DNA of 64,000 nt, from the NCBI GenBank assembly GCA_016647705.1, contig CM028326.1, positions 25,683,901 through 25,747,900 on the forward strand. The letters are read 5' to 3'. The DNA comes from Eucommia ulmoides. Taxonomy: Eukaryota > Streptophyta > Magnoliopsida > Garryales > Eucommiaceae. Positions 1 through 64,000 of the stretch are shown here, in pieces. How positions within the stretch are numbered: the first letter of the stretch is position 1; every line of letters begins with the position of its first letter. The notes under the pieces are model-generated. The model was not told where the DNA came from and did no database searches. It saw only the letters and a program-made list of their open reading frames with translations. A program made the position numbers and the translations under genes.

Positions 1-1015
1 ATGAATGATGATTCATTTATTTTTGGAATGGGGACTAGATTTGACAATTGGGGGGTATATTTGTTCTTTCTTCACTTCTTCAAAAGGGTCGGCAGCAGTA
101 GGATTGGCTTTTAATTAGTTTCAATTTTCATTTTTATTTTTTTCTTCCATTTCTCTGGCAGTTGGACAGTTTCAATTCTTCATGGGGATTTCTCTTGAAT
201 ATCTTGTGGAAGAACACAAATCCATGACCGGCTAAGTTCGTCAATCGGGTTAGGGCTGTATTTCTCCTAAAATTTATCGATGTAATTTTATTCTTGTTTC
301 AATTATATTTTATTCTCATGTGTGTAAGGTTGTAAAACGAGGATTGTGATCTTAAACATTTGTCTTGAATAATTTATGTTCTAAATGTTGTTATAGAGCT
401 TTAGATCTAAATTTATTCGTATCTCTAATGTTAGATCTAATACCTGTGGTTTAAATCTAACAATTTTATAATTAATTTTAGTGGTATCGGTACGACTTAA
501 TTGGATAAATTATACTAAGTGATTGATTCACCTTAGATTAGTTAATGTAGAAATTGAATTGTGAAGATAGTTTATTCCAATTAAGTGGTCGATTTATCTT
601 TCGCGATAATATTATCTTGTATTTAATATTATCTGATTACACACAGAATGAAAGACATAAGAATGAAAGTTACATTATTAATTGATGAATTTATGCATGT
701 CCCTAACCCGAGCCTTACATATATATTTTTTTCTTAATTGATTGATTTTCTGTTATTTATTATTAAAATTTAAAACCAATTCCAAAATTATTTATCCAAA
801 TACGAAAAATAAGATATAAAATTAATAGTTTCAATCCAATCCCTGTGGGTCGACCCCGTACTTAAGCACTATATTGTAATATTTTACGCTTAAATTGTGA
901 GTTAAATTTGAGCGATCAGTGTCCTGAACACATTTTTTATTGATAAGCAAAATTGCTATACTCGTACATACTTGAAATTGTTATAAAATTGGATATTCTC
1001 TACAGAAGTAGCGCT
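1..1015. repeat. LTR-like non-coding debris
   Basis: No open frame of note is seen. A block around 835-935 (a CAATCCCTGTGGGTCGACCC phrase followed by AT-rich sequence) resembles the 3' part of LTRs from plant Gypsy-type elements. This is recognised from memory of such repeats and was not aligned. The stretch probably belongs to an old solo or truncated LTR that starts at or before the window edge. Function: none seen. The family assignment is tentative. Confidence 0.35.
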
Positions 1016-3036
1016 TTAGATATTTAGCATTCCACGGGTGCCTGAGCGACACGCCTTTTTCTGTCTTAAGATTGTAGGTGCCCGGATGTGTAATCCTAGT
1101 GACTCTGTATGGCCCTTCCTAGGTGGGGGCCAACTTTCCTCTTGGTTATTCGCTCGTGCTTTTTCTTGGTAGACGATGTTTTTCCCGGAGCAGAGTCTAT
1201 TGTGGATGACGTTGATCTCGCCGTCCATGCGCTGGTGATTATTCTTGGCCTCAACCATTCAGGGTTGGGGACGACCGCGGTTTTCTCGTCTTCTCTGGGG
1301 TCGAAGTTTTCCCTGGGCGCCATCCTCGTTGGGATGCTCCCGATCTTCTCTCTGAACATAGTTCCCGAGATAGCCTCAACGAATAAGAGCTTCGATCTCC
1401 TGTCGGAGTTGGAAACAACTTTCTATGGAATGGCCCCGGTCTTGGTAGAACTCACAATACTTGGTCATCGACCTTTCGGTCGGCTTTCTACTTAGGGGCG
1501 GCGGAGGAAAGAAAAAATCTTGCCCTGAGTTTTCTGCAAAGACAACGATCACTGAGGCTATAAGCGAAGTGAACCCTTGGTAGCGGTACCCTGGAGGAAG
1601 AAATGGTCTTCTGTTCTCGAGCAGGGGTCCCAATCTCCATTCATCTTATAATCTTTTCGAGCCTTAAACTCGATTTGGAATTTCATTCTTCGATTCCTTC
1701 TACTTGTTCATTCATTTCCTCTCTTTTCTAGTTGCAACGCGGAGGTCGACATTATGAAACTTGGTCCCGCGATCTAGAGCTTGATTGAGAGTGGGGGCAG
1801 GATTGGAACAAAGGTCATAAGATAACCTCTAATACAGGAGTCCGTCAACGAAGGTATTCAGTACCACGCTTTCAAGGAGCTTGTTGCACACGTTGACTTC
1901 TCAATTGAAACGCTCGATGTAATCTCCCAAGGATTTTCCCGACTCTTACTGGAGAGCAAGGACAAGGGTCATAGTCTTTAGCCTCCATCGAGAGCGACTG
2001 AAACGAGCCAAAAATAATTGCTCGAACTCCTGGAAGGTTGAAATGGATGCTGGCCTCAGGCCCTAGAACTAGGACCTCGCTATTCCTCAAAGGGTGATGA
2101 GAAAGGCTTTGCACAATAGGGTTATAAAGGCCATATGCATATCCATATAAGACTTGAATATGAACAGATGGTCGATCAGATCCAATGTCCCATCATATGG
2201 ACTTATCTGGGGGTGAGCAAAGCTTTTCGACACTATTTTTTCTAAAACTTCTTCTGCAAATGGAGATCTCACCTCCATAATAATGCATTGTCATGCCCGG
2301 CCTCTGTGCACCTCCTGGAGGTGGGCTTCCATGTTAGTAAAAAGGCGTTCCATGACTTCTACTGCTCGGGGCTCCCCACTTATATGACTGCCCGCAGCTT
2401 AGGGCGCAATGTAATGGGAGAGAGGCAAGTAGAATTCAATTTCATGTTCGTGTTGGCCCGTGAGGTCGGACCTGGCTGGTCGATAGAGAGTTTGACAGTT
2501 AGGGGACGCTGACAGGTCCCTTGTTGCATGTCCGCACCACGGAAGAGGTGAGGATCTTGGCGCTGCCAGGGGGACCCTCTCTAGTCCTGCAAACTCGTGG
2601 TTGTGAGGTAGAGGGTAATCCCTAACAACACGCCAATTCAGAGATTCCATATGAACGTCCCGGTCTTGGGGTCGCTCCTTAGGCCCTACGGTCTGGAGAG
2701 CTGGTCTTCCCTGGGCATGAGGTAGCAATAGGTGCGTAAGGAGGAGCTGTTCACACGACTTGAACTCATCCATATGGTGCTCAAGGAGGTCAATCCGAGA
2801 CGCTTTCGCAGCTCTCGGGGTTTCTCTCGTAGCCCCAGGTGGCAGGGTAGATGACCCTGCCTGGTCCTGGGGGGTAGTTATTCTCATTGGTAGGAGCTAA
2901 AGAGTATGGCCTTGGAGTTTTTGACGTATATTCTTTTTGTTTGACCAGACTTTGTGTTCATCCAGGCTCAACTGAGTAGGAAGCAATGATCAGGGGAAGA
3001 CTTCTTGCATGGTTCTCACAAATGGCGCCAAACTTT

Positions 3037-3838
3037 TGGTATCCCAAATTGGCAGACACCTCGAGTATGGTTCAGTTAGGAATATGTGGGTTCTCCTGCT
3101 AAGGTGGAATTGTTAAGTCGGAGTTGAAGTTAGAAATTCTTCAAGTGAATTGTAATTGACCACCTGAGGTCTGACTAGTTGGAGTCCAAGTCCGTCTTTT
3201 AGGGAACTGTATCTGCACAAGACCTGGCTGGGATTTGTCTTGACGAAACTCCTCCGGCGTGAGAGTAAGAGCTTAGAGAAAAAATGTTACAAAAACGTGT
3301 CAAGTAAGTAAATAAGCATTCAATGTTACCTTGGGCTTGCATTATCCTTGGTATTTATAGGCGTTGGAGATGTTTAACTTTACCTAATTGAGTCTAAATA
3401 CGATTAATTGGGCAAAACTACGTGTTTAGTCGATAATCCAAGACATTTAGCAGATAATCATTGAGTTTAGGCTTTTGAGCCCATTTAGAAAAGCCCGCGG
3501 GCCTTTATCAGGCCTGTGAAGATGAGCTGATTGAGAAACTTGGAGATATGTGGAGTTCTGTATGAGAAATGGACTGGAACAGAGTGCCGGCTGAGAAAAA
3601 ACGGTTAAGTCCTTGAAGTTGGGCGTTTAGAGGCACGACACAGAGTTTTGAGCGGCAGCCCCCTGCGAGGCATACTACTCTTTCCTAGGTACAAAAGAGA
3701 TTAGAGAGAAGGAGTTATGGTTTGCGGATGCTCCTGCGTGGCACTCTGGGCTCTAGAATGTGGCTATGTCACAATGATAGTAGACACATGATTAGGGCCT
3801 TGGTGCTGACTCGGTGACGCCAAAAAACGCTTTCATCA
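3037..3838 (-). repeat. LTR of the decayed Gypsy element
   Basis: On the minus strand the repeat begins TGATGAAAGCG and ends GGGATACCA, the expected TG...CA ends, and is followed directly by the primer-binding-site region. It is about 800 bp long. The matching LTR lies outside the retained part, so no target-site duplication can be tested. Confidence 0.6.
3352..3359 (-). promoter_or_regulatory. Probable TATA box of the Gypsy LTR
   Basis: TATAAATA on the minus strand lies in the middle of the LTR, with transcription directed toward gag. Position and orientation fit an LTR U3/R promoter. Activity cannot be judged from sequence. Confidence 0.45.
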
Positions 3839-4063
3839 TAATCGATTACTTTTGAGAACTAAATAATAAAAATATGAATAATCATTGAGTTATACCGAAT
3901 TTTATGAAGATACAAAATATTTGTCCTTTATATTAATTTGAAAGATAATATTTTTTAGGAGCAGTTACCAAGAAGTCTTCATATGAGGACAAAACTTCTA
4001 AATACACTTTTTTTTTAAAAAACATGTTACAAAATAGTCATTTTATCTTTTTGTGACGATTTT

Positions 4064-4093
4064 ACCCCTCGTGTTATATTCAACACGAGGGGT
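4064..4093. repeat. Perfect 12-bp hairpin
   Basis: ACCCCTCGTGTT at 4064-4075 and its exact reverse complement at 4082-4093 enclose a 6-base loop. It lies at the inner edge of the left terminal inverted repeat of the element described at 3966-5004. No T-run follows that would suggest a polymerase III terminator. Confidence 0.7.
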
Positions 4094-4349
4094 GTGTTAT
4101 ATTCTAATTTTTTCATTCAAATTGATAATTTTTCTCTCTCACATTGATGTTTACCAATTCAAACCAAATCAATTCAACTAAATGAACTCTAAAATTTCAA
4201 TCAAATCAACCAAATTTTTCCCGAGGAATTTCTCTCCAAGACTATACAGGTATGCAATTTATCTGTTTGATATTTTGCTTTTGAGAATTTTTCTTTCCAC
4301 AAGAAAATCAATTAGAAACATCAATTTTAAGAGAATGGGAGAGGGAAGG

Positions 4350-4446
4350 TGGGAGGCTCACGGCAAGCAAATGGACGACATTCATCACCATGTCATTAAC
4401 GCCACCCGATACGTTTCCGATGGTACCAAAAACCTCAAAACAACAA
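4350..4446 (+). pseudogene. KNOLLE/SYP1-type syntaxin (Qa-SNARE) fragment
   Basis: The plus-strand frame encodes EAHGKQMDDIHHHVINATRY then VSDGTKNLKT. This closely matches the last third of the SNARE motif of plant syntaxins of the SYP11 group (family pattern: VEAQGEQMDDIEHHV.NA..YV.DGT..LKTAK), from which it seems to be a piece of about 32 residues. Intact proteins are about 300 residues and act as membrane fusion receptors, KNOLLE at the cell plate. Here the N-terminal domain, most of the SNARE helix and the C-terminal membrane anchor are all missing, and the reading frame on both sides is unrelated. The piece sits between inverted repeats, so capture by a transposon is likely. The SYP family match is firm; the exact paralogue is not. 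Confidence 0.7.
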
Positions 4447-4910
4447 TGAATCTCATCCGCGATCGTTTTTCTTTCAATCGCCGAAATCCAGATCTAAAAA
4501 GTCATATCTGGAAATTTTAGATCTAATTTTTTAGATCACGATTCGTGAAGAGACAGAGGCAGAAATGACAGGGGCGGCGGCGGCGAGCATAGCGAATAAG
4601 AGAGAACTGAAATTGATGTGAGGAGGAAGATTGTCGATCCCTTCGCCATTGTATGTCTAGAGCCATGGTGTAATCGTAGCCAAGCACAAGACTTGTTGCA
4701 CCAGACAGGCATGCCTTCGACGGTGTAGTCCTTGACACCATAAAATTTCGGTGATCTCTTCATATTCTTGAAACGTTCTTGGGGAAAGGAAGATTGCGAG
4801 AGAGAGAGGAAGATTGGAGAGGGAGATTGTCTGAGGGTAAGGGTGAGGGTGATGTATATTAGGAAGGGTAAAAATAGGTAAATAAAAAAATTTAGGACTT
4901 TTTGGTGCAT

Positions 4911-5383
4911 ATTAGCAATTTTCTTAGGATCATTCTGTGAAAAAAAAAATGTGTGGGATTATCTTGTAGATTTGGTCTTTTAGAGAGATTATTTGGTATT
5001 TTTTTCTATTTTTTTTTAGTATTCGTGAGAGAAAGTTGAACTCAAAATCTTCCACGAGAAAGGCAGGAAGGTAAATTAAATTTTCACTTGGCCCTTTGAT
5101 TGAAAGAGAATATTAAAATACTATTTTTCTAATAAAAGAGTGTTCATGAGATTAAAATGTAACTTTGAAAGTGGTTCATCAAACATCTTCCTTTTCATAA
5201 AACGTCACTTTCAGTCGCGCTTTCAGCTCATTATCGCACTCCATGGCCACTGTCAGAATCACATGTTCTTCAGAATCGCGGAATCAAACTCACACCGTCC
5301 CTTCACCTCCCAATTACAAATGTCGAACCAGACGTAGCCATTGCCATATTAGCCATAGCCACATCGAGAGGAGAGGGAGGAAG
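4911..5383 (+). promoter_or_regulatory. Upstream region of the Ulp1-type protease gene
   Basis: This is AT-rich sequence between the foldback element and the first protease exon. No convincing TATA box was fixed. An in-frame ATG exists upstream at 5243, so the 5' UTR versus N-terminus boundary is open. Part of 5140-5383 is probably the 5' UTR. Confidence 0.35.
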
Positions 5384-7086
5384 ATGGAGAACGGAGAGAG
5401 CTCCAAGGAGCCTATAACGTACCGTAGAGTGAGAAAGCGGAGCCGTAAAGTCGCGGCTATTTTGGAAGATGGATCCTCCAAGTGTAACCCCTCAGGTACT
5501 AGGGTTTACCTCTGTCAAAACTTCGTAAATGAATACGTTTTTTCGTACTATTAGTTGCGTAATGCTCGTGATGTACTGTTTGATTGCATGTGGAAATTGG
5601 TAAATTGATCGAGGTTTTCACTTTTCTGTGTTGTTTACTGATGAAACAGGGGTTGAAGGAGATCGAGAGAAGCGCTTGGCTGGTGGTGCGAAGACTCAAG
5701 TTTCAAATGCCGGTATGTCTCTTTGCTTAATTGGTCGTCATAGAGTGGGAGTTTTGCTTTTGGATAGTACATGTTGAACACTCGTTGTTGTTCCTTTCTG
5801 TTTATGCCGGTTCGATCTTGTTCTCTGCAAGTTTTATGTATTTGAAGTTCTAAGACTAGGAGAAAGAGGCAAATAGAATCTAGCATGATCTTAATGAGAA
5901 CTCTCTCTCGGTTGGCAAACTAAATTTGAGAAGGATCATGCGTCCTCTTTTTTTTTGTCAGTTTTTTTCATAAATTTTTGATTTGGTGTTAGAAATTTCT
6001 TCATCTTGGCAGAATGGATTAATTCCTTCTTACATAGCGAAAAGCGCCCTTTATTAACAAACTCATCATTTCACATAAGGTATTGAAAATAGAGTGAATT
6101 TTTTGTTACCTTGCAACAAACTGAAGTTGTCATGATTCAGATGGCTGCTAGTCATGTGGTAGTAAGTTATAGATGCTGTCATTTTGCTGCTCTCACCTGC
6201 GCACATTTGCAATTATTTGTTTGTCGTGTACATTCCCCTAAATAGGCACTCGACGAAGGAGAATTATGGAACTTTGGGTTCTTTTGGATGAGGAGAGGAT
6301 TTTTTGTGAGAATTTGTAGGGACAAAGCTTTATTATTCTCGGAGAAATGATGGTGGTTTTCAATCTGATTGTCTGAATCCATGTGGGATGGCGGAACAAG
6401 AAGAAATGAGCCACCATGAAGTCTTGCTTTGAGTCAACCCGCAGTTGGTGTACTTTATACTTTATCGTTGTAGGAAGATTTTTTTTTTTTTTAAATGTAT
6501 GTTTTTTTTTTTCGTTTCTCTTTGGGAACTAACACGAATTTCTTTTTTTTTGGATGTTGTGGTTTCGAACACGATGTTAAAAGGCATTGGAGTTGATAAA
6601 TAAGTTGAATTTGGTGGTTCCTGATTTTGAAGTAACATGTGATCGACGGGGTTCACCTAAGGGCCTTGTCTCTTATCCACGTGATTTTTTGGTGTAGTTT
6701 GAGCGAGAGGAACCATGTCTTTGAGGGTGTTTCCTTGTCTTTACCTTTTTTCAAAGCATTCCTTTTTGTCCATGTCATGTTTCTGGTGGATGGACCGCTT
6801 TCTTAAGGGGGATTTGAATTCTTAGATTTCCTAGGTGAGCTTTAATCCCCTTAGTTTTGTAATGGGGTGACGCCCCTTGTTTTTCTTTGTTCAATATATT
6901 CATTTATTGCCTAGCACAAAAGTAACACGTGCTTAGCGAGAAAAAAAAAATGTAACATGCAGTGAAAAGCACATTGTCAGGGCCAACCGCCAACCCCCAC
7001 CATGTGGGTAAGTAACATAGTCGGTTGCTTTGAGCTCGCATGGTGGCATTGGGTCATTGTATTGTTTTGTTTTATTTTTCTTCTTC

Positions 7087-7120
<34 letters not shown>

Positions 7121-10100
7121 GTTCGCTGATAACATAGAACAGAAACAGAAAAACAGAAAAAAATAAAAATAAATTTGTTTCTATTTTGTTCCCAGATTTT
7201 TTTTGATTAATTTTTTAGGTTCTGAATAAAAACACATGTATATTCTTTTTGGTTTTCTGTTTGCCAAGATTTTTGATTACTAGAACATAGAAATGCTAAC
7301 CTAACACCACCGAAATTTTGGGTCACTTAAGTGTACCCTTGTACTATTTTAGGTCTATTATATTTTGATGCCAAAGGAAAATTATTTTAATCATACAATC
7401 CAAATGAGAGTAACGACCCATTTCCTCGTAATTCTTGTACCGCATTAGTAATTCCTAGCAAATGAACACAAGTAGTTTATTTTATATAGAATAACCTAAT
7501 TTTATTTTTATTGCATGTTCATATTTTTCTTCATCCTTTTTCTTCACTAAGCGTTATGATTTTGATGGAGAAATTAGGGATTTTATCAGCACGGATAATT
7601 TTTCTTTAAATAATTTATTACTTATTTTTATTCTCTGTTACATTAAGTACCTAATCCATGGTGCTGAATGTTCAATAAACTATTAAATAACTTAAAAAAT
7701 TATAGTATGGCTTTCAGATTTTCATGGTCAGCCACGAGTATTTTTTATGTTCAACCGATGAGAAGTGCTGCACGTATATCTCATAGACGTGCGTGTCTAG
7801 TTTTTGATGGGGTTACTTTACAATTTTGAAAAGCTAAAGCCATATAAGCTGTGACTTTGATTCGTCTAAAAAGAGTTTTTAGAAAGAAAAAAAAATATCT
7901 TTGCATTGAATGAACTAATTTATGTTAATTATTTTGATTGAATTACTGAAACTTCCAAGAAGGCATCTAACTTGTTTCCGTTGTGGCGTAATGTTATTGT
8001 GGGTGTTGTCTGGACTCTAGATGAAATTGTGGAAGGTCGTAGACGTGCTCATGATGTTGTATTGTGTCTTGCTGCCCCTCAAAAGGGAAAAAGTGTTCAA
8101 GAAACTGAAGACTTGAGTTGCGTTCAAACAAGTAATCTAAGTCCTTGTCACCGTCGTCTAGAATCAAAAAGAAAGGTGATCCGAAGAGTGATCCAAAAGA
8201 ACGTAACTGAAGTTCTAAATGCCGGTATGTTCAGATACTCAGCTTTGCATTTGACCTCAATTCATTATTCATTTGCTTGATTGGATTTTTATACTATTGT
8301 TAAAAGGGTATTTACGTATTTCCAGTATTGTTCAGGCTTTTCTATATTATTTAGAGTTTTTTGTATTGTTCCCTAATTACTATCATAATAGAGGGAGAGA
8401 CTAACACAATGAGTAAGCCTTCTCATTCATTTTTCTCTTTAATATGGTATCCAGAGTAGGTTATGGGACACTAATCCCGTAGTCCTGTTGATCTATAATT
8501 TTTTTCCCTCCGTTGAAAAAAAAAAAAAAAAAAAAAAAGGCCCTAACATTCCCACCGCCGCCGAAACCCTACCTCGTCGCCGCCGCACCTACCACTCAGA
8601 TCCGACCTTTGCCGGCCCAATCCGACCTTCGCCGGCGTTAATCGACCTTCGCCACCGCCAATCGGACCCATCGGCGACCTTCTCCGTTGCTCTTCAACCC
8701 TAATCGCCATTGTTCAGGCTAAATCCATCCTCGCCTTTGTTATTTCGAGCTTCGCCGCCATTGACCCGTATTAGCAATACTGTTCCGCTGTCGACCAGTG
8801 CTTCCTCTCCCTTCGCAACTTCGATTCGCCACTAATTCAAAGTTTACTGCCGCCATATGTGCGATTCCAAGGTTCGTTGCTGCTGCCTTTGCTTTCGAAA
8901 CCCTAGATTTCTCTAGCTGCTGTTGTCTCTGTCCAGATCTGATGGTAACACAAGGGTTTTGTTCGTGAGCCACCGTTCGTTCGATTATCCAGATTTGAGA
9001 AATTATTTTGGACCAGATCTAATGTCCCACATGTTCGTGAGTGTTGTTTTGCATATAATGTTCTTCATTTAAGCCCTACAGTTGTTTGTGTTGTTGATTT
9101 GTTTCCCTTGTGCAAGTTGTTTGTTCGTTGTTGTATTGGCGAGTACTAATGTCGACGGCTACACCACAACCGTTAACAACCCGCAAGTTAAACGGGATCA
9201 ATTACTTACAATGGTTCAAAGTTGTACAAGTTGTTGTTATCGATCAAGGGCAACGAGGTGGCCGAAGAAGTCGTCGTAATGAATTTCGAGGAGGCCAAGG
9301 TGGTCACTGTCGTGGTGGTCATTGTCGTGGTCAAAATCTTCGGTGCTCATTTTGTGGCAAGAAAAATCATACCCAAGATACATGTTGGTATAAAGTTGGT
9401 CGTTCTCCTAAGTCCGTTCATATAGCAACTTCTAATCAAATTGCTCCCGTTTCAGCATCCAACTCTTTACCTCCCAGGGCAATTTCTGATAACGAGTATG
9501 TTCAGTTCTTCCAGTTTAAGGCGTCCAAGCAACCATCTACCCCCATTACTTCGCTAGCTCAACGAGGTAACCCTATTGCACCTTTCATTTCATCATTCCA
9601 CTTCTATACCTTGGATCATAGACTCCGCTGCCATCGATCACATGTCAAGTACCTTTTCTTTATTTACGCATGTTCAGTCATTTCCCTTATTATCCTCTGT
9701 TACTGTTGCTAATGGTTCCACCGTCCCTGTTCGTGGTATTGGCACTGTGAAACTTTCACCCTTTTTCTCTTTATCATCTGTCTTATATATTCTCTCTTTT
9801 GCTTTTAATTTGATATCCGTTAGTAAGCCTACTCAACAACTTTATTATTCTGTTTGCTTCTTTCCTGATTCTGTCATTATCCAGGATTTGAAAACACAGA
9901 AGATGATTGGCATAGGGCGTGAGAAAAATAACTTTTATTACTTCGACAATCACGACGAGACATTTGTTATCACGCCCACTGCCTGTCATGCCGTTGCATC
10001 TGCCCACCAAATTCATTGTCGCCTAGGTCATCCATGTCTTGCCAATCTAAAGGTACTTGTTCATAGTTTACGTCATTTGTCCTTCTTAGATTGTGAATCT

Positions 10101-13100
10101 TGTCAGTTGGGAAAACATCATCGTACTTCATTTACTTCCCCGGCTCAGTTTCGAGCATCGAGTCCTTTTAATTTGGTTCATTCAGACGTTTGGAGTCCTT
10201 CTCGTATTGCCTCTACATTAGGCTTTCGTTATTTTGTCACGTTTGTTGATGACTTTTCCAGGATTACATGGCTCTATTTAATGAAAGATCGTTCTGAATT
10301 GTTCTCCATTTTCTCTGCCTTTTGTGCTGAAATTAAAACTCAATTTAATGTGCCTGCGCGTATACTTCGTAGTGATAATGCGCGAGAATATTTTTCTCAA
10401 CCCTTTACTTCTTTCATGTCACAGTTTGGTATATTGCATGTCCTCACACATCGCAACAAAACGGAGTCGCTAAGCGTAAGAATTTGCATCTCCTAGAAGT
10501 AACTCGTACTCTGATGTTTGAGATGAATGTTCCCAAACACTGCTGGGCAGATGCAGTTCTTACAGCTTGCTTCTTGATCAATAGAATGCCATCTTCTACC
10601 CTGAATGACAAAGTTTCTTATTCTATTCTTTTTTCCCGATCACCTTGGTTTGCTTTACGTCCCTGTATCTTTGGATGTGTCTGTTTTGTTCACCAGTTGA
10701 CTCCCGGTAAGGATAAGTTAGATCCCCGTGCCATAAAATGTGTCTTCCTTGGTTATTCTCGTAGACAAAAGGGATATCAGTGTTATAGTCATTCTTTACG
10801 TCGCTCTTTCATTTGTGCAGAAGTCACATTCTTTGAGTCCACCCCTTATTTTGTTGTCCTATCCCCTCGGGATGATGTGGATATCACCCTTCCTTTACCA
10901 AGTCTCCCAGACCCGACACCATTTCCTTCCACTCCAGAACCTGTCCCGCCTAGTCGTCGTTCACCACCTTTGCAGGTGTACTCTCGTCGCCAGAAGGTAG
11001 TCTCCGCCATCGAGCCCATTGTCTCTGTGTCTTCAAATTCTTCTCCAGTTCATCCATCCGTGTCTGACTTGGACATTCCCATTGCTGTTCGGAAGGGTAA
11101 GTGCACATGTACTCAACATCCTATTTCTAATTTTGTTTCATATGCACTTCTATCTCATTCATATTCCCCTTTTGTTGCTTTTCTATTATTTGTTTCTATT
11201 CCTAAGTTTGTTATAGAAGCTCTCACTCACCCTGGTTGGACGACCGCAATAAAAGAGGAAATGCTAGCTTTACATCAGAATGGTACTTGGGATCTTGTCT
11301 TGCTTTCGCTTGACAAAACAATAGTTGAATGTAAATGGGTGTATACAGTCAAAGTTCATCCGGATGACACCATTGATCAACTCAAGGCTTGTTTAGTTGC
11401 CAAAGGTTACACTTAGGTATATGGTCTTGATTATTTAGAGACCTTTTCTTCGGTTGTCAAACTCGCTTCTGTTCGCTTGTTCATCTCTTTGGCTGTCACC
11501 TTTCGTTGGCCGTTGCATCAACTTAATATAAAAAATGCGTTCCTAAACGACGATTTGACTGAGGAAGTATACATGGAGTAACCTCCTGGGTTTGTTGCTC
11601 AGGAGGAGTCTGATTTGGTATGTCACTTGAAGAAATCTATTTATGGCCTCAAGCAGTCTTTTCGAGCATGGTTTGGGAGATTCAGTGAAGTGGTACTGAA
11701 TTTGGCCTTCGTCGTTGTGAAGTCAATCATTATGTATTCTACATGCACAGTAAAATTGGGAGAATATTGTTAATTGTGTAAATGGATGACATCGTGATTT
11801 CCGGGGACGACCACCAGGGTATTCAGGAATTCAAAATGTTTTTGCACAATAAGTTTCAAACTAAAGATTTGGGTCAATTGAAGTATTTCTTGGGGATTGA
11901 AGTTGCTCGATTAAGTCAAGGTATTTACCTATGTTAGAGGAAATATGTTCTTGATCTGTTGAGTGAAATAGGAATGTTAGGAGCGAAACCGATTGATTCA
12001 CCTATGAACCTAAACAACAAACTATTAGCAGATTATGGTGTACCACTGATAGATTCAAAGCAATACAAACGGTTAGTTGGGAAGTTAAACTACTTGACGG
12101 TTACTAAACTAGATATTTCCTTTGCTGTGAGTGTTACTAGTCAGTTCTTGGATCGTCTCACGATTTATCATTGGGATGCAGTGATTCGTATTTTTTGATA
12201 TCTGAAAGATTCTCCAGGGTGTGGTTTGTTGTATGAGAACTTTGGTCACATTCAAATTAAGGGATATACAGATGCAAATTGGGCCGGATCTTCCTCGGAT
12301 AGGAAGTCCACCACAGGCTATTGTGTATTTGTTGGAGGCAATCTCATTTCTTGAAGAGTAAAAAGCAGACAGTTGTAACGCGGTCAAATGCAGAATCGGA
12401 ATACAGGGCGATGACCCATACCACTTGTGAGTTAACTTGGTTGAAACATTTGTTGGAGGAACTTGGGTTCGAACACTCTTCACTGATGGATCTAGTATGT
12501 GACAAGGTTTTAAATCGCGGTATCGGGTTACGTAACGGTAACGGTCGCGGTGTAACGGTATCGAGAGTATCGGCTTGTCTGTAACGGGAATCGGCCGTAA
12601 CGGTCGTGAATTTATTAAAATCACCAGAACATCCTCAAAAACTCAATAAGAGTAATTGTTTTACTCATTTAACCTTTAATAAACACATTATAATAGGTAT
12701 TATGACATTTTAGGGTTATATACAACACAATAAAGACAAAAAAAAGACGAAAAACCGTCGTACTTAACAATCTTAAAAGAATAAGATGATGCACACAATA
12801 CTTAATAAAAATATATTACACAAACATAATAAAAGAGTAAATTGTACTTCTACATCATATTAAAAAAACAATACACATATAAAATTATCAATACCAAAAC
12901 GAATTGCGCTCAGGCTCTTCATAGTCGGCGTCGGCATAATTCATACTATTTATTAAAATCATAATTAAAGTTAATTAACACTAAATTAACCATTATATAT
13001 ATAGTTATACATATAATGTCATAAATAATAATGAAAAAAAAATGCTATAAAAATAAAAGTTAGAAAATTTTAGGACTAAATTGTAAACAAGCCATTTATC

Positions 13101-13202
13101 ATTTTATAAATCAATATTATTTCCAAACCCCCCTAATTATCAACCAAACACACCCATGACCCACCCAAATCAACCGACACACTCACTCACACGTCCAAAC
13201 GA

Positions 13203-13241
<39 letters not shown>

Positions 13242-16200
13242 GAACGGAGTGAGGCGAAGACGAGGAGCTGCAACGCGATGGAGAGAGCTGCGACTGTGAC
13301 GACGAGTTGTTTTTGTTAGGGTTTGGCGACGCCGCGATTGATATCTCAACTTTTGGCAAGGAACTCTTTGATTTTCTGCTAATTGGTAAGTTTTTTTTAT
13401 CTTCTACTATTTTTTTCTTCACCTCTGCTCAATTATATGGAAGAATCTCTGAAGAAAGCTGAAAAACTAGAGCTCACATGGGTGTCGGACCTGAAAATAG
13501 AGCTGTATATGCCATAACGGCTGTAACGGCCGTAGCGGCCTCAGTAACGGCCGTAACGGCCGTTACAGCACCGTATCGGTCCGTAACGGTCCGATACGGT
13601 GCGAATCGTCCCTAGACTCCGGAATCGGCCGTGTAACGGTATCGGAGGGTTCAATTTCCGATACGAATCGGCCGTTACGGTACGTAACGGCCGATATTTA
13701 AAACCTTGGTATGTGACAATTAAGCAGCACTTCACATTGCATCTAATTCAATTTTCCATGAGAGGACAAAACATATTGAAGTTGATTGCTACTTCATTCG
13801 AGAAAAAGTATTGCAAAAGCAGATTGAGACTAAGTATGTAAAGTCAGTTGATCAGTTAGCTGATTTATTCACTAAACCGTTAGGGGGCTCAAGGATAAAA
13901 TATATTTGTAACAAGTTAGGAGTATACAATATATATGCTCTAACTTGAGGGAGAGTGTTAAAAGGATATTTACGTATTTCCAATATTGTTCAGGATTTAT
14001 TATATTGTTTAGGGTTTTTTATATTGTTTCCTAATTACTAATATAAATAGAGGGAGAGGCTAACACAATGAGGAAGTCTTCTCATTCATTTTTCTCTTTA
14101 ATAATTATGTTTCATGCATGACATTAAATATTGTTTCATGATTTTATTATTTTTTAATGGTAGGTAGACAAAAACTTTGTTCCATTTAAAATTTATATTA
14201 AAAAATTCAAGGGGCATACCACGAAAGGAATAAGCTACAAGGGAAAGAAGGAGAGCCAAACAAGCTAACTATAATGCCAGGATAGATAAAACACTACAAA
14301 CACCATGATAATAAGTAGACTAGATGAATTTATCATTTTCTTCCGTCTTCCTTGGAGGACCTTCTCCCTCTATTTAGAGCTCTCTTCTTCTTGTTAGGGG
14401 CGCCCTGTGTTGAGGATCTGTTAGTTTCTGCTAATGGGTTAGTTAGTTAGTTAGTTGTAGACGTGGCTGGTTAGTTAGAATTGTTAATATAACTGATTTT
14501 GTGCATGTTGTTGTGCTTTATACTTCTGTAAATAGAGCAACTCAGTCTCTGTATTCATAAATTTGTAATCTAATTCTCAGATTTATGACAATGTTGCTTT
14601 TGTTCCTCTTATCTGAACTCTTCTCATCTATTTGTATAATGAAAAAGTTACCTCTTGATCCTTAAAGTTTGGGAGATGTTCAAGTGATCTCTGTGGTTTG
14701 CAAAGTAACACATTTGTACCTCAAGGCTTCACTTTTGTCAATTTGGTCCGATTGGAATGGGATTAACAAATTTAAACAAAAAAGATCACGTGCAAAGCGC
14801 ATGACGTGACATCTATTGCACCGTAGTTTCATATTCTCTGAATTTCTTCCAACCTTGCATGCAAGCTCTAAAATTATACAACAACTAAGCATTTGTCCCA
14901 CTTAAGTAAGGTTGGTTACATGAATCCGATTACGCCATATTGAAAAATCAAGGGTCATGCCCTCAGTCAGGTTTAATATTATCAAATCAATTCTAATAGT
15001 CTCGTCCCAAGTCTTCTTAGGCCTACCTCTCCCTCTAGTAGCCCTCCGCTCTTGAACTAAATCGCATTTTTTCATTGGTACTTCTATTGGTCTTCTATGC
15101 ACATGTCCAAATCACCGTAAACGATTTTCTCTCATCTTTTCTTCGATGGATGTTATTACTAAATTCTCTATAATAGTTTCATTACTAATTTTATTCATTC
15201 TCGTCTTCCCACTCATCCACCGTAATATTCTCATTTCTGTTACACCAATTTTCTGGACATACTTTGTTTTTACAGCCCAACATTCTGAACTATACAGAAG
15301 TGCTGGTTTTATTGCAGTTTTGTAGAATTTTCCTTTGAGTTTCAATGGTATCCTACGATCGTATATCAACCCAACTGCACTTCTCTACTTCAACCATCCT
15401 GCCTAGACTCTATGAGTAATATCCTACTCGATTTCACCATTACTCTGAATCATTGAACTTAAATATCTAGAATGATTCATATTTGGAACCTCCTTATCTC
15501 CAATTTTGATTGTACCATCATCTCTTTTGGTATTATTAAAATTGCAATGCATATATTCTGTCTTGCTTTTGTTAACCTTCAAGCATTTAGACTCTGAGAG
15601 TTCTCTCCATCTTTCTAATTTAGTATTAAGACATGTTCTATTTTCATCAATTAATACTATGTCATTCGCAAATAATAAACTCCAAGATACTCCATCTTGG
15701 ATATGTTTTGTTAGCTCATCCATTACAATAATAAAGAGGTAAAGACTTAAAGATGATCCTTAATGTAAGCCTATATTAATAGGAAATGCACAAGTATTAC
15801 CTTCTCCTATTCAAATACCAGTGACTATGCCTTCATACATATCCTTAATTATCTCAATATATACGTTGGATACATGTTTATTTTCTGGCACCCACCACAA
15901 AACTTCTCTAGGTACCCGATCATAAACCTTCTTCAGGTTTACAAATATCATATGTAAATTTTTCTTCTTCTCTCTATATTTTTCAATTAATCTCCTGAGT
16001 AAATAGATAGCTTCAGTGGTTGATCGACTGGATATAAATCCAAATTGGTTTTCTTCTTTGCTCATTTCATGTCTTATACTATATTCTATCACTCTCTTCT
16101 AAAGTTTCATACTATGACTCATAAGTTTTATACCCCGATAGTTCGCACAACTTTGAATATCCTCTTTATTTTTATAGATGGGCACTAAGATACTTCTCCT

Positions 16201-19200
16201 CCAGTTATCAGACATTCTTTTAGTCCTCAAAATGTCATTAAAAAGTCTAGATCTCCCAGATTTTTCCACACCTCTACTGGGATCTTGTCTGGCCCTACTG
16301 CTCTTCCAACCTTCATCTTCTTTAGTGCTATTCTAACTTCCGGAGCCCTGATTCTTCTATGAAACCTATAAATCTTATCTGAAGGTAAACTAGGCAATTC
16401 TAAATGAAATTCTCCAGCATTGTTTTCATTAAATAAATTATAAAAATAACTTTTCCATCGTTCCATAATCTCTTCATCCTTCATCAAGACCTTCTCATCA
16501 TCGTCTTTAATGTACCCGACACTTTCTATATTTCTAGTCTTTCGTTCACGTCGCTTAGCGAGTTTAAATATGACCATTTCTTTAGCTTTTGTATTTAACT
16601 TTTGATACAAATTATCATACGCCTGAAACTTTAATTCTTTTATTACTTTTCTTGTCTCCGTTTTTGCATGTTTATACTTCTCCCGACTCTCCCTGCTTCG
16701 ACATTTTTGCCACTCTTTGTAAGCTATTTAGTTGTTACGAACAATTTTTTGGACCTCTTCATTCTAACACCAACTTTCTTTATATTGTGGTCCCCCTCCT
16801 TTGAAAACTCCTAAAACTTCTCGTCTTGTCTCTCTAATACGACTCGCCATATTACTTCACATTTTGTTCACTTCCTTATGTCTCTTCCATAACTCATCAT
16901 TGCTAATTTTATCCTTAAACAACTCCATCTTCTCCCCTCTTAGATCTCTCCAATGTATACTTGCATGCCTACTTATTTTAAAATCCCGCTTCTACTCCTG
17001 AAACTTCAAATTGGTTACCAGCAGTCTATGTTGGGTAGAAATACTCTCTCCGGATATGATCTTACAATCCTTACATATTAAGTGATCCCTCGTTCTAGTA
17101 AGAACAAAGTCTATTTGGCTATTCCTCTGTCCACTCTTAAATGTGATAAAATGCTTATCTCTCTTCTTAAAACATGTATTCAGAAAAACTAAATCATACG
17201 CCATAGCAAAATCTAAAATCATCTCACCCATTACATTCTTCTCCCCAAATCCATAATCATCATGTATTTTCTCGAAAGTTCCCCTTTCATTCCCTACATG
17301 TCCATTCAAATCTCTCCCAATAAATATTTTTTCTTGGTTAGATATACTTTGAAGAACTTCGTCTATATTCTTCTAGAATTCTCGTCTAACATCCTCTTGC
17401 AATCCCACTTGGGGAGTGTACACACTAATAACGTTAATGACCTCCCCTCCAACCACCACCTTCATAACTATCATCCTATCTCTAATTCTCTTAATATCGA
17501 CCACCCTATCCTTTAAATAATTAAATCTCTATCTACCATAATACCCACCCTATTCTTATGTTTGTTCTTCCCCGTATACTATAACTTATACCCTGTACTC
17601 TCAGTTTCTCTAGACCTCTCTCAAACTCACTTAGTTTCTTGCAAGTAAAGAATATTAATCCTCCTTCTGCTCATCACGTCCACCAATTCTCTAGTCTTAC
17701 CTGTTAGAGTACCTATATTCCAAGTTGCTAACCTAAGTCTATTCATATGAACTAACTTCTTTATCCGCACTCGTCCACTATAATGCGGCAACCCTTGCTT
17801 ATTTGATACCGTATCCGAGCGAAAACATGGCGCGTCGCTTCTGGGCGACGTCCTAGCCCACCCTAGCTTATTTCTCATTGCATTTGGGTGGTGGTAATGT
17901 AGCGTGTCGCTAGTAGGGGACGCCCAACGTTTAATGTATTCGGATTTATGTCATAAGAGTTCTGACAAAGGTTTACGCTGGTTGTCAGCTACCTAACGCA
18001 ACCCTCCTCCTTTATCTGGGCTTGGGACCGGCTGTATAAAGAATATAGCATAAAACACTCGCAGATGGAGTTTAAAATTATATAGTTATTCAAAAAAAAA
18101 AATCCTTGAATTCTGTAAGCTCTAGAAGACATTATGAGAGATTTTGGCCGGGAGTTTTAGTGTACTCTTCCTAGAAATGACCAAAATAGCCCCAAAGTCA
18201 GGTTAGCTGCTTTGCACGTGGCCTTTCCCGTTCAAATATGCCAACCCCGTTTACGACTTGACCAAATTGGAATGAAAGTGAAGTTCAGGGTACAAATGTG
18301 ATACTTTTCAAACCATAGCGACCATTTGAACACTCAATCCAAACTTTAAGTGTCAAAAGTACAATTTTCCTGGACTATCCTTCAATTTCTATTTGGTCAG
18401 ATCTTCGTTAGACTCGCGTGTAGTGAATGATTATATCATCAAGCATGTGTTCGATCTTGATTCTTTGTTCGTTGGAAGATATCTCGATCAAAGTTACCAC
18501 GATTCCCTGAAACATTAGCGATTGGCGAATTAGTATGGTCATTCCAAAACATGATACACTATTATTCTGGAACGCTAAATTTGGCGATCTGAAAATATAC
18601 TTAAATACTTCTAATTTTTAACATTTCATTGGTATATCAGAAATTTGTCTTATAATTGTACTTTGTTATTACTGTCACATATGATTTACTTTTGAAACTA
18701 AAATTTTACGTATGTGGTAGGCGTATATCGTTAAATTTAATCTGTCTAACACATATAAAAGTCTACCCCAAGAGTTCCAAATTTTAGGCTACATTGCAAA
18801 CATTACCGAACTGAAGACTTTCGATGGCAATAAAGTTACTGTCGAGCCTAAATATTTTTTTCGGGCTTTGTTGTTCTGATAAAATTAGATCGCACGAATT
18901 ATGTAATTTGGAGATCACAAGTTCAAGATGTTCTTGATGGACATGATATGCTTGACTTTTTGATTGGAGCAGTGCCATGTCCTTTCTCACTTTCCCTCAC
19001 TCTCTCCTCCAAATGACGCGCGAGGGATTGTGTCTTCCCCATCTTCCATATTTGACAGCATCTCCCTATTTTTCACTTGTTCAGGTTAAGTGTTTCCCTC
19101 ATCCTTGGTAGGGAAGTTGGCGCACCACCCTTGGAAGGACTCTTCTAGGCAAGAGTTGTGTCAACTGGAGAAGACTTGGGGTCAATTAGTTTTGCTTCAA

Positions 19201-22200
19201 AGGTCTTAGTAGGTACCAAAGCAGGGATTGGGGCTTCCTCCACCACACCAGACTGGATTGCCGTTAGTCTCTGCACTTGTCTTAGAGTAATCAAGAAAAA
19301 ATGGTTATCAACTACTAAAGCCATGGCTCCTCGGGGAAAGAAGACATTGCTAGGCAATGCCTTTACCATGCTAGATGATGCCTCATCTTTGTCTGCACAT
19401 GCTCTTCGTTTTTTGTAATTTCTTGCTAAACTGCCTTGGCGTTGATGTATCCCTTGGTTTGTCCTTATTCGCCCCGTTGTTGTTCTGCCTTACTTGAGGC
19501 CATTTAGCATTGGGTTGAAGATGTTCCATTATCTTCATGCTAAATATTCTTGAAGTTGCACCATGTTTGGTAGCCTATTAGTGTTCCACCCCAATTCTCG
19601 ATCACTTTCTCCTCCCATTTCTCACCACTTTCAGTTTCCATTTTAGTATCATCAATAACAATGACCAAATCGAAGGATTTACGTAATTGTTCAGATTTCG
19701 GAACCGTCAACCTCAAGACAAATGCAGGCAAAAGAGAGGTTCAATTCTCCCTTGGTGATTTCATCCTCGTGGATTGGTTTTTTAGTGGCACTAGCTACAT
19801 ACCTGGGCCCTTTCCATCCAATAATAAAAAAGAACACGATAAATTTAACCCATACCTTTTTCTAACTGCTACGTTTTGCAAGTCAAAGCTGGGGATGTGA
19901 TCTTTCTGCAATTCATAGTTAATGTTCCAAGGCTCTTCTTGTAGAACACAATTTTTTTTAATGTTCTGACGTGTCAATGAATTCCTTTGCCTTGGCTGCA
20001 TTTCTTGATTTTTTCATGAGTCACTGGGTCATTGTTTCTTATGACAGAGCTTTGTGACAATCAAATTAAGGAACAGTCTCTGCGTCAGCTAAATTTGAAG
20101 CTACGTCACCGAGTACCTAAAAAGAAGAAAACTAAAAAAACTGAAGCGATAAGTAGTGACACCGAGTTTTCACCTGTACCTTCTTTAAACGCCTTCCGAC
20201 GCCGTGGACAATCCAATAGAAGAACCAACTGCACTGATTCGGACACCCAGCAGAAGGGAAAGTTAGATACCAATGTGTTCCAAGCCTACCTGGAGTGAGC
20301 TCTCCCTAATTTAATCTGATAAAGTCAAAATCATATTTTCTTCATCTCACTTATTCTTGTGAGTAAATTTTTTTTTTCATCAGGAATTTATGGAAGAACT
20401 TCTCGGAAGAGAAGAAAAATTCTTCCACTTATCTTGATTGCTTGTGGTTTTCCTTGTACATGAAAGAATCTTCGAAGGCAGATGTCTTGAAATGGATTAA
20501 GAGGAAGAAGATATTTTCGAAACAATATATCTTTGTTCCCATTGTTCAGTGGTATGAATTTCTTCTGAAGATGTGTAGTAAGTGCGTCATAAACGGGTTA
20601 TGTTAATTGAGATGCTATTCCTATAGGTGTCATTGGAGTCTCTTGATCTTCTGTCATTTTGGTGAAAGTTTGGAATCTAATGCCAGAACTCCCTGCATGT
20701 TGTTGCTGGATTCATTGCAAATGACTGGCCCTAGGCGGCTTGAACCTGAAATAAGGAAGTATGCATCTCCCTTATTTTTTTCTTCTTTTTGTTGTCAAAA
20801 TGGGGTTTTCGCTCTCATTTTTTCGTCTTTAAAACTTGATAACACACACACTCATTTTTTCTCTCTAGAACTTGAGAACAATTTCTCCTGTTTGTTTATG
20901 CCCTAGGTGGCATTTGTTTAGTGTTTCTGTTTTTTAATTGGTTTCCCAGATTTTGTGATAAAAAATAAAAATATGGTATCAGTAGAAAAATGTTCCCTGA
21001 TTTGTAAAACAAATTTATGGGAACAAAACAAAATTGTTCCTACATTTCTATTACTGTTCCAAGTTTCTTGGAAACAGAAACAGAAACTTAAAACATAAAC
21101 ACAAACCAAATGTCAGCTTAGTTTCTCGCTCTCCTGTTTGTTTACACCTCAAGTGGCATTTGTTTAGTGTTTCTGTTTTTCTATTGGTTCTTCTTCCTAG
21201 CTTTTGGGAACATAAACAAGAATATGGTAAATGGAAAAAAATTCTGATTTTTCTTTGTTCTCGGATTCGTTAAACAAATTTATAGGAACAATAAACATAA
21301 TTGTTCCCAGATTTATATAGCCGTTCCAAGTTTTTTGTTGATAGAAACAGAAACACTAAACAAATGCCACCTTACTGATTTAAGTTTTGAACTTGTCTCC
21401 TCTCTCCCTTTCAGGTTTGTATTTGACATTTACAGAAGTGAAGATAGGTCAGAGATGAAGCAGCTAATTTACAAAATCCCGCTTTTGGTTCCCAAGGTAG
21501 CCGTGCTTCCCTTAATGTTTCCCCCAGTCTTATTGTGCAAATACTTGTATACGGACTAAACAAATACATCTTCAGGTTCCACAGCAAAGAAATGGTGAAG
21601 AATGCGGCAATTACGTTCTTTACTATATTAACCTATTCCTTGAGAATGCTCCCGAAAATTTCAGTGTATCCGACGGCTACCCTTACTTCGTAAGTTACTT
21701 TAGCATTTTTTGCTTACATAGTATAAGAGAATCGGAATCAGAAATAAACCGATTTGAAATTTTGAAATCTCAATTAAATACTTCAATTTTGTACATCTAA
21801 ATACTTACGAAACACTTTGTAACGTTTTTCAATATTTTTCTTACAGTTTAGCAAAAAAAAATAAAAATAACAGCAGCACTTTTTCGAGAAATTAAAATAA
21901 TTATTTTTAATTCTTTGATAGTTATCCTTTGAGAGATTGATGGATTAGACCTCTCTATCTAAATTTTCTTAACTTTTACCAAATTGTTTTAGATTAAGAG
22001 AGTTAATATGGATAACTCTAAGACATTATCTGATAGCAGGCTTTCAATATTTTATTTTACTTTTCAAATACAATGTCTTTTATTGTTCATGTAAAAAAAA
22101 AAATGGCAGACACCGCCTTTATTTATTTCGTCTTTTGCATCCCCGTTCATTCATCGTCGACTGTTGCATCCCCGCTCATTCATCGTCAAGGGAGGTGTTT

Positions 22201-22328
22201 CACGCTTATTCCTTTTGTTTTTGTTTTTTGTTTTTTGTTTTTTCGCGTGTTCTGCAATACAGATGAAAGAAGACTGGTTTACTCCAGAAGGACTGGAATG
22301 CTTCTGCAAAGGATTTCATTCGTTGTGA
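5384..22328 (+). CDS. Ulp1-family (SUMO/NEDD8-type) cysteine protease, nine exons
   Basis: Predicted exons: 5384-5495, 5650-5712, 8021-8224, 20048-20294, 20384-20551, 20627-20758, 21415-21496, 21576-21689 and 22263-22328. All have GT-AG borders and phases that agree, giving 395 residues. The last five exons encode a Ulp1 C48 peptidase domain (about 209-395): [11 protein letters not shown], the histidine box CHWSLLIF (His267), MLLLDS (Asp293), and [17 protein letters not shown] (Gln340 oxyanion residue, Cys346 nucleophile). The triad is complete, so the enzyme looks active. Family members cleave ubiquitin-like modifiers such as SUMO or NEDD8 from precursors or targets, mostly in the nucleus. 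Residues 1-208 are basic and low in known domains, with KKKKTKKTE near 155-165 as a possible nuclear signal. The start at 5384 ([10 protein letters not shown]) is chosen as the first ATG of the conserved-looking frame; 5243 is an alternative. Intron 3 is about 11.8 kb and full of retroelements. The protease exons are sure; the joining of exons 1-3 is inferred from phase. Confidence 0.8.
5713..8020 (+). other. Intron 2 of the protease gene, with possible L1 3' UTR scrap
   Basis: The intron is 2.3 kb with no conserved coding frame. Sequence around 6700-6910 (GTAATGGGGTGACGCCCC, then TTCAATATATTC) looks like the 3' end of a plant L1 LINE on the plus strand; this is a low-confidence call. A T-run of more than 30 bases lies at about 7084-7117, and 7125-7290 has MITE-like GAACAGAAACAG inverted segments. 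Confidence 0.45.
8298..8444 (+). repeat. 5' LTR of the short-LTR Copia element
   Basis: Begins TGTTAAAAGGGTATTTACG and ends CTCTTTAATA. It pairs with 13956-14103 and is followed directly by the primer-binding site. At about 146 bp it is short for a plant Copia LTR. Confidence 0.85.
12503..13708. mobile_element. Non-autonomous hAT-type DNA transposon nested in the Copia element
   Basis: Terminal inverted repeats begin CAAGGTTTTAAAT at both ends (13 bp perfect, then partial similarity). The flanking 8-bp direct repeats GTATGTGA lie at 12495-12502 and 13709-13716. An 8-bp target duplication and CA(A/G)GG ends are diagnostic of the hAT superfamily. The element is 1206 bp and encodes no transposase. 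Its first 100 bases and last 220 bases are packed with CGTAACGG/CGGTATCGG motifs in both orientations, as expected for subterminal transposase-binding sites. A GA microsatellite (13207-13240) lies inside. It splits the Copia RNase H region, so it is younger than that element. Confidence 0.88.
13207..13240. repeat. GA microsatellite
   Basis: About 17 GA units inside the nested hAT-type element. Confidence 0.9.
13956..14103 (+). repeat. 3' LTR of the short-LTR Copia element
   Basis: Begins TGTTAAAAGGATATTTACG right after the purine-rich tract GAGGGAGAG and ends CTCTTTAATA. It pairs with 8298-8444. Confidence 0.85.
14190..14640. repeat. LINE 3' UTR-like scrap and possible short solo LTR
   Basis: Read on the minus strand, 14190-14410 resembles the 3' UTR of a plant L1 LINE (TATGCCCCTTGAATTTTTTA before an A-poor end). 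The stretch 14419-14590 starts TGTTAG, has a GTTA tetranucleotide run at 14440-14456, and reads like a Copia LTR. No target duplication was found, so both calls are weak. Confidence 0.3.
14640..18385. mobile_element. Long-TIR foldback element split by an RTE LINE
   Basis: The left arm (about 14645-14840) and right arm (about 18180-18380) are inverted copies of one another over roughly 180 bp. Both contain CTTAAAGTTTGG, a TTCAAxTGxTC segment, CACATTTGTACC and CACGTGCAAAGC. Without the inserted LINE the element would be about 540 bp with no coding capacity. The same family of arms appears at 23430 and 25600. Target duplications were not resolved. Confidence 0.6.
14879..18072 (-). mobile_element. 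RTE-clade LINE, nearly full length, defective
   Basis: The element runs on the minus strand. The 5' region carries the GGTCCCAAGCCCAGATAAAG motif known from plant RTE elements. Next come an apurinic-type endonuclease ([20 protein letters not shown] near 17700-17760; NGHVG...IDFVLTR...QHRLLV at 16990-17310) and reverse transcriptase ([13 protein letters not shown] near 16270; [18 protein letters not shown] near 16000; the active-site box at about 15660; [13 protein letters not shown] near 14990-15050). A tail of two TTG units and a 10-bp target duplication TAAAATTATA (14869-14878, 18073-18082) mark the ends. The single ORF, usually about 1000 residues, is split by several stops and frameshifts. 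The catalytic FADD box reads FAND, so it cannot polymerise. Confidence 0.9.
18386..18850. other. Intron 3 sequence without recognised features
   Basis: AT-rich sequence between the foldback element and the Copia gag scrap. No coding frame, repeat ends or RNA gene is seen. Confidence 0.5.
18855..18995 (+). mobile_element. Copia gag N-terminal scrap
   Basis: The plus strand reads [20 protein letters not shown] then [14 protein letters not shown]. This is the start of the gag domain of many plant Copia elements (UBN2/DUF4219 type: KLD.TNY..W...). No LTR or pol is attached. It is a fossil fragment. Confidence 0.65.
19000..19985 (-). mobile_element. Decayed LINE ORF1 (DUF4283-type) fragment
   Basis: On the minus strand, near 19690-19800, the text [20 protein letters not shown] then ACICLEVD parallels the ARVCVEID segment of plant LINE ORF1 proteins, between the DUF4283 domain and the zinc knuckle. 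It is followed by acidic and glutamine/asparagine-rich text (19330-19540) of the kind that trails the knuckle. The reading frame is broken in several places. No ORF2 is attached here. The homology is recognised only over about 25 residues. Confidence 0.45.
20905..21120. mobile_element. MITE copy 1 in protease intron 6
   Basis: About 215 bp with inverted ends: GGTGGCATTTGTTTAGTG at the left and its decayed complement (CAAATGTCAGC) at the right. The interior has GTTCC and GAAACAG complementary segments, so the whole can fold into a hairpin. It has no coding capacity. Confidence 0.65.
21149..21374. mobile_element. MITE copy 2 in protease intron 6
   Basis: About 225 bp with well-kept inverted ends: AGTGGCATTTGTTTAGTGTT at the left and its complement ending CAAATGCCACCTT at the right. 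It is a sister of the copy 30 bp upstream, and both share the preceding text CTCCTGTTTGTTTA, which suggests a tandem duplication. Confidence 0.7.
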
Positions 22329-23430
22329 GTGGATTCCTCTGGTTTTCGTTGAATAGTCCCATAATTTATATATACATATATATAGATATACATACTCCTT
22401 TTGAATATACAGGTTATATAGTGGTTAATAGTTTCATAACCAGGAATGGCATAAGCCTGTTCTTTTGCAGTTTAAGCTTAGGAAACTCATGAATTTATGG
22501 ATGAGATGGTGTTTTCTTTTGATTACTTGAATTACCCATATATATATAATTATATGTTGGGAGGTCGTTAGGGTTTATTGAAACAAACTCAAAGCTTCGG
22601 CTTATTATAATCAATGTTGTAAAAGGTGGGGCATTGGGCGGGGTGTTTTAACCTATTCGGGGGAAGACGTAAATCCTGAGGCGTGAGGCGTAAACCCCAC
22701 GAAACATAATTTTTTAATATTTAAAAAATATTATATATACTTAAAAATATTAAAAATAAATAAGAAGAATATATATAAAAAATAAATGTGGATAAAATGA
22801 TAAGATGACAAAAATTATGAATATTAAATTAGTAATTTACTTGAAAATTATAATCTATGTCATTATATTGTTCCTATATTGTCTTTTACAACATTAGAAT
22901 ATATATCATTATATTGTCAAGCTCCAGAATTGGAAGTGATTCTAGCATTTTTTTTTTGTCACCAATGTGTATTTGTTTTGTTCTCAGATTTCTGTTTTTG
23001 TTTTTAGAAAATTATAACTGGGCTCTAGAAATTTTGTTCTCAAAAATTGGGAGCAGAACAAAAGAAATTTTATTTTGTTCCTATTTTTTTCCTTTGAAAA
23101 TTGAGAACAGAACTAGAAATCTGGTAACAGTTGGATAATATTTTTCAAAATAAATAATATTTTATCCTCTTGTGGTTTGGTTGAGTTGTATTTTATCTTC
23201 GTGTGACATTTTGGTTACTATTTTACTTCCTCATGATTTTGCGAAAAGTGCAATGGTTAAATTCTCGAAAGAAATAAATGAAAAAACAAATTTATCTTTT
23301 ATCCCTTTTTTTTTTTTTGTCTCGTCTTTCGGCAAGGGTATAAGTGTCAATAGAGAAGGGTATAAGTGTCAATAGAGAATTATTCTTTTGACAAAATTTG
23401 ACCTTTTCAGTTTCGTTCAGAATTTTCATT
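22329..23430. other. 3' flank of the protease gene, with repeat scraps
   Basis: The 3' UTR probably lies at 22329-22560, but no poly(A) signal was fixed. A GC-richer scrap at 22615-22705 (GGCGTGAGGCGTAAACC) resembles a hAT-type foldback. A further MITE-like segment with GAACAGAAC inverted text lies at 22960-23130. No gene is seen. Confidence 0.4.
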
Positions 23431-24476
23431 TTTGACCCTTAAAGTTTGGGGTGAGTGTCTAATTGATCACTGTAATTTTGAAAAACATTATATCTGACCA
23501 TGAGATTTGAGTTGTGTTAGTTTGATTTAATTATTAACGATTTGTTAAAATTTGTACCAAAATGGTGAGATGTCGTAGAGCTAAGATGTCATCGACGAAC
23601 CTGTCGATCAGTGATAGCGGATGCCGGTACTGCGAAGGAGATGAATAATATGGTTTCTTAGTAAAGTGAAGAAAAAGAAAATTGTAATTTGTACCATTAA
23701 ATTTATTGTAAGTGTTTAAATTGTTCTTATGAAATTAGTTGTACGCAGAGTGACAAAATTATCCATAAAATTAATCTTATGTGTCTTGCATGTGCATCTT
23801 TCTATCCATATTTTAACATTAGGGTTTATATCACTTATCTCCTTTGTATTTTTGCATTAAATTAGATATCTTCTCTGTCATTTTACAAATATCATTCACT
23901 TCCTTTATCTTTTTGGTCAAATACTACTTATTTCTTTTATCGATTAAAATTTTTTTTTTTTTTTATTGTAATGACAATTTTATTTTTATTCATTTAAAAA
24001 TAATAACAAAAGGATTATTTAAATATATGGCTCAACATAAAGGGTGAATGTTGTAATTTTTTTGTTTTGTTTTCCATTGGTCATCTTCTTCACCAACCTG
24101 CAACAATGGTGAGAATGAGATCCTCCCCCTCCACCTCTCCCCTCGCCTCTCCATGGTCTGCACCCTCCTCCTCGCTTCTTCTTCCATCTTCTCCTCCTCC
24201 GATACCATCCTAACACTCTATTAACAGATCAATGGCTACTTTGAAAAAATAAAAAATCAAACGTTGAAAAACGCTGTAGTCAATAAACTGCTTGAGTTTA
24301 TTTCAAGCTTGGCCTACTCTGTTTTGTATTTAGTTCATTCTTATCTATTTATTTTCTTCCTAACCATGCTCTGAAAAAGTCCACAAACATGTCCTTAACC
24401 TGTTCTTGTTCACATTTTCTTTGCTCTCTCTCTACAAATACTCCCAAAACCCACCAAATTGGCAAATTCCAATCCA

Positions 24477-24478
<2 letters not shown>

Positions 24479-24510
<32 letters not shown>
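24479..24510. repeat. CT microsatellite upstream of the small gene
   Basis: About 15 CT units, 115 bases before the ATG at 24625. CT runs like this are common in plant 5' UTRs. Confidence 0.85.
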
Positions 24511-24512
<2 letters not shown>

Positions 24513-24624
24513 ATCTGATTTTCTCTCACTAGACAAAAATTTCAAGCCACGTCCATTGAAACTCTGAACCCAGAATCATATATAACAGTTAATGCTTGCA
24601 TTTCACCGAAATTGAAAGCTCAAA

Positions 24625-25077
24625 ATGAGGGGAAAATTGAACGGCCAAAATAGGTTCTTGAGGCTAATCATAATTCCGATCAGGGTCCTGAGCAGAGCAA
24701 AAGATTTGTACGTGAAGAGCCTGACGGGTTGCGCCGACAGAGTCAGCTATGGCGGCGGCATGTTGGGTGTCTCCGCAGGGCCAGTCCCCTCCGTGCCGAG
24801 GAGCTTCAGTGTCGGATCGTCCTATTCCGGTGGAAGCGATTCCGAGGATCTCCGGGAGCTGATCAGAGCTGCCTCAACGAGGAGTAGTGGGGTTATGGAT
24901 TTGTACGGGAAATAGCGAGGAGGTGGTCGGCGACGGTGGCGGTCGCGGGATCTAGAGGGGTGCCGAGGAGCTGCAGCGTTGGGATGGGGAGGATCGACGA
25001 AGACATTGCATGTGTTTTCGGAGAAGACGATGATTTGACAGTAAGGATCCGAGAAAAACAGAGGAATCACCGTTCAT
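24625..25077 (+). pseudogene. Small uncharacterised plant protein, frameshifted
   Basis: ATG at 24625 opens an intronless frame of 96 residues: RLIIIPIRVLSRAKDLYVKS, then TGCADRVSYGG, VPSVPRSFSVGSS and DLRELIRAASTRS. This is the signature of a plant-only small protein family of unknown function (family text: P.R.LSKARDFYV.S.T.C..RVSYG...PRS.SV...S..DFRELVRAAS). The frame stops at 24913-24915. The expected C-terminus follows in another frame at about 24903-25077: GVPRSCSVGMGRIDEDIACV then FGEDDD, ending TAA. A single-frame slip near 24895-24905 would explain this. The usual ending with a YPRSRSY-type motif is not kept. It lies inside inverted repeats, so it may be a transposed copy. The family is recognised from memory; its role is unknown. 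Confidence 0.6.
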
Positions 25078-25679
25078 AATTCTACCAAGGAATCCAACAG
25101 CACCCCAATTTCTCATTCATTCTCCTGCAATTTAAGGTACCCAAGAAAGAGAAACTGCGTCCTTGGACATGAAGGGAGAGGCCATGGTCGGCCATCGTTC
25201 TCCTTTGGCAGAGGATGAAAGTCTGAAGGTAGAGGGATGGGGAAGAGGAAAAAATACATTTTGATCCCTAATGGTAAAAAATATAATTTAAAAAAAATAA
25301 GGGATGCTAATGAATTTTTATAAAAATAAAAATATAATTTTTTCAAAATAACATAAGGGCATTTATGTATTTTTACACAAAAAAAGAGGTCAAAGGAGGA
25401 GACTGATATTTGCAAAAAAACAGGAGAGATATCTGGTATAGTGTAAAAAAACAAGAGAGATAAATGGTATAAACTCTTTAACATTATTGTTAATTTTTTA
25501 CCTATATTGACATCCAGCCCAAACCTTGAGGTCAAATGTGTTGTTTAATTCATAAGGGCTAATTAGACATCTATCCCAAACTTTTAAAGTTAAAAGTGTA
25601 ATTTTATTTTTAAATTTAACGATTGTACTTTTGCAAAATCCCTAGAGGGCAAGTGGTTACCAAAATATGACACAGGGTA

Positions 25680-26334
25680 GGGATGGTCGTGGGCCGGGCT
25701 TTAGATAGGGTATTACAAAAAAACACTAGGCCCTAGCCTGACCTGACCCTATGATCGAGTCTTATTTTCATGCCCACGTCCGGCCCTACAAAAAAAAAAA
25801 TCAACTCCAAGATCGGCCCTATATATATATATTTAATTTTAAAAATAAACACTAAAATATAAACATAAACACTAAAACATAAAAGCGATCAACGACAAGG
25901 CGAGACTCGCGGCGAATAAAAGCTATCGACGGCGAACGAAATCGGCAAATAGAAGCGATCGACGGTCAAGGAACGTGATAAACGACAACAACAAGGAAAT
26001 ACAGGCTGACAGGGAGGGAGGGAGGTTTCGAGAACGAAGACGAATGAAGATTGAAGAGGTAGGCACGGGACGGTAAGCGACGGATGAAATGAACTAGGGT
26101 TGAATTTGTTTGATATCTATATATATATAATTTTTTTTTAAAAATTAATTATCAGGCTTAGCCAAGTCGGCTCTAAAATTTTTTGTTCCGGCCCTAGTCC
26201 GATCCTAAATTTAATCGAGCATGAAAATCAAAACCTAAGTTCTGCCCATGGGATTAAAAACTAAAGCACAAACCCTAAAAGAAAGACTGGACTGGGCAGG
26301 TCGGGCAGACCCCTGGGCCCATGGCCACCCCTAA
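25680..26334. mobile_element. hAT-like foldback element
   Basis: The left end TAGGGATGGTCGTGGGCCGGG and the reverse of the right end TAGGGGTGGCCATGGGCCCAGG are inverted repeats, followed by further inverted text (GATCGAGTCTTATTTTCATG against CATGAAAATCAAAAC). The (T/C)AGGGGTGGCAA-type end is typical of a plant hAT family. An exact 8-bp target duplication was not found. It is 655 bp and non-coding. Confidence 0.6.
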
Positions 26335-26547
26335 TACTTGGTAAAGTGTAATAAAATATTATCTATCTTATTTTTTAATTACTTTTTTGGAAAGTATATT
26401 TTTTTTCAAAATATTTATATGTGAAATGATTATTATATATATATTTAACTTTAATATTTAAAAAAAAAAAAAAAAAAAAACTTTTTTCGGTCTGAGACCA
26501 AACAAAACTTATAAACTCCGAATAAATGTAAAGCGGAAGACATAGTC

Positions 26548-26910
26548 TCAGGTTCAAATATTGCTCATCTCTCAATTTTTATTCACTTGGATGAATGATC
26601 GAGAGATTTTTATTCACTTGGATGAATGAACGACCATGATTTATTCGATTTTAATAATATTACCTCCCCACAAAAATATTGTAACCTTTAATCTCCCATT
26701 AATTGCTCACAAATCCATTTTTCTCAATTTTCTCTCATAGCCTCAAGTTCAAATATTGCTCATCTCTTAATTTCTATTAACTTGGATAAATGAACAATCA
26801 GGATTTGTCCAAATATAATAATATTACCTCCTCACAATAATATTATAACCTTTAATCCCCCATTAATTGCTCACAAATCCATTCTTCTCAATTTTCTCTC
26901 TTTAAATTAT
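26548..26910. repeat. Tandem duplication, about 190-bp unit
   Basis: The unit starting CCTCAGGTTCAAATATTGC at about 26548 is repeated from about 26741. Both end with TTAATTGCTCACAAATCC and CTCAATTTTCTCTC. A third copy of this end lies at about 33318-33385, on the other side of the L1 LINE, so the LINE seems to have landed in this array. Confidence 0.75.
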
Positions 26911-27119
26911 ATTTAAATAAGTTTGAAATGATAGATAAATAAATAAAAAACACATAAATATTTCACTTACTACACTTTTTATTTATAAATATATATTCTT
27001 TTTTATATTCTTTGTTTCTTATATAAGTGTAAATAGAAGTAATGATTTATTTATTTTTTCCTTCTTATGCAAATAATTTCTTTGTTTTTTGGTAAATGGA
27101 GAAATAAAAAAAAAACAAA

Positions 27120-30100
27120 CTAAGAACAATAAGAAGGGCCCTCAGAATACATGTCCGCAATTAGGTATCTCTCAAGCTCAACCGGGGTGCGAGGTGGGGG
27201 GGGGGGGGTGGGTTCTTCTAGATAGTGCATCTCAGATCTACTATTCGTCCCCATCCAAGCAAGGAGGTCTGCACATTGATTATTAGCTCTCCTGGTGGCT
27301 TGAATCTCAAACTCATGGTTTTCGATGATATGCTTGCATTCCATCATCCAACCCCTTAGCAAGTGGGTCTCCGAGTAGTCTTCTTAAATGAGATTAACCG
27401 CTTCCTGAGAATCAGATTCCACCACCACTCTCGAAAAACCCTTGGTGATTGCTAGGCTTAGACCCGCGTGGATGCCTCTAATCTCTGCTTCCAAGGCAGT
27501 GCAAGACTCCAGGTGACCAAAGAAACCTATCTCCCAAGCTCCATCCATTATTCTTAAAAGGCCTCCAACTCCTATTTTCTCAGGATTACCCAGCGCACTG
27601 CCATCCGTGTTCAGTTTAAACACACCTGCAGGGGGAGAAATCCAATTAGGCCTGAGAGAAAGAAAATTGCCATTACTGATTTGGAGATGATAGAATACTT
27701 CCAATATTTCCTTCGCTTCGTGAAAGACTTGGGAGGCAATCAAGGAAGCATTTTGAGAGATTCATTCAATGGCGTCCTTGTTCCTATCCTTCCAAATCTC
27801 CCAAATAATGGCCACAAAAAAATAAATCTAAGGGGGTTTGATGGATCTCCTTTTAAGGTGTTTAGTTATCCAGTCCTGGATGCTCATGTCAAGATCCCGC
27901 CTCAAAGTGTTCTTGTCTAGAAACATGCTCCAGATGGTCCAAGCTTTTGCGTAAGTTCTTAGCACGTGATCAATGGATTGATTAGCACTATTACAGCGCG
28001 CACATATAGCCGAAACATCATATGACCACTTTGCCCTCAACAAGTTGGTCATCAGTCTCTTGTGAAAGATTTTCCAAAGGAAAATTTTGATAGATCGGAG
28101 AATTTTGAGCTTCCAAATCCACTCCCAATTTTGGGAAGAATTGGAAGAAGAATAATCCGGAATCAGAACATAGGCCGACTTCAGGGAAAATTTCCCGGAG
28201 TTTTCCAGAAGCCATATGGCCACATCATCTTTCTGAAGATTGGGGGGCTCATAGTTAAGAATATCATTGACTTGGCTGTCAGAAATAAAATGTCTGATTG
28301 GCAGAAGGAACCAACTACCAGAATCATCCAAGATATCTGCAACCTTAAGATCAAAATTAAATTGAAGCTCATTACTGCCCAACGGCCCATCCCCGCACCA
28401 CCAATCCATCTAAAGGTTGACATTGACTCCATTACCAATTTTTCATTTTAAACCTTCAGAGATGATAGTACAAGATTTGAAGATACCTCTCCAGATGTGG
28501 AAACCCCCTTGAAGCTTTTTCCAAAGATTGGGGTTTCTATCCATGTTATATTTATTAACAAATAAGTCAATCCAAAAGCAATTTTTATCGTTAGAAACAA
28601 TTTTCCAGGCGAGTTTAGACATAAAAACAAGGTTAGAAATTCTAGCCCTCCTGATGTTTAGACCTCCCATAACTGAAGGTGAACAAACCTTATCCTAGTT
28701 GACTAGATGAAATTTCTTTTTATCATTTGAATCTCCCTAAAGAAAGTCCCTGGCTACTTTATCAATTTTATCACAAATTTTAAGGGGAAGAGGGTTAGTC
28801 TGCATGAAATAGAGAGAAATCGAATTTAAGATTGATTTTATCAGAGTAACTCTGCATGCAATAGAAAGATTATTAGCTTTCCAGTTAGAAAGTCTTTTTT
28901 GCATTTTCTCCAAGATGAAATTAAAATGTCTCCCACTAAATTTTTCATGGAAAAGCAGGGTACCAAGGTAGGTCCCCAATTCTTTACATAGGCGGATACC
29001 CATGTTTTTGCTAATTTCTCTAGCTGTCTGATTACATACCTTGGGCGCCACGTAAATCCTGGATTTATTAAAATTAACAAGAAGACCTGAGGCAGCAGAG
29101 AAATTAGTCAGTGTGTTAACAATGGAATCAAAACTTCTTCTATCAGCCTAAGCGAAGAAGAGGGTATCATCCGCAAAGAAGAGGTGGGAGACAATCGATC
29201 CGTTTCTCCCAATCTTCAAGCCCTTTCACTTTTTTTGGTGAACTTCCTCATTGATCAAACTTGAGAGTCTCTCCATGCACAAAAAAAAAAGGTACGGGGA
29301 CAGGGGGTCCCCTTGGCGGAGGCCTCTCCTGAGAGAAAACCCTTCAAGGGGCTCCCTGTTCCAAAGATCATAACTAGCTCAATCCAGTTACGGGGAAAAT
29401 TGAAATAAAGAAGAGTGTTCTCCAGGAAATCCTAGTTCAATTTATCATAAGCTTTTTCAAGGTCGATTTTAACAATCATACCCCCTTTCTTATCTTTAGA
29501 TTCCTTAAGTTTGTGAAGCACCTCCTGGGCCATAATAATGTTATCAATAGTTTGTCCACCCCGAATAAAGCTACTCTAGAAGGGTCCTACAATATTAGCC
29601 AACAAGGGTCGTAGTCTAGCCACCAAAATTTTTGTAACCAGTTTGTACGGAACATTGCATAAGTTAATAGGGCGAAAATGATTAATTTTCTCTGGGATGT
29701 CAACTTTGGAGATAAGCACTATAAGCGTCTCATTCATTTTAGGTGGCATGTCCCTCTCATAAAAACAAGATTTAACAAATTCAAAGAGGTTTCGACCCAC
29801 CTTATCCCAATTCTTCTTAGAGAATATAGCTTGTTAGCCATCAGGCCCAGGGACTTTAAGATCTCCTGTAGTACTAAGATTGGATTTAATTTCCTCATCC
29901 TCTGGCACCAAGCAGAGGGAAGAATGACCAACAAGCTTGATAGAGTGGAGACAAACCATGCCCTCTATGGACGGACAGAGGTGAGAGGGGGGGTTCTCAC
30001 AGAAAAGATCATAAAAAAAAATCCCCTAACATGGTTTTGATGTCATACTGACTATCAAGCCATAGATCATTTGCGTCTTTAATCATTGACACCCTATTCT

Positions 30101-31213
30101 TTCTCCTCCTATGATTGGTAGCAGCGTGGAAGAACTTAGTGTTTTTATCCCCAACAGACAACCACTAAATCTTGGATTTTTGGTGCCAAAAAATTTCTTT
30201 TTTCTTGAGGATGTCAGCATAATCCCTTCTCAAGACCCTTTCCAGCACATCCAATCTATTAGAAAATTTAGTATCTTGGTATTTTTGGATACCCTAAATT
30301 CTAGCAAAAAGTTGTTTCTTAATTTTGAATATATTCCCAAAAACCTCCTTATTCCAAATTTTGATTTATTTAGTAAAATTTTTAAGGTTATAACTCAAAT
30401 TACCATTATCACTAATCCAGGTATTGTCCAAGAAGGATTTGAAGTCAGGGGGTGTTCAAGCCACATAGCTTCAAATCTGAAAGGACGGGAAAAATTTGAA
30501 AACTTGAGACTAAGAACATGGTTCAGGAGAGGAGAATGATTAGAGTACGTACGCGGAAGGTTTTCAACCCTAGCTTCAAGGAAAACGGAGCACCAATCCG
30601 CATTAGCCAAGGCCCTATCCAGTCTTTTGCTTAATCTGAGACCATGCTTATTAGTTCTAGACCAAGTCATCGTCGACCCACTAGCGCCCAGGTCATTCAG
30701 GCCGCAAGAAGCAAACTTGGAATTAAAGGTATTAATACGGTGAATGTCCTAAGCACTAGAGGGTCCACTTGTCTCAGATTGGGTGCTGATGTCGTTGAAG
30801 TCACCTACTGCCAACCAAGGAGAATTAATGTTCTGGGAAAAAAATTTCATCTCTTCCCAAAGTTTTTTTCTTTTGCTGGGGTTCGGATGGCCATAGACGA
30901 CAGAAAACATCCACTCCTCGAAGCCCACCATAGACACCTTGGCATGAATGACCTGATTGGTGACATGCATTTGGCTAACAATAGCTTTGTTTGGGCACCA
31001 GAGGACCCATATACCCCCAGAGCGGCCAGTAAGATCAATGTGAGACGCCGTCGTATAGCCTAGAGAAACAAAGAAGTTCCCCATGCTACCTAGATCTACT
31101 TTGGTCTCTAGCAAGACAACAACCTTCGGCCTTTTAGAATTGAAAATGTCCCAAAAAGCATTCCGAAATTGGCCATTTCCGGTGCCTCGGCAGTTCCAAG
31201 TAAGAATCCGCAT
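27120..31213 (-). pseudogene. L1 ORF2 polyprotein (endonuclease, RT, zf-RVT, RNase H), broken
   Basis: This is the polymerase ORF of the LINE, expected length about 1300 residues. The FADD catalytic box, the endonuclease N-terminus (LTWNCRG) and the RNase H aspartates (TDGSAL, ESD) are all readable. The frame is interrupted by multiple stop codons, for example next to the FADD box and before the zf-RVT region. A plant L1 with a C-terminal RNase H is an established type. Confidence 0.8.
27192..27208. repeat. G homopolymer in the LINE 3' region
   Basis: A run of about 14 guanines within the RNase H tail; a possible sequencing or length-variation site. Confidence 0.7.
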
Positions 31214-31539
31214 GGTGATTTTAGAAGGGAAACTTGGGAGGGGCTCCGATTCACTGAGCTGCAGTAGGTTTTTGCTCCTCATCACTAGCATGTCCCATGC
31301 TTGCACACTCTCTAGCGAGACCTCTATTAATAGAGGTTTTGGTGTTCGCTTTTCCATTAATTTCACCAAGAGTCTTACTTCGTCCACCAGCTAGAACACC
31401 TCCACACATTTAATCAACTCTTCCGTGAGCTCTATGAACAGGGAGAAAAAGAATCTTTGGAGGAGATTTGTTCGAATCTCTTCCATAGCTAGGCCTTAGA
31501 ATAAGGTTGGAGTCTTGGGGTTTCGTTGGTTGAGGGGGG

Positions 31540-33245
31540 TGTTTGGAGATGGAAGGGTCCTAGGAAGGAGAAGAAGAATGTGGTAGTGAATTGGTTGAGA
31601 CTGATGGAGGGTTATTATGATGGTTGGTAGGCGTGACTGTAGCGATTGTGCCATGATGGACAGCTCCTTTCCGAGACACCTCCACCCCTGCCTCTTGAAG
31701 ACCTGAATCACTAGCAGTCACCGGCATGACCTTGAAAGAAGAGGCCATACATTTTCCAACTGTGTTATTGGAGCCCTGAGCCATTGAACTTTGTCCCTTT
31801 CCAAGGTGATTAACTTCAACCCTTTGGTCAGGTTTGTCCGTTTCAAAGTTTCTTTTAACCCAACCACTATGGTTAAGGTTAACATCCTCATTTGTTTGGT
31901 GGGCTTTACCCATACTCGAAGGCCTTGCTTCCATTCTTGGCTTATTTTTATAGAGGTGGCTCGTTTGGCCCTTTTTAGCTTTAGGCTCAGCACATCCTAA
32001 ATACAAATTGTGGCCATTTATGGTGGGCCCTTTGCTTGCCCCATTAATGTCTCGTTCGGGCTTGCTGTTCCCAAATTTCCTCTGCCTCTTAACCAGAAGC
32101 CATGGCCCGTAGCCATCCTACCCAGCATCTAGGGTAACGGGTTCCTCAAGCCCTAGGTCTTTCCCAATGGAAGTGACATTAGCCTTATGATTATCCTTGG
32201 CTTTGGAACTCGAGTCGATGCCCGTTGGAAAGCCCTCATCTTTTCCGGCGACTTTTCGATTTTCTCTGTTGAGTTTTTTCCATGGGGCACATTTCCATAC
32301 GAAACACGTCCACATGTATAACAAAGCCCATGCAGACTCTCGTACTCAGCTTTAAACACCATCCCTCTCGTACGAAACCTGGCAACAAGAGGTTTGTTAA
32401 GATCAATTTCTACACAGATTCTCGCGAACTTTCCTATGTATTTCGCTACCGTATTCCTATAAATTTTGACCAGTCTTCCTAATTTTCTTCTGATGCTATA
32501 AATGACTGGAGCCTCGTAGTATTCGAACGGAATATTTGGAAGTCTAACCCAAACTGTTGTACGCGATTCTGTCGCATACTTTGGTCTAAAATCCGGCTCC
32601 CACTTTCAGACTGTGAGGTAATGATCAAGGATGACCCAAGGGCCCTTAGTAAGCACCTTATGAGCATCAACCACTCGATCAAACTTAGCCAAATAGAACC
32701 TATAATCAAGATTAATGAGCTCGAAATACCCTTGCAACTTCCAGATCATCCTAGCTTTTTCACATAGGATCTTGTATCCAATCGATCGTCCCATAAGCCT
32801 GATGATTAGCGTATCCTTCCATCTTTCTCTGATTTGAGATAAGATGGAGTCAGGAATGTAAACCTCTGGAATTCCGTCTCCATCCATGTCCTCATCTAAA
32901 TTAGGGTTTATCTCACCAGCTCATGCCTCATCGTCCGCATCAAAATAAACTTCCTCCAAGATTTTCTTGGGAGAATTGCCATTCCCATTCAGCACATACT
33001 TGAAGGATTTCATTTGGACACTTCTTGCGAGCTCAACTTGAGTTTGTTTTTGCGGGAGCTCCATCTCATGCTCATCCTTGCTCATTTCCTCTTCATCTTT
33101 ATTTGATTCCTCCATCTCTGTAATGATTTCAAGATTAGTATGATCATTCTTGATCTCTTTTTTAACTTCGCTCGATCCCATCATCTTCCTCCGAGGATAG
33201 TTCTACAATCTTTTCTTTAGGAGTTTCTCTCTCTAGACAAGCCAT
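31540..33245 (-). pseudogene. L1 ORF1 (DUF4283 and zinc knuckle), broken
   Basis: Nucleic-acid-binding ORF1 of the LINE above. Domains are seen in three frames: MACLERE... (33245 down), the DUF4283 region (32887-32606), and KYIGKFARICVEIDLNKP with GLCYTCGRVSYGN (32450-32270). At least one frameshift lies near 33170 and one or more stops lie before and after the DUF4283 domain. The knuckle reads CYTCGxxSYGN rather than the usual CxxCGxxGHxxxxC. Confidence 0.7.
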
Positions 33246-33289
33246 TTTCTTACTAACTTAAGAATGAAGGAGAGCTCAATAAATATATT

Positions 33290-36200
33290 TCTTGCATTCT
33301 CATTAATTCTCAATTCACACCTTTAATCCCCCGTTTAAATGCTCACAAAATCCATTTTTTTTTTCAATTTTCTCTCTTTAATATTTTATTCAAAATAAGT
33401 TTTAAATGATAAATAAACTATATGGAAATAATTTCATATACAAAAATGAGATAAAAAGTACAAACATAATAAAAAGTAAAAAATAACAATTAAAAATTCA
33501 CAAGCCCATTGTTTTTTAATTTGAGTGAAAACATTATTAAATAAAGTCTCATATGAAAACTTCACCAAGGTAAAAAAAAAAATAACTAAATGAAATAGTT
33601 TTTATATAAACTAGTATATAACCCATACCTGAAGACAATGGTGTAAAACAATAAAAATGAAAAATTGACATAATTTTATGTATATACAACATTCAACATC
33701 TATTTTATCATATCTATAATAATTAACAATCGAAACGAATATTTCACACCTATTTGATTTGAATATCAATAATAACTAATAATTAAACATCAATAATCTA
33801 ATAACATTTAAATCTTATAACAAAACTCACCCAAGACATTACTAAAATAAGACGTCCTCAAACAAAAAATACACAATTAATCTATAATAATTTGAGATTT
33901 TTCAGTAGAAAGTTAAATATAATAAGTTGAGACAATTACAATTATAATAATATTTACGAATAAACAATATTTGTCGTTGATAGATAAATATCCATTTTCA
34001 CCTCTTCATTGACCTACAAAAACCCAAAAAAAAAAGGGCATAATCTTCCCTATTTATACAACATCCAACACCTATTTCAATTGAACATAAATAACAACAA
34101 AAATTAAGACTAAAACTTATACTGATATAAAGAGTTTCCCAATAAGTGAATAAAACAAAGAAAGATTATATATTCTTTACATTGCAATCAAATGTTCATC
34201 TCACTTTTTAATAAATCAAGAAATTTCAGGACAAATTTAAATACAATAATTTAAGACAATCACATTTATACTTTCGCATAAACAATAATTTATAATATAA
34301 CTCATCCACAATCCAACCCAATAAATAATTATATAAATCTGATAAGATCAACTTAATACAAACACATTAATGTCTTCCGCATATTAATCGTCAAAACTTT
34401 TGATGGTTAAGTTTTGTACATCAAGAAAAAAACTTAAAAATTAAAATAATAAAAATAATTATTTTTTACGCATATTCCTAAGAAAATAGTAATTTTTACT
34501 TCAATAAAATAACCTTACTTAAGAAATAAAAATTATTACAAAAGAAAATCCTAATTCAACTAAATTTACAATTCAAATATTTTACTCAATTGTTAAGACA
34601 AAGTAACAACACACTTCAATTAAAATTTCTAGTACCCCAATACCCCAATCTATAGCACCTATCATCATAAAGAATTATAGTTTACACTTTTTTTCCTGTT
34701 TCACAACATAGGTTCCAAAAGGTTTCTTTCTAACAGTTTAGTTAGTTATAAACATGATCAAATGAAAATAAAAATTATAAAGAAATATGAATATGACATT
34801 AAAGATGTTGTAGTGTGAGGAATAACCCAAACTATTTCTCACGGTAAAGAATTAGCATAAAAATTATATTTTGATAATACCAACAAAAACTAAAAGAACT
34901 AAAGAGATCACATCACTAAAAAGTAAATATTAATTAATAAGAAGTTATTGACATTGATGGTATACTTTGTTGGCGAAGATACATCTCCTAATTCAAACCT
35001 AGACACTTGCAAAACATTCAATCCATTCCCGTCAACTGTAAAGTTAAAAATTTTCAATAGAAAATTATGATAAAATAAATTATATATTCTACTTATAGAT
35101 TTTTTTAAATAATAAAACAATTAGTCCATAATCGGAAAAGATTGTCAAAAAATAAGACGAACAAATATAATTACAACATTGCATCAACTTTAAATAGGGA
35201 CGAAGATGTTAAAATATTAGTGTACGTGCTCTCACTTTTAGGTTTTGTTCCAATGTTTTCAGAACAAAATTGTTTCAAGAAACTTAGAACAAAAAAATAA
35301 AATAAAATGGGAATACAAACACAAAACAAGGCCAAATTGAGACTATCTCATTTGCTAATTTTTGAACGCTCCTCAAGAACTTGTACAATGCAATTGCCTG
35401 GCCAATCGTTCTTACCCTTCGAAAAAAATCTATTCTACAGAGAGTAGATGTACTGCATACTACCATAAGAGCAAACCTGAAAAAAAAAAAAAAATCGTAT
35501 TAAACTTTCTTAAGCCAACACATTTTAGTATATATCTAACAGAAAAGATGAGCAAATATTATATAAGAAGGATAATTATTTTAAAATTACATCAACTTGG
35601 AACAAAAGTTTTAAAAACATTAAAACTTAAACTTATTAAATCAATTTTGATCCATCCACATTCCAAACCATGGCAACTAATCATATGCGTATCATTTCTA
35701 CATAATTACTCATTTCACAAAAGACAAAAAATTAAATATAAAAGTAACAATCTTCCATTTAAAAAATAAAAAATTATTTCCAAGTAAACAAACTACACAC
35801 CAAAAATGAACAAAATAAACTAAAATTTATGCAATTCTATGATAGTAAAAGTTCTAAGCCTAACAAAAATAACAAATAACAACTATTACAATTAATTGAA
35901 CTACAAAAATGAAGTTTTTGATGAAAACGGGGTCTATGTGATATCCAAGGTTGCAACAACATCATATAGGAGCATCACCCCATGATAGGCAAAAGAAGAA
36001 AAAAAATAGATTTTATGTTCTACCGAGCATTACTAAAAGGCTATTAATATTAAAAAAAATAAAAAAATAGTCATTGTATAAAACAATAACTTTGCTTCAG
36101 AATTATCAAATTGAAATAGTTCAGAAAAATAAAGAAATAAAAAAAATATAAACTACTTCACTGACAACTTAAAATAACTCTAAAAAAATAATAAATAGAA

Positions 36201-36480
36201 ACTATAATAATTGGTTGAACTACGAAAAAAAAATAGATGAAAAAGGGGACCATGTGATATCCAGGGGAACTATTGCATAAACAAGTTTTAACTTGAAATA
36301 GGCAACAAAAATCCAAGGTTGCGGCAACATCACATACAAAAGTTATAGGCAGTGCATCATCTTGTGATCCTAAATTGATGAATGGAACCCTATATCGCCA
36401 ATTGAACCCTTATTTCAAATAGAGGAAAACATGGACATGCTCAAAAGATTCAATCTATGGTAAACAAATAAATTAAAATT
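33290..36480. other. AT-rich intergenic DNA, no gene
   Basis: No coding frame with family similarity was found. A MITE scrap at 35230-35300 (GTTCCAATGTTTTCAGAACA) and a diverged duplication at 35870-36000 against 36180-36330 (TGAACTACxAAAAA...GTGATATCCA) are visible. Poly-A and poly-T tracts are frequent. Confidence 0.6.
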
Positions 36481-36519
36481 TTAAGACATAAAATGCACAA
36501 ATTTTTTAACACAGGAATT

Positions 36520-36520
<1 letters not shown>

Positions 36521-36572
<52 letters not shown>
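36521..36572. repeat. GT/GA compound microsatellite
   Basis: Ten GT units followed directly by about 16 GA units. Confidence 0.95.
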
Positions 36573-36574
<2 letters not shown>

Positions 36575-37168
36575 CTTACCTTGCAGTTACTCAACTCGAC
36601 GATGTAATTGCATAGCGGAGCATAGTGGTGACAGTTCAACAGAGTGTAATTGTGGTTCGGTACAGTGGAGCATACTTGACTTTCAAAGGGTTTGATTGAG
36701 GAACTCATAGATTACACGACGATCGACGCAATTAAGAGCTAGAAAGCCACAAACAGATTGGAGCAAAACGACGTGCCGTGGGTGCGAGGGGATAGTGAGA
36801 CGAAATTAGATTTGGGTTATTTTTTCTTTTTATTTGAAATTAGACATCGGTAACCAACAGCAAATTTGTAGGCGATAAAGGCTGAGAAGGAGATGATTTT
36901 GTGAAGATGGAGACGACGAAGAGAGAAAGAGATAATGTAGGCAACGTGAAACAGGGCAAGGAGAAATAACTTGTATGACGGCGGCGCGTGAGAAATGAAT
37001 AGGGAGAGGTGACACTTGGGCAAAGAAAGAGACGTGGCGGAGAAGACATGAGAAGTCTGCTAAAGTCGGATGAAGAAGATTTTCCTGTTGGCCAAAGTTG
37101 GATAAAGAAGATTTTCAGAGGGTACGCGTCGATCTTCACAGTCCTCGCCGACACCGCTGATCACCTAT
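36573..37168. other. GC-richer block left of the solo LTR, no recognised gene
   Basis: Sequence around 36700-37160 is richer in GC and purines than its surroundings and continues at 39604-39720 on the other side of the solo LTR. It may therefore be one old gene or transposon remnant that the LTR interrupted. No protein family was recognised in any frame. Confidence 0.4.
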
Positions 37169-37452
37169 TGTTGATCCCGAGATTTTGATGGACAATTAAA
37201 TGTTGATGTTTTTTGTGGAACTAACGAATTTGTTGAGTATTTCAGTTTGTAAGTTCCATTGAAGATATTATTATGAAGAAGTTGAGATGAATGCTAAATG
37301 TATCGCTGATCACCTATTGTTGATCCCGAGATTTTGATGGACAATTAAGTGTTGATATTTTTTGTGGAACTAATGAATTTATTGAGTGTTTCAGTTTATA
37401 AGTTCCATTAAAGATATTATCATGAAGAAGTTGAGATGAATGCTAAATGTAT
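37155..37452. repeat. Tandem duplication over the left end of the solo LTR
   Basis: A 149-bp unit starting CGCTGATCACCTAT TGTTGATC occurs twice in a row with a few substitutions. It contains host flank, target duplication and LTR head, so it arose after insertion. Confidence 0.85.
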
Positions 37453-39598
37453 GCTAAAGAGACTCAGGTTAAATTTTTACTCTTAATGTATCTCGATTAG
37501 GATCACACATGACACAAAATGAATTTCCAATTATATGTGTTTTTTAATAGGATCCTAATTAGCTAACATATTTGCTCCTATGTGAAATTGAAGAAGAAAT
37601 ATTATTTTAAGAAATATTAGAAATTAAAAATTAATTTAAGAAGTTGACCGAGAAAAGAAATTGGTTAAAGGGGCAAAAACGTCGAAGAAATTGAAATTAA
37701 AAATAAATTAAGGAAGAAGCATATCTCGATCGGTCAACCTACATAGGAGGTTCGGTCAACCGATAAGGAGGTAAAAGGATTGAGTAGTCTCTTAATCGTT
37801 CGGTCTACAGATAAGTCGACCTTTGGAAATTAGTTGAACTCTCTGAATTGTTCGGTCGACAGCTAGGCCGACCTATGGCCAAAAGAGAAACTCTCTGAAT
37901 CGTTAGGTCGACAGATAAATGGGGGAGGTCGATTTGTGAAACTCACTGAATCGTTAGGTCGACAGACGAATAAGCAGAGGTCGACTTATGGGCGAATAGG
38001 TTTTTGGCTTGGGCTACATCCTGAATCGAGCGATCGACTTATGCCTTCTGGTCGGTCAACCGATGGACAATTTCAGGATTCGAGGATTTTATGGTTTTGA
38101 TCCAAAAAGTAGCCGTTGCTAGTCGTTTCATGGTTAGGAGATGAGAGATATCTTAGGGATCTGATGGTATTTAAAATATATAGTTGATATTTTATTATCC
38201 CTATAGATATGGTTTAAATATTTTGATTATTCTCAATTTGGTTGATGTAATTCTTTCTATCTTATCTAAGTAAGATTAAGAAAATGTTTGAAGGACTAAA
38301 TTGAATATTTTAAAAGATATAATTGAGTGAATTATATCAGTCATAATGATATAAGGAGTCTATTGAAGTAATTATTTGTCATGATATATAAGAATTAGCC
38401 GTTAGAGGGTTTGTTTTAATTTCATATAAATAGATCTGCGTTTTTGAGGTTTCAATAATCTCAATTATTCGTATCTTAAGAGCTATTCAGGTCTTGTACT
38501 TTCTAAGAGTGATCATTCTGAAATCATACAGAGTGTATTGTGAGAATTATTCTTGAGAAGATTTGGTATGGATAATCGTTACTACCGACTTGAAGTTTCG
38601 TTGCTAATTATTTCTTATTCGGTGGATTCCTAGTGAGATCATTCTAGGTTTTTGCTATTAACTGTTGTGTGGTATTATTGTTTAATTCTTGGAATTTTAA
38701 TATTTGAAATCGTTTTTCTGATTTTTAAATTGAAAATGATTTTGAAACGATTTCTTGAGAAAATATGATTACGTGCTAAATTGTTTGCTACCTGCGTTTT
38801 TATTAAAATTAGATTTTGAAATTCTCATTGTGTTTCTATCACTAGTATCGGGACATTAAATGAGTTCAAATTTATCTAGGGTAGTAGAAGCTCCGAGTGG
38901 AGAAAAAAAAAAAAAAAGACTTATCAATTTTGTAATTGGTGAGTTGTGTGTCAGATTAGATACTATTGGGAGTATATAATCAAAGGGTAGCTGATTTCAA
39001 TCTCTTCGGGTAAAGAGATTGAGGTTTTGATCTTTGCCTAGAGTATAAAAAGATTAGGTGTTAATTCTTCCTGAATAGAATTAATTTTGAATGAATTTGT
39101 AACGGTTCAATCCTTACCGGGTAAAAGGATACTTGGAGTGTTTTTTTGTGTGAAGTTTAATTCTTAACCTAAGTATAAAAGAATTAGGTTAATCTTTAGC
39201 CTGAGAAAAAAATAGGGTTATTCCTTAGCTTGTGAAAAGGAATTGTAAAAGTTGATTCTGAGCCTGTGAAAAGAATCATTTTGTAAATCTTTGGATCCTA
39301 CCTAGTTAAAAGGATCATAGTGATTAGTGGGTGCAAGTCTCTGCGGAGCTTGGGGGATTGGATTAGCTAAGAATAACTTTGTGAATTAGTATAAATTTCT
39401 GGTGTGATGCTTTCTTTACATTATTTATATTTTGTTATTTAGGTGTTCACTTAGTTGATAATATATTTCTGCTGCTATAAAGATAATAATTAATTTAGGA
39501 TAAAAATTAATTATTTGATTTTTTTAAGTATTATTATTTGGATTATTTTTTTTATCTACCCAATTCACCCCCCTCTTGGGTAGCTTACTGAGCCAACA
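37169..39598 (+). mobile_element. Solo LTR of a large-LTR retrotransposon
   Basis: Begins TGTTGATCCCGAG and ends GAGCCAACA. The 5-bp direct repeat CCTAT lies at 37164-37168 and 39599-39603. It is related end to end with the LTRs at 57079-59230 and 63076 onward (in the opposite orientation) and with the piece at 52734-54750. No internal region is attached, so this is a solo LTR left by recombination. Its first 130 bases, together with about 15 bases of the left flank, are duplicated in tandem (37155-37303 and 37304-37452). A GTCGAC-rich minisatellite lies at 37720-38060. Confidence 0.85.
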
Positions 39599-39603
39599 CC
39601 TAT

Positions 39604-42380
39604 GAAGTTTTGACATCGCCGTCTAGGGAGTAGGGAGGAAAGAGCTGAGAGAGAAAGAGAGGGAGGAGAGGGAAAACGACTCAGAGTGTAAGAAAGAGAC
39701 TGAGAGAAGGCGAGTGGTTAAAAAAATTAACCCTAATTACGTTTTAACTTCAATTTTTATTTTATATGTAGGTTTAATTTGATCCGACGGCTACCAATAT
39801 CTAGATGTTTGTCTCTTGATCCGGCGACCCTCTTTATGGTGAGCTAATTTATTATATAGAATGGAACTAAATTTCATAAATAAAAAATATTTAGTTCTTA
39901 GAATAATTTTAAATTTTAAAAAATCAGTAGCAAGTTCTCTTTAAATACTCAAAAAAATTGTAATAAATTATCATTTGATCCTAAAAGTAATTAAAAAATA
40001 GAATTAAAAATGTATTATATGACCAATAATATTTAATTTTAAGAATAATTTTATATTTAAAAATTTAAGTACCAAATACTTTTTAAGTACTAAAAAAATA
40101 TATAGCAACCCACAATTTATCTGAAAAGTAATAAAAGAAAAATTAAAATTGAAAATATATTACGTAAACAAAATATAAATACAAAAATCAAATTTATCCA
40201 AAATTGTAATTTTTGTAAGAAGGTTATAGGAGTAATTCTTTTATTAGATAGTTCTAATTAATTTTTCAATAGTATAGTGACAAGGGCAAATAAGTAATTT
40301 TATATTTAATATCAAAAGAAGAGGGTGTCGGAGATATTTTTCAAATGACGTGGAATATCATTGTACGTTTTTCAAATGACAAAGGACATTATTGAAACTT
40401 ACCCATGTGATTTATGATTGTTTTTATTGTAATTAATTATATGCGATTTATTTCTTCTTCCCCTTCTCTCTCTTCAACTATTTAATAATTTTTTTTCTCT
40501 CTTCATGTATTAATTACATGTAAATTTTATTAAATTTTAATTTGCTCAAAAGAGTATTACAATAATTTTTAATTAAATAATAGAAACTATTAAATAACAT
40601 AAAAAGACCTATCAGATTTTTTTAAAAAATTTATTAGAAAAAAAACTAAATTTTTTGAAAGTCCCTTTAGGAGCTCATTTATTTTTTTCTGAAATTAAAT
40701 ATAAGTGATGACATTAATAGTCTTAAAGATTGACATTAAAAGTTTTATTGGTTTATAATAATTTTTAATTAAATAATAGAAACTATTAAATAACATAAAA
40801 AAAATCTATTAGATTATTTTAAATTTTTTATTAAAAAAAATAAATTTTTTGAAAACCCAGAGCTCATTTATTTATTTATTTTTTTCTGAAATTAAATATA
40901 AGTGATGACATTAATAGTCTTAAATATTGGTTATAATTTTATTTTTACATTTTAATATTAAAAATTATTTTTGCTATATTTTCATAAAATATATGAATTA
41001 TAAAATTAAAGCATCAATTGTATGTTATGTTTAACATTCAATAAAAGTCATACATTAATATAATTTTTTTATTAGACCTGCATAAAATGATGGTCTGAAA
41101 CTAGTAACCTATTAAATTATAATTTATATTATTTATTAACTCACTTTTACTCGTGCCTAAAAGTATGATTTAAAATTGAACAAATTGTAAAATACTTAAA
41201 ATTACTATGAACCATACCGTCAATTTGAAATCTATACACTAATCGAACTCATTTAAGAAAATACAAATTGAACAAATTTAATAGTCATCAACAAAATCCA
41301 TATACTTTTAATTAATGTATTTTTTAAATTTATAAATTAAGATGATCCAACTGTCCAAAATATAAGTTAATTTATCTTTTGATCATACGGCTATCTCTAT
41401 AAGCGTGAAATTAATTTTTGACGAGATTTTGGGTAACATGATATTAAACTATTAATATTCTCCTTAAATTTTATTTTCCCCATTTATTGCAATATAAAAG
41501 TTTTCAATTGCACATTGAAAATAAATTTAAGTAATATATATTAAAAAATTAATTGCAATTTGTCACTTTATATTTAGATATATTTTCACTTTACTCTCTT
41601 ATATTTTGAAAATAAATACTTTATCTTCGTAAACTTTAAAAAAAAATCAAAATTTTAATTTTTTTTATTGCGCGTGATTCGTTCGTTTCCTAAATTGAAC
41701 CATTCATAATGGTTTATTTCTGACTTTTAATTTTAAAAAACATAAAAACTATTTGTTTGATAGGTGCACATTATTGCATTTTTTTTTTTTTTTGACTATT
41801 TATTTTTGAAGTATAGTTAGTTTTTTTATTATTATGTAATTTAATTTCGAGTTTTATCACTTACCACCCTCATTATTTGACACATAACCATAAATCTTCT
41901 CTATTATTAACAAAATATTAGTCAACCTTCTGGACTAAATAGTTCATGGTCTAAGATACAAATATTCTTAATATATTTTTAAAATAAAAATAAAAATAAA
42001 AATTATTTCTATCATTTAATTTTTCAAAAAATTCATCAATACCCATATTTGAAAAAACAAATAATCACTTTTACTAATAGATAATAGAGAGAAATAAAAT
42101 CTAGCGCTATCGTCGGTAGTCAGCACCAGAGGTGGCTACTTGTCGGAAAAGAAGTATTCAGAGAAAAAAAAAAGAGTAAAATATTTTTTTTAAAAAAAGT
42201 TAGAGATATTTATGTATTTTTATTTTGTAATTATTAAAGTTAAATTTGTCATATAATTTTAATTTCAATAATTTTTTACGAATAGAGGCCGAATAACCGG
42301 CGAACCCAACCCTGTCCGAATTGCCCCGAACCGGTGGTTTCCTGCACCGAACCGGACGAAATCGGATACAGCCTATGTTA
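39604..42380. other. AT-rich intergenic DNA with a tandem duplication
   Basis: No gene was found. It contains a roughly 195-bp tandem duplication at 40560-40756 and 40757-40930 (both with AATTAAATAATAGAAACTAT and TAAGTGATGACATTAATAG). A GC-richer stretch with repeated CCGAACCGG text lies at 42290-42360, just upstream of the eEF1B gene, and could be part of its promoter or a repeat scrap. Confidence 0.55.
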
Positions 42381-42396
42381 CCCTAACATCCGCTGC

Positions 42397-42405
42397 TATA
42401 TATAT
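42397..42405 (+). promoter_or_regulatory. TATA box of the eEF1B-beta gene
   Basis: TATATATAT lies about 25-30 bases before the likely transcription start near 42425-42430 and 960 bases before the ATG, from which it is separated by an intron in the 5' UTR. Confidence 0.6.
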
Positions 42406-42424
42406 TGATTCGTCGTTTTCTTGG

Positions 42425-45400
42425 GTGCTTCAGCCTCATCGCTTCCTTCCTTCCTTCCAATCTTCTTCACTGTTCTAGTTGCAGAGCATTCCATTAACCA
42501 GTTTCAGGCAGGTTCGTGGCTTCATCTCTGTCATCCCATTGTTTCGGTTAATTCCTTCATTAAGTTTTTTCTATTGATTGTTGATTGCCGATCTCTATTG
42601 AGTAAGTTTCTGTTCTGAATTAGGGATGAAAACGATATTGAATTTCTGTTCCCTCTATTCTCATTTCTCACGAAACTTTGGAGAAAAAAAAGAAAGAAAT
42701 TAGTTTCTGCTTTTCTCTCATCGCCGTTTAATTTTTTCTGCACCAGATCTGGTTAAATTATCCAATCCATTCCACCAGATCTTGTGAAATTCGACCTCAT
42801 ACGTTTTGTTTTCATCTCCTTTTTTCGATTAATTTCTTTATTGAAGTTTATAAGCTTTGTAATTTCTATGCCTCCATTTAACGTTTACGTAGAATTGTCG
42901 GTTTAGTTAAAAAAAATTTTGCATTGCAGATACCGAATAGCAATTTCATGTACGATGCTATTTAGTCTTAGTTGGTGTTTGCACTGAAGTAATTGGCATG
43001 GTTACAGCTAATTTACTTGATATATAGCCTTTTCTGTGGATGCAATTTTGAGTTTGTGTTTTATCTGGTTGCCAATTATTTCCAATGCCCGGCTCTCTGT
43101 AAATCCCAACTCGAATGGGAGAATATGACAATAAAAGATTGGTTATGGCAGGTTGAAGCATGATCTATTTTAGTGGGATTAATACTATGTGATTATTGTT
43201 AACTTGAGTGTTCAAAATATCAACTTGAACTGTAGATTGAGTGAATGTATAATTATGGTGCATCGCAGTTGTCTGATTGTTTGATTAATAATTTGGAAGC
43301 TTACATCCGATTTCCATATTTGTTTGTAGAACAGCTACCAATTCATTTTCTAGCAATGGCTGCCACATTCAACAATCTCAACTCTGAAGCTGGCCTCAAG
43401 AACCTTGATGACTACCTCTTGACCCGCAGTTACATCACTGGGTGAGTGTCACTTTGGTTCTCTTCTATTTTCTCTCTGACCCTACTTTTGGGTAAGATGT
43501 GTTTCATATTTTTTGTTTTCTCTTTCCAGATACCAAGCTTCCAAGGATGATCTTACTGTGCATGCAGCTCTCTCTGCACCACCATCATCTCAATACGTGA
43601 ACGCATCTCGGTGGTACAATCATATTGAGGCACTTTTGAGGATTTCGTAAGTTCTTTACCCCGCCATTTTCCTTCTTTTTTTTTCAGATTATAATTGCGT
43701 GCATCATTTGTTTTTGATTCTTCGTATGATTGTACCATTGTTATTGTTTCTAATATTTATTGTTCATTTTGATGCTATTTCACTATTTAATTGAATTCTC
43801 TTGCAGTGGTGTCTCCGGTGAAGGTTGCGGTGTCACCATTGAGGGATTTGCTCCAGTCGCTGAGGCCGTTGCAACCCCGCCTGCTGATGACACAAGGGCA
43901 AGTTCGATTTACTCTTTTACTCATGTTTGGAGTCACTATATCAATTTTTTAAATTATATGGGTAACAAGTTCGTAAATAATAAAAAAAAATTGGCGAATT
44001 AAACACGAGTGTAAAACTTGAAAGGCGAAAAAAAATAAAATTTAATTTAACCGTTTGGGAAAATGGGGGTGTAAAATATTTGTCCGGGAATCAACTGTTA
44101 TCCTGCTTAGCCCATTGTCGTTTTTTGTACTGATCTGTCTGCTTTTGCTGTTTTGTTTAATATCAGAAAGCACACTATCTGAACTTCTTGACCGTAATAT
44201 GATGGTATCTCTTTGTATTTTCTTGTTTCAGGCAACGGCTGCTGAGGATGACGATGACGATGATGTGGATCTGTTTGGAGAGGAGACTGAAGAGGAAAAG
44301 AAGGCTGCTGAAGAGCGTGCTGCCGCCCTGAAACATTCTGGAAAAAAGAAAGAATGTGAGTTGTTGTCAATATGATTGTAAATGGTTTGTCTGTTTCTAC
44401 ATGAATGATTTGTTCTGTTCTATATCTAATGGTCAATGGCAGAGCCGCGGTAGGTCGAGAGAGGACTCAAGCCCCTCCCCCCCCTCAACATTTGATTTTT
44501 TCCACCTTTATATTTTTACAAGGATTACATTAAAATCCTTCAAATTTTACATAATTCTCCCCTGATTTATGTAAATATCTAATTAACATCTAATATTTTT
44601 TTAGTCAATCTATTTTTTAGATCCACCGCTGCTAATGGTGTAGAAAACCGTCGAATCATCCCTTTGTTTGTTTGTTGCTTTTGCCGTGCATGCATTTAGT
44701 CTCTTAATGATATTATTTTCAGCTGGAAAATCATCTGTCCTGATGGATGTGAAGCCGTGGGACGATGAGACCGACATGCGGAAGCTTGAAGAAGCTGTCA
44801 GAAGTGTCCAGATGGAAGGATTATTCTGGGGAGCATGTATGTCTTTCTTCCTCTTATTAATAAATCATGTTTTGCTGTTACAAGCTATTGATCACTAGGA
44901 AGTTCCCTTTGAAAGTTCGATGGTTTTTGGTTAGTGTTTTTGCTTTTCTGTTGCTACTTCTAATAATCTTGGATGAGAATTTTGAATCCGTTCTTAAATA
45001 TTCCGGGAATACAAACATGTTTGGTAATGAACACTGTCTGAAATTGTTTCTTTTAATTTATGAGAACATAAACAAGAAACACGTTTGGTTGCAACAGAAA
45101 CATGTTTTTGTTTCTTAGACTCCCAAAACATGTTTGTGTACAAAAATCCCAAAATTTTTGGAGCGGAAACAGAAATCAGGGAATGGAAACAGTAACCAAA
45201 CGGAAACCCATTTGGGGGGTTTGATTTCGAGTAAATAAAGATAATAGACCTAATAAAAACGGTTTAATTGCAGCCAAGCTTGTTGCCGTTGGATATGGAA
45301 TTAAGAAACTTCAGATTATGCTTTCAATCGTGGATGACCTCGTGTCGGTTGACGATCTCATTGAGGAGCGTCTAACCGCTGAACCGATTAACGAGTATGT

Positions 45401-45927
45401 CCAGAGCTGTGACATTGTTGCCTTCAATAAAATTTGTAAGAATTTCTCGAAACCTTTTATTTGTCTTCCCTTTTTTTTAGGAAAAATATTATACTATCCT
45501 TGAAACGATTCACCTTTATTTTTTATATGCTATGGATTCCTCGTGCCTAAAAGCAACATATCAATTTTCAAATTTATAAATATAAAAAAATAATAAATAA
45601 TAAGAAATTGGCTAATGGAGTAGAAAATATATTTTTTTAAAATAGGAGATCGAGTGATTTTTTTTTTTTAAAAAAAATAAAAATAAATATATATTTATAT
45701 TTTAAATGGGAAAAGAGTATTTATGTCTTTTTGCAAAACCGAAGAGTTGATTGTTATTTTGTAAATGATAGGAGAAGTCTATGATTTTAGTAGGTAAAAT
45801 GAGAAGGGAGATAAATATAATCTACTCTTTACGAAAAACCGTCATCATTTATTAATAGATTTTTTAATCTTGGTTCCCCAAAAGCGCCGTACTAATTCCA
45901 ATTCTGTTAATTCTTTTTGTTGCAGAA
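42425..45927 (+). CDS. Elongation factor 1-beta (eEF1B-beta), guanine exchange subunit
   Basis: Coding exons: 43356-43441, 43530-43646, 43807-43897, 44232-44355, 44723-44836, 45274-45435 and 45926-45927, giving 231 residues, the normal length for plant eEF1B-beta. A 5' UTR exon (about 42425-42511) and an intron (42512-43353) precede the ATG. The protein begins [20 protein letters not shown]. It has a GST_C-like N-terminus (about 1-75), a poly-Asp acidic stretch [13 protein letters not shown] (about 102-116), a Lys/Glu helix, and the C-terminal EF1_GNE domain (about 142-231: [37 protein letters not shown]). It exchanges GDP for GTP on eEF1A in the cytosol. Intron 3 uses a GC donor. The stop codon TAA is split by the last intron (T at 45435, AA at 45926-45927). 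Introns carry MITEs, but the gene looks intact and functional. Confidence 0.93.
44434..44631. mobile_element. hAT-type MITE in eEF1B intron 4
   Basis: 198 bp. The left end CAATGGCAGAGCC and the reverse of the right end CAGCGGTGGATCT are imperfect inverted repeats of the plant CAGTGGCGGAGCC family. Perfect 8-bp flanking repeats CTAATGGT lie at 44426-44433 and 44632-44639. It is non-coding. Confidence 0.85.
45005..45215. mobile_element. MITE in eEF1B intron 5
   Basis: About 205 bp with inverted ends (ACATGTTTGGTAAT at the left, GTAACCAAACGG at the right) and internal AAACATGTTT palindromes and GAAACAG text. It is related in style to the MITE pair at 20905-21374. Confidence 0.55.
45720..45835. 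repeat. Foldback-arm scrap in eEF1B intron 6
   Basis: Text TATTTATGTCTTTTTGCAAAA ... GAGAAGGGAGATAAATATAA matches the inner inverted-repeat arm at 25370-25485, so the same repeat family sits in two host loci in this window. Confidence 0.5.
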
Positions 45928-46700
45928 ATATTTATGTTCAACTATTGACTATTAAGCAATTGCTGCTGCTGCTGCTGCTGCTTCTGAGCTGTGGTTTTAA
46001 TTATATTTTAATTTTTCGTGTTGTGGGTCGTCTTTTGGCGATTGAAACAAAAAAACTGTTATTTAATAGTCATTGTGGTTTCGGCAATTTTCCCTTTTAT
46101 TTATCATTTTTGCTTACTGTTTTCTTGTGTTTCCTGATTTTTCTTTTCACTCCCAAACTTTTGAGATTAATATACAGAAAGGGTATAAACACGTTTCTGT
46201 TCTAAAAATTTTGAGAGTTTTTTTTTTTAAAAATTCTTTAAGAATTTGAGAACAAAAAAAAATGTTGATTCTTATTCACTCCAACCGAACTATTACCACT
46301 ATCATAATGTCGGCAATAACCACCCCGGCCACAATTATGTTGGCCACCATCAGCCTATCAGTCACCACCATGTCAGCCAACACTAGCACATAGGCCACCA
46401 TACATTAAAATTGGGATAATGGTTGTTTCATTCTCAAAAACTCCTAGAATGCAAGAACATACAACGGAGAGCTCTTGTTTTACCTATGAGTTTTCATTTT
46501 TAGTTTTAGTATTAATTCCGCACTAATTGCGGGTTAATTTTCATGTATATTTTATTTCATTATTTGAATGTAATATTATATTTGTTGTTTTTGAAAACAT
46601 ATTTTGTATTAGTCAGTGAGATTTTGTATTGCTTTATTTTTTTATTTTTTATTTTTATTTATTTTTTTTGTTTTTTTACGTGGATGAATTATGTATTATT
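45928..46700 (+). other. 3' UTR and downstream flank of eEF1B
   Basis: The 3' UTR probably ends between about 46100 and 46300; no unique poly(A) signal was chosen. GC-richer repeated text CCACCATxxxxGCC lies at 46310-46400. No further gene is seen. Confidence 0.45.
45961..45981 (+). repeat. TGC trinucleotide repeat in the eEF1B 3' UTR
   Basis: Seven TGC units, 34 bases after the stop codon, within the last exon. Confidence 0.8.
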
Positions 46701-46947
46701 TTGGAATTTTTTTTGGTAATATTTATTTTCAATAATAACATTTTAGTTTTGAATTTTTTTTAACATAACCCCATTTATAGGATTAAATTACATTGGATTT
46801 CATTGACTTAAACTTAATCAATTTTGGATTTTTTTTTTGGTAATATTTATTTTCAATAATAACATTTTAGTTTTGAATTTTTTTTAACATAACCCCATTT
46901 ATAGGATTAAATTACATTGGATTTCATTGACCTAAACTTAATCAATC
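46701..46947. repeat. Near-perfect tandem duplication, 124-bp unit
   Basis: Two copies (46701-46823 and 46824-46947) differ by about one substitution (GACTTAAAC against GACCTAAAC) and one or two T-run length changes, so the duplication is recent. Confidence 0.9.
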
Positions 46948-47117
46948 ATAACAATTTTTATTTTAAGGGAGGTTCAGTGTTGTATCTCACGTACTTTTTA
47001 ATGTGAGTGACCATCTCTTTCTTTTCAAGTGGTGGTTTTCCATTTGGGATACGTATTATTCGCAGACATTGATTTTTAGGGCTATAGCTGAATAGGTAAA
47101 AGTAATTGGTTAAAACA

Positions 47118-50100
47118 TATGTTTCTATGAGTTAATCAGATGGTTACTCATCTCCTCATTCCCGTCTGCGAGAGAGAACCCATTGAGGTACATCAAATGA
47201 TTAGTCTGCGGAAGACCTCCACCCCTACGATTCATCGCCATAGAATCAGGTACGCTTATTTATATGTGTTTAAAGAACTCTTGATAATTTGACATGCTGA
47301 TTTAAATTTAAAAAATCTATTGAGATTTATAGGAAAAATTCACAACAAGTGATATCAGAGTCTACTTCATGTTGAATTATTATTATTATTTTAATCATGT
47401 TTATGATTTTGGGGTGTAATCATAAATATGGAATTAGGAAATAGATAATCTCGGAGCTGAATGTGTGCCTGAGCTGTAATCTGTCTATGTTTTTCCTTTC
47501 TTTTGGTGTGGTCATTCTCTGGCCATGGATTCAGTTTCCATGGTCTTGTATATCCAATATTCACCAGCATGTGCCCATTGGTAGAATATATATAGCTTAT
47601 GCAAATTGCACTTTTGACAAAAGTGATCACTCCTAGTATCCATTAGCATCACACAATTACTCTCGGTCCTGCAAGATTGATTCATCTCTTACGTATTTCT
47701 TCTGCGTCGATGGACTCGTGTATTGGATTGTTGGTATGCGGGAATCGGCGCAATTGTTTTTGTCCGTTTGTGGAATCGAGTAGGCTTACTTACCTAGATA
47801 AATTCGGATAGGAAGACATTCATAGGTTGGTTCATATTTTCGGAAGTCGCTTATTAACCAAAACGGTCAACTGACGTTTAAGAATCGGTCAAACGACCTA
47901 TTGAGGGACAAAGACCAATTTGGCCATTGGTCAAATCGGTCAACCGCCATTCAGGGCTGGTCGACCAATAGGAATGCCTCAACGTCAAAAACTTTAACTC
48001 GTTGCATGGCATTCGGTCAATTGATCTTTAGGACGGTCGAATGATAATATCTTATATCTTGAAATAAACTAAAATGAAAAAATATGTTGTCAAAGCAACC
48101 TCTATTGTGTAAGTTCTTTATTTATTTTTTATTTTGGAATATTAAGATGTTGATATTTGTTATTTATACGAACGATAACCGGCCCAAAAGAAGATTATTA
48201 TTTGGCCAAATAATAAACGTACACGTGGTAGTAAATGTGTGATGATTATCACGTTTTCATGTGAACAGTAAGTCGTTCCAAAAAAAGACTTATTATTTTA
48301 CATGATTTATTGTCAACATTTGATTACTGCATTGAGTACCACTTATAAGTTGGTATTTCTGTCCAAAGACTAAACATCAATGTTGTGCTAGGTATCTTGT
48401 AATGAGGGCCCACCAATACAATTATTTTGTTTATGTTGTGCATATAAATATGTGTTGATATTTTGATTAATAAATTATCATAAACCTTTAGATTATGAGT
48501 TTATTATTCGTTATTGTTTTCTGTTTAGTTATTGTTTCTGTTGCTACTATCCAACATGAATTCTATTCCAGTGCTTAATAGCACAAACTTTAAGAATTAG
48601 AGGGAGAACATTTCAATTGTTCTTAACTGCATGAATCTTGACTTTGCACTAAGAAAAGAGCAACCTTCACCTCTCACTGAAAAAAGTTTCCCTGTGACTA
48701 AAAGGGAACATAAGAGGTGAGAGCGTTCTAATCGCATAAGTCTTATGATGATCAAACGCAGCATTCCAGAAACATTCAGGGGTGGTATATTCGATAAGTT
48801 GACTGCTAAGACGTTCTTTGCAGAAATAGATAAATGTTTTATAAAGAATGAAAAAGCAGAGAAAAGTACTTTTTTAGCTAATCTTGTCTCGATGAATTAT
48901 AATGGAAAATGGAACATAAGGAAGTACAATATGGAAATGTCTAATATCATTTCGAAACTAAAGGCAATAAAATTAGAACTGTCTGAGGACTTGCTCGTGC
49001 ATTTAGTACTCATTTCTCTTCCTGCACAATATAGTTAGTTTACGGTGAGTTATAATACTTAAAAGGATAAATAGACTCTTAATGAGCTCATATCTCACTG
49101 TGGACAAGAAAAAGAAAGAATTAAGAGAGAAAAGACTGAAAATGTCCACTTAACCACAACCTTTAAGGATAAGAAATGATAAAGAGATAAAGGTCAGGAA
49201 GCTGCAGTGGGAATATAACAGTCCAAATTGCAAAAGAATTAGAATCATGAATTTATTGATTTCTTCTGCAAGAAAGAAGGACATATGAAAAGGGATTGTT
49301 CTAAATGCCCCGCATGGCATGTAAAGGAAGGTACGTTTCTAATTTGGTTTGTTCTGAAATTAACTAATGAGAATTCTGCCATACTTTGGCATAAGCATCT
49401 AGGATATATCTCTAAACAGAGAATAGAAAGACTTGTATCTGATGAAATTCTTGATCCCCTTGATTTAACAAATTTCAAAGTTTGTATTGGATGTGTAAAG
49501 GGGAAACAAACAAACATCAGGAAATTAGGTGCCAACAGGAGTTCTGGCGTCTTAGAACTAATACATATTGATATCTGTAGAACATTCCCTATGGCATCTA
49601 GGAATGGACAACAATATTTTATTATGTTCATAGATGACTATTCTCATTATGGGTACATGTACTTGATTCATGAGAAGTCCCAATCCTTGGACGTATTTAA
49701 AGTATTCAAAGTTAAAGTTGAAAATTAACTAGGCAAGAAAATTAAGACTGTTAAATCTGACCGTGGTGGTGAATACTATGGTCAATATGATGGATCAAGA
49801 GAATAATGTCCAGGACCTTTTGCTAAATTCCTATAGGAATCTAGAATCGTCTCACAGTACCCCATGTCGGGCAAACCCAACATAAATGGTATTGCTGAGA
49901 GGCGAAACAAAACGCTTAAGGACATGGTAAGAAGTATGATAAGTCATTCTTCTTTGACAGAATCACTATGGGGAGAAGCACTTAAGACTGCGCCATATAT
50001 CTTGAACATGGTACCAAGTAAAGCGGTAGCTGAAACCCCTTATGAACTCTGATTAAGCAAAAAGCCTTGCATAAGACATTTACACATTTGGGGTTGTCCA

Positions 50101-52724
50101 GTTGAGACAAGGCTTTATAGGTCAAATAAAAAGAAACTAGACTCAAGAACAATTAGCTGCTACTTTGTTGGGTACGCTGAATGGTCAAAAGGAATTAGGT
50201 TTTATGATCCTTTGAATAAGATTTTTTTCGAGACGAGAAATGCAAGATTTCTTGAGGACATTGAGTTTGAAGGGGGGAGATAAGGTTATTAGGAATGTTG
50301 TCATTGAAGATGAATTAATTTCCATTCCAAGCATTGTTATTGACAATGATCAGGTTCATGACATTGTTCAAGAACAATGCAAGACAATAATGAAGAACTC
50401 CCCGTTCAAAATCAAGATATTGCTCATGAGGAGCAAACTCAACAACCTCAAGAGGAAGTGTCACTAAGGCAATCCACTAGATAAAGGAGAAGTGTGATTT
50501 TAAGTGATTATATCGTCTTTCTCCAAGAACATGAGTTTGGAATAGGGTCAATGGAAGATGATCCAATTAACTTCCATTAAGTCAAATAAAGTTTTGACTC
50601 TCAAAAGTAGATTGATGTCACGAATGATGAGATGAAATCTATGAAAGACAACGACGTTTGGGATCTTGTCAAGTTGCTTGAAGGTGTGAAGTCCATTGGT
50701 TGCAAATGGATATTTAAAACCAAGAGAGATTTGAAAGGCAATGTTGAGAAATATAAGGCTCGTTTAGTCACTAAGGGTTTTACTCAAAAGGAAGGCATTA
50801 ATTATAAAGAGACTTTCTTTCTAGTTTCATCAAAAGACTCCATTAGGGTTATAATGTCACTTGTAACTCATTTTGATTTAGAGTTACATTAGATGAATAT
50901 AAAGATTACGTTTCTTAATAAAGACACTGATGAAACAATATATATGGTGCAACCAGAAAATTTTGTATCAGGCAATCCAAAGTCTAAAGTTTGCAAGCTA
51001 AAGAAATTCATCTATGGACTTAAACAAGTTTTTCGTCAATGGTATCACAAATTTCGTCATCTCATATGGTTTTGAGGTAAATACAGTTGATAATTGTGTA
51101 TATCAGTGAGAGTAAATTCAATTTTCTAGTGCTATATGTCGATGATATACTGATGGCTAGCAACGATATAGGTTTATTGCACGAAACCAAGAGGTTTCTA
51201 ACTAAGAATTTTGAAATGAAAGATCTTGGAGATGCCTATTTTATATTAGGAATAAAGATACACTGAGATCACTCTCAGGGTATCCTTGAGTTATCATAAA
51301 AGAGTTATATCGATAAGGTGCTTGCTAGATTTGACATGAAAGATTGTGCATTGGGAAATACTCTTGTAACTAAAAGAGACAAGTTTAGTCTCACTCAATG
51401 CCCCAAAAATGAGATGAAAAAAAAATAGATGCAAAAGATTCCTTATGCGGTGGCAATAGAGAGTCTCATGTACGCTTAAGTATGTACGCGTCCGAATTTA
51501 GCGTTCATAGTTAGAATGTTGGGCATATACTTAAATAACTCTCGAATGGATCATTGGAAAACAGCTAAACGGGTTATGAGGTATTTACAAAAAACAAAAG
51601 ACAACATGTTCACTTATCGGAAGACAGATCATTTGGAGATCATTGGGTATTCTGATTCTGATCAAATTTCTAGTTGTTAAATAAAGAATTCAGAGTAAGA
51701 TAATATCTATAAAACATATGAGAATAAACTCCATGATTGTGGATCCGCTCACTAAAGGTTTACCACCTAAGGTATTTCATGAGCATACTACTTGTATGAG
51801 TGTGGTTTTATTTGATGATGTGTGGGTTTAGTGGGAGTTTGTGTTTATTGAATGTTTTTTTTATTAAATACATATGTTTGATTTCTGCAAAATAAAGTAG
51901 ATAGATTAAAGTTTATTTACTTTGAATGTGTTCTTTCTAATTGTGGTTTAAACATAAGGATAAAAAGACTAAGGATTGATCTTACTATGGAATAAAGAGG
52001 GACCAGTTGGAAATAGGCATGTTTGAGATCACATTGCATGTAATTTTCTGCTGCACATCTATATTTGATCTATGTCATTGCATATATTTGGTATGGTGAT
52101 CATTGATGGATCTAGTTACGAATATGAATGTAATGGAGGTTGCTTTGATCTCATACTGGTATAGGAGATGGACCAAATTTTAATTGGGGAATGTTTCCAA
52201 GGAAGATAACACTTTTGCGTACACTCAAGACTAAGGAATATAGTTGTCTTCAGAATTTTATACGTAGCCCAAAGAGAGATTGTTAGGAAATTAATTATTT
52301 CCTATGTGGACTCATATGATTTAATTAAACATTTATATTATGGGCAATCAATTATAAAGCCCCAAATAAGTGATCTAATTAATTGGACTCAGGAAATATT
52401 AAATGAGTATGGGTTTTGCAATGTGTAGTAACCTATTAGGCAATTAGGGTTAATGGGGGCCTGAGTTAACCTAATCTATAAATAACTTATATCAGAGGTA
52501 TGGTCCCCGAGACTAATCAGACGATTACTCATCTTCTCCTTCCAATTTGCGAGAGAGAACGCATTAATGTACATCAAGTGATTAGTTTGCAGAAGATCTC
52601 TACCCATATGATTCATCGCCATGGAATCATGCTTATTTATTTGTGTTTAAAGAATTCTTGATGATTTGATATGTTGATTTAGGTTTAAGAAATCTATTGA
52701 GATTTATAGGAAAAATTTCCAACA
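47118..52724 (+). mobile_element. Copia LTR retrotransposon (Oryco/Ivana-like), broken
   Basis: The 3' LTR (52281-52724, about 444 bp) starts TGTTAGGAAATT and ends AATTTCCAACA, and follows the purine tract AAAGAGAGAT. Only the last 230 bp or so of the 5' LTR remain (about 47118-47347), followed by a primer-binding site like GATATCAGAGT. The leader is long (47350-48550). Gag starts near 48556 (MNSIPVLNSTNF). It is followed by a zinc knuckle near 49260, integrase (HKHLGYISKQRIERL near 49390; HIDICRTFPMASRNGQQYF near 49566; FIDDYSHYGYMYL), reverse transcriptase (CKWIFKTKRDLKGNVEKYKA near 50700; YVDDIL near 51140) and an RNase H remnant near 51600. It is a fossil with many breaks, well over ten. 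The lineage is judged from gag and integrase text. Confidence 0.88.
52281..52724 (+). repeat. 3' LTR of the second Copia element
   Basis: TGTTAGGAAATT...AATTTCCAACA with a TATAAATA box at about 52479. Its last 225 bases match 47118-47347. The right edge abuts the truncated large LTR that begins near 52734. Confidence 0.8.
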
Positions 52725-52733
52725 CAATTTTCC

Positions 52734-54750
52734 TAATTAATTATTATGTTGTTATGCAGTAGAAATGTATTTAACTAAGTACACACCCAAACAACAAAAA
52801 TATAATAAAACAGCACACAACGATTTATCCTAGTTTACTAAGCTACTTTTACCTACGTCCAGTCTGTCGAGCTCCACATAGCTTTTAAAATCCACTAATC
52901 CTCTAATTCCTTTCCCAGGTAGGAACCAAACCCTTACAATCATTTTCACAGGTTCAGGATTAACCCAATTCTTTTTGCAGACTCAGAATCAAACTTTTAC
53001 ACTCTTACACTATTATATTTTTTTCCTTTTCATAGTCTTAGGAAGAAACTTATTTTTTTTTCAGGCTAAAGAATAACCTAATTCTATTATAAGAAGAATC
53101 AAAATCTAATATTTTTCATAGACTAAGGATCAGACCCTAACTACCTTGATTAAACATCGTCCCAAATCTATATGTCTAATTTATTCAAACTCATAAATAT
53201 AAAAAAATTCACAAGTTTATTTCCACATGAACTTCTACCACATCAAAACAATTATGATCAATTAATGTCCCAAAAACTATGTGATAGAACTATGTGAGGA
53301 ATAAATATGATTTAATCAATTTAAGGCACAAATAATATGTAATCAGATTTTGTAGGCAAAAATCGCTTTTTAAGATATGCAAGATTTTCAAACAGATAAA
53401 CGATTTTTTTAAAACAGATATTCTAAGTAATTAATTAGATAATCTTAGAAATCAATTAAATTAACTTGGAAAGATCTCACCAGGATTTCTTAAAAATTGA
53501 TAAGATAACTCAGTAAAGAAAAAAAATCGATGATAAAATTTTTTGTGGGCTTGGATTAAGAACACTTTAAGAATCGCTTTCTTAGAAATACTTCAGCAAG
53601 CTTTCACTCTCTTTAAAGCAAAGGCTGATTAAAACTCTTTGTTTTTGAATTATTAAAGTTGAAAATGCAATTCTCTATAAATAGAATTCTAACTAAGCCT
53701 ATAATGATTAGTTTTCAAAAGATATGACCTAAAATGTCACTTTAAGACCCATATATCATATACTATCAAATTAGGTATGTTTTATTTAAAAATACTTTTT
53801 AGAAAATCTTTATTTGGTCCCCAAAACTTTTTAAATTCAAAACACTTAAAGATAGGAAGTAGTTTCAATACAAATAATAAATTAATATATGAACCGAATT
53901 GATAGGATCTTAGTGATACATGATATATAATAGTAAAATACTCAAATCACCAGAATATCTCATTTTCAAAGTTTCAAACCATAGGATTTGGTAAAAGTTC
54001 TCACAAAATCAAAACAATCAACTTTGATTGTTCTACCACCGTCGGTCGACTGACCCTTGCAACTGTCAACTTTCTGACTGTTGCACCTCTTTTTGTCGGT
54101 CGATTCGCCACTCGGGTAGTTGACCGATTCAACCAATGGGTTTTCTCATTTTTCGTTGTTTAAGCCACAAGTTACGTTAGTCGATCGATCTCTATTGTTG
54201 GTTGACTGAATCGGCTAGTGAGTTCACATTTTAACTTCTTTAAGCTACTTTTTTCAGTAACCGACCAACCCGTTTTGTTGGTTGATCAAATTAACCAGAA
54301 ACTCATCATTTTATGCGTTAAAAATATTTTTTTTAATTCGACATTTTGTCAAAAATATTTTTATGATTTTAACACTTTATAAAAATCATTTAAGATTTTA
54401 AATTTATCACTTTTTATTATGACACACAAGATTACTCATTTTAAAGTGTCATGCATGATTCTAATTTGGGTTGCATTAAGAGCATAAGAGTAATGCGTTA
54501 TTTTTACCTACAAATACAAAAAATCTTCAATGCTCCAAAAATCTTCAATGTCTTCAATTTGCACCCGTTTTGTATTTGCTTCATAAAATATTTGTTTTTT
54601 TTTTATAAATCTTCAACGATTGATCAGTTTTCATTCATTATTTTTCTCATAAAAACACATGAAACTTCTAATATGAAATCACTCAATAAAACCATTAGTT
54701 GTATAAAATATCAGCATTTAATTGTCAATCAAAATATTAGGCTCAACGTC
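52734..54750 (-). mobile_element. Truncated large LTR (same superfamily as the solo LTR)
   Basis: Aligns in order with 57160-59230: TTAATTATTAT, the GGTAGGAACCAAACCC block, the CTCAGAATCAA block, a GTCGAC/GGTCGACTG block at 54040-54300, and the terminal CAATCAAAATATTAGGCTCAAC. The first 80 or so bases are missing on the side where the Copia element ends. It is clearly more diverged than the pair at 57079/63076. It is a fossil. Confidence 0.75.
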
Positions 54751-55379
54751 ATCAAATGATTATTTTTTATTTATAATAAGCTAAAGTGGGTCTAATATAA
54801 GTTTTTACAGTAGAGAAAACAAAAATCAAATTAAAATACAAGGATAAAAGACAATTAAACAAAAAATGAAATAATAACAATAATCGTAATATTTTTTTTT
54901 TAATATACCCATGAGTGTTCTCATACTCATACAGGGTGTGTAAGACTAATCTTGTTCGGAGTGTGTGGTTACTCATCTCAACAAGTTTTTTTTTTCGTTC
55001 GGAGTGCGTGACTGTCTCTCTCAATAAATATTTTTCCGTAGATTTAAAATCTTGACCTTGCAAAGATTAGTCAACTGTTTTAATTCAAGTAGTCCTTATC
55101 ACTAGTATAACAATAGTAATAATAATAATAAGGGAAAAACTTTTTGCGGTCCCAAAGTTAAAAAAAAAAAAAAACTTTTGAAGGACTATGGGTTTTTGGA
55201 TCAGCCCAAAACTCCCACGAAAATTTTCTTGCCAATTTGGCCCCTTGGTAGATTTGTAATTTACAAATCCATGCCACTGTCTGACCAGAATTTCACTAGT
55301 GTTCCAAATTACAGAATTACCCTTCAATAATTACAGAATTTATAAAAATGTCATTTTCGCCATTTTTTTTTTCAAAAAT

Positions 55380-55432
<53 letters not shown>

Positions 55433-55776
55433 CACTTGTGTTCCAATTTTTCTCAAATTTTATTTTTTCATAAAAATTTCAATTAATTTTTTTTTAAAAT
55501 ATCATAAATCCCCTGATTATATTTCACTTAATTTTATTTCAATTTTTTTTTATAATTCCACCAAAATTTAATTCTTAATAAAAAATCACTGAAATTTATA
55601 TTTTATTCAAAATTTATAACTTTTTAAAAATACCTTAAATACCCTTACATGCATTCGATTGAATTTTAGTTTATTTTTTGAAATATTTTATGAACATTTT
55701 AAAATATAAAAAATATTAAATTCTATTTAATTTAAAAATCCATTAAAAATACTTTCAAAATCAACTAAATCTGATT
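54751..55776. other. AT-rich intergenic DNA with a TA microsatellite
   Basis: No gene. A repeated TTCGGAGTGxGTG phrase at 54956-55012 and a TA run at 55382-55429 are visible. Confidence 0.55.
55382..55429. repeat. TA microsatellite
   Basis: About 24 TA units. Confidence 0.95.
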
Positions 55777-56880
55777 AAGTGGATATCTATTTAGATATCG
55801 ACTAAGTGGATATCCACTTCATTAAGTAAAAATCCATGAAAAATAATGTAAGTAGATATCTACTAAATATAATTAAGTGGATATCCACATAATAGAAACA
55901 ATCAGAAAACCAAACCATCGATAAACATGGCTTTACATTTTCACATTCTCGCGAAAATTGGAGAACTCAAATGAAAACCATCAAAAAAATCAGAAACCAT
56001 CGATAAACATGCCTTTACATTTTCTCATTCTCGTGAAAATTGGAGAACTCAAATGAAAACCATCGATAAACATGCCTTTAAGTGAATATCTACTTAGATA
56101 TCCATTAAGTGGATATCTACTTAATTATATTTAATAAATATCCACTTATATTATTTTTCACTTAATTTAATTTCAATTTTAGTTTATTTTTTAATTATTC
56201 TATGAACATTTTAAAATATAAAGAATTAGAGAAATCAGAAAATAAAAAATTCCATTGAATATTAATCTTCAGTTACATTCCACTAGAAAAATACATAAAT
56301 CCACTTAACCCTTAAGTGGAAATCCACAAAAAAAAAAAAAAAAAAAAAAAAATGGAAATCCGCTTAAAATTAAGACAATTGACGTCTGTCGTCTTCGTCA
56401 ATCGTCACACCGTCGCGCTCCCTCCATCTTCAACGGTCTTCAATAAGTAGATAAGTGGATATCTACTAAAAATCATTAAGTAGATATCCACCAAAAACAA
56501 TCAGTGAATATCCACTTAACTAAAAAATAACACAAATATTTAAACAATAAATTTAAACAATAAGTGAATATCCACTGAACTAAAAAAATAACACAAACAT
56601 TTGCATTCAAAGAATAAAAATGACAAATAAATCAAGAAATCATTAGAACTAATTTGAATCTAATTAGGCTATCCTAAATAATATCAAAATTCTAATTCAA
56701 TTTTATTTCTCTTCCTTCGTGTATCAAGCAACCAAACAGTTGAAACGCATAATTATTCCATCAAGTAGATATCCACTTGACTGACGGTGGAACACAACAA
56801 CTCAGAGAACAGGGAATGAGGGTAAAAAAAATCAAGTGGATATCTACTAAAAAAATCAAGTAGATATCCACTTGAACCAA
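55777..56880. repeat. Dispersed array of a 16-bp palindrome
   Basis: The palindrome AAGTGGATATCCACTT and one- or two-base variants start at about 55777, 55804 (perfect), 55850, 55875, 56080, 56107, 56453, 56478, 56502, 56562, 56763, 56834 and 56858. Half-copies lie at about 56138 and 56296. Spacing is irregular (24-350 bp) and the DNA between copies is not repeated, except for an 82-bp tandem duplication at 55900-56070. No coding frame is present. Confidence 0.85.
55900..56082. repeat. Tandem duplication, about 82-bp unit
   Basis: The ACCATCGATAAACATGxCTT unit with CGxGAAAATTGGAGAACTC occurs twice and begins a third time, inside the palindrome array. Confidence 0.85.
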
Positions 56881-57078
56881 AAAGATTCAAAAATTGATTC
56901 ATCATCAAACAATAAGGTAGAACATATTTAATTTTACATAAAAAAAATGTAGAACAACGCTAATTTTTGTTCATCAGTAGCATACCCTACAAACTGAGGT
57001 ATAACCCCATAACATTCTTCAGATGAAGTTAAGAAATCATGATTTTTCAAAGGAATGAGATATCATCCCCAACCCAAC
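56881..57078. other. Short intergenic gap
   Basis: AT-rich DNA between the palindrome array and the 3' LTR. Nothing recognised. Confidence 0.5.
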
Positions 57079-59230
57079 TGTCGGCCCAGTGGAATACCCA
57101 AGAGGGGAGTGAATTGGGTAATTAAAAAATATCAGAGAAAAAATACTTTAATAACTCAAATAATTAATTTTAATTCTAAATTAATTATTATCTTTATATC
57201 ACAACGGAATTATAAAATCAACTAGGTGCACACTAAACAATAAAAATAAATAAAGTAAAGATTGCAGCATACCAGAAATTTATACTGGTTCACCAAGCTA
57301 CTCTTGGCTAATCCAGCCCTCCGAGCCCCACGGAGAGTCACACTCACTAAACTCAAGATTCATTTAAAGGTAGGAACTAAACCCTCACAAAGATTCTTTT
57401 ACAGACTCAGAATCAACTTTTACAAAAAAAATAAAATTCACAGGCTAAGGAATAACCTCTACTTTTTACAGGCTCAAGAATAACCTAATTCTTTTTAACA
57501 CGAAGGCTAAAGAATCAAAACCTCACAAAACACTCCAAATATCCCTTTACCCGATAAGGATTGAACCGTTACAATTCACTCACAAATCAATTCAATTCAG
57601 GAAGAATTACTACCTCAATCTCTTAATAGGAAGAGACTGAAACCCATCTACCCTTAGATTAAATACTCTCAACAGTATTTAATCCGTCACTCAATTTACC
57701 AATTAAAAATTGACAAGTGATTTTTCTCACTTGGAACTTCTACCACCCCAGATAAATTAAAATTCAATTAGTATCCCAAAACTAGTGATAGAAAAGTGAG
57801 TGACTCAAAATCTGATTTTAAACAAAAATGGGTAGCACGTAATTAAGCACGTAATCAGATTAATTCAAGAAATTGTTTAAAAAATATTTTTTAATAAAAA
57901 TCAGACAACAATTTCTAAAGATCAAATTCCAAAAAATTAATCAAGCCATACTATATAGAAAATAATTTGGAAAGATTTCAACCGGAATCCACCGAAAAAG
58001 TAATTAGAGCAATGTTACTTCAGATTCGGTGGCCACAATGATTAACAACAAATAATTCTCAAGAATGTCTCTTAGAAAAACTCTCACAAAAACTCGATAT
58101 GATTTCTCTTAGAAAAGCTCAATATGATTTCTTGATTTCTTAATTTCTCTTAATGATATAAAAAACGCAAGTCTTTATAAATGAGATTAAAAATAGCTCT
58201 CTAACGGTTAGTTCTCATTTGTCCTGACATTTAAATACTCTTTTAGACCCCTTATATCATTAAGATTTCATTCTGGTTCAATTTACTTAATTATAACTTT
58301 TAAATATTTCAATTAAGTCTCCCAAATATTTCTCAATCACAATTAAATAGAATAGAAATAATTATATGTACAAAATTGAGAAATATTCAAACTTAATGAA
58401 TCAAATCAATAGGGATAACATAATATGTGTAATATATCTTAAATAAATAAAATCCTTAAAATCTCTCATAAATCCTAACAAAAAAATGACTACTTTCAGA
58501 TTTAAATTCGGAATTCCATAATATCCTGAAACAGATACACAAGTCGACCGACCAAGTTCAGTAGTCGACCGCTCGATTCAGGATGTAGCCAAGCCAAAGA
58601 TTATGTACCCATCGGTCGACCTATCTGTCGACTTAGAGATTCAGAGAGTTTTATTTCTCTTCACAGGTCGACCGCTCTGTTGACTTATAGATACATAGAG
58701 TTCATTCTTAAGTACAAGTCGACCTAGCTGTTGACCGAGAGATACAGAGAGTTTTCCTTTTTTGTCCGATCGACTTACCTGTCGACTTATGGATGCTGGA
58801 TCACTTTTCTAAACTCATTTTTAATTCATTCTTATTAACTTTTTCCCCCATTTAACCAATTTCTTTTATTGGTTAGCTCCACTAAATACTTTAAATTCAA
58901 TTTTAACCAATTATAAAAAAAAAAATCAATTACACATAAGAGCAAATAATTTAACTAATTAAGATCATATTAAAAACACATATATTTATAAAAATTATTT
59001 AAAAAGTCTTTTTATGTCGTATGTGATTCTAATTGAGATATTAAGAGTTGAAATTTTAACCTGAGTTGTTTTTCCCTAAGTTCTTCAAATGCTTCAACCT
59101 CTTAATTCTTCATCATCTTTATCAACATATCTTCATCATCAGGAACTAATAAACTGAAACACTTAATCAAACTATTAGTTCCACAAAAAATATCAACGTT
59201 TAATTGTCCATCAAAATCTTATGATCAACA
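57079..59230 (-). repeat. 3' LTR of the large-LTR element
   Basis: On the minus strand it begins TGTTGATCATAAGATTTTGA and ends CACTGGGCCGACA. A GTCGAC-rich minisatellite of about 52-bp units (TCGACCxxxCTGTxGACTTA...GAGAGTT) lies at 58542-58790. Confidence 0.85.
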
Positions 59231-59799
59231 ATCTCCCCATTTTTTTTTTATGACAATTAACTTTGATGTTTTCTTCAAAACAATAATATAACCACACTCC
59301 CCCTGAATCTGAGGACGAGTTTTATAACTCATTGAAAGCATAGTAATGAAGATATTAAAAATTAATCAATAAAGCACAAAAAATAAACATAAACTCTCCT
59401 TAAGATATTCAATAAAACATCAACTAATTCTCCCCCTTTGTCATCTTAAAAAAAAATTAGGAAGGGCGGAACACACTAATTCTACTTTAGGCAAACACAT
59501 AATTTATTTTGAAAAAAATAAACCTAAAGTAATTAAATCAGAATATTGTAAAACACATTGAATCAATTCATAAAATCAATTTTATGTATTAAGATTATTT
59601 TCAACAAATACCATGTGGATCATCATTAGAGATAAAAAATTTAACTAAGTAGATCATGTCTAGTTAATCCATCAAAATTCATACACAAGAAATCAAGGTT
59701 CACCAAAATCCTAATTTAGCTATTACAGACTGAAATAGTAAATGTGGAATTTGTCTCAATAACAAATTTAAAAAGAGAATAGAAGATAAAGTCTAACGA

Positions 59800-61110
59800 G
59801 GGCTTTGTCCCGAAAAGTGATAATAAAGTCTTATCGGACTAGTGGCTGGCTGCTGAGGATACGGAACTCCTGGCTGAACAATAGGCCCTGGAATCATTTG
59901 TTGATGAAACGACGTTGACGGTCCTACTCCAGATGGCCCTGCTCTAGATAGCTTTGTTGTAGTTGGTCTTCCAAAAGACTATTGTGCTCTAAACATAGGA
60001 TGTCCTGTAAAGTGTGGCTGAGCACTGTACTGCTTCTGGTATCCATGATGAGATGACTGTATAAACTGAAACATTGGTTCCAGATTCCCTGTGATTTTCC
60101 CAAATCCAGCTTCCATATTCATATTCATTTGAACCATTTTATTTTCTAGCCCAGTCATCCGATCATCCATCAAATCCGCATGTATCCTTAGATCAGCAAT
60201 CTGATCATGAAGAAAATCCATCTTCTGATCTATGCTCATTTCTTCTTCATTATCTTATTTCTTACCCACAGCCTACATTCTCTGTATTTTCTGATTTCTC
60301 TTCTTTACCCATCTATTTCCTCTGTACTCATATCCCATTAACGAAGCATTACCCACATTGATCCATCCGGGTATGATTGTCATGAATATTTGCTCATCAG
60401 GATCAATTTCAATTCCAAAGTGATCAAACAACCTTTGGAGTGCATCAACATAGGGTAGTACTTGAGAGGGTTTCTAAACATGATACTTTATGTGGTCCAT
60501 CATGATATGAGCTAGATCCAATTTTATCCCTTCAACAATCTCATTCATCAAATAAAGATCAAAGTTATTTACATTAGCATGACTTCTCCCTCTAGGCACA
60601 ATCGAATAGGTTAGCACCAAATGAAGGAATCGATACTCAATAGATAATGTTCATGCTTTGTCTCCCTCTAAATCAAATTTCTCAACAATTTCCATTCTAT
60701 TGAAACTTATCGAAAGCCAGTGAGGGGTATTGTACGGAACTATGTCTCCTCTTGGTATTTCTAAAATATCACACAATAACCCCCTATCATACCAGATTTC
60801 TTTTCCTATAACATAGGATGAAATTTCAATATTATTGTAAGTGAGATTGTTGTAGAACATTCTCACCCACACCGGCATCCACTCATTCCTCTGGGTGGCA
60901 AAATTGACCCATCCCAAATTTATAAAATATCTTTCAATATTGATATTTTTCTCTTTCAAACTATCAAAATCTATAGGTTTGCAACCTAAAACCTTTTGGT
61001 TAATAAACCCCTCATTATATTTTTTCCCATCCTTGTCCTTTCGAAAAAATACATTGTCAAATGTAGGCCTATTGGCACGATTATTGATTCTAGGTATTTT
61101 TCACACAAAT
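59800..61110 (-). CDS. Retroelement ORF resembling the putative plant transposon protein domain
   Basis: Minus-strand text includes YFINLGWVNFATQRNEWMPV, GKEIWYDRGLLCDILEIPRG, then a histidine/leucine segment and WINVGNASLMGYEYRGNRWV, followed by a coiled coil (MSIDQKMDFLHDQIADLRIH). The pattern of a conserved N-domain then a short coiled coil resembles the plant-only Transposase_32-type proteins, often found inside retrotransposons. The similarity is judged by eye and its function is unknown. It belongs to the fossil element at 57079-64000. Confidence 0.4.
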
Positions 61111-61625
61111 CTAAAATAACTCAACCAAAATATCTTAATAGATTAAACCTAAATCAAGATCCAACCGAAACCCTAGAATTTAGAGAAAACCAACCTTTAT
61201 TTTCGTGAGTAATGAGCCTCCAATACTCAGATCCCAAGCCTTAGACCTTTAGATTCAACCCAAAAATATTCTAATCCAAGCCAAAATGAACTGATTTCGT
61301 GAGGTTTATGCTTGAAAGAACTTCGGAGATGAAGGGCTTTAGAGAAAAAAAGGTTTTTAGTTTCGGATGAAATGAATTAAACAAGTCAGGGTATTTATAT
61401 CCCGCAATGGTCGGTCGACAACCATCTTAGAGGCGGTCGACAGATGAATGCAGCGCGTCTCTCGATATTCCAACCTGCTACTATCGATCGACTCGTGAGT
61501 CGACTGCTCATTTTGAGCTGTTTGATTTTGTGCATTTAAACCAAATTTGATCAACTTAGCTAAATTTTTACCTCTTATTTTTATCCACATATATTTTATA
61601 AAAAATTAATTACTCACGCATTTAA

Positions 61626-61649
61626 ACACACACACACACACACACACAT
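61626..61649. repeat. CA microsatellite
   Basis: About twelve CA units in the internal region of the large-LTR element, ending in CATATATC. Confidence 0.9.
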
Positions 61650-62235
61650 ATATCACAAACATCTAATTCTCAAAATGAACAGGTTCAGTCTCCCTAACAA
61701 AATTAATAAACTTAAACTTAAATTTTTTTGACGTACCTGGATCATCTTTGGAAGCAAGTAGTGTGTGTACCTTTGGTGGATTACTAATTTCTGACTTGGT
61801 ATCCTTTGACTCCACCAATACTTGATTTTTCACCTTAATTTCTTCCTTCTTAGGAATGGCTATTTTTTGAACTAATTCAGTAAAAACTTCTTTGCCTTTG
61901 TTTGGTGCTTTAAGCTGCTTTGGTATAACTTTGTAAATGAACTTTTTTTTTGTATTAGTATCTTGCCGTTTGTTGTGGATAAGCTTTGTCAGCTCTCACA
62001 TATTAAGCTTGTTGCTTCTGTACTCTTGTATTTGGCACATGTTGATTCTTCTTATTAGGTACATTGAACCTCGGTTCCCTCTTTGGCAGGGCATATTCAT
62101 TGTACCTTTTTGTCTATTCAAATCTTCTTATCGGCACGTAGTATTCATTGTAACTTTGTCTAAATCTCTGATTTGTACCTGCACCAAAATTTTCTCTTTT
62201 TAATATCCAGTTGTTTCTGGGTCCGACAGGGTAAC

Positions 62236-63016
62236 CATGTAATAAATAACAAGAATTTTCAAAATGGCCAAATTTATCATAATAAAAACACTTAATACTG
62301 TTAGCACGCCTCTTCGAATAGTCAGTGTTTCATACAGAAGCATAATATTGTTTGCGATTTTGAGAAGCAGCTTTAATAACTATTGGTTTTTCAATAGATT
62401 TAGTACTCTCAACATCCTTGAATTTATCAATTGCTTCTTTAAACTCCTTTTGAGTCTTCTCAAGTAACTGTTCATTGGTGCTAACGTTTACCTGTAAACC
62501 AAAATTCTTTTTATGTATAAATTCAAGATCTTTTTTAAGAATTTGACACTCATTTTCAATAAAATGGATTTTCACACGAACTCTATCAAGCTCACACATT
62601 GTATTGTTCAATTCAATACTCAAGGCCTCATTCAAGGTTTCAACATTTTTTCTTTTAAATTCATTCTGTTGAAGATCATGAAAATCATTTTTCAAAATCT
62701 TAGTCTCATCCTCAAGAGACTCAATTTTATCACACAACTTATTAATTTCAGATAAAGCATTTTTAAATTCAACAGTTTCAAAATATTTGTCCAAATTCTT
62801 TTTCTTGAGAGATTTGACAGTACTAAACTTCTTATTTTCAAGAGTTGCATTTTTTCGCTCTAATTTAAAATTCTCTTTTCCAAAAACATACGTAAGAGAA
62901 ACAAACGTCTCAATAGCTTTATCTGCATTTATATTAGTCTCATGATCAAAACAATGACTATTAGAAGAAATAGAATTAACAATAGTACACATAACTTCAT
63001 AATCAAGACACTCCAT
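62236..63016 (-). CDS. Gag-like coiled-coil protein with zinc knuckle (retroelement)
   Basis: Starts MECLDYEVMC about 60 bases after the 5' LTR. It has a long heptad-rich coiled coil (about residues 60-200: LEDETKILKNDFHDLQQNEF and similar), then a basic segment and CFYYDKFGHFENSC, a CCHC knuckle (about 62248-62290). Coiled coil plus knuckle is the layout of gag in large plant Copia and related elements; it would bind RNA and assemble particles. It belongs to the fossil element at 57079-64000. Confidence 0.6.
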
Positions 63017-63075
63017 GTGATCGTGTTTAGCTATACTGTGAAGTATATCGAGCTGAAACCAGCTCTGATGCCAAT

Positions 63076-64000
63076 TGTTGGCCTAGTGAAATACCCAAGA
63101 GAGGGTAAATTGGGTAATTAAAAAATATCAGAGAAAAAATACTTTAATAACTCAAATAATTAATTTTAATTCTAAATTAATTATTATCTTTATATCACAG
63201 CGGAATTATAAAATCAATTAGGTGCACACCAAACAACAAAAATAAATAAAGTAAAGATTGCAGGACACCAGAAATTTATACTGATTCACCAAACTACTCT
63301 TGGCTAATCCAGTCCTCCGAGCCCCACAAAGAGTCGCACCCACTAAACTCAAGATTCCTTTAAAAGTAGGAACCAAACCCTCACAAAGATTTTTTTACAG
63401 GTTCAGAATCAACTTTTACAAAATTTTATTTTCACAAGTTAAGGAATAACCTCTACTTTTTATAGGCTCAAGAATAACCTAATTCTTTTTAACACGAAGG
63501 CTAAAGAATCAAAATTTCACAAGACACTCCAAATATCCTTTTACCCGGTAAGGATTGAACCGTTACAATTCACTCACAAATCAATTCAATTCAAGAAGAA
63601 TTACTACCTCAATCTCTTAACAAGAAGAGACTGAAACCCAACTACCCTTAGATTAAATATTCCCAACAGTATTTAATCCGTCACTCAACTTACCAATTAA
63701 AAATTGACAAGTGATTTTTCTCACTCGGAACTTCTACCACCCCAGATAAATTAAAACTTAATTAATATCCCAAAACTAGTGATAGAAAAGTGAGTGACTC
63801 AAAATCTGATTTTAAACAAAAATGGGTAGCATGTAATCAGATTAAATCAAGAAATTGTTTAAAAAATATTTTTCAATAAAAATCAGATAACAATTTCTAA
63901 AGATCAAATTCCAAAAAATTAATCAAGCAATACTATATAGAAAATAATTTGGAAAGATTTCAACCGGAATCCACCGAAAAAGTAATTAGAGCAATGTTAC
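63076..64000 (-). repeat. 5' LTR of the large-LTR element, cut by the window edge
   Basis: Matches 57079-58020 base by base with few differences. The remaining 1.2 kb should lie beyond 64000. Confidence 0.85.

Follow-up and report, generated by a model that had tools for sequence, protein, structure and literature searches.

The closest described systems are the VANDAL Mutator-like elements (MULEs) of Arabidopsis, in which sequence-specific, element-encoded anti-silencing has been worked out (PMC5735166, PMC10398659). As described in PMC5735166, the VANC proteins of these elements carry DUF1985. VANC proteins also have DUF287. VANC21 binds the motif YAGTATTAY, which is arrayed in introns, intergenic regions, and terminal non-coding regions, and the regions affected by VANC6 hold AGTTGTCC/AGTTGTAC (PMC5735166). 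These motifs are short, those of VANC21 are non-palindromic and arrayed in one orientation, and the arrays evolve by tandem repeats (PMC5735166). VANC is described as removing methylation from the entire element (PMC5735166, PMC10398659).

An array of palindromes in Eucommia invites comparison with these elements. We consider it probable, by analogy with VANC, that these palindromes are cis targets of an element-encoded DUF1985 anti-silencing protein, and that the copy in the window is a gene-less target. The window is the whole stretch of DNA that was analysed, 64,000 nucleotides at C2:25683901-25747900, and the search space was the 947-Mb genome in 391 contigs. The palindromes and the modules that they form in the window are as follows.

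55777 to 56873, no strand assigned: palindrome array, 15 copies of AAGTRGATATCYACTT, 15 matches versus 0.42 expected
55777 to 55819, plus strand: 43-bp module of two palindromes flanking a weaker GATATC core, seen in the sequence
56080 to 56122, plus strand: the 43-bp module again (over 50 bp, 56078-56127 and 55775-55824 are 88% identical)
12107, 13779, 23860, and 44569: lone palindrome matches outside the array, in the form with R and Y allowed and with at most three mismatches

The observation of a palindrome array is confirmed. All 15 matches to AAGTGGATATCCACTT (the GG form) with at most three mismatches lie at 55777-56873, with none elsewhere in the window, and 100 dinucleotide shuffles of the window gave a mean of 0.42 palindrome matches and a maximum of 3, which bears out the statement of the earlier note that the recurrence exceeds chance. 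Its count of 13 near-full copies of a 16-bp palindrome was reproduced as well: with R allowed at position 5 and Y at position 12, there are 13 sites with at most two mismatches in 51001-58500, all of them at 55777-56873. When three mismatches are permitted in this form, the window yields 20 matches, made up of 16 in the array and the four lone ones. The variants at bases 5 and 12 had been described as transitions, which they are (four G>A and six C>T, respectively), but position 16 (five T>A and one T>G), position 6 (three G>A), and others vary too. The spacing is indeed irregular, yet part of the array repeats in the form of the 43-bp module. Modules of this type recur genome-wide, with at least 41 matches versus none for a reversed control. 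Chance and a simple satellite are both rejected as the source of the array. In Rfam, the window is without a match at the gathering threshold.

The earlier note had also reported that no transposon ends surround the array, and had left it unexplained. Neither statement holds, since the array is inside a MULE that has ends and a 9-bp target site duplication, and that runs from 55132 to a point 1.7 kb beyond the window. Insertion of an LTR retrotransposon in the MULE has displaced the right end out of the window. The parts of this arrangement are listed in order.

55123 to 55131, no strand assigned: left copy of the 9-bp target site duplication TAATAATAA, identical to the right copy at 9/9 bases
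55132 to 57078, plus strand: left 1,947 bp of the non-autonomous MULE, beginning GGGAAAAACTTTTTGCGG, recognised by terminus and duplication
55132 to 55290, plus strand: element terminus common to DUF1985-bearing elements, from similarity to R13, R18, and L033
57074 to 57078, no strand assigned: 5-bp target duplication CCAAC of the nested LTR retrotransposon, with its other copy at L025:1292-1296
57079 to 64000 and on to window-equivalent 65191, minus strand: nested LTR retrotransposon, from LTR comparisons
L025:1297-1846, ending at window-equivalent 65746, beyond the window: remaining 550 bp of the MULE
L025:1847-1855, window-equivalent 65747-65755, outside the window: right copy of TAATAATAA

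Here L025 is the stretch neighbouring the window, where the MULE resumes after the retrotransposon. Minus the nested retrotransposon, the MULE measures about 2.5 kb. Its ends were located by way of the ends of a related element, L005, and the left copy of TAATAATAA sits in a short TAA repeat, which makes it weaker as sole evidence. When pieces of transposase, DUF1985, and coiled-coil sequence were compared by tblastn with both parts of the window MULE, no match was obtained at E 0.01.

The nested LTR retrotransposon is outside the palindrome system. Positions 57074-58018 and 63071-64000 are 92.7% identical, with LTRs starting at 57079 and 63076, and L025:1-1291 is 91.6% identical to 57919-59230. 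Its minus strand was read from what we take to be a primer-binding sequence at about 63060-63075. Older relatives of its LTR are present at about 37167-39598 and 52735-54747. Open frames at 27828-32605, 9098-11416, and 49243-49728 resemble LINE and Copia-type retrotransposons, judging by motifs that are presumably characteristic of them.

MULE target duplications are given as 8-11 bp in PMC6446971, and they often measure 9 bp. Matching 9-bp duplications were found in seven of the eight elements for which both ends were examined, the eighth (L024) being ambiguous. They are exact in five cases, namely the window element, L005 (TATATATTA), L014 (ATATTTTTA), L022 (TTAATTTTA), and R18 (TAAAATAAT), and have 8/9 matching bases in L021 and R13, whereby those of R13 and R18 are partly by construction and not independent, because the left ends of these two elements were sought by a 9-mer search across several kb with at most one mismatch, which gave several one-mismatch hits. 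The left ends chosen for R13 and R18 start with GGG and are similar to those of L005 and L014. For L019, L023, and R16, one end each was examined. The 9-bp duplications and the ends are the signature of Mutator-like elements, and membership in this group is seen both in the 9-bp-type target duplication and in the MuDR-type transposase of full-length relatives. CACTA, hAT, and Helitron ends were considered and then replaced by the ends with 9-bp duplications. The gene-less L005:3678-5384 has apparent long inverted arms of about 300 bp, and in reverse its right arm corresponds to the left arm of L021.

Two full-length relatives could be delimited in the genome.

C1:21059106-21071506: R18, full-length element of 12.4 kb, with both ends and the duplication
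C1:8898697-8916100: R13, full-length element of 17.4 kb, with both ends and the duplication

Another relative, R16, was joined from L028, L016, and L029; one of its ends is at joined position 1992, and the other is outside the fetched DNA. An insertion of about 6.9 kb at joined 2406-9354 (C1:12288406-12295354) separates the R16 terminus from the rest. Transposase matches (PF03108) of 38.9 bits in R13 and 38.8 bits in R18 are over the cut-off, as are those to MULE (PF10551, 39.2 bits) in R13 and SWIM (PF04434, 32.9 bits) in R18, and no transposase exons were found in the fetched part of R16. These elements also carry genes in which a DUF1985 exon is followed by a coiled-coil exon, with two such genes in R13 and R16 and one in R18. 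In R13 and R18, the DUF1985 genes are convergent to the transposase gene and have a window-type terminus at a distance of 1.2-2.1 kb. Within 3.2 kb, L033 combines a terminus, a DUF1985 exon, palindromes, and part of a coiled-coil exon.

The terminus ties the window element to these gene-bearing copies, with identities of 76% over 147 bp in R13, 83% over 129 bp in R18, and 82% over 158 bp in L033. The R16 terminus is 86% identical over 127 bp to the related L005 terminus, and matches that of the window only partly (83% over 92 bp). Genome-wide, the window terminus has 40 scored matches, itself included (the best 40 of 337 candidates), three of which are 1.7-1.8 kb from a listed DUF1985 match.

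Profile scores for DUF1985 are marginal. Relative to the cut-off of 35.1 bits for PF09331 (DUF1985), L032 scores 37.8 bits and L033 34.2 bits, just below. Scores are 28.2 bits for R16 and 17-18 bits for R13, with none for the R18 frame; in R13 and R18, the DUF1985 assignment comes from tblastn matches to the R16 frame at 72-84% identity, and the homologue in L033 was likewise assigned by tblastn. A DUF1985 profile search of the genome, in which 150 of 580 candidates were scored, gave 105 listed matches, 34 of them over the cut-off. The matches often occur in pairs about 5 kb apart, for example at C4:21694371/21699437 and C8:56408364/56413426. Among the 105 listed matches there are 25 pairs 3.5-7 kb apart, and many elements seem to have two DUF1985 gene copies, like R13 and R16.

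The DUF1985 exon has dN/dS values of 0.21-0.48 in 21/21 pairs from seven copies, and the genes thus bear the mark of purifying selection. Stops are present in three of the seven copies compared, and some gene copies in the full-length relatives are broken. The coiled coil is weakly zipper-like, with a bZIP_1 score of 17.8 bits versus a cut-off of 27.6. The DUF1985 proteins of R13, L032, and L033 give weak matches to the Plant mobile domain (PMD), at 19-31 bits with a cut-off of 34.9, hinting that DUF1985 and PMD may be related. A search for DUF287 gave no matches and was equally silent in control genomes.

The palindromes are confined to particular parts of the full-length elements. With at most one mismatch allowed in the 14-bp core, there are 37 sites in R18 and 68 in R13, which are not independent because they have been multiplied by duplication. 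None of the 37 and none of the 68 falls in a coding stretch, as delimited by frames and tblastn (3,129 bp in R18 and 5,002 bp in R13), and these stretches make up 25% and 29% of the elements, respectively. The flanks (17.5 and 12.1 kb) are free of sites at the same stringency, and a laxer cut-off gives one in the R18 flank. The sites that are present occupy the transposase intron (in R13), intergenic space, the intron that separates the DUF1985 exon from the coiled-coil exon, and DNA upstream of DUF1985.

This distribution bears on the possibility that the palindromes are internal sites for the MuDR-type transposase, serving in the assembly of a synaptic complex or marking the element. Palindromes in full-length and gene-less copies alike are what would be expected of sites required in cis, and MURA of maize is described as also inducing hypomethylation of the terminal inverted repeats of non-autonomous copies (PMC10398659). 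However, we regard this explanation as unlikely. The palindrome nearest to an end is at least 468 bp from it in 7/7 elements with both ends, and those of R13 and R18 fill introns and intergenic space. Moreover, of seven better-scoring MULE transposases on the part of C1 that was scanned, none has a strict palindrome site within 20 kb, although these transposases are of different families. The distance to the ends also disfavours the subterminal transposase sites that the earlier note had proposed, as does the location of R13 and R18 sites in introns, between genes, and upstream of genes. In elements of the En/Spm type, subterminal TnpA arrays consist of many short motifs bound by an element-encoded protein, and the elements have CACTA ends and 3-bp duplications. 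The elements described here differ in having GGG...CCC-type ends, a 9-bp duplication, and sites far from the ends.

Local duplication raises a different possibility, namely that the palindromes are functionless and arose as a by-product when hairpin-prone non-coding DNA of the MULE was repeatedly duplicated. Tandem duplication is evident, both in the repeated modules and in R16, where a 221-bp unit at joined 20056-29000 (C1:12306056-12315000) is present 40.8 times within the fetched stretch; this array runs to the edge of the fetched DNA, and the 40.8 copies are those of the fetched part. The consensus unit contains two full palindromes and one partial site, and is related to the transposase-intron and intergenic DNA of R13. 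In this tandem array, conservation is no higher in the motif columns than outside them. Pooled motif columns had diverged at 328 of 2889 positions versus 1955 of 18753 elsewhere, and divergence was lower in 14 of 33 alignments, such that plain divergence also fails to set the motif apart.

However, motif divergence is lower than that of the rest when stratified by base. Compared with matched control words, it is 0.071 versus 0.088 at A/T (11% of 150 words are as low) and 0.146 versus 0.243 at G/C (2% of words are as low). These tests give weak support at best to purifying selection on the motif, which they neither prove nor exclude. A functionless origin is further opposed by the recurrence of the palindrome core with unlike spacings and flanks in two element groups, and by its absence from the coding stretches tested. 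On balance, we find such an origin distinctly improbable.

Column frequencies from 153 and 107 sites in the two element groups indicate that the site extends to about TTMAGTRGATATCYACTKAA in both, and whereas the inner motif columns are biased by site selection, the flanking TT and AA are unbiased. The sequence of the site brings to mind host transcription factors of the PHR1 type, or other GARP/MYB-like proteins, which might drive expression of the element from the array. The GATATC core resembles such sites, and the GG form contains GGATATCC. What we take to be the P1BS consensus for PHR1-type proteins, GNATATNC, fits only 35 of the 153 sites from small elements and 12 of the 149 from full-length ones, however, and its required positions 5 and 12 are the free ones in the palindrome, for which reason P1BS host sites were rejected. 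Introns, a 9-kb tandem array, and gene-less copies would also be odd places for promoter sites. Host-factor sites appear very improbable as an account of the array.

Across the genome, AAGTRGATATCYACTT has 910 sites versus 2 for a reversed control. Those that were listed, about 50 and all of them on C1, occur in clusters. The GG form alone has 199 sites, and its control has none. Twenty clusters on contig C1 were fetched and compared mutually and with the window. In 17 of these, most or all sites lie in DNA common to other loci; in the remaining three (L007, L011, and L012, with 1-3 sites each), no homology was found at the sites. The check proposed in the earlier note, a genome-wide search for palindrome clusters with common outer ends, thus gave a positive result.

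A 24-bp form, TGTTCAGTAGATATCTACTGAACA, has 189 genome sites (none for the reversed control), and 50 listed sites of these 189 make up 19 clusters. For 15 of the 19, one of the 105 listed DUF1985 matches is no more than 7 kb away, whereas the chance expectation is about 0.0016 per cluster, and 11 of these 15 are 0.6-1.4 kb downstream of the match. When R13 and R16 are removed, where the pattern was first sighted, 14 of 17 clusters are near a listed DUF1985 match. The R13 cluster has no listed DUF1985 match nearby, but has DUF1985-type genes as judged by tblastn. For clusters at C3:25772450, C3:29325718, and C5:25888011, no DUF1985 was found nearby among the matches listed.

The GG form is distributed differently. 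None of its 42 clusters (from 50 of the 199 sites) has a listed DUF1985 match at up to 20 kb. Five of these clusters are near a listed terminus, and of the 11 termini in the range that was scanned, counting that of the window, five have a GG site no more than 5 kb away. Full-length elements have mostly an AG form, and a DUF1985 partner matched to the GG variant of the window was not found among the matches listed. Because the GG form is away from listed DUF1985 matches and sometimes near termini, gene-less elements carry a dialect of their own. The two dialects are TTCAGTAGATATCTACTGAA beside DUF1985 genes and AAGTGGATATCCACTT in gene-less copies.

The likeness to VANDAL elements and their VANC proteins is extensive. 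Both have a MuDR-type transposase, a 9-bp duplication, a second protein with DUF1985, and weak terminal inverted repeats in full-length copies, and both have dense short motifs in introns, intergenic space, and other non-coding DNA, with expansion by tandem repeats (as in R16). Because the anatomy matches VANC/VANDAL so closely, we read the array as a cis target of anti-silencing. In contrast, the site described here is a palindrome of 16-20 bp without direction, whereas the VANC motifs are of 8-9 bp and in one orientation, and the gene-less L005 has long inverted arms. The host also differs, in that Eucommia is probably outside the Brassicaceae, and the two systems are likened here by sequence anatomy. 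The three motifs have the letters AGT in common, which is too little to count. Gene-less VANDAL copies are reportedly targets as well (abstract of Sasaki et al. 2022, EMBO J), and the title of that paper speaks of eudicots.

Two further groups of MULEs deserve comparison. The KIU-carrying (Ulp1) VANDAL/Kaonashi elements, as described in PMC13317346, are likewise MULEs that carry an additional VANC-group gene. This type was rejected, as none of the 20 listed Ulp1 matches (PF02902) has a listed DUF1985 match at up to 20 kb. MULE-Solanaceae_1, in the description available from PMC6446971, shares the 9-bp duplication, the absence of clear inverted repeats, and a SWIM transposase. It has an antisense PMD-type gene, and some DUF1985 proteins in Eucommia have weak PMD scores. 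That description does not mention a motif array.

The array thus belongs to the interior of a non-autonomous Mutator-like DNA transposon, whose full-length relatives in this genome have a MuDR-type transposase gene and convergent DUF1985 genes. We propose that the DUF1985 protein would bind the palindrome as a dimer, with one subunit per AGTRGAT half-site, and the zipper-like coiled coil would suit this dimeric reading. Dense non-coding arrays could then recruit enough of the protein to strip host silencing marks, including methylation, from that particular copy, much as VANC proteins act on the VANDAL elements of Arabidopsis. The window element, which has no genes but retains its array and ends, might in this way be de-silenced and moved in trans. 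By analogy, a gene-less target of an element-encoded anti-silencing protein appears to be the best reading of the window copy.

Of the interpretation offered in the earlier note, we retain the dimer-type protein-binding array, now placed within a transposon, as the best inference; the array can be explained without invoking a replication or matrix element. A more specific proposal is that the protein is a dimer-type relative of VANC, such that a coiled-coil DUF1985 protein reads a palindromic site of 16-20 bp, with at least two dialects per genome. We put this forward as a tentative possibility.

Among the matches listed for the open-licence literature, no title concerns palindromic VANC targets or this Eucommia system, and GTGGATATCCAC occurs there in two papers, both with medical titles that are unrelated. 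If DUF1985 does not bind the palindromes, the arrays would mark out a MULE family of which the matches listed for that literature gave no description. A palindromic site, rather than directly arrayed motifs of 8-9 bp, would be a new feature of such systems. The Eucommia elements would constitute an independent case in a plant that is probably distant, combining a palindromic target, target copies that lack genes, and a tandem target array of 9 kb. This case opens the study of co-evolution between motif and protein, of DUF1985 as a DNA reader, and of how dimeric recognition might evolve within DUF1985, and a palindromic target might help direct demethylation to chosen loci. If the proposed explanation is true, many non-autonomous elements would depend on the anti-silencing protein of autonomous ones, or would have drifted from it.
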